From Anaerolineae bacterium (GTDB lineage Bacteria; Chloroflexota; Anaerolineae; Promineifilales; Promineifilaceae): 48,238 nt of DNA. Made by a program: the position numbers and the translations under genes. The notes beneath the pieces were generated by a model. The model ran no database searches, had not been told where the DNA came from, and worked only from the letters and a program-made list of their open reading frames with translations. The first letter of the stretch is position 1; each line of letters begins with the position of its first letter. Shown here piece after piece: positions 1 to 48,238 of the stretch. The stretch covers positions 1-48,238 of the forward strand of contig JANQGC010000027.1 of the NCBI GenBank assembly GCA_028277515.1, written 5' to 3'.

Positions 1-278
1 CTATAATATCCAAGCCCCTCCCACATCTTTAATACGGTGTCCAGGGAGCTATCGGCAACTGCATCAATGGTAGGAAAGCGGACTATCCAACGTTCGTAGT
101 AAGGGATGACCGTGGCGATTTGAGTTTGCTGCAACATGATCTCGGCGATCCAAACTGCATAAGGATCTTTATTTACTCTCCAAGGCAAATCGGCCTTGTT
201 TTTGTCCCACCATTCTAGAAGATTTTGAATGACTGGCTGCTTAGGGATGGGAAATTGAACTGGTTGGGATGAATCCAT
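1..278 (-). CDS. mutY: A/G-specific adenine glycosylase MutY, N-terminal part (runs off left edge)
   Basis: Base-excision repair glycosylase that removes adenine mispaired with 8-oxoguanine. Only the first 92 codons are in the window, so the protein is cut by the window edge and not by a mutation. The translation shows the family signature LPWR (residues 31-34), then DPYAVWIAEIMLQQTQIATV (residues 38-57). Glu46 falls at the catalytic Glu of the family (E37 in E. coli). IPYYERW and the WEGLGYY segment of the helix-hairpin-helix domain follow. The ATG at 278 is the first in-frame start and gives a normal MutY N-terminus. It begins 13 bp after the kynureninase stop, so it is probably the third gene of the kynB-kynU operon. 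The Fe-S domain cannot be seen. Confidence 0.93.
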   Translation of the reverse strand, partial: MDSSQPVQFPIPKQPVIQNLLEWWDKNKADLPWRVNKDPYAVWIAEIMLQQTQIATVIPYYERWIVRFPTIDAVADSSLDTVLKMWEGLGYY

Positions 279-291
279 AGCGGAAATTCGT

Positions 292-1557
292 TCAGGTTAC
301 AGAGCCTGCTTTTGGCTCATATTTTTTATATAGTTCTTGCTCAACGACGATTCGTATGCGATCGACGGCCGTGTATAGTTCTTCAAAGGTCGTATAAAGT
401 GGGGATAGCCCGAATCGTATATTGTCTGGTTCGCGAAAATCGGGAACAATTTTCATTTGATTTATTAAGGCCAGGGCGATGCGCTGCCCTTCGGGATGCG
501 CAAGCGTTACATGGGAACCTCGCCGTTCCTTTTCTGCCGGAGATTTGAGGCACAAATTATGTGATACTAATTGAGTCTGCCATAATTCAATCAAGTACTG
601 CGTGAGCTTGACCGATTTTTCCCTGATTTGTTCCAGCCCGGCTTCTTGAATCAATGCAATTCCCCCTTGGACCGCACTGCTGGAAATGATGGGCTGGGTC
701 CCGCTCAAAAATCGCCTGATACCGTCTGCTGGTGCATATTGCAAATCAAAGTCAAAGATATTTTTATGTCCGAACCATCCGCTAATGGGGTTAGCTAACT
801 CCCGTTGGTGATCTTTCCGTACATAGAGAAATGCCGGAGACCCAGGGCCGCCATTCAGGTATTTGTATGTGCAGCCGACGGCGAGATCGGCTTTTATTTG
901 ATTAAGGGAGATTGGCACAACCCCGGCAGAATGGCTCAAATCCCACAACACCAGGGCGCCAGCTTTATGAGCAGACCTGGTTATTGACTCCATATCATAA
1001 GTAAATCCACTTTTGAAGGTGGTATGGGAAAGCGATACGAGAGCTGTGCCCTGGTCAACTGCTTGTTGAATGCGCTCGGCCGGCCCGTAAATATCATCAT
1101 CAGAAGTGATGATTTCTACCTGGTATGGTTTTCCCAAAAGGTGGCAGATGCTTTCCAGGATGTAGATGTCGGATGGAAAATTCATGTCATCCGTGATTAT
1201 TTTGTGACGGCCGGATTGCTTTAGCATGGCAGCCAGGGCTAATTTGTATAAATTGACAGAGGTTGAATCGGCCAGGATGATTTCACCTGGCGAAGCGCCA
1301 AGGATGGTGGCGATCTTGTCACCAATCTGCTCTGAGATCTGCATCCAGCCTTCATTCCAACTGCGTATTAACCGGTCGCCCCACTGATGCTCAACAACTT
1401 TCTTTACATGGTCGGCCGTCGTTTTCGGTAATCGGCCGAGAGAATTACCATCCAGATAAATCAGGTCAGGATCGTTGATTTGAAAGCGCTGGCGAAATGG
1501 CGCTAAAGGATCAAGGGCGTCCAGGTAGCGTGCACGATCAAATAATTCGGAAGTCAT
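292..1557 (-). CDS. kynU: Kynureninase
   Basis: PLP-dependent cytosolic enzyme that cleaves L-kynurenine (or 3-hydroxykynurenine) to anthranilate (or 3-hydroxyanthranilate) plus alanine. The 421 residues match the usual family length of about 410-430. Visible landmarks are the N-terminal YLDGNSLGRLP (residues 34-44), LADSTSVNLYK around the phosphate-binding region, LWDLSHSAG (residues 204-212), and the PLP lysine within CTYKYLNGGPGSPAF (Lys232). It lies 20 bp downstream of kynB and 13 bp upstream of mutY, all on the minus strand, so it is likely co-transcribed. Tryptophan 2,3-dioxygenase, which would supply the pathway, is not in the window. Identity is very secure. Whether the pathway feeds NAD synthesis or tryptophan breakdown cannot be decided here. 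Confidence 0.95.
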   Translation of the reverse strand: MTSELFDRARYLDALDPLAPFRQRFQINDPDLIYLDGNSLGRLPKTTADHVKKVVEHQWGDRLIRSWNEGWMQISEQIGDKIATILGASPGEIILADSTSVNLYKLALAAMLKQSGRHKIITDDMNFPSDIYILESICHLLGKPYQVEIITSDDDIYGPAERIQQAVDQGTALVSLSHTTFKSGFTYDMESITRSAHKAGALVLWDLSHSAGVVPISLNQIKADLAVGCTYKYLNGGPGSPAFLYVRKDHQRELANPISGWFGHKNIFDFDLQYAPADGIRRFLSGTQPIISSSAVQGGIALIQEAGLEQIREKSVKLTQYLIELWQTQLVSHNLCLKSPAEKERRGSHVTLAHPEGQRIALALINQMKIVPDFREPDNIRFGLSPLYTTFEELYTAVDRIRIVVEQELYKKYEPKAGSVT

Positions 1558-1577
1558 AGAATGTAGGGTGTTGATGA

Positions 1578-2216
1578 CTACTTTATTTGGCGCAGCACAG
1601 CTCGAACAGGGCTGCCATCGCCTCCCGCAATCTTAAGGGGCAGCGCGCTTAATTCATAAAGGCCATCCGGTGCCTGGCGTAAATCAAGCCCCTCTAAGAT
1701 AGCGATATTGTTTCGTAGAAGCGCATTATGGCCGGGCAGTGATTGGCTTTCCACATCATCCATAGATAAGGCATCCGTTCCATATAAACAAATATCCACA
1801 CTGCCCAAATAATCCACCAACTGCGTGCTGGGATATGGAATGATTGCTGGAAATAAATCATGGGATACGTCCCCAGCGGGAGTGCGAACAAGCAGGCGCG
1901 GGGCCAGGGAGAGGTCATATTGGGTGAAGTCCTCTATTTCAATCGGTCCTTTTTCCCTGATCGTGGTCACAACCTGGCAAAGTCCCCAGTATGGACTCAA
2001 GTTTACTTCCGACATTGATTGGCCGGCATCATCGAAATGCCGAGGGGCATCCGCATGGGTTCCCGTATGTGCGCTCATCGTTATCGTCGTGAGGTTGACC
2101 GGCTCCCCTTGTTTCATGTCCATTATTTGGTCAATGGTAAAGTTGGAATCCCCAGGCCAAACGGCAATTGTCGGAGACAGGGTTCGGCTAATATCAATTA
2201 ATTTTCTTTCATCCAT
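1578..2216 (-). CDS. kynB: Kynurenine formamidase (cyclase-family, KynB type)
   Basis: Metal-dependent hydrolase that converts N-formylkynurenine to kynurenine and formate. It carries the cyclase-family metal site HTGTHADAPRHF (residues 50-61 from the start used), with His50, His54 and Asp56 as likely ligands. LIDISRTLSP and VWPGD, typical of KynB N-termini, precede it. The 212 residues fit the family (about 205-215). The frame stays open to 2252, but the extra 12 residues are not family-like and would overlap a good promoter. The ATG at 2216 is therefore preferred. No Shine-Dalgarno precedes it, and the promoter position predicts an mRNA starting at or next to the ATG. First gene of a kynB-kynU-mutY operon, divergent from the gene at 2315. 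Confidence 0.92.
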   Translation of the reverse strand: MDERKLIDISRTLSPTIAVWPGDSNFTIDQIMDMKQGEPVNLTTITMSAHTGTHADAPRHFDDAGQSMSEVNLSPYWGLCQVVTTIREKGPIEIEDFTQYDLSLAPRLLVRTPAGDVSHDLFPAIIPYPSTQLVDYLGSVDICLYGTDALSMDDVESQSLPGHNALLRNNIAILEGLDLRQAPDGLYELSALPLKIAGGDGSPVRAVLRQIK

Positions 2217-2223
2217 GAATAAG

Positions 2224-2252
2224 AGTATAGAAGCTCGGCCGGCCATCGACAA
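2224..2252 (-). promoter_or_regulatory. Candidate sigma-70 promoter for kynB operon
   Basis: Read on the minus strand: TTGTCG (2252-2247), a 17-nt spacer, then TATACT (2229-2224). The expected start point is about 7 nt further, at or next to the kynB ATG at 2216. This would give a leaderless transcript and agrees with the lack of a ribosome binding site. The spacer contains CGGCCGG. Inferred from consensus only. Confidence 0.45.
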
Positions 2253-2314
2253 AAAAGATAAGCATTAATAGGGGTGGTTTGACCCTAGCCAAAGGGATGC
2301 GAAAATAACAAGGA

Positions 2315-3592
2315 ATGAGATTTCCTGGAAAAATTTCTTTTATATTGCTTTTACTGGGGCTGCTTCTCACCCAGAATAGGATGGCGCTTTCCTCAAAGCT
2401 CAATGCTCAGATTGCTTTTTTACCATTGATTCTAGGGTATGAGCAAGGGGCGCTGGAAGAGATGCGGGGTATTTGGGTCACTCGCTTTGATTGGATGGAA
2501 TTAGCCGCGGGTTCTCCGGCCGATTTAGACGCTGTCGTTGATGATATTGCTTCTGCCCGCTTTAACGCGATATTTTTCCAAGTCCGCGGGGTGGCTGACG
2601 CTTTCTATACCCCTGGCCTGGAACCCTGGTCGCAGCGTTTGACCGGTACATTGGGAGAGGACCCCGGATGGGACCCGCTGCAATATCTCATAGAAAAGGC
2701 ACATGCCCGGAATATTGAAGTTCATGCCTATTTAAATGTTTATCCTGTCTGGACAGGATGTGATAGGCCGGCAGATGGAACAACACCTCGCCACCTCTAT
2801 CATCTTTTATTAGACGCACATGGTGAAAGCGATAGTAAACCTAATGGATTACAATGGGACAGCGCAGGCCACGTTTATTGCTCCGTATACCAGCGATTGT
2901 CGCCAGCTTCAACTGTTGGGGAAAGCCATCTGATTGCGGTTATTTCAGACCTTGTGAAAAGATTTGATATAGATGGCGTGCACCTGGATCATATGCGCTA
3001 TGAAGGCCAAAATGGTTCTTGTGATCCGGTAAGTGAATCGCAATATGGGGCTACATGTTTCAGCTCGGAAAACTATAAGGATTGGCAGCGCCGGCAGATT
3101 AACGACACGCTCAGGAAAATTTATTCGCGCGTTCATGCGCTTGATCCGGATTTATGGATCACCGCGGCCGTATGGCCTGTGTATCGTGATGAATGGGGTT
3201 GGGGCGCGAGCAGCGGATATGATGATTATTATCAGGATTCTAAAGGCTGGATGGCGGCAGGTATTATTGATGGCATAATGCCAATGATTTACACGGGAAA
3301 TCCAAATTGCGATCAGCCATATTTTTGGAAGCAAGAACGGTGGAGAACGTTGGTGGAAGATTTTCAAGCAGCCGGCAACGGCCGTATGGTCATCCCAGGG
3401 ATCGGTATAAATTACTGCACACCAGATGATTTCGCCGAGATTGAAGCCAGGATTAACCTGACGAGGCAGCTTGAAACGGCCGGTCATGCGTTGTTTTCCT
3501 ACCGGTCATTGGCTGTAAAGGGATATTTTGATGATTTGCGCGATGGACCATACCGTCGACCGGCTGTTTTGCCCCAAAACCTCAGTCATTGA
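2315..3592 (+). CDS. Secreted family-10 glycoside-hydrolase-like protein (GHL10/DUF187)
   Basis: Predicted exported TIM-barrel protein of the GHL10 (DUF187) group, whose members act on or are linked to envelope polysaccharides. Substrate specificity is poorly known. Residues 1-20 form a signal sequence (MRFPGK, then a Leu-rich core). The mature part begins near residue 47 with EEMRGIWVTRFDW, the hallmark of the family. FNAIFFQVRG, the AHARNIEVHAYLNVYPVW segment, FDIDGVHLDHMRYEG with its probable active-site Asp residues, and IIDGIMPMIYTGNP follow. An AAGGA sequence abuts the ATG, which is unusually close for a Shine-Dalgarno. It is the first plus-strand gene of the polysaccharide region, 68 bp ahead of the first coiled-coil gene. 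Family is secure and enzymatic activity is not shown. Confidence 0.82.
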   Translation: MRFPGKISFILLLLGLLLTQNRMALSSKLNAQIAFLPLILGYEQGALEEMRGIWVTRFDWMELAAGSPADLDAVVDDIASARFNAIFFQVRGVADAFYTPGLEPWSQRLTGTLGEDPGWDPLQYLIEKAHARNIEVHAYLNVYPVWTGCDRPADGTTPRHLYHLLLDAHGESDSKPNGLQWDSAGHVYCSVYQRLSPASTVGESHLIAVISDLVKRFDIDGVHLDHMRYEGQNGSCDPVSESQYGATCFSSENYKDWQRRQINDTLRKIYSRVHALDPDLWITAAVWPVYRDEWGWGASSGYDDYYQDSKGWMAAGIIDGIMPMIYTGNPNCDQPYFWKQERWRTLVEDFQAAGNGRMVIPGIGINYCTPDDFAEIEARINLTRQLETAGHALFSYRSLAVKGYFDDLRDGPYRRPAVLPQNLSH

Positions 3593-3660
3593 TTTCGTGT
3601 TGGGAAAACGTCTGCCGCCAATCAAGTTCCCAATGATCAAGTGTGATAAAAGAGGGTGTT

Positions 3661-4038
3661 ATGAATCCAGAAAAAGGTTTCCATAATGAGAAACTGCTTG
3701 AAGTGGGCCAAATCGAAGAACGGCCGTTTCAATCCACGGTCCCAATCATTGGCCCTTTAATCGCCGGTTTTCGTAATTTTTGGAACAGTATGGCGGCAAA
3801 ATGGGCCTATCGGCAGTTGATTCAACAGCAAAACGCCTTCAACGCCCAGGTTGTGCAGCGCCTGACTGAATTAGAGAACCAGGTTTACCAGCAGATGATT
3901 GAGCAAGATAGAGAGCAAACCCATCTACTCAGAGAAACGGCCGAACTATCAACAACTTTGACGCAGCTAAACCGCTTGCTACAAGATTTGGACAAGCGCC
4001 TGGCTCGAATGGAAATCTCTCAAGAGAAAGAGAATTAA
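3661..4038 (+). CDS. Small coiled-coil protein of the GT-cluster family, copy 1
   Basis: A 125-residue protein of unknown function and the first of four related proteins in this cluster. A short N-terminus leads to the shared core VPIIGPLIAGFR (about residues 29-40), an amphipathic stretch NFWNSMAAKWAYRQLIQQQNAF, and a long C-terminal helix with heptad-like spacing (RLTELENQVYQQM, ELSTTLTQLNRLLQDLDKRL). There is no signal peptide and no full transmembrane helix. Start: ATG at 3661, preceded by AAAAGAGGGTG. An upstream in-frame GTG at 3643 lacks a site. The next gene, a GT4 glycosyltransferase, begins 1 bp after the stop. This copy lacks the N-terminal EIM-x-EI box seen in copies 2-4. A glycosyltransferase partner or membrane-association role is inferred only from location and the amphipathic helix. 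Confidence 0.8.
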   Translation: MNPEKGFHNEKLLEVGQIEERPFQSTVPIIGPLIAGFRNFWNSMAAKWAYRQLIQQQNAFNAQVVQRLTELENQVYQQMIEQDREQTHLLRETAELSTTLTQLNRLLQDLDKRLARMEISQEKEN

Positions 4039-4039
4039 C

Positions 4040-5254
4040 TTGCCTGAGATAAAATTCCCCGTCCAAAGACCGGTGAAAATCGCCTACTTCAGCCCTTTCC
4101 CTCCCGACCGTAGTGGCATTGCCGCTTACAGCAGAGAACTGATGCCACATTTAGCAAATTTTGCCGAGATTACCCTATATGCCCCAAGGCCGGAGCATCT
4201 TCCTGAAGATTTTCGCCAAAACTTCGAGCTGCGCCATTTACTCGATTTTGACCAGGATCGTAGCCGCTACGATGTAAATTTATACCAGATGGGCAATAGT
4301 GAATATCATGAAGCGCTCTATTCAGTGCTGCTGCGGTATCCCGGCATTGTGGTTTTACATGACTATTTTCTGCATCACTTCATCGTACATCGCACCTTAG
4401 GGAAGCAAGATGAACATACTTATGCCCGGGAATTGGGATATGTGCTTGGATCTGAGGGGTATTACCTGGCGCAGGCGATTTGCAGAGACGATAGCTCTTT
4501 GCCTTTATACAAAGAACCATTGAATCAACGGGCGTTGGACTCAAGTTTAAGTGTGATTGTACACAGTGAGTTTGTCGCCGCTAAGGTGCGCGGGGATTCG
4601 TTTGACCGGCCGGTTTATGTCATCCCACAAATTATGGAAAGTTCGGCCGGCCAATCGCGCCGGGATGAGTTAGACCTTGGTCCTGATGCTTTGCTTTTTG
4701 CCGGTTTTGGTCTCATATCTTCGGCCAAACAAATAGATTTCTTCTTGAAAACTTTCAAAATGTTGCGCAAAACGCATCCGCAAGCTCATTTCTTGCTGGT
4801 TGGTGAGACGATGCCTGATGCCGATCCAACTGGACTGATTCAAGAATTGGCATTACAAGATGTGGTTCATCATATAGGCTATGTTCCGGATTTGAATGAT
4901 TTTATGGATTGGGTTTTTACGGCCGATGTCGTCATCAATCTGCGCCACCCAACGGCGGGAGAAACCTCGGCCGGCGCCTTACGGGCTATGGCAGCCGGCA
5001 AACCCATCGTCGTGTTTGATCATGGTTGGTATGCCGAAATCCCTGATGGGGCAGCGGTGAAGGTTCCGCTGATGGACCAGAAGGCCTTGTTGGAAGCCAT
5101 CGTACAGCTTGCTGATTCCAGGCAACTTCGCCGGTCAATTGGCGAAAAAGCAAGGCAGACCGTTAAAGAAGAAAATAATCCAAACCTTGTCTCCGCAGCT
5201 TATCTCTCAGCTATCCAAAGCACCTTGAAATTTTATTGGCAGCGTTATGGCTAA
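4040..5254 (+). CDS. GT4 family glycosyltransferase
   Basis: Retaining GT-B-fold glycosyltransferase, probably cytosolic and membrane-associated, adding a sugar from a nucleotide donor to a growing polysaccharide. The N-terminal Rossmann domain starts VKIAYFSPFPPDRSGIAAYS, with the glycine-containing acceptor loop. The C-terminal donor domain has LLFAGFGLISSAKQIDFFLKTF, HFLLVGE, VHHIGYVPD and the donor-loop segment RHPTAGETSAGALRAMAAGKP. In that loop the first Glu of the usual E-x7-E pair is kept (GET), but the second position is Ala. This form is seen in one GT4 subgroup. Start: TTG at 4040. A GTG at 4073 is an alternative that would begin just before the first beta strand. It overlaps the next gene by 8 bp, indicating translational coupling. 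Acceptor and sugar are unknown. Confidence 0.86.
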   Translation: MPEIKFPVQRPVKIAYFSPFPPDRSGIAAYSRELMPHLANFAEITLYAPRPEHLPEDFRQNFELRHLLDFDQDRSRYDVNLYQMGNSEYHEALYSVLLRYPGIVVLHDYFLHHFIVHRTLGKQDEHTYARELGYVLGSEGYYLAQAICRDDSSLPLYKEPLNQRALDSSLSVIVHSEFVAAKVRGDSFDRPVYVIPQIMESSAGQSRRDELDLGPDALLFAGFGLISSAKQIDFFLKTFKMLRKTHPQAHFLLVGETMPDADPTGLIQELALQDVVHHIGYVPDLNDFMDWVFTADVVINLRHPTAGETSAGALRAMAAGKPIVVFDHGWYAEIPDGAAVKVPLMDQKALLEAIVQLADSRQLRRSIGEKARQTVKEENNPNLVSAAYLSAIQSTLKFYWQRYG

Positions 5255-7412
5255 CTATCTGGTGATCCTATACATCTTGCTATGCGCATTTTCATTAGGA
5301 AGCCTTGTCCTGCTTCAGTTTCTGACATTCCCTGTGCGGTTGCGATTAAATTTGATTTTTGCATCTATCTCGTTGGGAATTGGCGTAAGCGGGTGGATAG
5401 CCCTGGTCCTGGCCGAAGCCGGATTATTTTCACTCCGGAATTTGTTCTTGTGCTGGGGGGTGGTATTCTTGGTGCTGCTGATTCTGTTTTGGTGGCGAAA
5501 ACTGAGAGGTGGGGAAAACAAACCAGGCATACTTCTGGACATTGATTTACCTCCGGCCGGCCGAAATTGGCGAAGATGGATTGAAGGGATCATTCTTGTT
5601 ACTTGGATCGCGGCTGCGGGATGGCTCTTTTTTCGGCCGCATGAATATATTATGGGTGGCGCTGACGCCGGGGTCTATATCAGTTTAGGAGCGGAAATTG
5701 CCCAAAATGGCGGGTTTAAAATTACGGATGATCATCTCGCCACGCTTGACCCGGTTTTTTCCTCGGCCGTGTTGAGACCTTTGCTGGAAAATCCGGTTGC
5801 TTCCTCTTATCTGGTTCCAGGATTTTATGTGTCTGATGCCGGGGAAGGGGCGATCACCCCGCAGTTTTATCCACTGCATCCTACCTGGCTGGCGATTGCC
5901 TTTTCCTTGGCAGGCGATATTGTGGCCGGTGTAAGAACTGAACTGTTGTTGACCGGTTTATGGATGTTACTGTCCACATTATCTTTGTATTTGATCGTTC
6001 GCCAGTTGTCAGGAAAATATGCGGCCGTCCTTCTGTTGATCGCCTTTTCGCTCACAGCTTTGCAAGTCTGGTTCGCCCGCTATCCGGCAACCGAAGCATT
6101 GGCGCAATTTTTGTTGTGGACGGGATTGTGGGCGTTAATGACCTGGCTGGATCAACGGGAGCCACGTTCCATGTGGGCGCTCCTGGCCGGTTTGATGTTA
6201 GGGTCCGTTTTCCTGGTGCGCATTGATATCTTGATCATGCTGCCCATTTTCGTGCTTTTCATCGTTGCCTTGTGGGGGCGTGGTTGGCAAAAGAGTAATT
6301 GGTGGTTTTTGCTACCCTTTACATTTTTGATCATCCATTCTTTAAGTCATGGAATTGTGCTAAGCGCCCCCTATTTTTATGAACATATTGGTTTTGGGCT
6401 GCGTATTTTGTCACGTAGTTGGTTGGTTCCAGTCCTGGCAGTTTTAATAGGCACTATTTTCCTGGTCCTTGTCTATTATTTCAAAGGCCGTTTTTCGGGT
6501 CTAGAGAGGTTCCAGCGCTCATTACAAATGACGCTTATTGCTTTGATTTTATTGGGTGCTCTATATGGCTGGTTTATCCGTCCTTTGGGAGGGCAATCAC
6601 TTTTGGTCATGGATGCCTTCAGTCAGTCAACCATTTTGCTTGCCAATCATGAAAATTTTCTTCGCCTGGGCTGGTATCTTTTCCCAACCGGGGTTTGGTT
6701 TGGGATAATTGGCTGCTGCCTGCTCATATGGCATGCACAGTGGAAAACGGCCGTATTACTGGCGGTTGGGTTATTATTTTCCGCCCTATATTTGTGGGAT
6801 GTCAGAGCCAACCCCCATCACGTTTACGTCATGCGCCGCTACGTGCCGGTCGCCTTTCCATTTTTTATCCTATGCGGGGCTTACTTGCTGGGTTGGTTGG
6901 TCAAATGGCCCCGCGATTGGCAATCACTTCCTCCTCTTCGATTTTTTCTAGGTATGATATTAGCTGTCATCTGGCTTTTCGGACTGGGCTGGTCGGCCAG
7001 AGGTTTTATCAGCCAGGTCGATCATTTTGGTGTCTACGATCAATTGGTAGCCCTTGAAGAGGCGTTTGATCCGAACTCCATCTTAGTTTTTAATGACCAA
7101 TCACCTGTTGGTCTTGGTGATTTTTGGGGAACGCCATTGAAGTTTATATTTGGTCATGACGTATACAGCCTGCGCGATCCTGAAATATTACATAGTCCAC
7201 AGTTGGTTGAAATGATTGAAATCTGGCAGAATAACGGCCGATCGGTGGTTTGGATCGGCGAGTCCACCTGGTTGGAAAATCATGGCTTTCCTTACCAACA
7301 GGAGATTGTTGAGATTCACAGCCAACGATTGGAAAGCAGTTATGAACATAAGCCACAAGCGATTGTGCCGGTGCGCTGGATTCTGCCAATATCTCATATT
7401 GAACAGCGGTGA
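5247..7412 (+). CDS. PMT/ArnT-like polytopic membrane glycosyltransferase
   Basis: A 721-residue integral membrane protein of the GT-C fold, the type that uses polyprenyl-phosphate sugars and transfers them on the outer face of the membrane. More than ten hydrophobic segments run from residue 5 to about residue 590. The first large external loop carries GGADAGVYISLGAEIAQNG (about residues 137-155), which has the acidic D-x motif typical of GT-C enzymes. YVMRRYVPVAFPFFILCGAYL near residue 530 resembles the later signature of this group. A soluble C-terminal domain of about 120 residues follows. The ATG at 5247 overlaps the GT4 stop by 8 bp. The next coiled-coil gene follows 8 bp after its stop. 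Donor and acceptor are unknown. It could modify the glycan or a surface protein. Confidence 0.8.
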   Translation: MANYLVILYILLCAFSLGSLVLLQFLTFPVRLRLNLIFASISLGIGVSGWIALVLAEAGLFSLRNLFLCWGVVFLVLLILFWWRKLRGGENKPGILLDIDLPPAGRNWRRWIEGIILVTWIAAAGWLFFRPHEYIMGGADAGVYISLGAEIAQNGGFKITDDHLATLDPVFSSAVLRPLLENPVASSYLVPGFYVSDAGEGAITPQFYPLHPTWLAIAFSLAGDIVAGVRTELLLTGLWMLLSTLSLYLIVRQLSGKYAAVLLLIAFSLTALQVWFARYPATEALAQFLLWTGLWALMTWLDQREPRSMWALLAGLMLGSVFLVRIDILIMLPIFVLFIVALWGRGWQKSNWWFLLPFTFLIIHSLSHGIVLSAPYFYEHIGFGLRILSRSWLVPVLAVLIGTIFLVLVYYFKGRFSGLERFQRSLQMTLIALILLGALYGWFIRPLGGQSLLVMDAFSQSTILLANHENFLRLGWYLFPTGVWFGIIGCCLLIWHAQWKTAVLLAVGLLFSALYLWDVRANPHHVYVMRRYVPVAFPFFILCGAYLLGWLVKWPRDWQSLPPLRFFLGMILAVIWLFGLGWSARGFISQVDHFGVYDQLVALEEAFDPNSILVFNDQSPVGLGDFWGTPLKFIFGHDVYSLRDPEILHSPQLVEMIEIWQNNGRSVVWIGESTWLENHGFPYQQEIVEIHSQRLESSYEHKPQAIVPVRWILPISHIEQR

Positions 7413-7420
7413 ACGATTAA

Positions 7421-7798
7421 ATGAATGAAACAAATGACGTCAATATTGAAGAAATAATGCAAGAGATTCGGCAGCAAATATTGCAGCAAAGACGGGTTGG
7501 CAAGCCCCCGCTGCCGGTTAAAGGAGATCGCCTATCCCCCCAATTTTATGAGCAGCTTTACCAGGCGACTCTGCTGCAAGGGGAGGTGGGCGTAAAAATC
7601 CAGGTGTCTCCCTCCGGAGTTCCCTTAATAGGCCCGATCATTGATAAATTAAGAGAAAAAATACATGAGCTTGTTCTTTTTTATGTCAATCAATCCGTTT
7701 CTCAACAGGCTGCCATTAACGATCATATTTTGCAGCTCATTACATTGTTAAGCCAGGAGATGGAGGAGGATGTCACGGAATCTGATGCAGGTCGCTAA
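7421..7798 (+). CDS. Small coiled-coil protein of the GT-cluster family, copy 2
   Basis: A 125-residue paralogue of the proteins at 3661, 11123 and 13895. It shows the full layout in compact form. An N-terminal box NIEEIMQEIRQQILQQRR (residues 8-25) comes first, then a Pro-rich linker with FYEQLY. The core VPLIGPIIDKLREKIHELVL (about residues 67-86) leads into FYVNQSVSQQAAINDHIL and a Leu-rich helix. It has no signal peptide and no cysteine. It sits 8 bp behind the PMT-type gene. Its last 29 bp overlap the start used for the propeller gene at 7770. Function is unknown. The repeated association with glycosyltransferases suggests a scaffold or activator, but this is inference. Confidence 0.82.
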   Translation: MNETNDVNIEEIMQEIRQQILQQRRVGKPPLPVKGDRLSPQFYEQLYQATLLQGEVGVKIQVSPSGVPLIGPIIDKLREKIHELVLFYVNQSVSQQAAINDHILQLITLLSQEMEEDVTESDAGR

Positions 7799-9938
7799 GT
7801 TTATGCAAGATGGACAAAAATATTTACCTCAGTTGAAAATGAAGTCAACAAAGAAAGCATTTTTGGTGATGCCTTCATTATTTGTCGCCTTGCTGCTGAT
7901 TCTTCTTGTATATCCGGCCAACAGTGACAATGACAGCATGACATTGCCTCCTGGCTTCTCGGTGAAAACAATTGCCGGTGGTCTCACTTTTCCTGTCGAT
8001 ATGGAGTTCCTGCCCTCCGGAGATATTATCGTTGCGGAAAAAGGATCAGGACAGTTTGAAGATAGCTGGTCATCCATAAAACTGGTTCGAAATGGCGTTG
8101 TGCAAGAAAATCCGGTGCTAACCTTAAGCACGAATTCTTTTTGGGATTCGGGAATTTTAGGATTAGTTTTGGATCCTGATTTCCAAATCAATCATTATTT
8201 TTACGTGTGGTATGCTACTGGCATCAATAGTCCAGGTTGGCAAGGGGAAACGAAGCTCAGATTATCACGTTTTGAATTTAACCCGCAAACCGGCACGGCC
8301 AATCCCGCTTCGGAGTTACTGCTGCTCGAAGATGAGCCTTGGCACCAGATCCATCACGGCAACGGGCTTTTATTTGATGATGCGGGTAATTTGTTGCTGT
8401 CTATGGGCAATCGAGGCAATCTCGCATCATCTCAAGATTTAAGCCTTCTTTATGGCAAGGTGATTCGGATTCGTCCGACCGAAATGGGGTACGAAATTCC
8501 TCCTGACAACCCATTTCTCACTGATCCCGTTGCGCGACCCGAAATCTTTACGATAGGTTTTCGTAATCCGTACCGGTTGGCTAAGCGCGCGTCGGATGGG
8601 CTGATTGTGCTAGGAGATGTAGGGGCCAAAACGTGGGAAGAAATTGATATTATTACGCCCGGCGCGAATTACGGTTTTCCTGAGAGGGAAGGGCCATGCC
8701 CTTATGGTCAGAAAAAACCTTGCGATCCGGCGCCACCCCATTTCACCGATCCGGCCATAACCTATGCGCATGATGAGTCCTTGGGAGTTGGGACCAGCGG
8801 TGCGGTCACCGGTTTAGCATTTTATGAAGGAAATGCCTTCCCGCAAGAATATCAAAACAAATTGTTTTTCGCCGATTTCAATCAAAATTTTATGGCTTCT
8901 GCCGATCCCCTTAATGGCACGTTTGAACTTTTTGCTGAAAACAGTGACAGTATTGTCGATATCGAATATTTTAACCAGGGATTGTATCTGTTGGAGATTC
9001 GCAATGGCAGAATTGTTGTTGTTTTCTACAGTGGGCAAGACAATCAAGTACCTGAAGCTGCGTTATCTGCCGCCCCAACAATGGGTCCCTCTCCGCTGCG
9101 GGTTGCCTTTTCTGCGGCCGGCAGTTCGGATCCCGATGATCTCGTACTTAAATACCATTGGGATTTTGGCGATGGGTCGCCGCCGATCATCACAGATGAA
9201 TCGGATGTGCAGCACACCTATCAAATGGATGGCACTTTTCAAGCCGGGTTGAAAGTGGTCGATATTCGCGGCGGAGAATCAGACATTGTTGAAGAAACGA
9301 TCACTGTCTACTCAGGTGAATTTCCGGCGATTCATTTAGAGAACCTGACCGCCCCTTCCAGGACAAAATATCATGGTGGAGACGAATGGCTTTATGAGGC
9401 TCAGCGGTCAAATTTGGATGGACTTGATCCGGCTCAACCCTTTTCATGGCAGATTGATTTCCACCACAACCAGCATAGCCATCCTTTGATTTCAAATTCT
9501 TCGGTGATTAGTGATGTGCTCGACATTTCAACTGACAATCATGGGGGAGATTGGAATCTATGGTACAAATTTAACCTGACGATGTTTACGAAAGATGGGC
9601 AAGAAGTAACAGTCAGTAAGGAAATTTTTCCAGTATGGGTAGATTTACAAATAGAAACTCGACCGCGATCGGCGCAAATCAGTGTCAATCAAGCCGATCA
9701 ACTGGCTCCGCACACGTACCGGGCAATTGTGGGGACGGAACAAGAAATTGAGGCACATCCGCAAACGATATTCGAGCACGATATTTGGACATTCTCTCAT
9801 TGGCTGGAAAATGGACTGTTTGTGACCGGCGACCCAATCTTGCTCATTCCGGCGCCAGACAATCGCAAGAGATATACGGCCACCTATATATATGACCGGC
9901 CGGCCCAGAATATGTGGCTTCCGATCATCATGAATTAA
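7770..9938 (+). CDS. Secreted PQQ-type sugar dehydrogenase-like beta-propeller with PKD domain
   Basis: Exported protein with a six-bladed propeller of the soluble glucose/sorbosone dehydrogenase family (PQQ-dependent GDH fold). Visible landmarks are LPPGFSVKTIAGGLTFPVDMEFLPSGDIIVAEKG cut by blades, HHGNGLLFDDAGNLLLSMGN (His-Gly motif near the active site), GFRNPYRLA and GANYGFPEREG. A PKD domain follows (about residues 427-515, containing YHWDFGDGSPP). A beta-rich tail ends with WLPIIMN. The ATG at 7770 has AGGAG 10 nt upstream. An internal ATG at 7839 would start a cleaner signal peptide (MKSTKKAF plus a Leu-rich core, AxS near the cleavage site). It overlaps the previous gene and ends 7 bp before the next GT4 start. 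A role in oxidising or binding the glycan is inferred. Confidence 0.8.
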   Translation: MSRNLMQVAKFMQDGQKYLPQLKMKSTKKAFLVMPSLFVALLLILLVYPANSDNDSMTLPPGFSVKTIAGGLTFPVDMEFLPSGDIIVAEKGSGQFEDSWSSIKLVRNGVVQENPVLTLSTNSFWDSGILGLVLDPDFQINHYFYVWYATGINSPGWQGETKLRLSRFEFNPQTGTANPASELLLLEDEPWHQIHHGNGLLFDDAGNLLLSMGNRGNLASSQDLSLLYGKVIRIRPTEMGYEIPPDNPFLTDPVARPEIFTIGFRNPYRLAKRASDGLIVLGDVGAKTWEEIDIITPGANYGFPEREGPCPYGQKKPCDPAPPHFTDPAITYAHDESLGVGTSGAVTGLAFYEGNAFPQEYQNKLFFADFNQNFMASADPLNGTFELFAENSDSIVDIEYFNQGLYLLEIRNGRIVVVFYSGQDNQVPEAALSAAPTMGPSPLRVAFSAAGSSDPDDLVLKYHWDFGDGSPPIITDESDVQHTYQMDGTFQAGLKVVDIRGGESDIVEETITVYSGEFPAIHLENLTAPSRTKYHGGDEWLYEAQRSNLDGLDPAQPFSWQIDFHHNQHSHPLISNSSVISDVLDISTDNHGGDWNLWYKFNLTMFTKDGQEVTVSKEIFPVWVDLQIETRPRSAQISVNQADQLAPHTYRAIVGTEQEIEAHPQTIFEHDIWTFSHWLENGLFVTGDPILLIPAPDNRKRYTATYIYDRPAQNMWLPIIMN

Positions 9939-9945
9939 CTTGCTG

Positions 9946-11133
9946 ATGAAAATCGCTTTTGTTTCCCCCTGGTATGGCTCTCATATTCCTGGCGGGATGG
10001 AGTCTGAGACCCGAAGAACCGCTGCTCATTTACAAGCTGCCGGATTCCAGGTTGAGGTACTCACGACCTGTATTCGGGACTTTTTTTCGAGCTGGGATAA
10101 GAATTATCACCGGCCGGGAATCAGCAGAGAGGATGGCATTCCCGTTCGCCGCTTTGCGGTTGAACGAACGGATCGCCCTGCTTTTCAATGGGCCAGTTGG
10201 CGATTACAGCAGGGGCAACGTCTGACCAGAGCAGAAGAACTGGTGTACCAGAAGGAAATGATACGCTGTCCAAATTTATTGGACCACATCGCATCCGAGG
10301 ATCAGGAAACAATATTCTTTTTCATCCCTTATCTCTTCTCCACAACAATTGAGGGAACACAGATCTGGCCTGAACGTTCGGCGATCATCCCCTGCCTTCA
10401 CGATGAAAGTTATGCTTATCTTGACATTATGAAAGATGTTATTTTGAAGGTGAGAGCGTTGATTCTGCATAGTGTGGCAGAGTTGGAACTGGTTGAAAAC
10501 ATCTATGGATCGCAACCCCAACAAATTCGGCAGGTGATTGGTGAAGGGCTCGATACGGATATTGAGGTAAATGCCGATCGATTCCGGAAAAAATTTGAAA
10601 TTGAAGAGCCGTTTATACTTATGGCTGGCCGCCGTGATCCTGGCAAAAATACGCAGCTCTTGCTGCACTATTGGCGGCGATATGCCCAGGAACAAAAGCT
10701 CGACTATAAGCTGGTGCTCATGGGTCCCGGTGCTGTACAGATTGATTCTGATTTGCAGGAGTATGTCATTGACTTAGGCTATGTCGACCGGCAGGATAAA
10801 TTTGATGCTTTTGCGGCGGCCACCATCTTATGCCAGCCGTCTGTTCATGAGAGTTTCTCACTGGTAATCATGGAGTCCTGGTTGGCAGAAACGCCGGTTT
10901 TGGTTCATGGTCACTGCGCTGTTACAGTCGAACATTGCCGTCAAAGTAATGGGGGTCTTTATTTCACTACCTACCCGGAATTTGCGGAAACGGTTGCTTA
11001 CTTATTTACAAATGAGACGGTAAGGAGCAAAATGGGAAAGAACGGTCGTGAATATGTCCTCGATAATTATCAATGGCCAACCGTGATGGAAAAATATCGA
11101 CGCTTGATTGGAGAGTTGCAACATGCAGGATAG
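9946..11133 (+). CDS. GT4 glycosyltransferase, type A copy 1
   Basis: A 395-residue GT-B-fold glycosyltransferase. The N-terminus reads MKIAFVSPWYGSHIPGGMESE with the Gly-Gly acceptor loop. LTTC and GIPVRRFAVERTD, shared with the enzymes at 12696 and 14402, follow. The donor domain has ILMAGRRDPGKN and QPSVHESFSLVIMESW, an E-x7-E motif. The C-terminus keeps a block found in all three type A copies (HGHCAVTVEHCRQSNGGLYF, then TYPEFAETV). Start: ATG at 9946. A TTG six bases earlier is possible, since the junction AATTAACTTGC matches that before the GT4 gene at 4040. It overlaps the next coiled-coil gene by 11 bp. The sugar and acceptor are unknown. Confidence 0.87.
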   Translation: MKIAFVSPWYGSHIPGGMESETRRTAAHLQAAGFQVEVLTTCIRDFFSSWDKNYHRPGISREDGIPVRRFAVERTDRPAFQWASWRLQQGQRLTRAEELVYQKEMIRCPNLLDHIASEDQETIFFFIPYLFSTTIEGTQIWPERSAIIPCLHDESYAYLDIMKDVILKVRALILHSVAELELVENIYGSQPQQIRQVIGEGLDTDIEVNADRFRKKFEIEEPFILMAGRRDPGKNTQLLLHYWRRYAQEQKLDYKLVLMGPGAVQIDSDLQEYVIDLGYVDRQDKFDAFAAATILCQPSVHESFSLVIMESWLAETPVLVHGHCAVTVEHCRQSNGGLYFTTYPEFAETVAYLFTNETVRSKMGKNGREYVLDNYQWPTVMEKYRRLIGELQHAG

Positions 11134-11605
11134 AGAACATTGGTTGGAAATACACGATCCGGAGATCAGTTCGGCCGATCTGGTTGCCGAGATAGACAGA
11201 CGAGTTGCCAGGCGCCGCGATGAATTAGGAGAAGTAAGGTTACTCTTCCCGACTTTTGGAACTATTTCTCAATTTCCTGAACCACCCTCAGATCGGCCGT
11301 ATAATCCCAATTTATATCATCACCTGAGGCAAGCAAATGAGATAAACCCGCCACCGACCGCCCCTATTCTGGCCAATTCCCCGGCCACCCAAGTCCCACT
11401 ACTGGGTCGCTTTTGGCAAATGATTCGGGGGCAGGTCCATGAATTGATCCTGTTTTATGTCAATCGCCATATTGCTTATCAGTCGAAGTTAGACAATCAT
11501 CTGATCAGCTCGTTAAATGAGTTGACCCGGATCGTTGAAATGCAGCGCGAAGAAATTGACAACCTGAGGCAGGAGGTTGAGACGCTCAAGAAGGATCAAC
11601 GGTGA
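11123..11605 (+). CDS. Small coiled-coil protein of the GT-cluster family, copy 3
   Basis: A 160-residue paralogue. Its N-terminal box is SSADLVAEIDRRVARRR, a variant of EIM-x-EI. A longer Pro-rich linker follows with YNPNLYHHL, then the core VPLLGRFWQMIRGQVHELIL and FYVNRHIAYQSKLDNHL. The C-terminal coiled coil is MQREEIDNLRQEVETLKK. The start at ATG 11123 has GGAGAG 6-7 nt upstream, inside the preceding GT4 gene, and overlaps it by 11 bp. Its stop TGA shares one base with the ATG of the next GT4 (TGATG). Such tight coupling to a glycosyltransferase on both sides argues for co-production at fixed ratio. Function is unknown. Confidence 0.83.
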   Translation: MQDREHWLEIHDPEISSADLVAEIDRRVARRRDELGEVRLLFPTFGTISQFPEPPSDRPYNPNLYHHLRQANEINPPPTAPILANSPATQVPLLGRFWQMIRGQVHELILFYVNRHIAYQSKLDNHLISSLNELTRIVEMQREEIDNLRQEVETLKKDQR

Positions 11606-12699
11606 TGCCAAACGAACTGCACCAATTTTTGACCGGGGCAACGGCCGGTGATGCGATAACCGGGCAGGCATTAATTATCCGTCGTTGGTTAAGGGAGTTG
11701 GGCTTCAAATCCCATATCTATGCTCAATATATTCATAGAAGCATGGAAACGGAAGTGCGGCATCTTTCTTCCTATCGAAAAAGTCCAAAAGGGGATTGGG
11801 CAATTTACCATCATAGTATCGGATCTGATTTACCCCAATTTCTGAAACGGCAAAAACCCCGGCTGATGTTGATTTACCATAACATAACACCGACTCCATA
11901 CTTTGTAAGGAGTGATCCCGGAAGGGCTGAATTAGCCCGTATGGGTTTGCAGCAGTTGCAAAACCTCAAATCAATTACTGAATTGGCTGTCGCCGTATCG
12001 CCCTTTAATAGATTGGATTTGCAGGAAGCGGGTTATGCGCAGGCGGAGGTGCTGCCTATAACCCTGCGTCCAGAGGATTACGATTGGCCGGACAATGAAA
12101 CTCTAGTAGAGCAACTCAGTAACGGGGGACCAACTTTGCTATTCGTCGGCCGACTGGCTCCCAATAAAAAACAAGAAGATTTGGTCAGGCTGCTCACTTA
12201 CTGCCGGCGGCTCAATCCTGAAATAAGGCTCATTCTGGTAGGAGATCGTTGGGAGATTGGCTATGATACCTGGGTGGAGCAGATGGCAGAAGCGTTTGGG
12301 GTTGCAGATGGTTTGACCTTAACCGGCAAGGTTTCACAACAAGATCTGGTGACCTATTACCGGCATGCTTCCATTTATGTCTCCATGAGTGAACATGAAG
12401 GTTTCGGGGTGCCATTGATTGAAAGTATGTATTTGGGACTGCCGGTCATGGCTTACGCTGCGTCGGCCGTTCCCGACACCATGGGTCCGGCAGGTCTCCT
12501 CTTTTATGAAAAAGAGTTTGAGCGATTAGCAGAATTGGTGTCTTTATTATTGGATGATCAAGCCTTGCGGAAACGATTAATAGAGAGACAGTATCAGCGA
12601 ATACAAGATTACCTGGAACCGAATGTAAAGAAAAAGTTTCTTGGTTACTTACAACAAGCAGGCATCCTGCAAATTGAAAAAAGCGGGGCGGCCTGGTGA
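11605..12699 (+). CDS. GT4 glycosyltransferase, type B copy 1
   Basis: A 364-residue GT-B enzyme, clearly paralogous to the one at 15563. Shared features are HQFLTGATAGDAIT near the start, WLRELGFKSHIYA, a double-His segment IYHHSIGSDL, LIYHNITPTPYF and FVGRLAPNKKQEDL in the donor domain. The E-x7-E motif is SEHEGFGVPLIESMYLGLP. The start is ATG at 11605, fused to the preceding stop as TGATG. The GTG at 11602 would add one Met. The stop overlaps the next GT4 start by 4 bp (GTGA). The protein is most likely a cytosolic-face transferase in polysaccharide assembly. Specificity cannot be predicted from sequence alone. Confidence 0.87.
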   Translation: MPNELHQFLTGATAGDAITGQALIIRRWLRELGFKSHIYAQYIHRSMETEVRHLSSYRKSPKGDWAIYHHSIGSDLPQFLKRQKPRLMLIYHNITPTPYFVRSDPGRAELARMGLQQLQNLKSITELAVAVSPFNRLDLQEAGYAQAEVLPITLRPEDYDWPDNETLVEQLSNGGPTLLFVGRLAPNKKQEDLVRLLTYCRRLNPEIRLILVGDRWEIGYDTWVEQMAEAFGVADGLTLTGKVSQQDLVTYYRHASIYVSMSEHEGFGVPLIESMYLGLPVMAYAASAVPDTMGPAGLLFYEKEFERLAELVSLLLDDQALRKRLIERQYQRIQDYLEPNVKKKFLGYLQQAGILQIEKSGAAW

Positions 12700-13865
12700 A
12701 AATTGCCCTGGTCGTTCAGCGGTATGGTGAGGAAGTCAATGGTGGGGCTGAACTGCATGCCCGCTGGCTTGCTGAACACTTGCTGCACTTGGCTGAAGTA
12801 CATGTCATCACAACTTGTGCTGTCGATTACAATACCTGGAAGAACGAATATCCACCAGGTGAAAGCGAGTTTAATGGCGTTCAGATTCACCGCTTTACAG
12901 TTGACCGTTTACGTATTCTGGACATGAGACAGCGCACGGCCGCGTTGTTGTTTAAAGAGCATTCATTATTCGACGAATATCGTTGGATCAAAGACCAGGG
13001 ACCTTATTCAACGGGAATGTTTGATTTTATTCATGCCTCATATGATAGTTTTGATTTTTTTATATTTTTCACATATCTTTATGCGCCAACCTTTTTTGGC
13101 TTGCCCCTTGTATCCGATAAGGCGATCCTTGTGCCCACAGCGCATGAAGAACCCTATATAAAATTCCCTGTTTTTCGATCCCTGTTTCATCTACCGCAGG
13201 TGATTGTATATAACACGGAGCCTGAAAGGGATTACGTCCATCAAATTACCGCCAACCAACAGGTTCCTGGCGTGATTGCTGGGATTGGGATCAATGTGCC
13301 TGCTGAGCTAGATGCACAACGGTTTCGCCGGAAATTTGGCGTTGAAGAAGATTTCATTCTCTACGTTGGTAGAGTGGATCAGTCTAAAAATGTACCGGAG
13401 CTGCTGGATAATTTTTCACGCTTTCAATTTGAGCAAAACCGGTCCTTGAAACTGCTGCTTATGGGTCGGGTGAATCTTGAACTGCCGGACCATCCTGACA
13501 TCCTCTCGTTGGGTTTTGTTTCCGAGCAAGATAAGTTTGATGCATTACAGGCAGCCAGGGTATTAGTCATGCCTTCCATTTATGAAAGTTTGTCTATGAT
13601 TTGCCTGGAAGCATGGTTTGTAGAAAAACCGGTCCTGGTGAATGGGCACTGCACCGTGCTCAAACACCAATGCCAACAGAGTAATGGCGGACTTTACTAC
13701 CATACGTATGACGAATTCTCACAAGCCTTGTTAGCTCTGTTAGATAATCCGGATTTGAACCACAAATTAGGCAGGCAGGGTCGTGATTTTGTTAAATGCC
13801 GCTATGATTGGGACATTATATTGGCCAAATACGAAGCGATTTTTGAGGTCCTTTCTGGCCAATAG
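12696..13865 (+). CDS. GT4 glycosyltransferase, type A copy 2
   Basis: A 389-residue GT-B enzyme starting with GTG at 12696, which overlaps the upstream stop by 4 bp. The N-terminus MKIALVVQRYGEEVNGGAEL holds the acceptor loop. ITTCAVDYNTWKNEYPPG and GVQIHRFTVDR match the type A pattern. The donor domain has ILYVGRVDQSKNVPELL, PSIYESLSMICLEAW (E-x7-E) and NGHCTVLKHQCQQSNGGLYY. It is paralogous to 9946 and 14402. Together with the type B gene just upstream it forms an A/B pair that is repeated at 14402-16642 in the opposite internal order. The substrate is unknown. Confidence 0.87.
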   Translation: MKIALVVQRYGEEVNGGAELHARWLAEHLLHLAEVHVITTCAVDYNTWKNEYPPGESEFNGVQIHRFTVDRLRILDMRQRTAALLFKEHSLFDEYRWIKDQGPYSTGMFDFIHASYDSFDFFIFFTYLYAPTFFGLPLVSDKAILVPTAHEEPYIKFPVFRSLFHLPQVIVYNTEPERDYVHQITANQQVPGVIAGIGINVPAELDAQRFRRKFGVEEDFILYVGRVDQSKNVPELLDNFSRFQFEQNRSLKLLLMGRVNLELPDHPDILSLGFVSEQDKFDALQAARVLVMPSIYESLSMICLEAWFVEKPVLVNGHCTVLKHQCQQSNGGLYYHTYDEFSQALLALLDNPDLNHKLGRQGRDFVKCRYDWDIILAKYEAIFEVLSGQ

Positions 13866-13894
13866 ATTTGCAACTGGAGATGTGACTGGCAACA

Positions 13895-14395
13895 ATGGAA
13901 AATGGGTCAATTGATGAGGGAAAACCAACCCCCATTCCTATAGAGGATTTTGAGGTCGACCCCAAAGAAATCATGGCTGAAATTCAATCAAAGTTATTGG
14001 ATTCCGGGCGTCTTTTCGAGGGTGAACATCCCCAACTCCCCCCTTATCATCGAACCAATTACCCGGAAAAACCGGATGATATCCCATATGATTTGGGACT
14101 TTACCAGTTGTTGGACAGTATAAAACAAAATCTTAAATTGACCGGAACTGAATTGGATATTAGGGAAAGTGGCTTCAGCCGTTTGCCCATCATCGGCCGT
14201 CTTTGGAGGAAAATGCAATGGATGCTGCATGGTCCAGCCCATTACTATGCCAACCGCACAGCGGAAAGGCAGGCGGAGATAAACGGCCAGGTTTTCCAAA
14301 TATTAAGCAAGCTCCTGGCTGAAAATCAGGAGCGACAAAGAGAAATAGCGCGATTGCAAGAAGAACTGGAGCAGTTGCGAGGAGAAGGTCGTTAA
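13895..14395 (+). CDS. Small coiled-coil protein of the GT-cluster family, copy 4
   Basis: A 166-residue paralogue and the longest copy. The N-terminal box is VDPKEIMAEIQSKLL (about residues 21-35). A Pro-rich linker contains YDLGLYQLLDSI, matching YNPNLYHHL of copy 3. The core is LPIIGRLWRKMQWMLHG, then YYANRTAERQAEINGQVF. A strongly charged C-terminal coiled coil follows (RQREIARLQEELEQLRGEG). It sits between two type A glycosyltransferases, 29 bp after one and 6 bp before the next. No signal peptide or complete membrane helix is present. Function is unknown, and the conserved core could be an amphipathic membrane-binding helix. Confidence 0.83.
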   Translation: MENGSIDEGKPTPIPIEDFEVDPKEIMAEIQSKLLDSGRLFEGEHPQLPPYHRTNYPEKPDDIPYDLGLYQLLDSIKQNLKLTGTELDIRESGFSRLPIIGRLWRKMQWMLHGPAHYYANRTAERQAEINGQVFQILSKLLAENQERQREIARLQEELEQLRGEGR

Positions 14396-14401
14396 CGAAG
14401 G

Positions 14402-15559
14402 ATGCGAATCGCCGTTATCAGCGCGCGTTATGGGAAAGATGTCGGTGGGGGTGCGGAGACATTGGCTCGCGGCTTGTTGCAAGAACTGGCGCGCCGCGGC
14501 CACTATGCCGAGGTTTGGACGACCTGCGCCAAAAATTACCAAACCTGGAAGAATCATTTCCCTCCTGGCGATGAACAAATAAAAGGTGTTCATGTCCGCC
14601 GGTTCATGGTAGATCCCTGGGATCGACATCCGTTTGAGAAGCTAACAGGCAAGCTGTTTGCGAAGGGAAGGTTGCCATTAAACGAGCAGGCTGAATGGAT
14701 TGAGAGCGGTCCGTCGAGTAGGACACTTTTTGAACATTCCAGACGGTATCATGAAAAATTTGATTTGGTCATTGCCATTCCGGTAATCAGCCCCCTGGTG
14801 TTTAAAGCAGCATGGCTCGCCCTTGACCGGCTTGTTGTTTGGCCCTGCCTGCACGATGAGATTTTCGCCTACCTGGAGCCGATCCGGCTGTTGATGGAAT
14901 CGGCAAAGGGCAATATTTTCAATTCTCCTGAAGAGCAGGATCTGGCGCTAAACTGTCTTTACATGAATTTGACTCGAAGCGCAATAATCGGCAGTGGGAT
15001 TGAATTAGGTGGGAAAAAGAGAAACGATCCGGAATACGATCTCCCGTACTTACTTTATGTCGGCCGTCTTGATGAAGGTAAAAATTTACCTTTATTACTC
15101 GAATATGCAATGCGTTATACGGATGAGGAAAACCAGTTTCGATTAAAGATCGCGGGCAGAGGGAGTTTTACCATTCCGGATCATCCGGCAATCGAATGCA
15201 TGGGGTTTGTGGATGAACAGGAAAAAGTGGATCTTTATCGTGGGGCACTTGCGCTATGTCAACCCTCGATAAATGAAAGTTTTTCACTAACAATCATGGA
15301 GTCGTGGTTTGTTGGAAGGCCGGTCCTTGTCCATAAAAATTGCGCCGTCACCAGGGGGCATGCGCAGCGTGCAAAAGGTGGTTTATGGTTTGCCACGTAT
15401 GGTGAATTCCGTGGGGCATTGAATTGGTTTAGAAAGTATCCAGATTTAGCCAGTCGCATGGGGCAAAACGGCCGATCGTATGTACGTTTGAATTACTCCT
15501 GGCCAATCGTCGTTGATCGCTTTTTGTCAATCATTAAACAATGGCAGCAGGATTGGTGA
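14402..15559 (+). CDS. GT4 glycosyltransferase, type A copy 3
   Basis: A 385-residue GT-B enzyme. It begins MRIAVISARYGKDVGGGAET and continues with WTTCAKNYQTWKNHFPPG and GVHVRRFMVDPWD, which align with the type A copy at 12696. The donor domain has LLYVGRLDEGKNLPLLL, the motif QPSINESFSLTIMESW (E-x7-E), and HKNCAVTRGHAQRAKGGLWF. The ATG follows directly on AAGG, 6 bp after the coiled-coil gene. Only 3 bp separate its stop from the next GTG start. Its likely role is sugar transfer during polysaccharide assembly, with specificity unknown. Confidence 0.87.
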   Translation: MRIAVISARYGKDVGGGAETLARGLLQELARRGHYAEVWTTCAKNYQTWKNHFPPGDEQIKGVHVRRFMVDPWDRHPFEKLTGKLFAKGRLPLNEQAEWIESGPSSRTLFEHSRRYHEKFDLVIAIPVISPLVFKAAWLALDRLVVWPCLHDEIFAYLEPIRLLMESAKGNIFNSPEEQDLALNCLYMNLTRSAIIGSGIELGGKKRNDPEYDLPYLLYVGRLDEGKNLPLLLEYAMRYTDEENQFRLKIAGRGSFTIPDHPAIECMGFVDEQEKVDLYRGALALCQPSINESFSLTIMESWFVGRPVLVHKNCAVTRGHAQRAKGGLWFATYGEFRGALNWFRKYPDLASRMGQNGRSYVRLNYSWPIVVDRFLSIIKQWQQDW

Positions 15560-15562
15560 TCA

Positions 15563-16642
15563 GTGAAGCATCAAATAATGCATCAATTTACGGAAGGAAT
15601 GTATCGCGGAGATGCGGTGAGTGATCATGTCTTGCTGATTCAAAAATGGCTGAAGGAGATGGGCTTCGTTTCCCACATTTATGCTACAAAATTTGAAACG
15701 ATATTCCAGGATGTGGTGCGGCCGGTTCAAGAGTACGAGCCGGACGCGGCTGAGCAATGCCTGGTTCATCATCATGCCGTCGGTTCGGTTATGGCAGAGC
15801 GGCTGAAAAACGTTCATTTACCCCAGGTTTTAGTTTACCATAACATTACACCACCAGAGTTTTATAAGACGTCAAACCCAGCGCTGAGCGCCCAACTCCT
15901 GAAGGGGCGCAGGCAGCTAGAAGACATGCGCCAACGGACGATATTAGCTTTGGCCGACTCCCCCTACAATGAGAAGGAATTGTTGGATTTAGGGTATGAA
16001 AATACGGCCGTCTTGCCTATCGTTCTGCAAGAATCTAATTACAAATTGCCGTTAGACGTGACCCTTTCGGCGAAAACAAAGGAACGAAGGCCATCATTTC
16101 TATTTGTCGGCCGTGTTGCCCCCAATAAAAAACAAGAGGATTTATTAAATTTTCTTTACTGCTATCAACGGTTACAGTCAAATGCCCGTTTGATTTTAGT
16201 AGGCAGCCTGGATAATGAGGCTTATGTCAACTGGTTGCAGGAATACGCAAACAGCTTGAGATTAAAACGGGATGACGTCATTTTTACCGGGCATGTAAGC
16301 CAACAGGAGCTGGTGACCTACTATTCCTCGGCCGATCTTTATATTTCAATGAGTGAACATGAAGGATTCGGCAAACCGTTAATCGAAAGCATGTATCATG
16401 GCTTGCCAATCCTAGCCTTTGCTTCCACCGCTGTTCCATACACACTGGGTGATGCCGGCGTATTGTTTAATGTCAAAGATTTTGAGGCGTTAGCCGAGGC
16501 TGCTGATTTCATCCTCGAAAATGAGCAGTTTCGAGAGCGTATCATTCAGCAGCAGAATGCCAGGGTTCAATCATTCCTGGAACAACATGTTCGGAAAACC
16601 TGGCAAAAATTGCTGAATCAGCTGCCATTAAGATTAAGTTAG
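15563..16642 (+). CDS. GT4 glycosyltransferase, type B copy 2
   Basis: A 359-residue paralogue of the protein at 11605. The GTG start at 15563 is preferred over ATG 15578, because MKHQIMHQF then aligns residue for residue with MMPNELHQF of copy 1. Shared segments are GDAV, WLKEMGFVSHIYA, VHHHAVGSV, LVYHNITPPEFY, FVGRVAPNKKQEDLL and the E-x7-E block SEHEGFGKPLIESMYHGLP. It is the last gene of the first tight GT block. A 122-bp gap with no clear terminator separates it from the next gene. Confidence 0.87.
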   Translation: MKHQIMHQFTEGMYRGDAVSDHVLLIQKWLKEMGFVSHIYATKFETIFQDVVRPVQEYEPDAAEQCLVHHHAVGSVMAERLKNVHLPQVLVYHNITPPEFYKTSNPALSAQLLKGRRQLEDMRQRTILALADSPYNEKELLDLGYENTAVLPIVLQESNYKLPLDVTLSAKTKERRPSFLFVGRVAPNKKQEDLLNFLYCYQRLQSNARLILVGSLDNEAYVNWLQEYANSLRLKRDDVIFTGHVSQQELVTYYSSADLYISMSEHEGFGKPLIESMYHGLPILAFASTAVPYTLGDAGVLFNVKDFEALAEAADFILENEQFRERIIQQQNARVQSFLEQHVRKTWQKLLNQLPLRLS

Positions 16643-16764
16643 TATTATTAATCCCATTGAAGAATCGAACTTATATCCTCGCATTATCAAATCCATAGTT
16701 TAAAATACCGTCCGACAACGAACGTTTCGTAAATAAATCACAATCTTTCGAAGAGGAGTAAGTG

Positions 16765-18747
16765 ATGAATTACCTACCATTTTTCGGTAGACGTTCGCTG
16801 ATTGTCCTAACCTTTATCTTTGTTCTGCTGGCAATAAAGCCCGCCACCGGTGTTATAAAAGCGGAGCCTGGTGGCTCAAATGAAGTAGATCCCGAATGGA
16901 CAAAGAGCCTCCCCTCAAGGGCATGCCCCGGCTCTAGCAGCGATACGAACTGCCACCGATCCTCGCCTGTTGTCGTTGATTTAACAGGTGATGGGAAATT
17001 AGAAATAATTGTAGCAACCAACAATGGACATGTGCTTGTTTTTCGGCATAACGGTTCGTTGATTTGGAGTAAGGATGTTGCCCCGTATTTTGGCATGGCG
17101 GCGGGAACACAGCAGATTCATTCATCTCCCGCTGTTGCCGACCTTGATGGGAATGGGAAAATAGAAATAGTCGTTGGTGCCGGCACGACCTCACACTCCA
17201 TCTGCACACAAGGGGGTGTTATTGCTCTGTCCTCTGAGGGAAACGTGATTCAGGGCTTTCCTGTCTTATCCGATAATTGGGAGATTCCACCCAAAGGTTG
17301 TCGTGAAACCGTTTTTTCCACTCCGGCACTGGGTGATTTAAATCTAGACGGCAAATTAGAAATTGTTTATGGTGGGTTCGACAAAAGGATCTATGCCATA
17401 GATTTGAATGGTAAATTTCTGCCAGGTTTTCCCCCAAATAGTTATCATTATCAACGTTTTGGTTGGGATGTATTAAAAGGGCGCCTGGGCGATACGATCT
17501 GGTCATCTCCTGCAATCGCCGATATATCTGGCAATGGATATCCCGACTTGGTCATTGGCTCCGATGAAGGGAATTATGACTCTCGTTGGAAACCGGTCAT
17601 CGATCCCTGGAATTGTCCCTATGCTCCGGTCAGGACACCGGGATATTGTGGGGGATCAATTTATGCCGTCGATCATAATGGAAATTTTCTGCCTGGTTTC
17701 CCTCGTTATATTCATGAATCTGTGACCTCTTCCCCGGCCGTATTGGATGGTGACGGAGATGATCGGGCGGAAATTTTTGTAGGTACAGGTTCATATTATT
17801 ACAATAAAAGCCCGGATAAACCTTCCCTGGGTTTCCGGCTCTTTGGCATGGACAATAAAGGAAATGATTTGCCAGGTTGGAGCGGCGGGAAACCTGTTGG
17901 CGGTGTGGTGACGGCATCCCCGGCCATTGGAGATATTACGGGAGACGGGAAACCGAATATTGTTGTTGCCGCCAGAGATAGAAAACTTTACGCCTGGCAT
18001 CTAAATGGCCAGCCCGTTGCCGGTTTTCCAATGACGCCTAGAACCCATTTCAACCAGGTTTTGGATGATTATGATGTTGGAACTGGCTTCATCCTCGCTG
18101 ATTACACGGGTGATGGCAAAATGGAAATATTTTTAAGACATGCTGCTGAAATCGTCATTGTTTCCGGGTCGGGTCATCAATTAACAGCCACTCATTCCAA
18201 GGATACGAAGCCTGCTTACTATACGGGTGCCCGTGTTTGGAATAATCCGGCCGTCGGGGATCTTGATGGTGATGGACATTTGGAATTGGTTGTGCAAAAC
18301 AGCAAATTGCACGTTTGGGATTTACCAAATTCTTCCCCTTCTACCGATTGGCCGATGTTCAAGCGTGATGCGGCCCGAACCGGCGCAGCCGTGCCCGATG
18401 TCTCAATTAATCCTGAGAAACAAGAATTAGTGATTGAGGAAGGGTTTAGAGGAAGTAAAGATTTTGCGATCACTGTCTACGGCCGATTGGGTGATTACGA
18501 TTGGCAAATCAGTGCCGCCGAGCCTGATTTGGTGAAATTTGACAGAAGCTCCGGTACGGTTCAAGGGATTGCAACCATTCCGGTAACAGTAGAAATTCCG
18601 CCCAATATGCCCGTTGGAGATTTTTCGTTCGGAATTATCACTGTTAAGGTTTTCCAGAACGGGAATCAAGTGATGAGGCAGGTTATACCACTTACCATTC
18701 AAGTCGTTGAGGAACTAAATCGTTCCTATTTGCCCTTCTTACCATGA
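16765..18747 (+). CDS. Secreted FG-GAP/VCBS-repeat beta-propeller protein
   Basis: A 660-residue exported protein with a signal sequence (residues 1-30, FGRRSLIVLTFIFVLLAIKP region). At least seven FG-GAP-type repeats follow, each with a Ca-binding loop such as DLTGDGKLEIIV, DLDGNGKIEIVV, DLNLDGKLEIVY, DGDGDDRAEIFV and DLDGDGHLELVV. Together they form an integrin-alpha-like propeller. A C-terminal beta domain of about 110 residues ends in YLPFLP, like the tail of the protein at 7770. The start is ATG at 16765, with AGAGGAGTAAGTG upstream. It lies between two groups of glycosyltransferases. Cell-surface adhesion or glycan binding is the likely role, but this is inference. Confidence 0.85.
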   Translation: MNYLPFFGRRSLIVLTFIFVLLAIKPATGVIKAEPGGSNEVDPEWTKSLPSRACPGSSSDTNCHRSSPVVVDLTGDGKLEIIVATNNGHVLVFRHNGSLIWSKDVAPYFGMAAGTQQIHSSPAVADLDGNGKIEIVVGAGTTSHSICTQGGVIALSSEGNVIQGFPVLSDNWEIPPKGCRETVFSTPALGDLNLDGKLEIVYGGFDKRIYAIDLNGKFLPGFPPNSYHYQRFGWDVLKGRLGDTIWSSPAIADISGNGYPDLVIGSDEGNYDSRWKPVIDPWNCPYAPVRTPGYCGGSIYAVDHNGNFLPGFPRYIHESVTSSPAVLDGDGDDRAEIFVGTGSYYYNKSPDKPSLGFRLFGMDNKGNDLPGWSGGKPVGGVVTASPAIGDITGDGKPNIVVAARDRKLYAWHLNGQPVAGFPMTPRTHFNQVLDDYDVGTGFILADYTGDGKMEIFLRHAAEIVIVSGSGHQLTATHSKDTKPAYYTGARVWNNPAVGDLDGDGHLELVVQNSKLHVWDLPNSSPSTDWPMFKRDAARTGAAVPDVSINPEKQELVIEEGFRGSKDFAITVYGRLGDYDWQISAAEPDLVKFDRSSGTVQGIATIPVTVEIPPNMPVGDFSFGIITVKVFQNGNQVMRQVIPLTIQVVEELNRSYLPFLP

Positions 18748-18765
18748 CCTGTATAAACTTGGATC

Positions 18766-20019
18766 ATGCATGTCTTGATCGTCACTCCAGCCTTTCCGCC
18801 GTTTGTTGGGGGCGGGGAGCGCCACACCGGAACCCTGGCCAAACAGCTTCACCAACGAGGCCATACGGTTTCTGTGCTGACCAGCCATGCAACCCATGAA
18901 CGAGACTTTTGGCTTGGTGCTGAAGGAGAGTTAAGCTGTGAAACATTAGAGCCAGGCCTGACCATTATCAGAGTTCCGGTCAAGCCGGTAAGGGGGGGAT
19001 GGCAAGGATTGCTTGCCTGGCGGAAAGCGATGGTCTCGTTTTCCGCTTTGCCGGGCACTTTAGGCTTGTTGCAAAAAATGGCCGAAAAGGTACCGTCGCT
19101 GCAAAAGATAAATAAAGCCCTGGCGGCGGTCGACTATCCTGTGGATGTGATCCACGGTTTTAATATCTCCTGGGAATATCCCATGATGGCGGCCTGGCGG
19201 TATGCGCAGGAGCAACAACGCCCGTTTGTTGCTTCCCCATTAGCACACCTGGGAACCGGTCCAAAAGATAAGGTCGCGTTAAATTCAACGATGCGCCACC
19301 AACGGGTTATGTTGGAGACGGCCGACATGCTAATCACCAACACAGTCCTGGAGGCCCAGGGATTGAAAGAGCGGGGCGTCAATCTGAGAGATTTTAGAGT
19401 CGCCGGCCCTGGCGTAGACATTCCACAAACCGTCGCTTCATTTCCTGAAGAAAATCTACCGCAAAAACCATTTGTTTTATTTATAGGTCGAGCAACGGCC
19501 GAAAAAGGGGCTATTCATGCCGCCCAGGCTGTGTTGAAGTTGAGGCGTGGAGGCAGCGATATTCGCCTGGCCATGATTGGACGAGGAACAGACACTTTCA
19601 ACCAATATTACAATGATCTTTCCCCGATTGAACAAGAGGGTATTTTTCACCTGGGTCTTGTTCATGAGAGCCTCAAGCATGCATATCTAAAAGAAGCGCG
19701 GGCGCTATTGCTTCCTTCAAGGACGGATTCATTTGGTATCGTTCTGCTGGAGTCCTGGCTGCACGGCCGTCCGGTCATTGCTGCAAACGCAGGCGGTATC
19801 CCCGCCGTGGTTGATGATGGCCAGAATGGGATTCTTGTTCCCTATGGGGATGTGCAGGCATTGGCTGAGGCGGTGCGGCTTTTGGTTCAGGATTCACAGT
19901 TAAACCAGGAAATGGGGGAAAAAGGATACCAAAAACTTATGGCCCGGTATACCTGGGAGGCTGTGACCGATATTGTAGAGGAAGCCTATCAGGCTACAAT
20001 TGCTTCGCATAGTAAATAA
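18766..20019 (+). CDS. GT4 family glycosyltransferase
   Basis: A 417-residue GT-B-fold enzyme. The N-terminus MHVLIVTPAFPPFVGGGERH is a classical GT4 acceptor-domain start. The donor domain has FVLFIGRATAEKGAIHAAQAV, LAMIGRGTD and the motif LLPSRTDSFGIVLLESWLHGRP. Here the first acidic residue of E-x7-E is Asp rather than Glu. It belongs to a different subgroup from types A and B upstream. It begins 18 bp after the FG-GAP gene and is followed after 2 bp by another GT4, so these are co-transcribed. The sugar specificity is unknown. Confidence 0.87.
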   Translation: MHVLIVTPAFPPFVGGGERHTGTLAKQLHQRGHTVSVLTSHATHERDFWLGAEGELSCETLEPGLTIIRVPVKPVRGGWQGLLAWRKAMVSFSALPGTLGLLQKMAEKVPSLQKINKALAAVDYPVDVIHGFNISWEYPMMAAWRYAQEQQRPFVASPLAHLGTGPKDKVALNSTMRHQRVMLETADMLITNTVLEAQGLKERGVNLRDFRVAGPGVDIPQTVASFPEENLPQKPFVLFIGRATAEKGAIHAAQAVLKLRRGGSDIRLAMIGRGTDTFNQYYNDLSPIEQEGIFHLGLVHESLKHAYLKEARALLLPSRTDSFGIVLLESWLHGRPVIAANAGGIPAVVDDGQNGILVPYGDVQALAEAVRLLVQDSQLNQEMGEKGYQKLMARYTWEAVTDIVEEAYQATIASHSK

Positions 20020-20021
20020 TC

Positions 20022-21299
20022 ATGCGGATATTACACCTGGTTCATCAATATCCACCTCATTTCATCGGCGGAACCGAACTGTACACGCAAACACTGGCCA
20101 AATACCAGGCGCTTGCGGGTCATGATGTCTCGGTCTTCTGTCCCTATCCTGATGTTGGATCGGGGGAAAATGTTCTGAAAACTGAAGAGGGGGGCGTCCA
20201 AGTTTTTCGTGTCGGCTTGCAGCCGCGTTCACGTTCACAGATCTTTTTCGACTCTTTCAGGCAAGCCGCACTTCAAAGTGCTCTTAAGAACGTACTGATT
20301 GAATTGAAACCGGATCTGGTCCATATCCAACATCTGATGGGTTTGCCCATTGACCTGATCAATCATCTGGCTACTCAGGGGATTCCCAGCGTTCTGACCT
20401 TACATGATTACTGGTATGTGTGTGCCAATGCCCAATTGTTGACGAATACGAATCAGGAGATTTGTAACGGTCCTGATTTCTTATATTTCAACTGCGCGCG
20501 CTGCGCACTGGCACGAGCCGGACGGCCGAACCTGAGTTGGCTGGCGCCGGCTGTGGCACCGCTGATGGGTTTCCGAAATCGTCAATTAAGTAGGGTCTTG
20601 CAGCAGGCGAGTGAAATTATTGCTCCTACACATTTTGTCAAGCAAATTTATACGCGCTTGGGAGCATCAGCAGCTAAGATGGTCGTGATCAAACACGGTC
20701 TTGAACTGCCGGAGGATAAGGTAAAAGCTGCGCGAGAAAAGCGAAGAAATAAGCAAGCCGCCCTCCCCCTTCATATCGGTTATATCGGCGGCATCAGCCG
20801 GCAGAAAGGGCTGCATGTGCTGGTTGAAGCAGTAAATGGGTTGGCTGAAGATGAGATTGAACTTACGATATACGGTGACCTCTCTGTCTTTCCGGATTAT
20901 GTCCAAGAATTGAGACATTTAATTCGCCACAACCATATTAACCTGGTTGGTTCTATTGCCCATGAGGATATCTGGCCGGCACTGGCCGAATTCGATGTCA
21001 TTGTCCTGCCAACTCTCTGGTATGAGACTTCCTCTTTGATTTTAGATGAAGCCTTTGCAGCAGGAGTTCCGGTCATTGCCACGCGGTTAGGAGTCATGGA
21101 GGAAAAGATTGAGGATGATGTGAACGGCCGTCTGTTTCCTGTCGGAGATATAGTTGCCTTACGTGAAGTTCTCAAGACGTTAGTTGAACGACGGGAAACA
21201 GTGAGTCGCTGGAGGCATAACATTCCAGAAGTTCAAACCATTGAAGCGTATATAAAGGAAATCGAAGACGTTTATCACGAAGTGCTGCATGGGTTATAA
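20022..21299 (+). CDS. GT4 family glycosyltransferase
   Basis: A 425-residue GT-B enzyme starting MRILHLVHQYPPHFIGGTELY. PDLVHIQHLMGLP is typical of group-1 transferases. A cysteine-containing insert reads LLTNTNQEICNGPDFLYFNC, then ARCALARAG. Related GT4 proteins carry a similar C-x2-C element. The donor domain has HIGYIGGISRQKGLHVLVEAV and the E-x7-E motif PTLWYETSSLILDEAFAAGVP. It starts 2 bp after the previous stop and is the last GT in the cluster. A 121-bp gap with an inverted-repeat element separates it from the export permease. Confidence 0.87.
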   Translation: MRILHLVHQYPPHFIGGTELYTQTLAKYQALAGHDVSVFCPYPDVGSGENVLKTEEGGVQVFRVGLQPRSRSQIFFDSFRQAALQSALKNVLIELKPDLVHIQHLMGLPIDLINHLATQGIPSVLTLHDYWYVCANAQLLTNTNQEICNGPDFLYFNCARCALARAGRPNLSWLAPAVAPLMGFRNRQLSRVLQQASEIIAPTHFVKQIYTRLGASAAKMVVIKHGLELPEDKVKAAREKRRNKQAALPLHIGYIGGISRQKGLHVLVEAVNGLAEDEIELTIYGDLSVFPDYVQELRHLIRHNHINLVGSIAHEDIWPALAEFDVIVLPTLWYETSSLILDEAFAAGVPVIATRLGVMEEKIEDDVNGRLFPVGDIVALREVLKTLVERRETVSRWRHNIPEVQTIEAYIKEIEDVYHEVLHGL

Positions 21300-21336
21300 T
21301 ACGCGCTTGCTGAGGATGCCCACAATATAAAATAGT

Positions 21337-21396
21337 GTGACAGTCACTTTATTGACAGTATTGCCGATTAAACAAGGACAAAAGTGACTGTCACTT
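21337..21396. repeat. Paired-palindrome element 1 (GTGAC-N-GTCAC type)
   Basis: Two copies of the palindrome GTGAC-N-GTCAC lie at 21337-21347 and 21384-21394, centres 47 bp apart. The right copy extends to the 15-bp palindrome AAGTGACTGTCACTT. The central base is A in one and T in the other, so the copies also form a perfect 14-bp inverted repeat (21337-21350 with 21381-21394) around a 30-nt loop. The right copy ends 24 bp before the wzm ATG. The same motif and spacing recur at 28113-28172. It could be a dispersed repeat or a pair of operator sites. Confidence 0.85.
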
Positions 21397-21420
21397 ATTA
21401 ACGGCATAATTTATCGAGAA

Positions 21421-22323
21421 ATGACAGCAGAAGCGCAGAAAGTGAAGGAAGAAGAGCCAACCGTTTATCTTTTTGATGCGGACAGCAAAAATAACGGATT
21501 CTTTTTCAAGTTAAAAGAATTATTCCGCTACGGTTACCTCCTGCGAAATTTGGTTTCCCGCGATTTAAAAGCCCGCTATAAGAATTCAATATTTGGTATT
21601 TTGTGGAGCTTGTTGAATCCGCTGGCTATGATGCTGGTGTTCACGCTATTGTTCACGGTAATGGGCAATGATTCTACGCGCCAATATCCTATATTTGTTC
21701 TTGTGGGATTAATCCCCTGGAATTTTTTCAGTGGTTCGATGATCAGCGGGACAACGGCCGTCACTTCCAATGCTTCTTTGATAAAAAAGGTCTATTTCCC
21801 ACGTGAACTATTACCGGGTTCAGCTCTGCTATCTAACCTGGTAAATTTCGCCATTGCTTTTGTGGTGTTAATAATTTTCCTTTATGCATTTGGTATCGGT
21901 TTAACCGTCCATGCGCTCTGGGTTCCGGCTATTCTTATAACCCAATTGATCTTTACCTTAGGTCTGGTTTTATTATTAGGCTCTCTCAATGTTTTTTACC
22001 GGGATGTGCTCATGATCCTGGAGGTTGTGATGCTGGCCTGGTTCTTTTTAACTCCAATTTTTTATTCATTGGAAATTTTTGGTGAGACAGCGACGATTAT
22101 GGGGATCACATTTAACCCGGCGCAAGTGATGCGCTGGATCAATCCAATGGCCTCTATTGTCGATAGCTATCGCACGGTGTTGTGGGGAACATACGGCAGT
22201 GCCGGTCCGGTGGCTATGAACCCAGCCTTTCTGTTGCGCACGTTCGTCACCTCGGTTGTGATCTTACTGCTGGGTTTTCTGGTTTTCTCCCGTCTGGAGC
22301 ATAAGTTTGGAGAAAAGCTCTAG
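21421..22323 (+). CDS. wzm: ABC-2 type polysaccharide export permease (Wzm/TagG-like)
   Basis: A 300-residue membrane subunit of an ABC exporter that carries lipid-linked polysaccharide across the cytoplasmic membrane. The N-terminal cytosolic part leads to the family signature LVSRDLKARYKNSIFGILWS, then LLNPLAMMLVF. Six or so transmembrane helices follow, with the typical PIFVLVGLIPWNFFS and LIKKVYFPRELLP segments. It has no nucleotide-binding domain. The matching ATPase (Wzt) normally sits next door but is absent from the window. The LCP ligase gene follows after 4 bp. Context supports a surface polysaccharide made by the upstream glycosyltransferases. The gene symbol is by family resemblance. 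Confidence 0.9.
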   Translation: MTAEAQKVKEEEPTVYLFDADSKNNGFFFKLKELFRYGYLLRNLVSRDLKARYKNSIFGILWSLLNPLAMMLVFTLLFTVMGNDSTRQYPIFVLVGLIPWNFFSGSMISGTTAVTSNASLIKKVYFPRELLPGSALLSNLVNFAIAFVVLIIFLYAFGIGLTVHALWVPAILITQLIFTLGLVLLLGSLNVFYRDVLMILEVVMLAWFFLTPIFYSLEIFGETATIMGITFNPAQVMRWINPMASIVDSYRTVLWGTYGSAGPVAMNPAFLLRTFVTSVVILLLGFLVFSRLEHKFGEKL

Positions 22324-22327
22324 ATTA

Positions 22328-23911
22328 ATGATGGCTTCACGACACTTGGATCGCAGTACAATCTTTTTTCTTCCGTTCTCCTTTTGGCTTCTTTTGATAG
22401 TGGCCGGCTGTAGCGGATCTGGAGCAACGCCCACGCCTTTCCCATCGGCCGTTGCGCAGAAGGTTCAGGAAACGGACACGGCAACTGCGATTTCCTTAGA
22501 GGAGACGCCGACGCCTACTCAAACCGCAACCGGGGAAGTAACAGACCGCGAAGAAGGGCTAAGTAATCAATCGCCAACTGTTCAGCCACCGGCAACGGCA
22601 ACACCCGTGGCGACTGAGCCTCAACCGACAGTCACACTGATACCTTCAGCCACGCCAACCAGCGCGCGGCAAATCGTCCCGGCGTTAGAGTTTGGCGAAC
22701 CCCAACCTATCCGTGAAGGTGTGTCCACCCCGGCGACGGCTATTCCAACGGCCGTTCACGCCTTTGATGTACCTGATGGCACTACTAACATCCTTCTTTT
22801 AGGCAGCGATGCTCCTGTAGGTGATCGGGGAGTCAAACGAACGGACACAATGATCGTGGTATCGGTTAATCAAGAGGCCAAAACGGCTTCTATGATCTCC
22901 TTGCCTCGCGACCTGTACGTCTATATTCCTGGGGGAACGATGAACCGCCTGAATTCTGCCATTACAATAGGGGGTCCCCGTTTATTGAGGCAGGCCATCC
23001 TGTACAATTTTGGCATCCCCATCCACTATTTTGCCCAGGTGGACTTTGAAGGCTTTGAACAAATTGTTGACAGCGTGGGTGGCGTGGATTTAGCTGTTAG
23101 CTGTGGGTTCAGGGATTGGCGTATTAAAGATCCTGAGCTTGATCCGGAAGATGAGGAAAATTGGTACGTCCATGAACTGGAACCGGGAATCCACAATATG
23201 GATGGAGATACGGCGTTGTGGTATGCAAGATCACGCTTGATGTCTTCGGATTTTGACCGGGGTCGACGCCAGCAGCAACTCTTGAGAGCAATGCTCAACC
23301 AGGGGGTCGATTTAGACCTTATCTCCAAGGTGCCGGATTTGTGGAGTACTTTTAACGAGGCCGTCGATACGGACATGGATATCGGCCGTATATTACAAAT
23401 CGCCTCTCTGGCCCCGGCCATTCATGAAAACGGGGTGCAGAATCTTTATCTGCTTGGAAAAACCGAAGAGTGGGTGGTTCCCGAAACCGACGCCCAGGTG
23501 CAGCTTCCGGTCTGGGAAGGAGAGGGCAAGATGGCCGAAACCATCCAACGTTTATTTTTACCTCCCGCTTTGAACAAGGCCACAAACGCGCCCATTTTCG
23601 TGGAGATCGTAAACGCCAGCGGGGATCCGGAGTTGGCCTTATTAGCCGCTGAAAATTTAGCCTGGTATGGTTTTGTTCCCGTTCAAAGTGAGGAAGATGT
23701 TCCAGAACAGGAAGCCACATCATTGACTTATTATGCCCCTAACTTTAAAGGATCCTATGATTGGCTGATTAGCTGGATATTTGATCTGCGGCAAAGCGAA
23801 ATTGATTTAGATGACGAGACTCAGTTTGAATATGATTACCAGGTGGTGCTCGGCCAGGATTATGATCCCTGTTTGAACCAGTTTTTTGCCCCCCAGGCTT
23901 TTATCCCCTGA
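22328..23911 (+). CDS. LytR-CpsA-Psr (LCP) family lipoprotein ligase
   Basis: LCP enzymes transfer undecaprenyl-phosphate-linked glycans to the cell wall or other acceptors on the outer face. A lipobox (VAGC) follows a hydrophobic core, so this is a predicted lipoprotein. A Thr/Pro-rich linker of about 110 residues is next. The LCP domain has NILLLGSDAP, KRTDTMIVVS, SLPRDLYV, MNRLNSAI, VDFEGFEQIVDSVGGVDL and YARSRLMSSDFDRGRRQQQLL, so the known phosphate-binding Arg and Asp residues are present. A LytR_C-like domain follows (APIFVEIVNASGDPELALLAAENL). An open frame begins with TTG at 22307. ATG 22328, with GGAGA upstream, is preferred. It pairs with Wzm in a probable two-gene unit. Confidence 0.9.
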   Translation: MMASRHLDRSTIFFLPFSFWLLLIVAGCSGSGATPTPFPSAVAQKVQETDTATAISLEETPTPTQTATGEVTDREEGLSNQSPTVQPPATATPVATEPQPTVTLIPSATPTSARQIVPALEFGEPQPIREGVSTPATAIPTAVHAFDVPDGTTNILLLGSDAPVGDRGVKRTDTMIVVSVNQEAKTASMISLPRDLYVYIPGGTMNRLNSAITIGGPRLLRQAILYNFGIPIHYFAQVDFEGFEQIVDSVGGVDLAVSCGFRDWRIKDPELDPEDEENWYVHELEPGIHNMDGDTALWYARSRLMSSDFDRGRRQQQLLRAMLNQGVDLDLISKVPDLWSTFNEAVDTDMDIGRILQIASLAPAIHENGVQNLYLLGKTEEWVVPETDAQVQLPVWEGEGKMAETIQRLFLPPALNKATNAPIFVEIVNASGDPELALLAAENLAWYGFVPVQSEEDVPEQEATSLTYYAPNFKGSYDWLISWIFDLRQSEIDLDDETQFEYDYQVVLGQDYDPCLNQFFAPQAFIP

Positions 23912-23932
23912 TCGATATTGTCAAATTAATAT

Positions 23933-24373
23933 TTAAATCTCTTGGGACCAATCTGTGCCCCGCTCTTTTTTGAGACGGCTCTTTTTTTGCTTTTCTCGTT
24001 TTTGTTTTTTCTTTGATGCAAGCGAAGGTTTCGTTTTTTTCCTCTCTTTTGGTTCCTGTAGCGCTTCGGAGAGGATTTCGCTGAATCTTGAAAGGGTGAT
24101 TTCACGGTTTTTGGATTGACTGCGCGTTTCCTGGGCTTGAATTTGCAATTTCCCTTCTTTGTCCAAACGGCTGGCTAGCCTATCGAGAAGACGTTCCCGC
24201 GTTCCATCGTCGAGACTTGGCGAGCCGGCCACATCAAAAATCAAAGTGACACGGGTCGCTGAGCGGTTAGCGTGCTGACCACCGGGACCGCTGCTAGGTG
24301 AGAATTGAAACTCTAATTCGGATATGGGAATGGTTACTTCCCCGTTAATCTTGATATGGGTTGTCTTCGACAT
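23933..24373 (-). CDS. arfB: Alternative ribosome-rescue factor ArfB (YaeJ/ICT1 type)
   Basis: A 146-residue peptidyl-tRNA hydrolase that frees ribosomes stalled without a stop codon. It has the GGQ catalytic motif in the class-I release-factor context SSGPGGQHANRSATRV (about residues 27-42), with no codon-recognition domains. The C-terminal tail is strongly basic (SLASKKKQKREKQKKSRLKK). In this family the tail enters the empty mRNA channel. The frame is open much further upstream, but that part lies inside the divergent gene and is not family-like. ATG 24373 gives the normal N-terminus. It is convergent with the LCP gene and 25 bp from the divergent gene at 24399. Confidence 0.93.
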   Translation of the reverse strand: MSKTTHIKINGEVTIPISELEFQFSPSSGPGGQHANRSATRVTLIFDVAGSPSLDDGTRERLLDRLASRLDKEGKLQIQAQETRSQSKNREITLSRFSEILSEALQEPKERKKTKPSLASKKKQKREKQKKSRLKKERGTDWSQEI

Positions 24374-24398
24374 AAGATCAAAGATAGTATAAATTAGG

Positions 24399-25352
24399 AT
24401 GATGAACAAGAATTCAAATTTTGCCCATATCTTTTTTTTGGATGGCGTTGGTATGGGTGGACCTGATCCTGAGGTTAATCCATTTGTGACGGCCGACATG
24501 CCTAACCTTTCCAGGCTTCTTGGTCGCGATGATTGGTATTTGCGGGGGAATGGACTGATTTCAAGTGAGCGGGCCGTGCTCGTACCTACAGATCCCAATT
24601 TAGGCGTTGCCGGTAGGCCCCAGAGCGCCTCCGGGCAAGCGACCATTCTTACCGGGCGTAATGTGCCTGAAAAGATCGGTAAGCATTATGGTCCAAAGCC
24701 GAATGCCGAAATTAAGGGTATCATTCAAGAACAAAACTTATTTCATGAATTGGTCCGGGTTGGAAAGAAAGCGGCCTTGATCACACCTTACCCCCAGGCA
24801 TATTTTGATGCTATTGAGAGTGGGAAACGGATGTACTCGGCCGTTCCACTAGCGGTTGTCAGCGCCGGGCTGCCACTGTTCGGTGAACAAGAACTGCGCC
24901 AGGGTAAAGCGGTCAGCCCTGGGTTTACGGGACAGGGTTGGCGTGAATTTCTTGGATACGAAGATATGCCCCTGATTAGCTTGCATGAAGCCGGGCAGCA
25001 GATTGCCGCCATTGCAAAAAGTTATGACTTCAGCTTTTTTGAACATTGGCCCAGCGACCAGATTGGCCACAGGGGGACGCTTAGCGAGGCGGTAACCCAC
25101 TTGCAGCGAGTCGATTTGGTCATTGGTGGATTATTGGATGCTTGGGATTTTCAGTCAGGATTGCTGATTATCACCAGCGATCACGGGAACATTGAAGAAA
25201 AAGATCACCGTCGCCACACACGAAATCCGGTGCCGACGATTCTGGTCGGTCAATATGCCGCCCATTTGGCGAACCAGGTTCACAATTTGACTGATATCGC
25301 CGCAATTGTTAAAAAGTATTTACTTGAGGATTATTATGACGATTGGATCTGA
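24399..25352 (+). CDS. Alkaline-phosphatase-superfamily metalloenzyme (phosphomutase-like)
   Basis: A 317-residue protein of the iPGM/phosphopentomutase metalloenzyme superfamily. FFLDGVGMGG carries the first metal-binding Asp (Asp15). The nucleophile region is GRPQSASGQATILTGRN (Ser76 or Ser78). Later metal ligands are in DQIGHRG, ITSDHGNIEE and RHTRNPVPT. It lacks the phosphotransferase insert of true iPGM (over 500 residues). It therefore fits the short metalloenzyme group often found unassigned. The substrate is unknown. Two adjacent ATGs (24399, 24402) are possible starts. It is divergent from arfB, and its 3' end overlaps the flavin reductase start by 17 bp. Confidence 0.78.
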   Translation: MMNKNSNFAHIFFLDGVGMGGPDPEVNPFVTADMPNLSRLLGRDDWYLRGNGLISSERAVLVPTDPNLGVAGRPQSASGQATILTGRNVPEKIGKHYGPKPNAEIKGIIQEQNLFHELVRVGKKAALITPYPQAYFDAIESGKRMYSAVPLAVVSAGLPLFGEQELRQGKAVSPGFTGQGWREFLGYEDMPLISLHEAGQQIAAIAKSYDFSFFEHWPSDQIGHRGTLSEAVTHLQRVDLVIGGLLDAWDFQSGLLIITSDHGNIEEKDHRRHTRNPVPTILVGQYAAHLANQVHNLTDIAAIVKKYLLEDYYDDWI

Positions 25353-25845
25353 AAGATTTCGCAATGCCCTACGCCATTTTCCTTCAGGCGTGACTGTGGT
25401 TACGATTCATGAGCCGGAATTGACCCAGCCGCACGGTTTGACGGTCTCTGCTTTTGCCTCGATTTCACCTAAACCACCTTTGATCATGGTGGCTATCGAC
25501 CACCGCTCCAGTGCCTATCACATTTTGGAAAGGGAGGGTGCTGTTTTTGCTGTCAACATCCTTGCCCATGACCAGGTGGATTTGTCAAATCGCTTTGCCT
25601 GGGTCAGAGATGAGGATCGTTTTGCTGAAGGCGATTGGAGCACGGCCGTTACCGGGGCGCCTATTTTAAACAATGCGCTGGCCTGGCTGGATTGCACAAT
25701 ATACGAACGCTATGTGGCAGGTACTCATTCTATTTACATTGGCCAGGTCCAGGCCAGTAATGTGCCCAGGGAAGAAGAGCCACCCCTGGTTTACTGGAAC
25801 AGGGGTTACCGTAAATTAAAGCTACAACCTGAGGAAAGCCATTAA
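25336..25845 (+). CDS. Flavin reductase-like FMN-binding split-barrel protein
   Basis: A 169-residue protein of the flavin reductase (FlaRed) family, which uses NAD(P)H to reduce free FMN or FAD for partner oxygenases or reductases. Visible features are FRNALRHFPSGVTVVTI, the flavin-binding GLTVSAFASISPKPPLIMVAID, FAVNIL, LAWLDCTIYERYVAGTHSIYIGQV and YWNRGYRKL at the C-terminus. ATG 25336 has TGAGGA 6 nt upstream and overlaps the previous gene by 17 bp, so translation is probably coupled. The frame is open to 25306 but without a family-like extension. Its stop overlaps the stop of the convergent gene at 25842. The partner enzyme is unknown. Confidence 0.88.
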   Translation: MTIGSERFRNALRHFPSGVTVVTIHEPELTQPHGLTVSAFASISPKPPLIMVAIDHRSSAYHILEREGAVFAVNILAHDQVDLSNRFAWVRDEDRFAEGDWSTAVTGAPILNNALAWLDCTIYERYVAGTHSIYIGQVQASNVPREEEPPLVYWNRGYRKLKLQPEESH

Positions 25846-26978
25846 ATCAATCCGCTCTCAAGCCGGTCGTCATAAAGAGACGCAATGACTCCCCAATCAT
25901 ATCTGGTAACTTGATGAGCTAATTTTTGGGCAACCTTCTTGCGGATCTGCGGATGGTTGATCGCCCATCGTAGCCGTTCAACCAGTTTATTTTGATTATC
26001 ATAAAAAACAGTTCGTTGCCACTTTTCCGGAATTAATTCCGGGTAGCTCAGCCGGTTAGGCAGGATGGGAAATGTTTGGGCAAAAATGGCTTCAATCATA
26101 CTGATGCCGAAAAATTCGTGAAATGCCGTTGATACAACGATGTCCGCCTGCCATAATAATTTCTTGTATTGTGGAAGGGGTGCATGACCGACATGGATAA
26201 TGCGTTCGGAAAACTGTTGGATGATTTGATCAAATGCCGGGGGGTTTTTTCCATATCGCCGGCCACATAATATAAGCCGAAAAGGGATGCCCTCACCGGC
26301 AAGCTCCCGCAAAGCGGCAAAGAAATCCTCAGGGTTTTTATCATACTCCCATCGCTGATTCCATAGAATAATTGGAGCATCATCACGACCGTCACCGGCC
26401 TGATTTTTATCAACGCCGTTTTCCAAGCGTTTAAGATCAATGCCCACAGGCAGAATCTCGCTCCTGGATTCCAATTGTTTTATGCTGCCTAATTCATTGT
26501 ATTCAGGGAAATGTTTCAGAAACTTAGGCAGCGCCGAAAAAAAAGCATGGTAGTGATATGATGAATTGAAAAGCACGCGATCGGCCGCCATCATCGACGC
26601 GTAATTGATAAATGCATAATGGTGATCGCGCTCACCTTGTTGGCGACGCATAGGTCCGGTCGTTTTATCCATCGGCAATGGATAAGTTAACTGATTTTCA
26701 TGCATATAGAGAACCGCCGGAATATTGTGAGTTTTTCTGCGGGTCAATGCTAAAAAGGTGCTTAAATCAAGCATGTCTGTTGCCAGTAAAACATCTGGCT
26801 TATGACCCTGTTCTAAAAATCTACGGGCAAGCGTGACCGCTGCACCATGCATGCGCCATTTCCAAAATCGAGCGGGGAGTGTTAATAGATGAACTTGATG
26901 CCGGCTGTTTGATTTCAGCCCATTAGCCCAGGCCTGGTGGCTTCCACCATGATAAGGAGAGATCAGGGTAATTTCCAT
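25842..26978 (-). CDS. tRNA-queuosine alpha-mannosyltransferase homologue (GTDC1/DUF3524)
   Basis: A 378-residue GT-B glycosyltransferase of the GTDC1 (QTMAN) group. In animals this enzyme adds mannose to queuosine in tRNA-Asp. The N-terminal domain has the group signature ISPYHGGSHQAWANGL, then LLTLPARFWKWRMHGAA, LLATDMLDLSTFLALTR, LYMHENQLTYPLP and HHYAFINYASMMAADRVLFNSSYH. The donor domain has ILWNQRWEYDKNPEDFF, FRLILCGRRYG and VVSTAFHEFFGISMIEAIFAQTFPILPN, an E-x7-E motif. ATG 26978 matches the family start. The upstream GTG codons at 27005 and 26987 would add non-conserved residues. It is convergent with the flavin reductase and divergent from iscX. Queuosine mannosylation in this bacterium is an inference. 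Confidence 0.87.
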   Translation of the reverse strand: MEITLISPYHGGSHQAWANGLKSNSRHQVHLLTLPARFWKWRMHGAAVTLARRFLEQGHKPDVLLATDMLDLSTFLALTRRKTHNIPAVLYMHENQLTYPLPMDKTTGPMRRQQGERDHHYAFINYASMMAADRVLFNSSYHYHAFFSALPKFLKHFPEYNELGSIKQLESRSEILPVGIDLKRLENGVDKNQAGDGRDDAPIILWNQRWEYDKNPEDFFAALRELAGEGIPFRLILCGRRYGKNPPAFDQIIQQFSERIIHVGHAPLPQYKKLLWQADIVVSTAFHEFFGISMIEAIFAQTFPILPNRLSYPELIPEKWQRTVFYDNQNKLVERLRWAINHPQIRKKVAQKLAHQVTRYDWGVIASLYDDRLESGLI

Positions 26979-27066
26979 TTTTATCACAGTATAAAAATCC
27001 GGCACTTTATTAGCAATGACCTATACAATGTAATATACTTATTGGTATCCGGAATCTAGGAATTTT

Positions 27067-27288
27067 ATGTGGAAAACCTTGCAAGAGCTATATTGGGATT
27101 CGACTTACGCCATCGTCACCGTGTTAATGGAGGTTCACCCTCAAGTTGATCCTGAGCAAGTAGGTCTATTTCAATTAGCCGATTTAGTGGAAAACTTACC
27201 CGGATTCCAGGATGATCCAGCTTTAGTTACCGAACAGATGTTACTTGATATCCAGACCGTTTGGTATGAGGAGACGATAAGCATATGA
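27067..27288 (+). CDS. iscX: IscX-like Fe-S assembly accessory protein
   Basis: A 73-residue acidic protein. It matches IscX, a small regulator and iron-binding partner of the cysteine desulfurase IscS. The helix-turn pattern [18 protein letters not shown] is followed by [21 protein letters not shown] and [21 protein letters not shown]. This corresponds to the E. coli IscX segments around the DLDP and DDP motifs. There are no cysteines, as expected. The stop overlaps the nuoB ATG by 4 bp (ATATGA), so it is co-translated with a complex I Fe-S subunit and not with the isc genes. This placement is unusual. Confidence 0.85.
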
Positions 27289-27977
27289 CTGCATCCGTAA
27301 CTGGAGATGCCCAGGTAAATCCAGTCCCTGATGAATTATCCAATAATGTATTAGTCACCAACATAGCAAAACTTTTAGACCCAATCTATAACTGGTCACG
27401 CCGTAATTCGCTTTGGCCTCTGGGCTTTGGGTTAGCTTGCTGCGCGATTGAAATGATCTGCACGGCCGCCAGCCGTTACGATCTTTCCAGGTTTGGCATG
27501 GAAGTATTTAGAGCCAGTCCGCGCCAGGCTGATTTGATGATCGTTTCCGGTACAGTGACCAAAAAGATGATACCCACCATCGTTCGTATATATAACCAGA
27601 TGTCCGAGCCTCGTTATGTCATGGCTATGGGCGCTTGCGCCTCTGGCGGTGGTCCTTTTAAAGAAGGATACAACGTTGTTGATGGTGGGGATAAATTTCT
27701 CCCAGTTGATGTTTATGTCCCCGGATGTCCGCCAACCCCGCAAGCATTGATCAATGGCTTAATAGCTTTACAGGAGAAGATCGATCACCAGTCGATTTCT
27801 GAAGTGCCCTGGTACCGTAAGGATGACCCTACGGCGGGCATTTACCCTGTGCCGGTGTTGGGTCCGGACCTGGTTGATGTGCGCCAATTTGATCTCATCC
27901 AAAAAGAGGCGGAAAAGTACAAGGCTGCTCAAGCAGAACGAACGGAAGAAGCTGAGGTTGCTGAACCATCATCATAA
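27285..27977 (+). CDS. nuoB: NADH-quinone oxidoreductase subunit B (NuoB)
   Basis: Complex I subunit that holds cluster N2, the last iron-sulfur centre before quinone. The four ligands are visible: the tandem Cys52-Cys53 in GLACCAIEM, Cys118 in MGACASGGG and Cys148 in [11 protein letters not shown]. The 230 residues include a C-terminal extension rich in Glu, Lys and Ala after residue 205 ([18 protein letters not shown]), which is longer than in many NuoB proteins. The ATG at 27285 follows GAGGAGACGATAAGC and overlaps iscX. A 210-bp gap with two inverted-repeat elements separates it from nuoCD. NuoA is not upstream. Confidence 0.96.
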
Positions 27978-27993
27978 AATTGGTGAACTCTGT

Positions 27994-28058
27994 AAAATTT
28001 GACAACTTTTATTAAATGGTTTCCCCTCCATATATCAAGTGAAAAGTTGTCAAATTTT
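27994..28058. repeat. Paired-palindrome element 3 (TTG-N-CAA type)
   Basis: A perfect 17-bp inverted repeat joins AAAATTTGACAACTTTT (27994-28010) and its reverse complement (28042-28058) across a 31-nt loop. Each arm is itself a quasi-palindrome centred on TTG-N-CAA, with centres at 28002 and 28050, 48 bp apart. The sequence differs from the GTGAC-N-GTCAC elements at 21337 and 28113, but the geometry is nearly identical. It lies just after the nuoB stop. It lacks a GC-rich stem, and the long loop does not look like a simple terminator. Confidence 0.85.
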
Positions 28059-28112
28059 TGTGCAAATGGTTTTACAATGTAAGTAGGTTGTTCCCTAATT
28101 AATATTCATAAT

Positions 28113-28172
28113 GTGACTGTCACTTTCTACTTCTATTAAGAGAGTTTATAGCGATTGAAGTGACAGTCACTT
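28113..28172. repeat. Paired-palindrome element 2 (GTGAC-N-GTCAC type)
   Basis: Palindromes GTGAC-N-GTCAC occur at 28113-28123 and 28160-28170, centres 47 bp apart. The central bases are complementary (T, then A). They form a perfect 13-bp inverted repeat (28113-28125 with 28158-28170) across 32 nt. The right copy extends to the 15-bp palindrome AAGTGACAGTCACTT and ends 15 bp before the nuoCD ATG. The loop sequence is unrelated to that of the element at 21337. Confidence 0.85.
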
Positions 28173-28187
28173 ACCTGAAGGTCAAGA

Positions 28188-30008
28188 ATGAGTGAAATAA
28201 TGAATGAATCACCAGCGGGTGGTGAAGAACAAGTGGTAGCATTTGATCCGATTGGTGATGCTATTGCCGGCTTAAAAGAGCGATTCCCCGAGGGTGTTGT
28301 TGACGATGAACGGGATGGGTATGAAGGTGTCATCGTTGATGCTGAAAATGTTATTGACGTCAGCTACGCTTTACGGGATGAACTAGGTTTTGACTTTCTT
28401 TCCAGCGTGACGGGTGTCGATTTAATTGATGATAATAAACTGGAAGTGGTTTACCATGCTTACAGCATTGAGCGGGGTGGTGGACCTGTCGTATTTAAGG
28501 TTCAAGTCGATCGTAATGAACCGCATGTACCCTCACTCGTTCCTGTATGGCCTGGGGCAGATTTTCAAGAAAGAGAAGCCTTCGACATGATGGGGGTGAT
28601 CTTCGATGGACACCCGGATTTGCGGCGAATTCTTACCTGGGATGGCTTTCATGGACATCCGCTACGAAAAGATTGGCAAGAACCTTTCTTTGAAGAAGAA
28701 AATAAACCATTCGGCAGCCGATGGCCTACTGGCGATATATTCCGCTCTGAGGAAAAAATACCGTACGGCAAAAATGTTCAATACCCGGCCGGTTGGATGC
28801 CGACCGGCGATGAATATGATGTTGAAACGGATGTCTATACCGGTTTGACATTTACAAGAGAATCTACCCCGGAACTTGCGACTGAAAAAGTAACCGTCAA
28901 TCTGGGTCCCCAACATCCTTCCACTCATGGGGTGTTCCGTATGGTTGTTACCCTTGATGGGGAGACGATCTTGGGCTTGAAGCCGGTGATGGGCTATTTA
29001 CATCGTAACCATGAAAAGATTGGTGAACGAAACACGTTCATTATGAATATGCCCTATACGGACCGGCTCGATTACCTGTCCTCTATGTCAAATAACTTCG
29101 GGTATGCGATTACGATCGAGAAGCTTTTAGATATTGAAGTGCCGGAAAGGGCAGAGTGGATTCGCATTTTGATGGCTGAATTGACCAGAATTGCCAATCA
29201 TTTATGGGCGGTTGGTTTTCTGCTCAATGATTTAGGCGCATTACAAACGCCGATGATTTATTTTTACATCGAACGAGAATTGATTCTCGATTTCTTTGAG
29301 GCGACTTCCGGCGCGCGCATGATGTGCAATTACTTCCGTTTTGGCGGTGTTGCTTACGATTTGCCCGATGATATTCGCGGGCAGCCGATTATGGAGTTCC
29401 TGGAAGATTTGATTTACGAACGCCTACCCAAGGCTCTTGACCAGGGTGATGAATTAATGACGGGAAATGAAATTGTTCGCGCCCGTAGTATTGGTGTTGG
29501 CTACCTTTCCCCTGAAGAAGCGATTGCCTATAGCACGTCCGGTCCCGTATTGCGTGGTAGTGGCGTTCCATATGATATTCGCCGTGCAGAACCTTATTCT
29601 TTTTATGAGCATCTCGATTTTGATGTGGCTGTCCGCTATGATGGAGATATTTACAGCCGATACCTGGTACGCATGGATGAAATGCGTCAGAGTTTGCGGA
29701 TAATGGAACAGGTGCTGCACCATCTTAGATCAACGGAAGGCGCCCCTATTTTTTCCGGGAAGCCGCAATATGCTCTGCGCGCTCCGAAGGCTGGAGAAGC
29801 CTACGGCCGAGTTGAAGGTCCGAAGGGTGAACTTGGCTATTATGTGACGACCAAACGTCGGGATACGAATCCCCAGCGTTATCACGTTCGCTCGCCATCT
29901 TTCATCAACTTGACCCCTCTAGGCAAAATGTGCGAAGGGCATAAGGTAGCTGATTCGGTTGGTGTCTTGGGCAGCATTGATATTGTGCTTGGCGAGGTGG
30001 ATAGATAA
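28188..30008 (+). CDS. nuoCD: Fused NADH-quinone oxidoreductase subunit C/D (NuoCD)
   Basis: Fusion of the 30-kDa (NuoC) and 49-kDa (NuoD) peripheral-arm subunits of complex I. Residues about 20-205 are NuoC, with [12 protein letters not shown], the signature [36 protein letters not shown] split across 120-155, and HPLRKDW. Residues about 225-606 are NuoD, with [34 protein letters not shown], the quinone-pocket region [14 protein letters not shown], and the C-terminal [18 protein letters not shown]. There is no frameshift at the junction. Starts at ATG 28188 or 28200 are possible. The fused form occurs in E. coli-like complexes. Its presence here is worth comparing with relatives. Confidence 0.95.
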
Positions 30009-30026
30009 TCAAGCCAGGTTCGTAGC

Positions 30027-30183
30027 AGCGGCTTTAGCCGCTTGACCGCTTTTGGAAATTAACAAATTATTACGGTCAACCTGTAAGTAGGCATCCTGGA
30101 TGCCGTTCTAGTAGAAGCCGCGCATTTGAGAATGCGCATTTACCCTAATGACCGTATTAATTCGTAAAGGTTAAAAAGCGGTC
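30027..30183. repeat. Nested hairpin element between nuoCD and nuoI
   Basis: An outer imperfect inverted repeat joins 30044-30078 and 30149-30183 (28 of 35 positions pair, ends GACCGCTTTT and TACGGTCA exact). Inside it sit two perfect hairpins: GGCATCC-T-GGATGCC at 30090-30104 and GCGCATT-TGAG-AATGCGC at 30120-30137. Just outside is AGCGGC-TTTA-GCCGCT at 30027-30042. No protein is encoded. The layout resembles a small non-autonomous mobile or REP-like element. It fills nearly the whole 207-bp gap. Confidence 0.8.
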
Positions 30184-30215
30184 CCTACAAACCAAAGGAC
30201 TGTTTAGGAGTTATT

Positions 30216-30908
30216 ATGTATGGTATGGGTGTCCTTAAAGGACTTGGTATTACCCTTAAACATTTTGTAAATTCATATAAGGAAGACTTAGCGTGGATGT
30301 CAAAGGGCGGCCGTTACTACAATGACCAGGCCCTTTATGAGCGTCAAAGTCTTGACGGAGAGGGTGTGGTTACGGTTTTTTATCCGGAAGAGAAGCTGCC
30401 CACTCCTGAACGCTTTCGTTTCGTTCCCTTTTTGATCACAGATGATCCCCCTCCGGGTCAAAAGTGGGGGCATGATTGGTGTACATCTTGTGGCATTTGT
30501 GCCAAAGTTTGCCCACCCCAATGTATTTGGATTAAGCGCGGCAAAAAGCCGAACGGCCGGCCAAAGCCGGAACCTGAGGAATTCTATATCGACATCGACA
30601 TTTGCATGAACTGTGGGCTATGTTCTGAATACTGCCCCTTCGACGCGATCAAGATGGACCATGATTATGAATTGGCCAGCTATGATCGCACCACAGCGCA
30701 TATTCATGACAAAGAAAGATTGAGTAAACCGATTAGCTATTGGCGATCACTGGCACCCAAGAAAGCGGCCGCTGAAGCCGCCGCGCGAGATTTTTCCGAG
30801 CAATCGAAAAAGAAAAAACGAGCCAAGAAAGGGGAAGGTGAAGAAAAAGAAGATCGGATCGCTGATGCGATGGCCAGGCAATTGTATTACAAAGGGCTAT
30901 ATTATTAA
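30216..30908 (+). CDS. nuoI: NADH-quinone oxidoreductase subunit I (NuoI)
   Basis: Complex I ferredoxin-like subunit carrying clusters N6a and N6b. Two 4Fe-4S motifs are complete: Cys89, 92, 95, 99 in WCTSCGICAKVCP and Cys130, 133, 136, 140 in CMNCGLCSEYCP. An N-terminal helix, GVLKGLGITLKHF, matches the membrane-contact helix of NuoI. The 230 residues are longer than usual because of a Lys/Glu/Ala-rich tail (about residues 183-230), ending in an aromatic cluster (QLYYKGLYY). A strong site (AGGAG) precedes the ATG. It follows the nested hairpin element and is followed by a terminator-like hairpin and mrp. Membrane subunits A, H and J-N are absent from the window. Confidence 0.93.
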   Translation: MYGMGVLKGLGITLKHFVNSYKEDLAWMSKGGRYYNDQALYERQSLDGEGVVTVFYPEEKLPTPERFRFVPFLITDDPPPGQKWGHDWCTSCGICAKVCPPQCIWIKRGKKPNGRPKPEPEEFYIDIDICMNCGLCSEYCPFDAIKMDHDYELASYDRTTAHIHDKERLSKPISYWRSLAPKKAAAEAAARDFSEQSKKKKRAKKGEGEEKEDRIADAMARQLYYKGLYY

Positions 30909-30951
30909 TAAAATTACGAGCGGTTATCTACTGCTTTTAACTGGATTTCAT

Positions 30952-30990
30952 AGCAACATCGCTCCAGGGGGGAGCGATTTGCTTTTCTTT
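30952..30990 (+). terminator. Likely rho-independent terminator or attenuator after nuoI
   Basis: Stem AGCAA-c-ATCGCTCC (30952-30965) pairs with GGAGCGAT-TTGCT (30971-30983), with one bulged C and a 5-nt AGGGG loop. A T-rich run TTTCTTT follows. It ends just before the AGGAG site of mrp, so it may act as an attenuator rather than a full stop. Confidence 0.6.
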
Positions 30991-30998
30991 AGGAGAGA

Positions 30999-32075
30999 AT
31001 GATGCTAGATAAGAACAACGGAAAAAAGATAACGGAAGAATCTGTCCTGGCTGCATTGTCAACGGTTATCGAGCCGGAATTGCACCGGGATCTCGTCTCG
31101 TTAAATATGATTCGCGACCTTGAGATTGACGGCCGAGATTTGAGTTTTACGATCATGCTAACCACCCCGGCTTGCCCATTAAAGGGAACTATGGAACGAG
31201 ATTCCAGGGTAGCTTTGTCTAAACTTGAGGGTTTAGGAGAGGTTACTATCAATTGGGGTTCTAATGTCCCTACCGATCAACGAATCGGTCAAAAAATTGG
31301 CCAGCAATTCCGCAATACCATCGCCGTATCCAGTGGCAAAGGGGGTGTTGGCAAATCTACTATCGCTGTCAACCTGGCGATCTCCCTCGCCCAACAAGGA
31401 GCGCGCGTTGGTTTGTTAGATGCCGATATCTTGGGGCCAAACGTGCCGATGATGATGGGCGTTGAAAAAATGCCACCGGTAAAAGATAGAAAAATGACGC
31501 CGGCCGAAAATTTTGGCGTAAAATTTATTTCCATGGCCTTTTTAGTAAAGCCCGATCAACCATTAATCTGGCGCGGTCCCATGTTGCATAGCGCGATTCA
31601 GCAATTGTTATCCGATGTCAATTGGGGTGAGCTTGATTATTTAATCATTGATCTGCCACCGGGCACGGGAGATGCGCAGTTGACCCTGGCGCAGGTCATC
31701 CCCTTATCCGGTGCGCTAGTGGTCACGCAACCGATGCAGGTGGCTGCCGCCGATGCTTTGCGTGGTTTGAAAACTTTTGAAAAATTAGAAGTGCCTATTA
31801 TTGGTGTGGTTGAGAATATGAGTGGTCCCATTTTTGGGACAGGCGCTGGGGAGCAACTGGCAGAAACTTATGATACCGATTACTTGGGAAGTGTCCCGAT
31901 GGATGCGCAAGTGAGAATTGGAAGCGATTCCGGCCAACCAATCGTTGTCACTCACCCGGATTCCGATGCGGCAAAGGCGCTCCATGAAATTTCACGTAAA
32001 ATCGCCGCTAAGGTTAGCGTTATAACATTGCAAAAACAGGCAGAAGGCGTGATTCCTATCCAGATGATCGGTTAA
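30999..32075 (+). CDS. mrp: Mrp/ApbC-family P-loop iron-sulfur carrier ATPase
   Basis: A 358-residue Mrp/NBP35-type ATPase that carries Fe-S clusters to target proteins. Residues 12-90 are a MIP18 (DUF59) domain with TTPACPL. The P-loop is the deviant Walker A SSGKGGVGKST (residues 111-121). LLDADILGPNVPMMMGV, IIDLPPGTGDAQLTL and VTQPMQVAAADALRGL follow. The usual CxxC Fe-S ligand pair after VENMS is missing: here VENMSGPIFGTGAGEQLAE runs straight on. Two ATGs (30999, 31002) are possible. The second has better spacing from AGGAG. It lies between nuoI and ricT, fitting a role in Fe-S supply. Confidence 0.92.
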   Translation: MMLDKNNGKKITEESVLAALSTVIEPELHRDLVSLNMIRDLEIDGRDLSFTIMLTTPACPLKGTMERDSRVALSKLEGLGEVTINWGSNVPTDQRIGQKIGQQFRNTIAVSSGKGGVGKSTIAVNLAISLAQQGARVGLLDADILGPNVPMMMGVEKMPPVKDRKMTPAENFGVKFISMAFLVKPDQPLIWRGPMLHSAIQQLLSDVNWGELDYLIIDLPPGTGDAQLTLAQVIPLSGALVVTQPMQVAAADALRGLKTFEKLEVPIIGVVENMSGPIFGTGAGEQLAETYDTDYLGSVPMDAQVRIGSDSGQPIVVTHPDSDAAKALHEISRKIAAKVSVITLQKQAEGVIPIQMIG

Positions 32076-32103
32076 TATTGGACAATGTGCCTCGGAGCAT
32101 TTT

Positions 32104-33030
32104 ATGGCTAATGTTAATGTGAATGGAAAAAGTAAATATATTGGTATTCGCTTTCAAAAACTGGGAAAGCTTTACCACTTTAAACTTGCTGACGGCATGG
32201 ATTGTGATCCTGGCGATCATGTGATCGTTGATACCAAACGTGGTCGCCAACTCGGTCAAATTGTGGCCTTTGTTGAGCCGGGAAGTTTGCACCAACCCCG
32301 GAAAGTTAAGACGATTCATAACCTGGCAACACCGCGGGACTTGGTCATGAAACAGGTTTGGGAAGCAAAAGAGTTGGATGCTTTGATCACCTGTCGCGAG
32401 CGGGCAGAGGAATTTGGCATTAAAGATGCTAAATTTCTAAAGGCGGAATACAGCTTCGACGGAGCGTGGTTGACAATCTCTTATAATTCTGAGAACAAAA
32501 AGCTGAATGTCCGGCCGCTACAGAAAGCATTGAACCGTACCTTTCGATCAAGGGTTGAACTCCGCTCGGTGGGGCCTCGCGATGTGGCCAAAATCATGGG
32601 CGGCTACGGTGCCTGCGGCGCGCCAAGATGTTGTTCTACATTCCTGACTGAATTCAGTCCCGTTTCCATCAAAATGGCCAAAGCACAGGGTATATCTCTT
32701 AGCCCGCAGGAAATCACGGGCATGTGCGGCCGTTTGCGCTGTTGCCTGGTTTATGAATATGAACAGTATATAGAAGCGCGTAAACATCTCCCCAAGCGTG
32801 GCAAGCGAGTCGATACGCCATATGGCAAAGGCAAAGTCGTCGATGTACGGGTACTGCGTGATGCAGTATTGGTTTCTCTTGAGAATGGAGAACAACGTGA
32901 GGTGATGCGCCGCGAGATAGAGCCGTCCGCAGAGCTTGAAGCGTTGAAGAAGAAAGCGGCCGAAGGGTGTAATCATGGGGGAGGTTGTACATGTGGCGCC
33001 AGAAACGGTAAAGAGTCGAAATCTGATTGA
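32104..33030 (+). CDS. ricT: RicT/YaaT-like PSP1-domain protein
   Basis: A 308-residue PSP1-domain protein. In Bacillus, RicT joins RicA and RicF in an Fe-S-containing complex that controls RNase Y and mRNA maturation. The characteristic cysteine-rich segments are present: YGACGAPRCCSTFL and MCGRLRCCLVYEYEQY. They flank FSPVSIKMAKAQGISLSPQEITG, which is almost the family consensus. A second Cys/His cluster at the end (GCNHGGGCTCGARNG) is not typical of RicT and may bind metal. It is 28 bp after mrp, and the next gene (HD domain) overlaps or abuts its stop. RicA and RicF homologues are not in the window. Confidence 0.9.
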   Translation: MANVNVNGKSKYIGIRFQKLGKLYHFKLADGMDCDPGDHVIVDTKRGRQLGQIVAFVEPGSLHQPRKVKTIHNLATPRDLVMKQVWEAKELDALITCRERAEEFGIKDAKFLKAEYSFDGAWLTISYNSENKKLNVRPLQKALNRTFRSRVELRSVGPRDVAKIMGGYGACGAPRCCSTFLTEFSPVSIKMAKAQGISLSPQEITGMCGRLRCCLVYEYEQYIEARKHLPKRGKRVDTPYGKGKVVDVRVLRDAVLVSLENGEQREVMRREIEPSAELEALKKKAAEGCNHGGGCTCGARNGKESKSD

Positions 33031-33032
33031 CT

Positions 33033-33629
33033 ATGAAGACGAAGCAGGATGCCTGGGACCTTGTCTGCAAATATGTATCTGACAGCGGATTGCGTCGACA
33101 TATGTTGGCTGTGTCGGCAGCGATGCGCTTCTATGCGGAAAAACTGGGAGCTGATCCCGATTATTGGGAAACGGTGGGCTTGATTCACGATTTCGATTGG
33201 GAAATTCATCCTGATTTGGATCGCCATCCTATTGAGGGAGCCAAAATTTTACGCGAGCAGGGCTGGGATGAGGAGACTATTCGCACGGTTCTGTCTCATT
33301 ACACGGAAGGAACCGGCATTGAGCGTGAAAAACCGATTGATTTTGCGCTCATGGCCAATGATGAAATTACAGGGTTAATCGTGGCGACGACGCTGGTGCG
33401 CCCATCTAAAAATATCGCTGATGTGAGATTAAAATCTGTCCGCAAAAAGTGGAAGAACTACAATTTCGCCGCCGGCGTGGATCGCCGGGAAGTTGAGGGA
33501 GCGACGGCCGAATTTAGCGCGGCTTGCTTCGATGGTAAGCTGGATTTGTGGACGCATATGGGTAATGTGCTCACAGCCATGCAAGGATCGGCCGCAACCT
33601 TGGAGCTGGACGGCCGTTTAGCCCAATGA
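33033..33629 (+). CDS. HD-domain phosphohydrolase-like protein
   Basis: A 198-residue protein of the HD superfamily of metal-dependent phosphohydrolases. RRHMLAVSAAM gives the first His, and GLIHDFDWEIHPDLDRHP gives the HD pair plus a following His. A later Asp lies in the segment FALMANDEITGL. Such short HD proteins are often annotated as hydrolases without a known substrate. ATG 33033 is used. A TTG at 33027 overlaps the ricT stop and would add two residues. moeA follows after 6 bp. A nucleotide substrate is possible, but nothing in the sequence decides it. Confidence 0.82.
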   Translation: MKTKQDAWDLVCKYVSDSGLRRHMLAVSAAMRFYAEKLGADPDYWETVGLIHDFDWEIHPDLDRHPIEGAKILREQGWDEETIRTVLSHYTEGTGIEREKPIDFALMANDEITGLIVATTLVRPSKNIADVRLKSVRKKWKNYNFAAGVDRREVEGATAEFSAACFDGKLDLWTHMGNVLTAMQGSAATLELDGRLAQ

Positions 33630-33635
33630 TATTTT

Positions 33636-34898
33636 ATGGCTGATAAAGAATTTTTAACCGTCGCTGATGCATTATCCCTCGTACTGGGTGGGGTTCATGT
33701 TTTAGAAAGTGAACCCGTTGCCTTACTTGATGCCCTCGGCCGGGTCATTGCGCAACCCATTGAAGCGCTGGACAGTTTGCCTCCATTTGCTAATTCGTCT
33801 ATGGATGGCTACGCGGTTCGCGCTGCTGATCTGGATAACATTTCCAAAGATCGGCCGGCTAATTTGAATGTCATAGCGGACATAGCCGCCGGTTCGGCAC
33901 CTGATATAGAAATTGGACCCGGATCGACAGCCCGTATTATGACCGGCGCTCCTATGCCCAAGGGCGCAGACGCGGTTGTGCCTGTTGAGGATACAAATGA
34001 ACCCTGGCGAGATGCGGATCGACCTTTGCCGGACCAGATAGAAGTGTATCGATCCGTATTATCCGGGGATTATGTACGGAACATTGGTGAGGATATAATC
34101 GCCGGCCAGCAAATTCTACAGCCAGGCCATCTCTTGCGCCCCCAAGAGATCGGCGTTTTAGCCAGTTTAGGTGTTAGCCAGGTGATGGTATATCGAAAAC
34201 CTCGCGTGGCCATCCTGGCGACCGGAGATGAACTGATTGGCGTCGATCAACCGTTAAGTCCGGGTAAAATTCGTAACAGCAACGGTTACGCTCAATCTGC
34301 TCAGGTTATTGCCTTAGGGGCGGAACTGATTTCATTAGGTGTGGCAGGAGACAGTGAACATAATGTTCGTGACAAGCTGCGATCCGGCGTCAGTCAGGAA
34401 GCTGATTTGTTGGTCAGCTCGGCCGGTGTCTCCGTTGGCGCGTACGATGTTGTAAAGGCTGTTCTCGAACAAGATGGCGACGTAGGATTTTGGCGGGTGC
34501 GCATGAGACCAGGCAAGCCGTTGGCCTTCGGTACCTACTCCGGAATCCCTTTTCTAGGTCTCCCAGGAAACCCTGTTTCGGCAATGGTTTCCTTTGAGCG
34601 GTTTGTCCGGCCCGTCATTCGCAAAATGGCCGGTTTTCAAAATTTAGAACGTCCCCAAATATCCGTCACGCTTACAGATACCATTCATTCTGATGGGCGA
34701 GAAAGCTATATAAGAGCGATTGTGACGAAGCAAGGGCAAGATTACCAGGCAAAAACAACTGGAAGCCAGGGATCCCACGTTATGACTTCAATGGTGAAGG
34801 CGAATGCTCTTTTGGTTGTACCGGAGGGAATAAAGTTGGTATCTCCCGGTGAAAAGCTCGATGCATTCATGATCGATTGGCCGGAAACTGTGTTTTAA
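33636..34898 (+). CDS. moeA: Molybdopterin molybdenumtransferase MoeA
   Basis: Inserts molybdenum into adenylated molybdopterin to finish the molybdenum cofactor. The 420 residues match the family. Visible signatures are LPPFANSSMDGYAVRAAD (about residues 49-66), RIMTGAPMPKGADAVVPVEDT and VAILATGDELIGVDQPLSPGKIRNSNGY. The active-site region has SSAGVSVGAYDVVK and MRPGKPLAFGTYSGIPFLGLPGNPVSAMVSFE. It is the last gene of the iscX-to-moeA run. No molybdoenzyme is encoded in the window, although the organism must have one. It is followed by 183 bp without a gene that hold a hairpin repeat and a bidirectional terminator. Confidence 0.95.
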   Translation: MADKEFLTVADALSLVLGGVHVLESEPVALLDALGRVIAQPIEALDSLPPFANSSMDGYAVRAADLDNISKDRPANLNVIADIAAGSAPDIEIGPGSTARIMTGAPMPKGADAVVPVEDTNEPWRDADRPLPDQIEVYRSVLSGDYVRNIGEDIIAGQQILQPGHLLRPQEIGVLASLGVSQVMVYRKPRVAILATGDELIGVDQPLSPGKIRNSNGYAQSAQVIALGAELISLGVAGDSEHNVRDKLRSGVSQEADLLVSSAGVSVGAYDVVKAVLEQDGDVGFWRVRMRPGKPLAFGTYSGIPFLGLPGNPVSAMVSFERFVRPVIRKMAGFQNLERPQISVTLTDTIHSDGRESYIRAIVTKQGQDYQAKTTGSQGSHVMTSMVKANALLVVPEGIKLVSPGEKLDAFMIDWPETVF

Positions 34899-34938
34899 AT
34901 CCTGGTACCCCGACACTTTTACAAAGAGAAGATTAATT

Positions 34939-35009
34939 GGACGCCGATTCATGCTGATGACGCTGAATTTTTTATTTTTATCAGCGGAAATTCGCTCTTG
35001 TCCGCGTCC
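34939..35009. repeat. GGACGC...GCGTCC bounded inverted-repeat element
   Basis: A 71-nt AT-rich segment bounded by GGACGC (34939-34944) and GCGTCC (35004-35009). An inner inverted pair CGCTGA (34961-34966) and TCAGCG (34981-34986) lies around a T-rich loop. The layout suggests a short dispersed repeat. It has no coding potential and lies between moeA and the S1-domain gene. Confidence 0.5.
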
Positions 35010-35043
35010 TATTTCTAAACTGCCGGGTAGCTAGCTTTAAATC

Positions 35044-35075
35044 AAAAAGACCTGCTTCCGCAGGTCCATTTTTTT
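35044..35075. terminator. Bidirectional rho-independent terminator
   Basis: A perfect 7-bp stem GACCTGC-TTCC-GCAGGTC (35049-35066) is flanked by an A-run on the left (35044-35048) and a T-run on the right (35069-35075). It can end moeA transcripts on the plus strand. It lies 7 bp from the stop codon of the minus-strand S1 gene, so it serves that gene as well. Confidence 0.85.
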
Positions 35076-35081
35076 CCTTGC

Positions 35082-35885
35082 TTATTCTCCGTGATATTGG
35101 AGTGTGCGATCAAGTAGTTCTTCCTGATCGCGACGGCTGCGACGGCGTTTTCGTCCTTTTCGACCCGATTTCTTGCGCCGGCGACCGCGATTTTCAATGG
35201 CGTCGATGGAATCATCACCCATAGCCTCACGGAAAGCCATTTCCATTGCTGTTGGGGCTTCTTCAAATTCTTCAATTTCTTCGGCGAAGATTTCCTCAAC
35301 TTGTTCCGGTGTGAAACTTTCAATTTCCGCTTCCGGTTTTTCTTGTAAATTCTTAATACTCAGGTCAATTCTTCGTTTGCGCTTATTAAAGCCCAAAACC
35401 TGAACAGCTACCTCTTCGCCAACGCTCAGCTTCTCACTAGGAGATTTGACATAATCGTGGCTAATTTCGCTAATGTGGACCAACCCTTCTCTTTCAGCGC
35501 CGATATCAACAAAGGCGCCATAGTTTTCCAATCGAGTAATAGTACCAGAATAGACTTGACCTGATTTTAGGTCTCGCCAATCCACTTTAAGCGGTTCGAG
35601 CATGGTAACCATAATCTGGTTCTTATCCGGTTCGACTTTATCGACCCAGACTGTTATTTCATCTCCCTCACTCAGCACATCGGACACGCGGTTCACATGT
35701 TCTGTACTTAATCTTGAGATGTGAACAAGCGCATTGACGCCAACACCAATATCAATGAAAGCGCCGTATAGCTCAAGGCGCTCCACCTTACCGCTCAGTT
35801 TCATTTTGGGTTTTAGTTCGTTGATACTGGCCGGTTTGGCTTCGATCTCAGTGTCTGATGAATTGTTGTTGCTGATTTCTTCCAT
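35082..35885 (-). CDS. S1-domain RNA-binding protein with acidic and basic tail
   Basis: A 267-residue cytosolic protein with two S1 OB-fold domains. Residues about 25-97 have LELYGAFIDIGVGVNALVHIS, and about 106-179 have LENYGAFVDIGAEREGLVHISEI. An acidic segment (about residues 186-215) and a very basic C-terminal segment (about residues 226-258, GRRRKKSGRKGRKRRRSRR) follow. It resembles short ribosomal S1-like or YugI/GSP13-like proteins and is not full-length S1. It probably binds RNA or ribosomes. It stands alone, with a strong promoter at 36002-36029 predicting a leader of about 110 nt and a terminator right after the stop. Confidence 0.85.
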   Translation of the reverse strand: MEEISNNNSSDTEIEAKPASINELKPKMKLSGKVERLELYGAFIDIGVGVNALVHISRLSTEHVNRVSDVLSEGDEITVWVDKVEPDKNQIMVTMLEPLKVDWRDLKSGQVYSGTITRLENYGAFVDIGAEREGLVHISEISHDYVKSPSEKLSVGEEVAVQVLGFNKRKRRIDLSIKNLQEKPEAEIESFTPEQVEEIFAEEIEEFEEAPTAMEMAFREAMGDDSIDAIENRGRRRKKSGRKGRKRRRSRRDQEELLDRTLQYHGE

Positions 35886-36001
35886 GACAGAGTGCTCCTA
35901 CGCAGGTAGTTTACTGTCTCATACTTGCGTTTATAATGTGTTATCGATTGTTCTGACTTCGTGGGGGCAGAACACAGTCGTTTGTAATTAGACGAATGGC
36001 A

Positions 36002-36029
36002 ATTATAACAAGGTGAAGGGGTCTGTCAA
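36002..36029 (-). promoter_or_regulatory. Consensus sigma-70 promoter for the S1-domain gene
   Basis: On the minus strand the perfect boxes TTGACA (36029-36024) and TATAAT (36007-36002) are 16 bp apart. The predicted start near 35995 leaves about 110 nt of untranslated leader before the ATG at 35885. This is the best match to consensus that I found in the window, implying high expression. Confidence 0.75.
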
Positions 36030-36041
36030 CAAAATTTAAGA

Positions 36042-36947
36042 TCAATCAGCATGATCATGATGTACATTGTTATTATGTTTTAAGGCGCTGTTTAGCCAGG
36101 CGACATGCTGAGAAATTGCAGTTGGTGGCTCCTGGCCAGGGGCAAAGAACTCGGCTTGCCTATTGTTTTCTATTTGAGGTTGGCCGGAGACGATTGAAGC
36201 CCCAAAGGTAAGGGCCATTTCGGGGCTATTTTTTGCAGGATATATTCCGGCGAGACCTGAAAGTTTAAATCCAATTGCGTTAGCATTTGTGACCAATTGA
36301 GCGGCCGTCTTCCAGGGCGCTTCATTCTTTTTACTTTCAATATTGGGTAATGACCAATCCTGACCGCTTACGGGCCTGGTCCACAATATCTTGCCATCTT
36401 TATTCTTGATAATAAGATAATTCGTAACGAGCCAATCTGGAGGCGCTTGATAAGGTTCAATCCCTTTTTGACGGCGGCGAAAATGGAGCCAGGGATAAAC
36501 AACGAGGTTAAGAAACATTTTCCCTAATCGCATATGCCAGGTGTATTCTTGAGTTCTCAAGATTGGTTGCTGGTCACGATGAGCCAGACTGTTGTTTATT
36601 CGATCTTTGTGAATGTCCAGCATGGGCTTGGGCAATGGATGCGTTTTAAAAAAACCCACTTGAAGAGATTCGTTTGATTTTTTGATTTCTCCACCGCGCA
36701 TAATGCAGCGGAAGTAAAATAAAAGATAGTTTTTGGGAGAGGCCGGAAAATAATAGAGGCCAACGAGTCGAACCGGCTGCACGATCAATCCGGTTTCTTC
36801 TTTTACTTCACGTGCAACGGTCTCAGCAGGTAACTCGCCAATTTCCGCGGCCCCACCAGGAGGGGCAAAGGTACGCGTATCGTCACGCTGGATCAAAAGC
36901 ACATCACCGTAATGGTCGATGACGATCCCGGTCGCGCCTACAATCAT
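36042..36947 (-). CDS. Two-domain Nudix hydrolase (second domain degenerate)
   Basis: A 301-residue protein. The N-terminal domain has a complete Nudix box (G-x5-E-x7-RE-x2-EE-x-G, residues 32-54, containing AREVKEETG), so it should hydrolyse a nucleoside diphosphate derivative. The C-terminal half (about residues 170-290) begins WLVTNYLIIKNKDGKILWTRP and looks like a second Nudix fold. It has no GX5E or REXXEE residues, so it is probably inactive and structural. It lies 37 bp downstream of the 8-oxoguanine deaminase gene on the same strand, so the two are likely one operon. A role with oxidised guanine nucleotides is inferred from this pairing only. Confidence 0.85.
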   Translation of the reverse strand: MIVGATGIVIDHYGDVLLIQRDDTRTFAPPGGAAEIGELPAETVAREVKEETGLIVQPVRLVGLYYFPASPKNYLLFYFRCIMRGGEIKKSNESLQVGFFKTHPLPKPMLDIHKDRINNSLAHRDQQPILRTQEYTWHMRLGKMFLNLVVYPWLHFRRRQKGIEPYQAPPDWLVTNYLIIKNKDGKILWTRPVSGQDWSLPNIESKKNEAPWKTAAQLVTNANAIGFKLSGLAGIYPAKNSPEMALTFGASIVSGQPQIENNRQAEFFAPGQEPPTAISQHVAWLNSALKHNNNVHHDHAD

Positions 36948-36984
36948 TGAAATATTGCCTTCATGGAAAGATAGCTGGTCATTA

Positions 36985-38385
36985 TTAATCTTCGCCGCGA
37001 ATCATGGCTGTAGAGATCGCATTGTGTCGTTCAATGTGCGAGGGTAAGTCAAGGGTTGTTAACTGTCCCTCTTTGACCACGGTTTTACCATTGATGATGG
37101 AATAATCTACACCGGGAATTGCACAAAAGATGATGGCGGCGACAGGATCATGAAGTGCTCCGGTTAGAGCAACTTGGTCGAGGTTAATGGCAATGAAGTC
37201 GGCCGACATTCCCGGTGCCAGATGACCAACATCATCCCTCCCTAAAACGGCAGCTCCGCCACGGGTGGCCAGTTCCAGCGCCTGGCGGGCGCTCATGGAA
37301 TGGGCATCCCCGGCAAAACCACCCCGGCCTCCCGGTTTTTGGCTGAGATAGCGGTCGGGAGCCACGCGCTGTAATAACATCGCTAATCGGGCTTCGGCTA
37401 AGAGATGGCCGCCATCGTTGGAGGCAGAACCATCAACACCCAGACCAACTTTGACGCGGTTATTCCGCCAGTTGATAACGGGCGCAATTCCGCTGGCCAG
37501 ACGCATATTGCTGCCAGGACAATGAGCAACACCTGTGCCTGTCCGGCCGAATAACTCGATTTCTGCTTCACTCATATGAACACAATGCGCATGCCAGACA
37601 TCCTCACCGGTCCAACCTAGGGATTCAACGTACTCAACCGGGCGTTTGCCAAAGGTTTCCAGGCAGAATTCTTCTTCTTCAACGGTTTCCGCTAAATGGG
37701 TATGCAACCGTGTGTTATAGGCGCGAGCCAGTTCGGCCGATTCACGCATTAAATCCGCTGTCACCGAAAAGGGAGAACAAGGAGCCAGTACCACGCGCGT
37801 CATGGCGTGTCGTTGAACGTCATGGTACTGTTCGACCAGGCGTTGGCTGTCCTTTAAAATCGCAGCTTCATCCTCCGTACATCGATCAGGGGGTAAGCCT
37901 CCTTGGCTTTCGCCTAAAGACATCGACCCGCGCGCAGCATGAAAGCGCATCCCCATCTCTTGCGCGGCGCGGATTTGGCTGTCCAACGTACAATCATTAG
38001 GAAAGACATAAAGGTGGTCGCTGCTGGTTGTACAACCGGAGAGGGCCAGTTCGGCCAAGGCGCTTTTCGTGCTGATGTAGACAGCCTCATCCGTTAATCT
38101 AGCCCAAATGGGATAAAGCGTTTTCAACCAGGTGAACAGATCGTCATCTTGGGCAATCACACGCGTCAAGGTTTGGTACATATGGTGGTGGGTATTGATT
38201 AAACCGGGCAAAATGATATGCCGGTTTAGATCGAGAATCTCATCGGCCGAATCCGGTAAATCGGCTGTCGCGCCCACTTGCTCAATCACGCTGTCGCGAA
38301 TGAATAATCCCCCATTCTCAATTTCCCTTCGGTCATCATCCATAGTGACCAACATTGCACTGTTTTTTACCAATAAGGTGCCCAC
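36985..38385 (-). CDS. 8-oxoguanine deaminase-like amidohydrolase
   Basis: Amidohydrolase-superfamily deaminase of 466 residues, closest by motif to 8-oxoguanine deaminases that convert 8-oxoguanine to urate. It also resembles SAH/chlorohydrolase-type enzymes. Metal ligands are in INTHHHMYQTLTRV (residues 64-77), HTHLAET and VWHAHCVHM. The active-site blocks are LAPCSPFSVTADLMRE, TGTGVAHCPGSNMRLASG and LGVDGSASNDG, a set characteristic of this subgroup. Start: GTG at 38385, 6 nt after GGAGG. The frame is open to 38421 but upstream residues are not family-like. It is the first gene of a probable two-gene operon with the Nudix protein. Confidence 0.85.
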   Translation of the reverse strand: MGTLLVKNSAMLVTMDDDRREIENGGLFIRDSVIEQVGATADLPDSADEILDLNRHIILPGLINTHHHMYQTLTRVIAQDDDLFTWLKTLYPIWARLTDEAVYISTKSALAELALSGCTTSSDHLYVFPNDCTLDSQIRAAQEMGMRFHAARGSMSLGESQGGLPPDRCTEDEAAILKDSQRLVEQYHDVQRHAMTRVVLAPCSPFSVTADLMRESAELARAYNTRLHTHLAETVEEEEFCLETFGKRPVEYVESLGWTGEDVWHAHCVHMSEAEIELFGRTGTGVAHCPGSNMRLASGIAPVINWRNNRVKVGLGVDGSASNDGGHLLAEARLAMLLQRVAPDRYLSQKPGGRGGFAGDAHSMSARQALELATRGGAAVLGRDDVGHLAPGMSADFIAINLDQVALTGALHDPVAAIIFCAIPGVDYSIINGKTVVKEGQLTTLDLPSHIERHNAISTAMIRGED

Positions 38386-38496
38386 TTTCCGCCTCCATAT
38401 TAAAAACTTGCGCTTGCCCAAAATCGCCGTATTGGGGCAAGCTGAAAATGATACAATGCAACTTTATCACGGCTCCTTAACCTAGACCATTATATT

Positions 38497-38524
38497 TTGG
38501 CAAAGTATAGGCCGATGATATAAT
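38497..38524 (+). promoter_or_regulatory. Promoter of tRNA-Leu
   Basis: TTGGCA (38497-38502), a 16-bp spacer, and TATAAT (38519-38524). The expected start is about 6 nt before the tRNA 5' end at 38537. It is close to consensus and well placed. Confidence 0.7.
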
Positions 38525-38536
38525 TATTAGCTTGCC

Positions 38537-38618
38537 GGGGATGTGGCGGAACTGGCAGACGCGCATGACTTAGAATCATGTGCCGCAAGGCGTGTGGGTT
38601 CGAGTCCCTCCATCCCCA
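38537..38618 (+). tRNA. tRNA-Leu (anticodon UAG)
   Basis: A class II tRNA of 82 nt. Acceptor GGGGATG pairs exactly with CATCCCC, and the discriminator is A. Anticodon stem CATGA/TCATG encloses loop CTTAGAA, so the anticodon is UAG, reading CUA-family codons. A long variable arm (TGCCGCAAGGCGT) and the T-loop TTCGAGT are present, and the T-stem has one mismatch. CCA is not encoded. A terminator follows at 38632. Confidence 0.95.
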
Positions 38619-38631
38619 CTTTACAGCATGA

Positions 38632-38656
38632 AGCGTTGCGACGGCAACGCTTTTTT
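38632..38656 (+). terminator. Rho-independent terminator after tRNA-Leu
   Basis: Perfect 8-bp stem AGCGTTGC-GACG-GCAACGCT (38632-38651) followed by five T. It ends tRNA-Leu transcripts before the trigger-factor gene. Confidence 0.88.
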
Positions 38657-38757
38657 ACATCTCAAGCCGGGACGGAGGCCATCTTTCGCCTCGGCTTAAA
38701 ACTATCTATTGATGACGAGATTTCGACGCTTTTTCTGAGAGAGAGGAGCGTTTAAGA

Positions 38758-40185
38758 GTGAGGTTTTTTGTGACACTGACAATTCATAAAGAAGAAGACG
38801 ACCAGCGCCAGTTAAAGGTTAAAGTCGAGGTAAGCGAAGATCGCGTGGAAAAGACCATGCGTCAAAAAGCGCGCCAACTCTCCCGCGAACTGCGCTTTCC
38901 CGGATTTCGCAAAGGTAAAGTTCCCTATGGAGTGGTGATTCGCCGCATTGGTCGTGAGACAGTTCGAGCGGAAGCCGTTGAGGACATCATCCAGGATGTA
39001 TTTATAGAAGCATTAGATGAGATTGAGGTTGATCCATATGCCCAGCCTGTCATGGACGATATGCAGCTTGAACCTCTGGTATTAGATTTCACGATTCCCC
39101 TGGAGCCGTTGGTTACACTGGGGGAATATCGGGAGATGCGCAAAGAAATTGAACCGGTCGAAATTAACGACGAAGCTGTCGACGAAGCTTTGGAACAGAT
39201 TCAGACAGAGCACCAGACGGTTGAACCGGTTGATCGACCTGCCCAGGCAGGTGATTTGGTGACTGTAAGTGGTAGGGGCGAATTAGAGGCCAAAGCCGAT
39301 AAGCCGTCCGGTGAGGAATCTGATGATGAAAATGATGAATCTAGCCTGGACATAGAGCAGGAAAACGAGATTCTATTCGACCAGGAAAGTTTAGATCTGA
39401 TTCTGGATGAAAAGAAACTGTTTCCGGGCACGCCGTTTGTAGAGGAATTAATTGGGTTGACTGTTGGCGATGAAACGCAAATCAGCTTCACTTTCCCTGA
39501 TGATTATGAAGAAGAAGATTTGACCGGACGAAAGGCTGACTTTGACCTATCGATCATTGATGTCAAAAAGCGGGAACTTCCTCCATTGGACGATGAATTG
39601 GCTAAATTGAGCGGTGATTATGAAACTCTTGATGAACTGCGTGAAGCTCTTGCTGAGGAACTGCGCAACCAGGCGGAAAATAAAGCGAAAGATGACCTGA
39701 TTGAAGGTGCTGTCGATGAGATGATTGAGGATGCCGTTATTCACTATCCACCTGCTGCCTTGGAAGGTGAGATTGATGAGATGGTTGAGAACTTTAAAAA
39801 TCAAGTTATACGTTCCGAATGGGATTTTGAGGATTATTTGAAAATTCAAGGGCAAACTGAAGAATCTTTAAGAGAGGATTTTCGAGATTCGGCCGAAGAA
39901 CGTTTATCGCGACGCCTCATTTTGCGGCAGTTCATGCTGGACGAAAAGCTCCGCGTCGATGTCGATGATGTCAGCACCCTGGTAGATGAACGTGTCGGTA
40001 AGTATGAGAATGAAGAGCTACGCGATCAAATGCGCGCTTTCTACTTAGAGGGGGCGGGCTTCGATATGATTAGTAGTGAGGTACTGGCGAATAAGGTTCA
40101 TGAGCGATTGGCCGCTATTTATAGCGGACAGGCCCCTGATCTTGAAGAATTGGAAAAAGAAGAGGATTTGGACGAAGAGGAATAA
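38758..40185 (+). CDS. tig: Trigger factor chaperone
   Basis: Ribosome-bound chaperone for nascent chains. The N-terminal ribosome-binding domain has the signature LRFPGFRKGKVPYGVV (about residues 46-61). The middle FKBP-like domain begins near AGDLVTVSGRGEL and carries an acidic insertion (residues about 185-205, EESDDENDESS). The C-terminal helical domain runs to an acidic tail (EELEKEEDLDEEE). The 475 residues are slightly longer than usual because of these acidic stretches. Start: GTG at 38758, with GAGAGGAG 8-9 nt upstream. It lies 77 bp before clpP, the usual partner order. Confidence 0.94.
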   Translation: MRFFVTLTIHKEEDDQRQLKVKVEVSEDRVEKTMRQKARQLSRELRFPGFRKGKVPYGVVIRRIGRETVRAEAVEDIIQDVFIEALDEIEVDPYAQPVMDDMQLEPLVLDFTIPLEPLVTLGEYREMRKEIEPVEINDEAVDEALEQIQTEHQTVEPVDRPAQAGDLVTVSGRGELEAKADKPSGEESDDENDESSLDIEQENEILFDQESLDLILDEKKLFPGTPFVEELIGLTVGDETQISFTFPDDYEEEDLTGRKADFDLSIIDVKKRELPPLDDELAKLSGDYETLDELREALAEELRNQAENKAKDDLIEGAVDEMIEDAVIHYPPAALEGEIDEMVENFKNQVIRSEWDFEDYLKIQGQTEESLREDFRDSAEERLSRRLILRQFMLDEKLRVDVDDVSTLVDERVGKYENEELRDQMRAFYLEGAGFDMISSEVLANKVHERLAAIYSGQAPDLEELEKEEDLDEEE

Positions 40186-40231
40186 CGTAAATCTAATAGT
40201 GTGGCAGTAATATTCTTTTGATCAATTATTA

Positions 40232-40246
40232 CCTGGAAAATCCAGG
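40232..40246 (+). promoter_or_regulatory. Small hairpin in the clpP leader
   Basis: CCTGGA-AAA-TCCAGG forms a 6-bp stem ending 3 nt before the AGGAGA ribosome site of clpP. It could modulate translation. Only the pairing is seen and the role is inferred. Confidence 0.4.
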
Positions 40247-40262
40247 CTAGGAGAACTAAAAA

Positions 40263-40913
40263 ATGAATATACCGACTTCCCTTGTCCCGATGGTCATTGA
40301 AACGACCGGACGTGGTGAACGCGCTTTTGACATTTATTCCCTGTTGTTGAGAAATAGAATCATCATGCTGGGCACGCCTATTAACGAGCAAATTGCCAAT
40401 TTGATTGTTGCCCAGCTGCTCTTTTTAGATAATGATGACCCGACACGGCCGATTACCATGTATATCAATTCACCAGGAGGCATGGTCTACTCCGGCATGG
40501 CGATATATGATACGATGCAGCAGGTGCAGAGTCCGGTGGCCACTTATGCCGTCGGGTTCACCGCTAGTTTTGGTACCGTTTTGCTGACAGCCGGGTCAAA
40601 GGGGATGCGTTACGCGTTACCCAACGCGACGATTCACATGCACCAACCACTGGGAGGTGCACAGGGCCAGGCAACAGATATTGCTATTCAGGCACAAGAG
40701 ATATTGCGTCTGCGCACCGATCTTAACCAGATTCTAAGTTATCATACCGGCCAACCGGTGGAGAAAATTGCCTCCGATACCGATCGCGACATTTACATGA
40801 GCGCCCAAGAGGCTAAGGAATATGGCCTGGTGGATGAAGTTTTAGGACATGTGATGCACTCAAATGGATCTTCAAACGGCTCATCTAATGAAGAAGATCA
40901 ATCAGAAGATTAA
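40263..40913 (+). CDS. clpP: ATP-dependent Clp protease proteolytic subunit ClpP
   Basis: Serine protease subunit of the Clp complex. The catalytic triad is visible: Ser102 in GFTASFG, His127 in IHMHQPLGG and Asp176 in [22 protein letters not shown]. The [10 protein letters not shown] segment forms the oxyanion strand. The 216 residues are slightly longer than average because of a Ser/Asn/Glu tail ([16 protein letters not shown]). The catalytic motif is TASFG rather than the usual A-A-S-M-G, a mild variant. It follows trigger factor as in many bacteria, but clpX is not next. A strong terminator ends the unit at 40950. Confidence 0.96.
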
Positions 40914-40949
40914 CTGATTTCAACATTTTTTCGACAAAAAAACACCCAT

Positions 40950-40992
40950 AAAGGGATGTGGTAAAATGCGATCCACATCCCTTTGTTTTTTT
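40950..40992 (+). terminator. Rho-independent terminator after clpP
   Basis: A perfect 12-bp stem AAAGGGATGTGG (40950-40961) with CCACATCCCTTT (40973-40984) and an 11-nt loop, followed by GTTTTTTT. Confidence 0.88.
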
Positions 40993-41029
40993 AAAATCCT
41001 CCCTCATCTGCCAATATTTATGTCCAAAC

Positions 41030-41058
41030 TTGCCCAACACTTGCCCAGAATCTATAAT
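41030..41058 (+). promoter_or_regulatory. Promoter for the surface protein at 41113
   Basis: TTGCCC (41030-41035), a 17-bp spacer, and TATAAT (41053-41058). The predicted start near 41065 leaves about 48 nt of leader before ATG 41113. It lies right after the clpP terminator. Confidence 0.6.
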
Positions 41059-41112
41059 CCCAAACGATATAACCGTACCGGGCGTTCTTAGTCTTGTGTA
41101 CATAGGTGGTCA

Positions 41113-42978
41113 ATGAAACGAGGTTTTTTCCTAAAACGACAACTCACGTTTCTCATAGCAACAGTAATATCAGTATTGGTAATTACGGGGGTGACATCCG
41201 ACATTCCGGGCAAAAAAAGCAGCCATGTTGTTCAGGCTGCTCAAGACCAACTGCCAACCGTTGCCTTCAGCCGGGCCACAGATAATGTCATTGAACCAGA
41301 TGACACAGACAGAGTTGACAAGGAAATAACAGTCGTTATATCTACCGCACCTGCGGAAGATGAAGAAGTAACTGTCGAATATTCAACGGCAAACGGTAGC
41401 GCAACGGCAAATGTCGATTATGTTCCAACCTCAGGAACGCTCACGTTTCCTGCCGGTTCTTCAGATTCTCAGACGTTTGATGTAACCATCATTGGCAATA
41501 ATCAGACACAGCCGGATCGTACCTTTATTGTGTTTTTAACGAATCCGGAGAACGCTACCGTTGGATCACCAAATTCGATTACCGTCACAATTGTCGACAA
41601 TGATACGGCAACGCCTACCCATACCCCAACAGGCACACCCGGTGGGACCGTCTTTTTAGATGAATATGAACCCAATAATGTTTTTGAGACGGCGTTTACG
41701 ACATCTGCCAATGCAGCGAAGTTAGAGGGGATCACTTTATGGCCGGTGGGCGACGTCGATTATTTCCAATTTTTCGGCAAAAAAGGAAGCACTTACCAGG
41801 TTTATACGACGGATGTTGAGGCTGGATTGGATACATTATTAAAAGTTTATAATCCGAATGGTAAAAAAATTGCTGAGAATGATGATGTGGAGGTGGCTAA
41901 TACAAGATCCCAGGTCGAGGTCACTGTGAGTGAAAACGGATTTTATTTCGCTGAAATTATCAATAAGGACCCCACTGATCCAACCAATAAAACGTATGCT
42001 TTTGGCGTGGATGAAATTCTGCCACCAACCCCAACGCCAACCTCGACACGGGTGGGGCAGTTAGATTCCTGTGAACCGAATAATACGCTTGATACAGCTT
42101 GTCTGATTGGACCTGGAGCAGTGAAGTCGAACATGAACTTTATTCCTCCGGAGGGCACGGAGCAGGACACTGATTTCTATCGTTTACCGGTTATTCCTGG
42201 TGTGCTTTATACTTGCGAAACGCAAAATCTCTCCGCAGTGAATGATACCAATATTATCTTTTTAGATCATAATGGTAATGATTTCAATCCGCCACTAGGA
42301 AACAATGATCGTGCTCCGGGTGATACAAGCAGTTTGCTTTCCTGGTTTTCAACCTATCAAGGGAATTTGTATGTTGTTGTAGGGCCGGTCAATGTCCCCC
42401 CTTACAATGAAACCCCACAATTTACTTACGACATCGTTTGTAATAGCGTGGCTGCATCACCAACACCATTCCCAACGGCCACGACTGCCTTTGTTCCTCC
42501 AACCGGTAATGGTGGGACCGGGGGGACTGGTAATGTTTTTCCAACAAATACACCCGCGGTTTTCCCCACGTTGCCACCGACACCAACCCCAATTGATTTC
42601 GCTAATCTCGTACCCACACCAGCCCCCCCACCAATCGTTGGGTTTCAGCCACTGCCTACGGCGACACCTGTCGCGGCCGCTCAGCAAACAACGACGGTAC
42701 AAGTGACGGTATACTATGACAGTAACTTCAATTTTACACCTGAATTGACGGAAGGTATCCTGGATGTAGCTGTTGAGTTGTATGATAATTCCACAGGTGA
42801 ACTGCTGGCCTTCGGCTACAGTAATGAAGCTGGTGTGATCCGATTTGATTCTATCGCGTCGCTAGGGGCGATTCGGGTTGAGGTCCCCTACTTAAATTAT
42901 AGCCAGGTTGTTGTTGGGGCGAGCGCAAATATCTTATTGCGGGTTGAACCACGGCCGTTGCCCTCGGGTATTCCCTAG
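41113..42978 (+). CDS. Secreted Calx-beta/pre-peptidase C-terminal domain surface protein
   Basis: A 621-residue exported protein. A signal sequence (residues 1-25, KRGFFLKRQLTFLIATVISVLVITG cut at about 20) comes first. A Calx-beta domain follows (about residues 45-165, VEYSTANGSATANVDYVPTSG and a terminal DND). Two pre-peptidase C-terminal (PPC) domains start at EPNNVFETAF and EPNNTLDTACL. Thr-Pro-rich linkers separate the domains. A C-terminal B-type (SdrD/Cna-B-like) domain carries YYDSNFNFTPELTEGILDVAVELYD. It is likely a calcium-dependent adhesion or surface protein. The next gene starts 8 bp later and is probably co-transcribed. No sortase motif or YLP tail is seen. Confidence 0.84.
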   Translation: MKRGFFLKRQLTFLIATVISVLVITGVTSDIPGKKSSHVVQAAQDQLPTVAFSRATDNVIEPDDTDRVDKEITVVISTAPAEDEEVTVEYSTANGSATANVDYVPTSGTLTFPAGSSDSQTFDVTIIGNNQTQPDRTFIVFLTNPENATVGSPNSITVTIVDNDTATPTHTPTGTPGGTVFLDEYEPNNVFETAFTTSANAAKLEGITLWPVGDVDYFQFFGKKGSTYQVYTTDVEAGLDTLLKVYNPNGKKIAENDDVEVANTRSQVEVTVSENGFYFAEIINKDPTDPTNKTYAFGVDEILPPTPTPTSTRVGQLDSCEPNNTLDTACLIGPGAVKSNMNFIPPEGTEQDTDFYRLPVIPGVLYTCETQNLSAVNDTNIIFLDHNGNDFNPPLGNNDRAPGDTSSLLSWFSTYQGNLYVVVGPVNVPPYNETPQFTYDIVCNSVAASPTPFPTATTAFVPPTGNGGTGGTGNVFPTNTPAVFPTLPPTPTPIDFANLVPTPAPPPIVGFQPLPTATPVAAAQQTTTVQVTVYYDSNFNFTPELTEGILDVAVELYDNSTGELLAFGYSNEAGVIRFDSIASLGAIRVEVPYLNYSQVVVGASANILLRVEPRPLPSGIP

Positions 42979-42986
42979 AGTTAACC

Positions 42987-44366
42987 ATGTCAGAAGAATC
43001 ACAAAACGGACAGAGTTCAAGCCTGCTTTCAGGCCGTACCCCAATCATCATTCTGTCAATCCTGGTTGTGATCAGTTTAGTGGCTATTTGTGGCTTAGGG
43101 TATACGCTGCTGCGCTCTACTGAGGAAGAGGCTCCGGAGGATGTAAGTGGGGAACCAACCCCCTTCCCGGAATCCGGGGGCCAGGCACCCTCAAGTAGCG
43201 ATCCCATCGTTTACGGTATTAGTGATACCAGCACCGTATCCGTCACCCTGGATTTTCCGGTATCTCTGGGCATCAGTGGGCGGCAATTACCAATTCAGCA
43301 AGTCACAATTAATTCAGATGGAACGTGGTCCCCACCATTACCCAATGATGAAACTGCCGCCTGGGTTTATGGTAGTATCGTCAATTACATTTTTGCTATA
43401 CGGAATTCTGATCAAAACAGAAACCTCATGGATGCCCTGGTCCCGGGGGCGCAGATGATTTTGGCTACCGAAAGTGGATCGGAGGTTGTTTTTGAGTTTG
43501 AAAGCAGCCAGGAAGTTGCTGTTAATGATCAATCAATATTCCAACAACTCACGCCAGGAATGACACTTGTCTTAATGGGCGAAGGGGGAGACCAACGGCT
43601 CGTTGCACGCGGCCGTCACTTGCTGACGGAATCGACCGGGGGTGGAGACAATTCAAGCAGTACCGTAGGAATTGGAGAAACGGCCCAACTTTCAAACATG
43701 CAAGTTACGGTTACAAATGTTACGTTCCATCCCGATGATCCTAATGCACCACCAGGATTTTCTTTCTTCGTTGTCGAATTTCAGATTTTAAATGCCGGAA
43801 CCACCGCCGTCGATGTCAGCCAACTGCAATTAACCCTGGTGGACGAAGTTGGTAACAGGTATGCCTTAAATCCGGTTGCCGGCCGTTTAGGAGAAAATGC
43901 ACCGTTAACCGGCGGATTTCTAAATGCAGGCGATATTTTGCCGGTTTCAGTCGGTTTCCAGGTCCCAGATGGATTGGTGAGCAGTTCGGTCACGATGATT
44001 GTTGTTCGTCAGGACACGGGAGATCAAATTGGGGTTAACATTCCTTACAGCGATAGTAATGCGGCTCAATCGACATCCATTACACTGCAAAGTGTGACGG
44101 TTTCTGATGATCTGGCCAATATCACGCTGGCCGGGCAGATCAGTAATACCGGTGAACAAACGGTGATCGTCACACAGGAGGATGTTACTTTGCGAACCCC
44201 TGATGGTGCATCATATATTTTAATCGCCACAAATCCCCCATTTCCCTGGACGATTCCTGCCGGTCAAACGCTGCAATATTCTGTCACTTTTCAAATGCCT
44301 GTGAACCAGGACACGGCAATCTTCACGATTCTAAACCAGCCGTTTCAACTCGATAACCTGCGATAA
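42987..44366 (+). CDS. Membrane-anchored DUF4352-like surface protein
   Basis: A 459-residue protein with a short cytosolic start, a single transmembrane helix (about residues 18-41, PIIILSILVVISLVAICGLG) and a Pro/Ser-rich spacer. Extracellular beta-rich domains follow. Residues about 230-330 (SNMQVTVTNVTFHPDD, FFVVEFQILNAGTTAVDVSQLQ) resemble DUF4352/telokin-like immunoprotective folds. A second similar unit lies at about residues 365-459. It follows the Calx-beta protein after 8 bp and is convergent, 8 bp apart, with the small membrane protein at 44375. Function is not known. Confidence 0.72.
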   Translation: MSEESQNGQSSSLLSGRTPIIILSILVVISLVAICGLGYTLLRSTEEEAPEDVSGEPTPFPESGGQAPSSSDPIVYGISDTSTVSVTLDFPVSLGISGRQLPIQQVTINSDGTWSPPLPNDETAAWVYGSIVNYIFAIRNSDQNRNLMDALVPGAQMILATESGSEVVFEFESSQEVAVNDQSIFQQLTPGMTLVLMGEGGDQRLVARGRHLLTESTGGGDNSSSTVGIGETAQLSNMQVTVTNVTFHPDDPNAPPGFSFFVVEFQILNAGTTAVDVSQLQLTLVDEVGNRYALNPVAGRLGENAPLTGGFLNAGDILPVSVGFQVPDGLVSSSVTMIVVRQDTGDQIGVNIPYSDSNAAQSTSITLQSVTVSDDLANITLAGQISNTGEQTVIVTQEDVTLRTPDGASYILIATNPPFPWTIPAGQTLQYSVTFQMPVNQDTAIFTILNQPFQLDNLR

Positions 44367-44374
44367 CGCTTCTG

Positions 44375-44905
44375 TCAAGTTGAATTATTGGGGGAACCTT
44401 CGGGTTGGTGTTCGCTTTCTTCGGATTGTTTTCTTCTGGTAAGCAGAAATTCAAGTGAAGAACTACCTCTCGGCCCGCGACTGGTATAGTAAAGGATAAG
44501 CCCGGAACCAATCATGATGATTCCCAACACCAGACCCCCTAATTGAAGAGGACCGACAAACGGCCGTTCAAAATTTGGATCAACATGCGTGCCGATGCCA
44601 ATTAAATCAGATAGGCCGGTAACATAGGCAAATACCAATCCGGTAGCTCCTAAACGTGTGCCGATATCTGCTTGCAAAGAATGAGGAGCATCCTTCGGCC
44701 GTAAACTGTACAAATAGAGATAAGCGGCCAGGGTCAGTAGTGTCAATCCTGCCAGAAATGCGACCATTTGAACGACGCCAAAACCAGGGGTAGGATCGAG
44801 TCTCAGATAATCGGCCGCCAATGATAAACCAACCAAAAGCAGGCCGAAGATAACCAGGACGATAATGACGATTTTCCGAATGCGTGTCGGCTTAGAGTTG
44901 GTCAT
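44375..44905 (-). CDS. Hypothetical four-helix membrane protein
   Basis: A 176-residue protein with no family that I recognise. Four hydrophobic segments are visible: about residues 10-32, 43-66, 86-106 and 118-141. A basic N-terminus (MTNSKPTRIRKI) suggests the N-in orientation. The C-terminus is hydrophilic and charged (RRKQSEESEHQPEG). The gene stands alone on the minus strand, convergent with 42987, and its upstream region contains the terminator of tRNA-Pro. It is real by length, hydrophobicity pattern and lack of competing frames. Confidence 0.72.
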   Translation of the reverse strand: MTNSKPTRIRKIVIIVLVIFGLLLVGLSLAADYLRLDPTPGFGVVQMVAFLAGLTLLTLAAYLYLYSLRPKDAPHSLQADIGTRLGATGLVFAYVTGLSDLIGIGTHVDPNFERPFVGPLQLGGLVLGIIMIGSGLILYYTSRGPRGSSSLEFLLTRRKQSEESEHQPEGSPNNST

Positions 44906-44930
44906 TTCTGTTTCATTTATTGTCGCTCAT

Positions 44931-44972
44931 TAAAAATAGAAAACGCCATGCAATACAGCACGGCGTTTTTTC
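44931..44972 (-). terminator. Terminator after tRNA-Pro
   Basis: Read on the minus strand: stem AACGCCGTGC, loop TGTATT, GCATGGCGTT (one G-U pair), then TTCTATTTTTA. It lies 8 nt downstream of the tRNA 3' end and 26 bp upstream of the membrane-protein ATG. Confidence 0.8.
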
Positions 44973-44979
44973 TTCACCC

Positions 44980-45056
44980 TGGTCGGGGCAGCGGGATTTG
45001 AACCCACGACCTCTTCAACCCCATTGAAGCGCGCTACCAGACTGCGCCATGCCCCG
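44980..45056 (-). tRNA. tRNA-Pro (anticodon GGG), CCA encoded
   Basis: A 77-nt tRNA on the minus strand. Acceptor CGGGGCA pairs with TGCCCCG, discriminator A, and CCA is encoded. The D-arm is GCGCAGTCTGGTAGCGC. Anticodon stem CTTCA/TGAAG has loop ATGGGGT, so the anticodon is GGG. T-arm GTGGG-TTCAAAT-CCCGC. Encoded CCA here contrasts with the tRNA-Leu in this window. Confidence 0.95.
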
Positions 45057-45101
45057 AGGGAGGTCGCATTATAGCATTTCGCATCGGGGTGGGCAAACAT
45101 A

Positions 45102-46094
45102 CTAACCCAGCATATCTTGCAAATAGGTGGCCAATAGAGCGAAGAGGCCAAGAATAAAATTGTAGGAAAAATGAACAAAAATTACTGTCGTCGTATTTGT
45201 TTTGCGGCGCAGGATGCCCAGGATCAAGCCGATGATGAAAACAGCGGCCGTGATTGGCGTTAAGCCATATTGAACGTGCACGATGGCAAATAACAGGGAG
45301 GTGGTCACCAGACCAAAGACGGGTTGCACGGCGCCACGAAAAAGGATTTCTTCGCCTACACCGGTTGCAACAGCCAATACAAACCATTCACCCACTGTAT
45401 CTACATTGCCCAGCAATAATTCGTTTAATTCGGTTAGTTCCGCTGCCTGTTCAGGCTCGGCCAATGCCCATAGGATGCCAATTGTCCATTGAATGCCGAT
45501 AAGTAATACAATGGTCCCGATGCCCCATAGTAAATGTTCAATGGTTGGCCGTTCTAACCCCAATCGTTCTCTAATTTGAGTAAGATTGCGCCTGGTCGCC
45601 CACCCAGAACCTAAAAAGGCTACTATGACGAACGCCAACTGCTGTAAAAAAATATCAGAGATTGATACGTCAAGCTCCGTTTGCGCAATATCCGTTAAAA
45701 TATCTAACCCCAGCGTGATGAGGGTATTGCCAACCAGGTATCCTGCCAGCACAAGCGCCAGCGTGTGCACAGGAGATGCCGGATCGATTGGGATCAAACG
45801 GGCTAATATTTTTCTCAGCGGCCGAATACAAATTAACACGCTCCACAATCCCACCAAAAGAAGAACCCAGCCGGCAGCGTCCCAATTTAAATTCGGAAAC
45901 CCGAATTCGGCCAACTGATCGTTGATTTCCGGGGGAATGAAAAAGAAAAGCAGGCCGGCAGCAATCAGTGGAACATTAAAAACTGCCAATAGGATTTCAA
46001 ATAGGGTGGCGGCCGATTTGTTCTCCGTAGCTACAATTAAGTTGGCGATGAGAATTGGGATAAGAAGAAGGATGATAGGGATAAAAATTTCCAT
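45102..46094 (-). CDS. CPBP-family intramembrane metalloprotease (CAAX protease-like)
   Basis: A 330-residue polytopic membrane protein of the CPBP/Abi family, a putative glutamic-type intramembrane protease. The active-site motifs are complete: Glu248-Glu249 in GVGEEILFRG, His273 in FAIVHVQYG and His308 with Asn312 in FVHFSYN. Eight or so transmembrane segments are predicted by eye. Members process prenylated or leader peptides or act in immunity to bacteriocins. The substrate here is unknown. No bacteriocin gene is next to it. It lies between tRNA-Pro and the helicase gene. Confidence 0.88.
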   Translation of the reverse strand: MEIFIPIILLLIPILIANLIVATENKSAATLFEILLAVFNVPLIAAGLLFFFIPPEINDQLAEFGFPNLNWDAAGWVLLLVGLWSVLICIRPLRKILARLIPIDPASPVHTLALVLAGYLVGNTLITLGLDILTDIAQTELDVSISDIFLQQLAFVIVAFLGSGWATRRNLTQIRERLGLERPTIEHLLWGIGTIVLLIGIQWTIGILWALAEPEQAAELTELNELLLGNVDTVGEWFVLAVATGVGEEILFRGAVQPVFGLVTTSLLFAIVHVQYGLTPITAAVFIIGLILGILRRKTNTTTVIFVHFSYNFILGLFALLATYLQDMLG

Positions 46095-46202
46095 GATTCG
46101 ATCTTTTATAAATTAATTGTGACCCTGTAGAATAACCTTTCCAGGTTGTTTCGGCCGCAAGCTAGAAAGCTCGCGCAACAGTAAAAGTTGTAGAAAATGA
46201 AT

Positions 46203-48238
46203 TTATGCATGTAGATTCCGAAGATACTTATACAACTCACCAAGAACCGTTGCCGGGGCTGTTTCGGTGTCCTTGTTATAACGTCTTGTCGCCTGGCTGC
46301 GGCTAATGTGCAGGAACCGGCGTGCCCTGGAAATGCCTACATACAGCAACCGCAGGCGCTCGCTGATTATTTCGATATGGGCGGACTCTGTTGCCGTTCG
46401 CCCTTCATACAAACCTGCATCACTTTGCATTAAATAGCTTAGTTGGGCGTTGACTTCCGCTTGTGGATCTCCACCCAGAAACTGATGCTCACCCTGGAAT
46501 GAAGCCTGAAGATCGGGCGGAATCCAACGGCCGTCGATCCCCACTAAATAGACCGCATCCCATTCCAAACCTTTAGCGCCATGTTGGGTCGTGACGGTGA
46601 TCCGGCCAGGCTGCGGTTCGTATCCGTAGTCGCTCGGCCGGGCCAGGGGCAGTCTGCGACGGCCGGACACAACAGTGGCTAATTCCTCTGCCAACTGGGG
46701 TAAGCGCCATTCCGGCTGCATTTCGCGCCAGGAGCGGAGTACGCTGGCGATTTGATAGGCGATTGCCAGGTCACTTTCATGAACGACGTCGTAGGCAAAT
46801 AATTCATCTCCAAGAGCCAGAGCCAAATCGTCGATAGGCAGTGGTCTCAGCGAAAAAAGATGCTGTATGAAGTCGCTGAAGCGTTCAATCTGTTCGATTT
46901 CTCTCTCTGTAGCGACGCCGGCGGGTAGTGCTAATTCGCGATCCCCTTCCTCCCAGGGAAAAAGCAAAGCCTCCGGTTGGTGGACACTACGTAATATCGT
47001 TTGGAAACGAGCTAAATCCTCTTCCTGGCCGGAAGTGATGGGATGCTCTAATTCATACAAGCCTGCATAAGCATTGGCCATTGCTTTTGTATCCAGTGGA
47101 TTAGCTAAAACGGCTAAAAGAGATTGGATAGCCGCCGCTACTTCTCGTTCGCGCATGCCGCCCCGTAATAAACTATCATAGGTGGCATCCAGATCATCCA
47201 GGTGCTCGGTTATGTTATGGCCAATGTTATGAGTGGGTACGAGAATGGCCAGGGTGTGGCCAGGCTCCAGGTCTGTGTATTCGGCCGCCAAATGGGCGAC
47301 TGTTGGCAGTTCTTCATCTTCGCGATGTTTGTATACTTTAATGCGAATATTTGCTTGCTCATCCGGCGGATTAGGCTGCGCATCACCTGGAGGTGTGGGC
47401 AAAATGTGTTGTTTGCGAAATGTATGCCGGCGTACTTCAGGTACGGGATGTTCATTCATTACCCAATCTAAAATCGCGTTTGCCGCGCCCATGATCAAGG
47501 GGGCACTGCGACCGCTGTTCGGTAGTGGTTTGTTAGTGACGCCTGGCTGATCGATAAATTCGTTGAAAAAGCGGGGATTGGCGGCCGTAAAGCTACTGGT
47601 GATGGCTTGATTAGGATCGCCAACGCGCACCCAATTCCCGTCCGGTCCCGTTAATTTTGCAAGCAATATCTCTTGCAGCGGCACACTGTCCTGCGCTTCA
47701 TCTTCCAACACATATGGCCAGCGCCTTCTCAATTCAACCGCCAGGTCTTCACGTTCTTGCAGCAAATCAGTGGCCAGCCAGATGAGATCGTCAAAATCTA
47801 AGGCGCCTTGGTGAATAATGATGGATTGGTAGCGATCATAGATCCCAACCATCATGCGCAGTAATGGGGATTGAATAACCTGTCCCATAGTGTCATCTAA
47901 ATCATCGACATGATTGCGCTTATTCTTGAGCTGGTCGATGATTTCGGCCGGGTGATACCGTTTGTTTTTTGCCTTACGAATGAATGAGCGCGCCGTGTTT
48001 TCTGTGATTGATCGCCACCTGGCCCGGCTCTGCGGGCTATCGTCTTGTAAAAAGGCCTCCCAAATTTCGGGGGTCCCGTCAATCCAGCTATCCACAGCGC
48101 GAGAAAGAAAATGGTTGGTTTGATTCTCGTCTAAAACCACCGGCTCATTGCTGTTTGGCCCTAATCCACTCTCGGCAAGGCGTACGATTTCCAATGCTAA
48201 ACTGTGCAGGGTCCGTACTTCATATCCGATCGCCGGCG
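46203..48238 (-). CDS. UvrD/Rep-type DNA helicase, N-terminal end beyond the window
   Basis: Superfamily 1A 3'-5' helicase. About 678 codons are visible and the frame is open through the right edge, so the P-loop lies outside. At the edge, GYEVRTLHSLALEIVR matches motif Ic (TxH). Motif II is LEDEAQDSVPLQ. Motif III is VGDPNQAITSSFTAANPRFF. Motif V is TVTTQHGAKGLEWDAVYLVG, and motif VI is LLYVGISRARRFLHISRS. A TTG at 48194 can be read as a start but is internal. The C-terminus ends without a Tudor-like or RecB nuclease domain. PcrA or UvrD identity cannot be separated on this part alone. Confidence 0.92.
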   Translation of the reverse strand, partial: PAIGYEVRTLHSLALEIVRLAESGLGPNSNEPVVLDENQTNHFLSRAVDSWIDGTPEIWEAFLQDDSPQSRARWRSITENTARSFIRKAKNKRYHPAEIIDQLKNKRNHVDDLDDTMGQVIQSPLLRMMVGIYDRYQSIIIHQGALDFDDLIWLATDLLQEREDLAVELRRRWPYVLEDEAQDSVPLQEILLAKLTGPDGNWVRVGDPNQAITSSFTAANPRFFNEFIDQPGVTNKPLPNSGRSAPLIMGAANAILDWVMNEHPVPEVRRHTFRKQHILPTPPGDAQPNPPDEQANIRIKVYKHREDEELPTVAHLAAEYTDLEPGHTLAILVPTHNIGHNITEHLDDLDATYDSLLRGGMREREVAAAIQSLLAVLANPLDTKAMANAYAGLYELEHPITSGQEEDLARFQTILRSVHQPEALLFPWEEGDRELALPAGVATEREIEQIERFSDFIQHLFSLRPLPIDDLALALGDELFAYDVVHESDLAIAYQIASVLRSWREMQPEWRLPQLAEELATVVSGRRRLPLARPSDYGYEPQPGRITVTTQHGAKGLEWDAVYLVGIDGRWIPPDLQASFQGEHQFLGGDPQAEVNAQLSYLMQSDAGLYEGRTATESAHIEIISERLRLLYVGISRARRFLHISRSQATRRYNKDTETAPATVLGELYKYLRNLHA

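What the first reader, a model, noticed from the sequence alone, without database searches (positions are those of the whole stretch)
3661..14395. Four-copy family of small coiled-coil proteins woven into the glycosyltransferase cluster
The genes at 3661, 7421, 11123 and 13895 encode 125-166 residue proteins that share a core [VL]P[LI][IL]G[PR], then an amphipathic stretch ending in a [FY]Y-x-N box or its counterpart, then a Leu/Gln-rich coiled coil. Copies 2-4 also share an N-terminal E-I-M-x-E-I-like box and a tyrosine-bearing Pro-rich linker ([YF]-x-L/Y). Each abuts or overlaps a glycosyltransferase gene, by 11 bp, TGATG, 1 bp or 6 bp. No known enzymatic motif is present. The pattern suggests a GT-specific partner, such as a membrane-docking or oligomerising subunit matched to each transferase. 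This is the best candidate here for an undescribed system.
Basis: partly seen in the sequence, partly recalled or inferred. Interest (0 to 1): 0.78.

Follow-up and report, generated by a model that had tools for sequence, protein, structure and literature searches.

The report
Detachable coiled-coil unit of sugar transferases
Four small helical proteins in a Chloroflexota sugar-polymer gene cluster belong to an unnamed family that elsewhere occurs either right beside sugar-transferring enzymes or fused to them, which suggests a plug-in subunit that tethers and gathers the enzymes that build a cell-surface glycan.

Summary
The observation largely holds. Four related small genes (3661-4038, 7421-7798, 11123-11605, 13895-14395, + strand) lie in a glycosyltransferase (GT) cluster. 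They form one divergent, unnamed family with two subfamilies: copies 2-4, and copy 1, linked to the rest by the core. One detail is wrong: copy 2 does not touch a GT4 gene. It lies 8 bp after a PMT_2 membrane-GT gene and before a GSDH-PKD gene.

Hits found by the family profiles alone in Chloroflexota genomes gave 245 distinct open frames. Of 144 stand-alone copies with a called downstream gene, 107 are followed directly by a GT4 gene, against 65 of 683 unrelated genes in the same stretches. Of 85 copies in long frames, 79 share the frame with a GT2, GT4 or methyltransferase. The GT4 lineage beside copy 1 in the window carries the copy-1 unit as its own N-terminus in six relatives, five of them in the window gene's nearest clade.

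The unit is therefore a cis/trans-exchangeable accessory domain of glycan-assembly enzymes: a short conserved helix and Pro-rich linker (copies 2-4), a core helix and a coiled coil. Most likely it tethers its enzyme at the membrane and oligomerises it, resembling the WbdD scaffold principle without detected homology. The association is shown; the mechanism is inferred.

The parts
3661..4038 (+). copy 1: 125 aa, subfamily ERPFxSTVPIIGPLI..WNSVATKWYxRPLIQQQNxFN + coiled coil (GTG start at 3643 also possible)
   Evidence: profile A4; heptad periodicity
4040..5254 (+). GT4 partner of copy 1 (SGIADY type); fused to the copy-1 unit in relatives L005, L007, L014, L175, L177, L193
5247..7412 (+). PMT_2 membrane glycosyltransferase, 8 bp upstream of copy 2
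   Evidence: PF13231, 31.8 bits, cut-off 26.1
7421..7798 (+). copy 2: 125 aa; EIMQEI box, PLIGP core, FYVN, short coil
7770..9938 (+). GSDH-PKD protein between copy 2 and its usual GT4 (not a GT)
9940..11133 (+). GT4 (TPWYG type), a common downstream partner of copy-2-type proteins in other genomes
11123..11605 (+). copy 3: 160 aa; predicted helices 17-35, 62-73, 94-159
11602..12699 (+). GT4 (HQF type) directly after copy 3
12696..13865 (+). GT4 (RYG type) without its own copy
13895..14395 (+). copy 4: 166 aa
14402..15559 (+). GT4 (RYG type) partner of copy 4
15563..16642 (+). GT4 (HQF type) without its own copy
18766..21299 (+). two further GT4 genes (18766-20019, 20022-21299) of types that rarely carry the unit
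21421..22323 (+). ABC-2 permease (Wzm-like) of the cluster
   Evidence: PF01061
22307..23911 (+). LytR-CpsA-Psr ligase-like protein
   Evidence: PF03816

Best explanation
The four genes encode stand-alone versions of one portable accessory unit of cytoplasmic glycan-assembly enzymes. SHOWN by sequence: the unit is mostly encoded directly upstream of particular GT4 enzymes, often with overlapping stop and start codons, and in other genomes it shares the open frame of GT2, GT4 or methyltransferase enzymes, at either end. For one GT4 type the same slot is filled in three ways: a separate gene, part of a GT2 encoded directly upstream, or the N-terminus of the GT4 itself. INFERRED: the unit binds its enzyme in trans where it is separate. 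The P-x-x-G core helix lies in the membrane interface and brings the enzyme to the lipid-linked glycan. The C-terminal coiled coil oligomerises the enzyme, or joins it to neighbouring enzymes of the same pathway (Wzm-type ABC export, LCP attachment). The N-terminal EIMxEI helix and Pro-rich linker of copies 2-4 are the likely enzyme- or hub-docking part.
For: Genome searches with unit profiles alone gave 245 distinct ORFs. Of 144 stand-alone copies with a called downstream gene, 107 have a GT4 next (same strand, <300 bp), against 65 of 683 other called genes (odds ratio 27, Fisher p 2e-56) and 130 of 332 GT4 genes. Pfam confirms GT4 in 87 of 106 and 26 of 42 downstream proteins. Gaps, with start codons chosen by script: 101 of 116 pairs overlap or lie within 30 bp, 30 with exactly a 4-bp overlap. 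Same open frame as an enzyme: 79 of 85 long ORFs, namely GT2-unit 47, GT4-unit 13, unit-GT4 6, unit-methyltransferase 6, FkbM 5, GT4-unit-methyltransferase 2 (Pfam tallies). Of 52 GT4s of the 4040 type: 21 with a separate unit, 10 with the unit in the ORF directly upstream (a GT2 in all 10), 6 fused, 11 without, 4 at contig ends (the stricter rule gave 19/10/6/13/4). The window's GT4 groups with a clade of five fused ones and one cut by a contig end (SH-aLRT 87). A unit-FkbM fusion (L007, L005, L175) is split into two adjacent genes in L017. One fusion-bearing locus (L175) is on a 3.99-Mb contig, so it is unlikely to be a binning artefact. Unit type follows GT type. GT types 18766 and 20022 seldom have the unit: 16 of 75 and 5 of 36 (contig ends left out). 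Coil: 3.5-residue periodicity reached by 0 of 2000 permutations in both subfamilies. No transmembrane segment: 0 of 160 reach KD19 1.9, 4 reach 1.6. AlphaFold2 of copy 3: one helix 94-159, mean pLDDT 81.5.
Against: No binding, membrane or oligomer data exist, and no complex prediction was possible (single chains only). The amphipathic core is only moderately supported: core windows of copies 1-3 rank at 0.7-1.1% of GT background windows, but copy 4's best window ranks at 3.3% and is not the core, and over the alignment the helical periodicity of the core is significant for the copy-1 family (p 0.015) and not for the copy-3 family (p 0.068). In the fusion model the unit is low confidence (block means 40-70 for residues 1-80, 86-87 for 81-100), so no docking pose can be read. 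11 of 48 GT4s of the 4040 type and nearly half of the HQF (49 of 111) and RYG (30 of 64) types have no unit in sight, so it is not obligatory. The window's copy 2 has no adjacent GT4. Of 112 copy-2/3/4-type stand-alones 23, and of 48 copy-1-type ones 20, have no GT4 recognised downstream; some sit by methyltransferases, sulfotransferases, GSDH, other copies, unidentified frames or contig ends. Weak cases among the fusions: 7 of 13 GT4-unit and 4 of 6 unit-methyltransferase ORFs have unit E-values of 1e-5 or weaker, and one of the latter (L182:2787-4745) has no Pfam match. The enzyme profiles were seeded from members of the same set.
Confidence: 0.62

Rival explanations
1. Chain-length ruler: as in WbdD/WbbB, the coiled coil spaces a chain-ending enzyme from the polymerising GT, so its length sets glycan length; the stand-alone copies are spacers rather than tethers.
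For: Same cluster type (Wzm-like permease). Two GT4-unit-methyltransferase fusions put the unit between a GT and a possible terminator (L153, L204). The WbdD coil with membrane helix and polymerase recruitment site is the published precedent (PMC11231755, passages seen).
Against: Several copies per cluster, beside particular GTs rather than one per pathway. By eye the coils are only about 30-65 residues and differ in length between copies. No terminator enzyme is attached to the window copies, and no methyltransferase domain was found in the ORFs of the GT run that were scanned.
Confidence: 0.15
2. Hetero-oligomeric assembly line: the coils of different copies and fused units pair with each other, so that all GTs, and where present methyltransferases, of a pathway form one ordered complex.
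For: Related units sit on or beside several different enzymes of the same cluster. The unit of one slot can belong to either of two neighbouring enzymes.
Against: The coils differ in length and sequence. Nothing here tests pairing between copies; homotypic trimers or dimers are as likely.
Confidence: 0.15
3. Folding or stability helper: the upstream gene is co-translated and only stabilises the GT (chaperone-like), without a lasting tether or scaffold role.
For: Very tight gene coupling (median gap 2 bp).
Against: Permanent fusion to GT2, GT4 and methyltransferases at either end is unusual for a transient helper.
Confidence: 0.06
4. Chance or low-complexity resemblance of unrelated coiled-coil genes.
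For: Copy 1 is only weakly linked to the others by single-profile score.
Against: 0 of 1000 shuffles for each copy; conserved synteny and fusions over many genomes.
Confidence: 0.02

Closest known systems
WbdD-type coiled-coil terminators and their relatives (WbbB, Klebsiella O4 ORF7, O7 ORF6) of ABC-transporter-dependent O-antigen assembly (PMC11231755, passages read)
   Same: Coiled coil plus (here only predicted) amphipathic helix; cytoplasmic glycan assembly with a Wzm-like permease; association with GTs and methyltransferases; modules found fused or on separate polypeptides; published role as membrane-associated scaffold.
   Different: No sequence match: PDB searches with profiles of both subfamilies list no chain named WbdD. 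The window copies carry no catalytic domain, are short, and occur several per cluster.
PglH 'ruler helix' (PMC5792488, abstract read)
   Same: An amphipathic helix that attaches a membrane-associated GT to the membrane.
   Different: In PglH the helix is part of the GT itself; here the unit is a separate gene or a terminal domain with a coiled coil.
GT auxiliary partners such as DesVIII/EryCII (recalled, from no call)
   Same: A separate partner protein encoded beside its GT.
   Different: Those are P450-like folds in macrolide pathways; here small helical proteins.
DUF4214-FkbM methyltransferases
   Same: Some carry the copy-2-type unit at the N-terminus (L007 with DUF4214 over its cut-off, L005 with it below) or beside them as a separate gene (L017).
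   Different: DUF4214 is a separate domain, not found in the window copies.

Membership tests
WbdD/WbbB-type coiled-coil terminator | catalytic chain-terminating domain on the same polypeptide | tested here: not met
   No Pfam domain over cut-off in the four copies; only relatives elsewhere are fused to enzymes.
WbdD/WbbB-type coiled-coil terminator | coiled coil | tested here: met
   Heptad periodicity, 0 of 2000 permutations as high; single helix 94-159 in the copy 3 model.
WbdD/WbbB-type coiled-coil terminator | membrane-associated amphipathic helix | tested here: inconclusive
   Core windows of copies 1-3 rank in the top 0.7-1.1% of GT background windows; copy 4 does not, and the copy-3 family alignment gives p 0.068. 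No membrane data.
WbdD/WbbB-type coiled-coil terminator | recruitment of the polymerase GT | not testable with these tools
   Adjacency and fusion make it likely; no binding test.
WbdD/WbbB-type coiled-coil terminator | sequence homology to WbdD | tested here: not met
   PDB profile searches with both subfamilies list no WbdD at E up to 1; that WbdD is in the PDB is recalled.
PglH ruler-helix GT | ruler helix inside the GT | tested here: not met
   Window copies are separate genes.
Unnamed GT-associated unit family described here | P-x-x-G core helix followed by heptad coil, next to or fused with GT or methyltransferase | tested here: met
   adjacency to a GT4 not met for copy 2, which abuts a PMT_2 gene.

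The most novel reading that the evidence does not exclude
Chloroflexota glycan factories use a plug-and-socket scaffold. Several kinds of cytoplasmic assembly enzyme (GT2, GT4, methyltransferase) have a related helix-plus-coil plug, in cis or in trans, and the plugs hetero-oligomerise on the membrane so that enzymes are brought together in pathway order.
Probability: 0.17. Interest if true: 0.85.

Novelty: new variant of a known kind. Interest (0 to 1): 0.6.

Why it matters
Coiled-coil scaffolds of glycan assembly are known from a few enterobacterial terminator proteins. Here is an unnamed family, found by each profile in about a fifth of the sampled genomes of one Chloroflexota class, in which the scaffold-like module is a separate, repeated, exchangeable gene paired with particular transferases. 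It would give many 'hypothetical proteins' a testable role, mark which GT probably needs a partner for heterologous expression, and offer natural split/fused pairs for studying how sugar-polymer enzymes are arranged.

Tried and rejected
Known families: Pfam and NCBIfam gave only sub-threshold matches, mostly coiled-coil models. PDB by sequence gave only weak, generic matches (ribosomal eS30; designed, viral and other coiled coils). PDB by fold for the copy 3 model gave nothing below E 1.

Plasmids: a tblastn of one copy-1 relative (P0126) found nothing. Whether the unit occurs outside Chloroflexota was therefore not settled. The genome-contig scan of the copy-3 subfamily returned 26 loci, all with Chloroflexota-type titles, but it used subfamily-specific peptide patterns.

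Transmembrane anchor: rejected on hydropathy (0 of 160 at KD19 1.9 or more; 4 at 1.6 or more).

Literature: searches listed no description of such a family in the held open-access library, judged by titles and abstract starts. Most subscription papers are not held. Two papers were opened: PMC11231755 (passages) and PMC5792488 (abstract and outline). The rest were seen as search listings only.

Correction on checking: the adjacency rule missed some GT4s with an N-terminal extension, so it was redone. The numbers moved slightly (4040 type 35 to 37 of 48; RYG 33 to 34 of 64; 18766 type 15 to 16 of 75; others unchanged). Of the six long ORFs that my profiles left unassigned, Pfam finds a GT4 domain in one (L235:8116-9756) and nothing in five.
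Full report
WHAT IS THERE. The window holds, on the + strand, a run of glycan genes from about 4.0 to 23.9 kb: eight GT4 genes, one PMT_2 membrane GT, a Wzm-like ABC-2 permease (21421-22323) and a LytR-CpsA-Psr protein (22307-23911), with two other genes (GSDH-PKD at 7770, FG-GAP at 16762) between them. Copy 2 lies between the PMT_2 gene (8 bp) and the GSDH-PKD gene.

ARE THE FOUR RELATED? A profile made from copy 3 and its close homologues only (A5) picks copies 4, 2 and 1 as the best three other ORFs of the window (E 2e-30, 2e-18, 0.005). No shuffled version of any copy scores as high in 1000 trials each. Copy 1's own family profile likewise ranks copies 2, 4 and 3 next (E 2e-7, 4e-4, 0.012). 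Profile against profile, the two subfamilies align over 49 columns of the core (probability 83%, E 9e-6). So there are two subfamilies: copies 2-4, and copy 1, linked by the core helix.

HOW FAR IT SPREADS. Homologue searches gave 198 proteins at E <= 0.1 for the six-sequence profile (best 120 listed) and 9 for copy 1; none of the listed ones has a Pfam domain. Most named ones are 'hypothetical protein', and the organisms named are Promineifilaceae, Ardenticatenaceae, Anaerolineae or other Chloroflexota. A scan of genome contigs gave 26 loci, all with Chloroflexota-type titles. By profile in whole genomes: copies-2-4 type in 17 of 400 genomes drawn over the phylum and 74 of 396 of one class; copy-1 type in 83 of 396 of that class. 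In these sampled searches at most 9-10 candidates per genome were scored, so these are lower bounds.

NEIGHBOURS. The window and 162 loci (L001-L026, L103-L238) were scanned with the two unit profiles and a GT4 profile made from the window's eight GT4s; 245 distinct unit ORFs, 160 of up to 270 aa and 85 longer. For 144 stand-alone copies with a called downstream gene, 107 (74%) are followed on the same strand within 300 bp by a GT4. The controls from the same stretches are 65 of 683 called genes that are neither GT4 nor unit (some of these calls may be spurious frames), and 130 of 332 GT4 genes. Pfam finds GT4 domains in 87 of 106 (copies-2-4 type) and 26 of 42 (copy-1 type) downstream proteins; the remainder include methyltransferases (FkbM 3, Methyltransf_23 1), sulfotransferase matches in two, GSDH in two, FG-GAP in two, other unit genes and unidentified frames. 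The genes are tightly coupled: of 116 pairs measured, 51 overlap and 50 more are within 30 bp; the commonest arrangement is a 4-bp overlap (30 pairs; start codons chosen by script). The regions are GT-rich, which is why the GT4-to-GT4 control matters.

FUSIONS. In 79 of the 85 long ORFs the unit shares the open frame with a GT or methyltransferase: GT2 then unit 47, GT4 then unit 13, unit then GT4 6, unit then methyltransferase 6, unit then FkbM 3, FkbM then unit 2, GT4-unit-methyltransferase 2; 6 were not assigned by my profiles, one of which has a Pfam GT4 domain. Pfam on the same 85 gives GT2 in up to 47, GT4 in 22, Methyltransf_23 in 7, FkbM in 5. Unit E-values are 1e-5 or weaker in 7 of the 13 GT4-unit and 4 of the 6 unit-methyltransferase cases, and one of the latter (L182:2787-4745) has no Pfam match. 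One fusion-bearing locus, L175, lies on a 3.99-Mb contig with a unit-GT4, a unit-FkbM and a stand-alone unit followed by a GT4.

ONE SLOT, THREE FORMS. GT4s whose best window match is GT 4040 (52) have a separate unit directly upstream in 21, the unit in the ORF directly upstream in 10 (a GT2 in all 10), the unit as their own N-terminus in 6, none in 11, and a contig end in 4 (19/10/6/13/4 by the stricter rule). On the tree of these GT4s the fused state needs two changes, and the window's GT4 groups with a clade of five fused ones plus one cut by a contig end (SH-aLRT 87; quick tree). The alignment shows the fused N-terminus carrying the copy-1 core. A second split/fused pair is the copy-2-type unit with the FkbM methyltransferase (fused in L007, L005, L175; adjacent genes L017:3451-3861 and 3861-4868). 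Joined in some genomes and separate but adjacent in others is the classic sign of physical partnership (established reasoning, not a binding test).

PAIRING. The tree of 117 stand-alone units labelled by downstream GT4 type needs 24 label changes, against a shuffled mean of 66.7 (as low in 0 of 200). This is a quick tree of short sequences, and shuffles do not remove shared ancestry, so it shows clustering, not strict co-evolution. GT types differ in how often they carry the unit: TPWYG 21 of 28, 4040 type 37 of 48, HQF 62 of 111, RYG 34 of 64, but 16 of 75 and 5 of 36 for the 18766 and 20022 types (contig ends left out). Because the loci were chosen for having a unit, only the differences between types are informative.

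ANATOMY. AlphaFold2 of copy 3 with 80 sequences (mean pLDDT 81.5, pTM 0.58) gives helices 17-35 (EIMxEI-like box), 62-73 (YxHLRxAN) and one long helix 94-159 from the P-x-x-G core through the coil. The coil has 3.5-residue hydrophobic periodicity that none of 2000 permutations reached, in both subfamilies. The core is amphipathic in single-sequence windows of copies 1-3 (top 0.7-1.1% of a background of Pro-free windows from the window's GT4s) and not clearly so in copy 4; over the alignments the core's helical periodicity gives p 0.015 for the copy-1 family and 0.068 for the copy-3 family. No stand-alone of 160 reaches a transmembrane-like hydropathy of 1.9, and 4 reach 1.6. The model of a natural fusion (L007, mean pLDDT 85.2) has a normal GT-B fold (best PDB matches GlgM, methylmannose polysaccharide mannosyltransferase, BshA), but its unit is largely low confidence and gives no docking pose.

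EXPLANATION. I take the unit to be a membrane tether and oligomeriser that acts in cis when fused and in trans when separate, with the N-terminal box of copies 2-4 as the likely docking helix. Shown: family, adjacency, fusion, slot exchange, coil periodicity. Inferred: binding, membrane contact, oligomer state, any role in ordering enzymes. [quoted passage not shown] The window proteins are not members of that group by sequence or by having a terminator domain, but may work on the same principle.

NOVELTY. No Pfam or NCBIfam match over cut-off and no meaningful PDB match, and nothing listed in the held literature by eight searches. I rate it a new variant of a known kind: stand-alone, repeated, exchangeable scaffold-like subunits for glycan enzymes.

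Noticed in passing
window 21421-23911: A Wzm-like permease is followed by an LCP protein. By eye no Wzt-like ATPase is in the ORF lists of the window (not searched by profile), so the ATPase may be encoded elsewhere.
   Followed up: no
L005:10563-12821 and L011:2362-4629: Single ORFs of 752 and 755 aa that match the GT4 profile with scores suggesting two GT4 modules; the L005 one begins like the HQF type.
   Followed up: partly
L204:1482-4940 and L153:7218-9890: GT4-unit-methyltransferase triple fusions (1153 and 891 aa), reminiscent of GT-coil-terminator designs.
   Followed up: partly
window 16762-18747: FG-GAP repeat protein inside the GT run; a relative lies in 10 of the 26 loci L001-L026, role unknown.
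   Followed up: no
window 7770-9938: GSDH-PKD gene between copy 2 and GT4 9940; a relative also follows a unit gene in L022:631-1854.
   Followed up: no
window 292-2252: Kynureninase and a cyclase-family gene (possibly kynurenine formamidase) on the - strand beside the glycan cluster.
   Followed up: no
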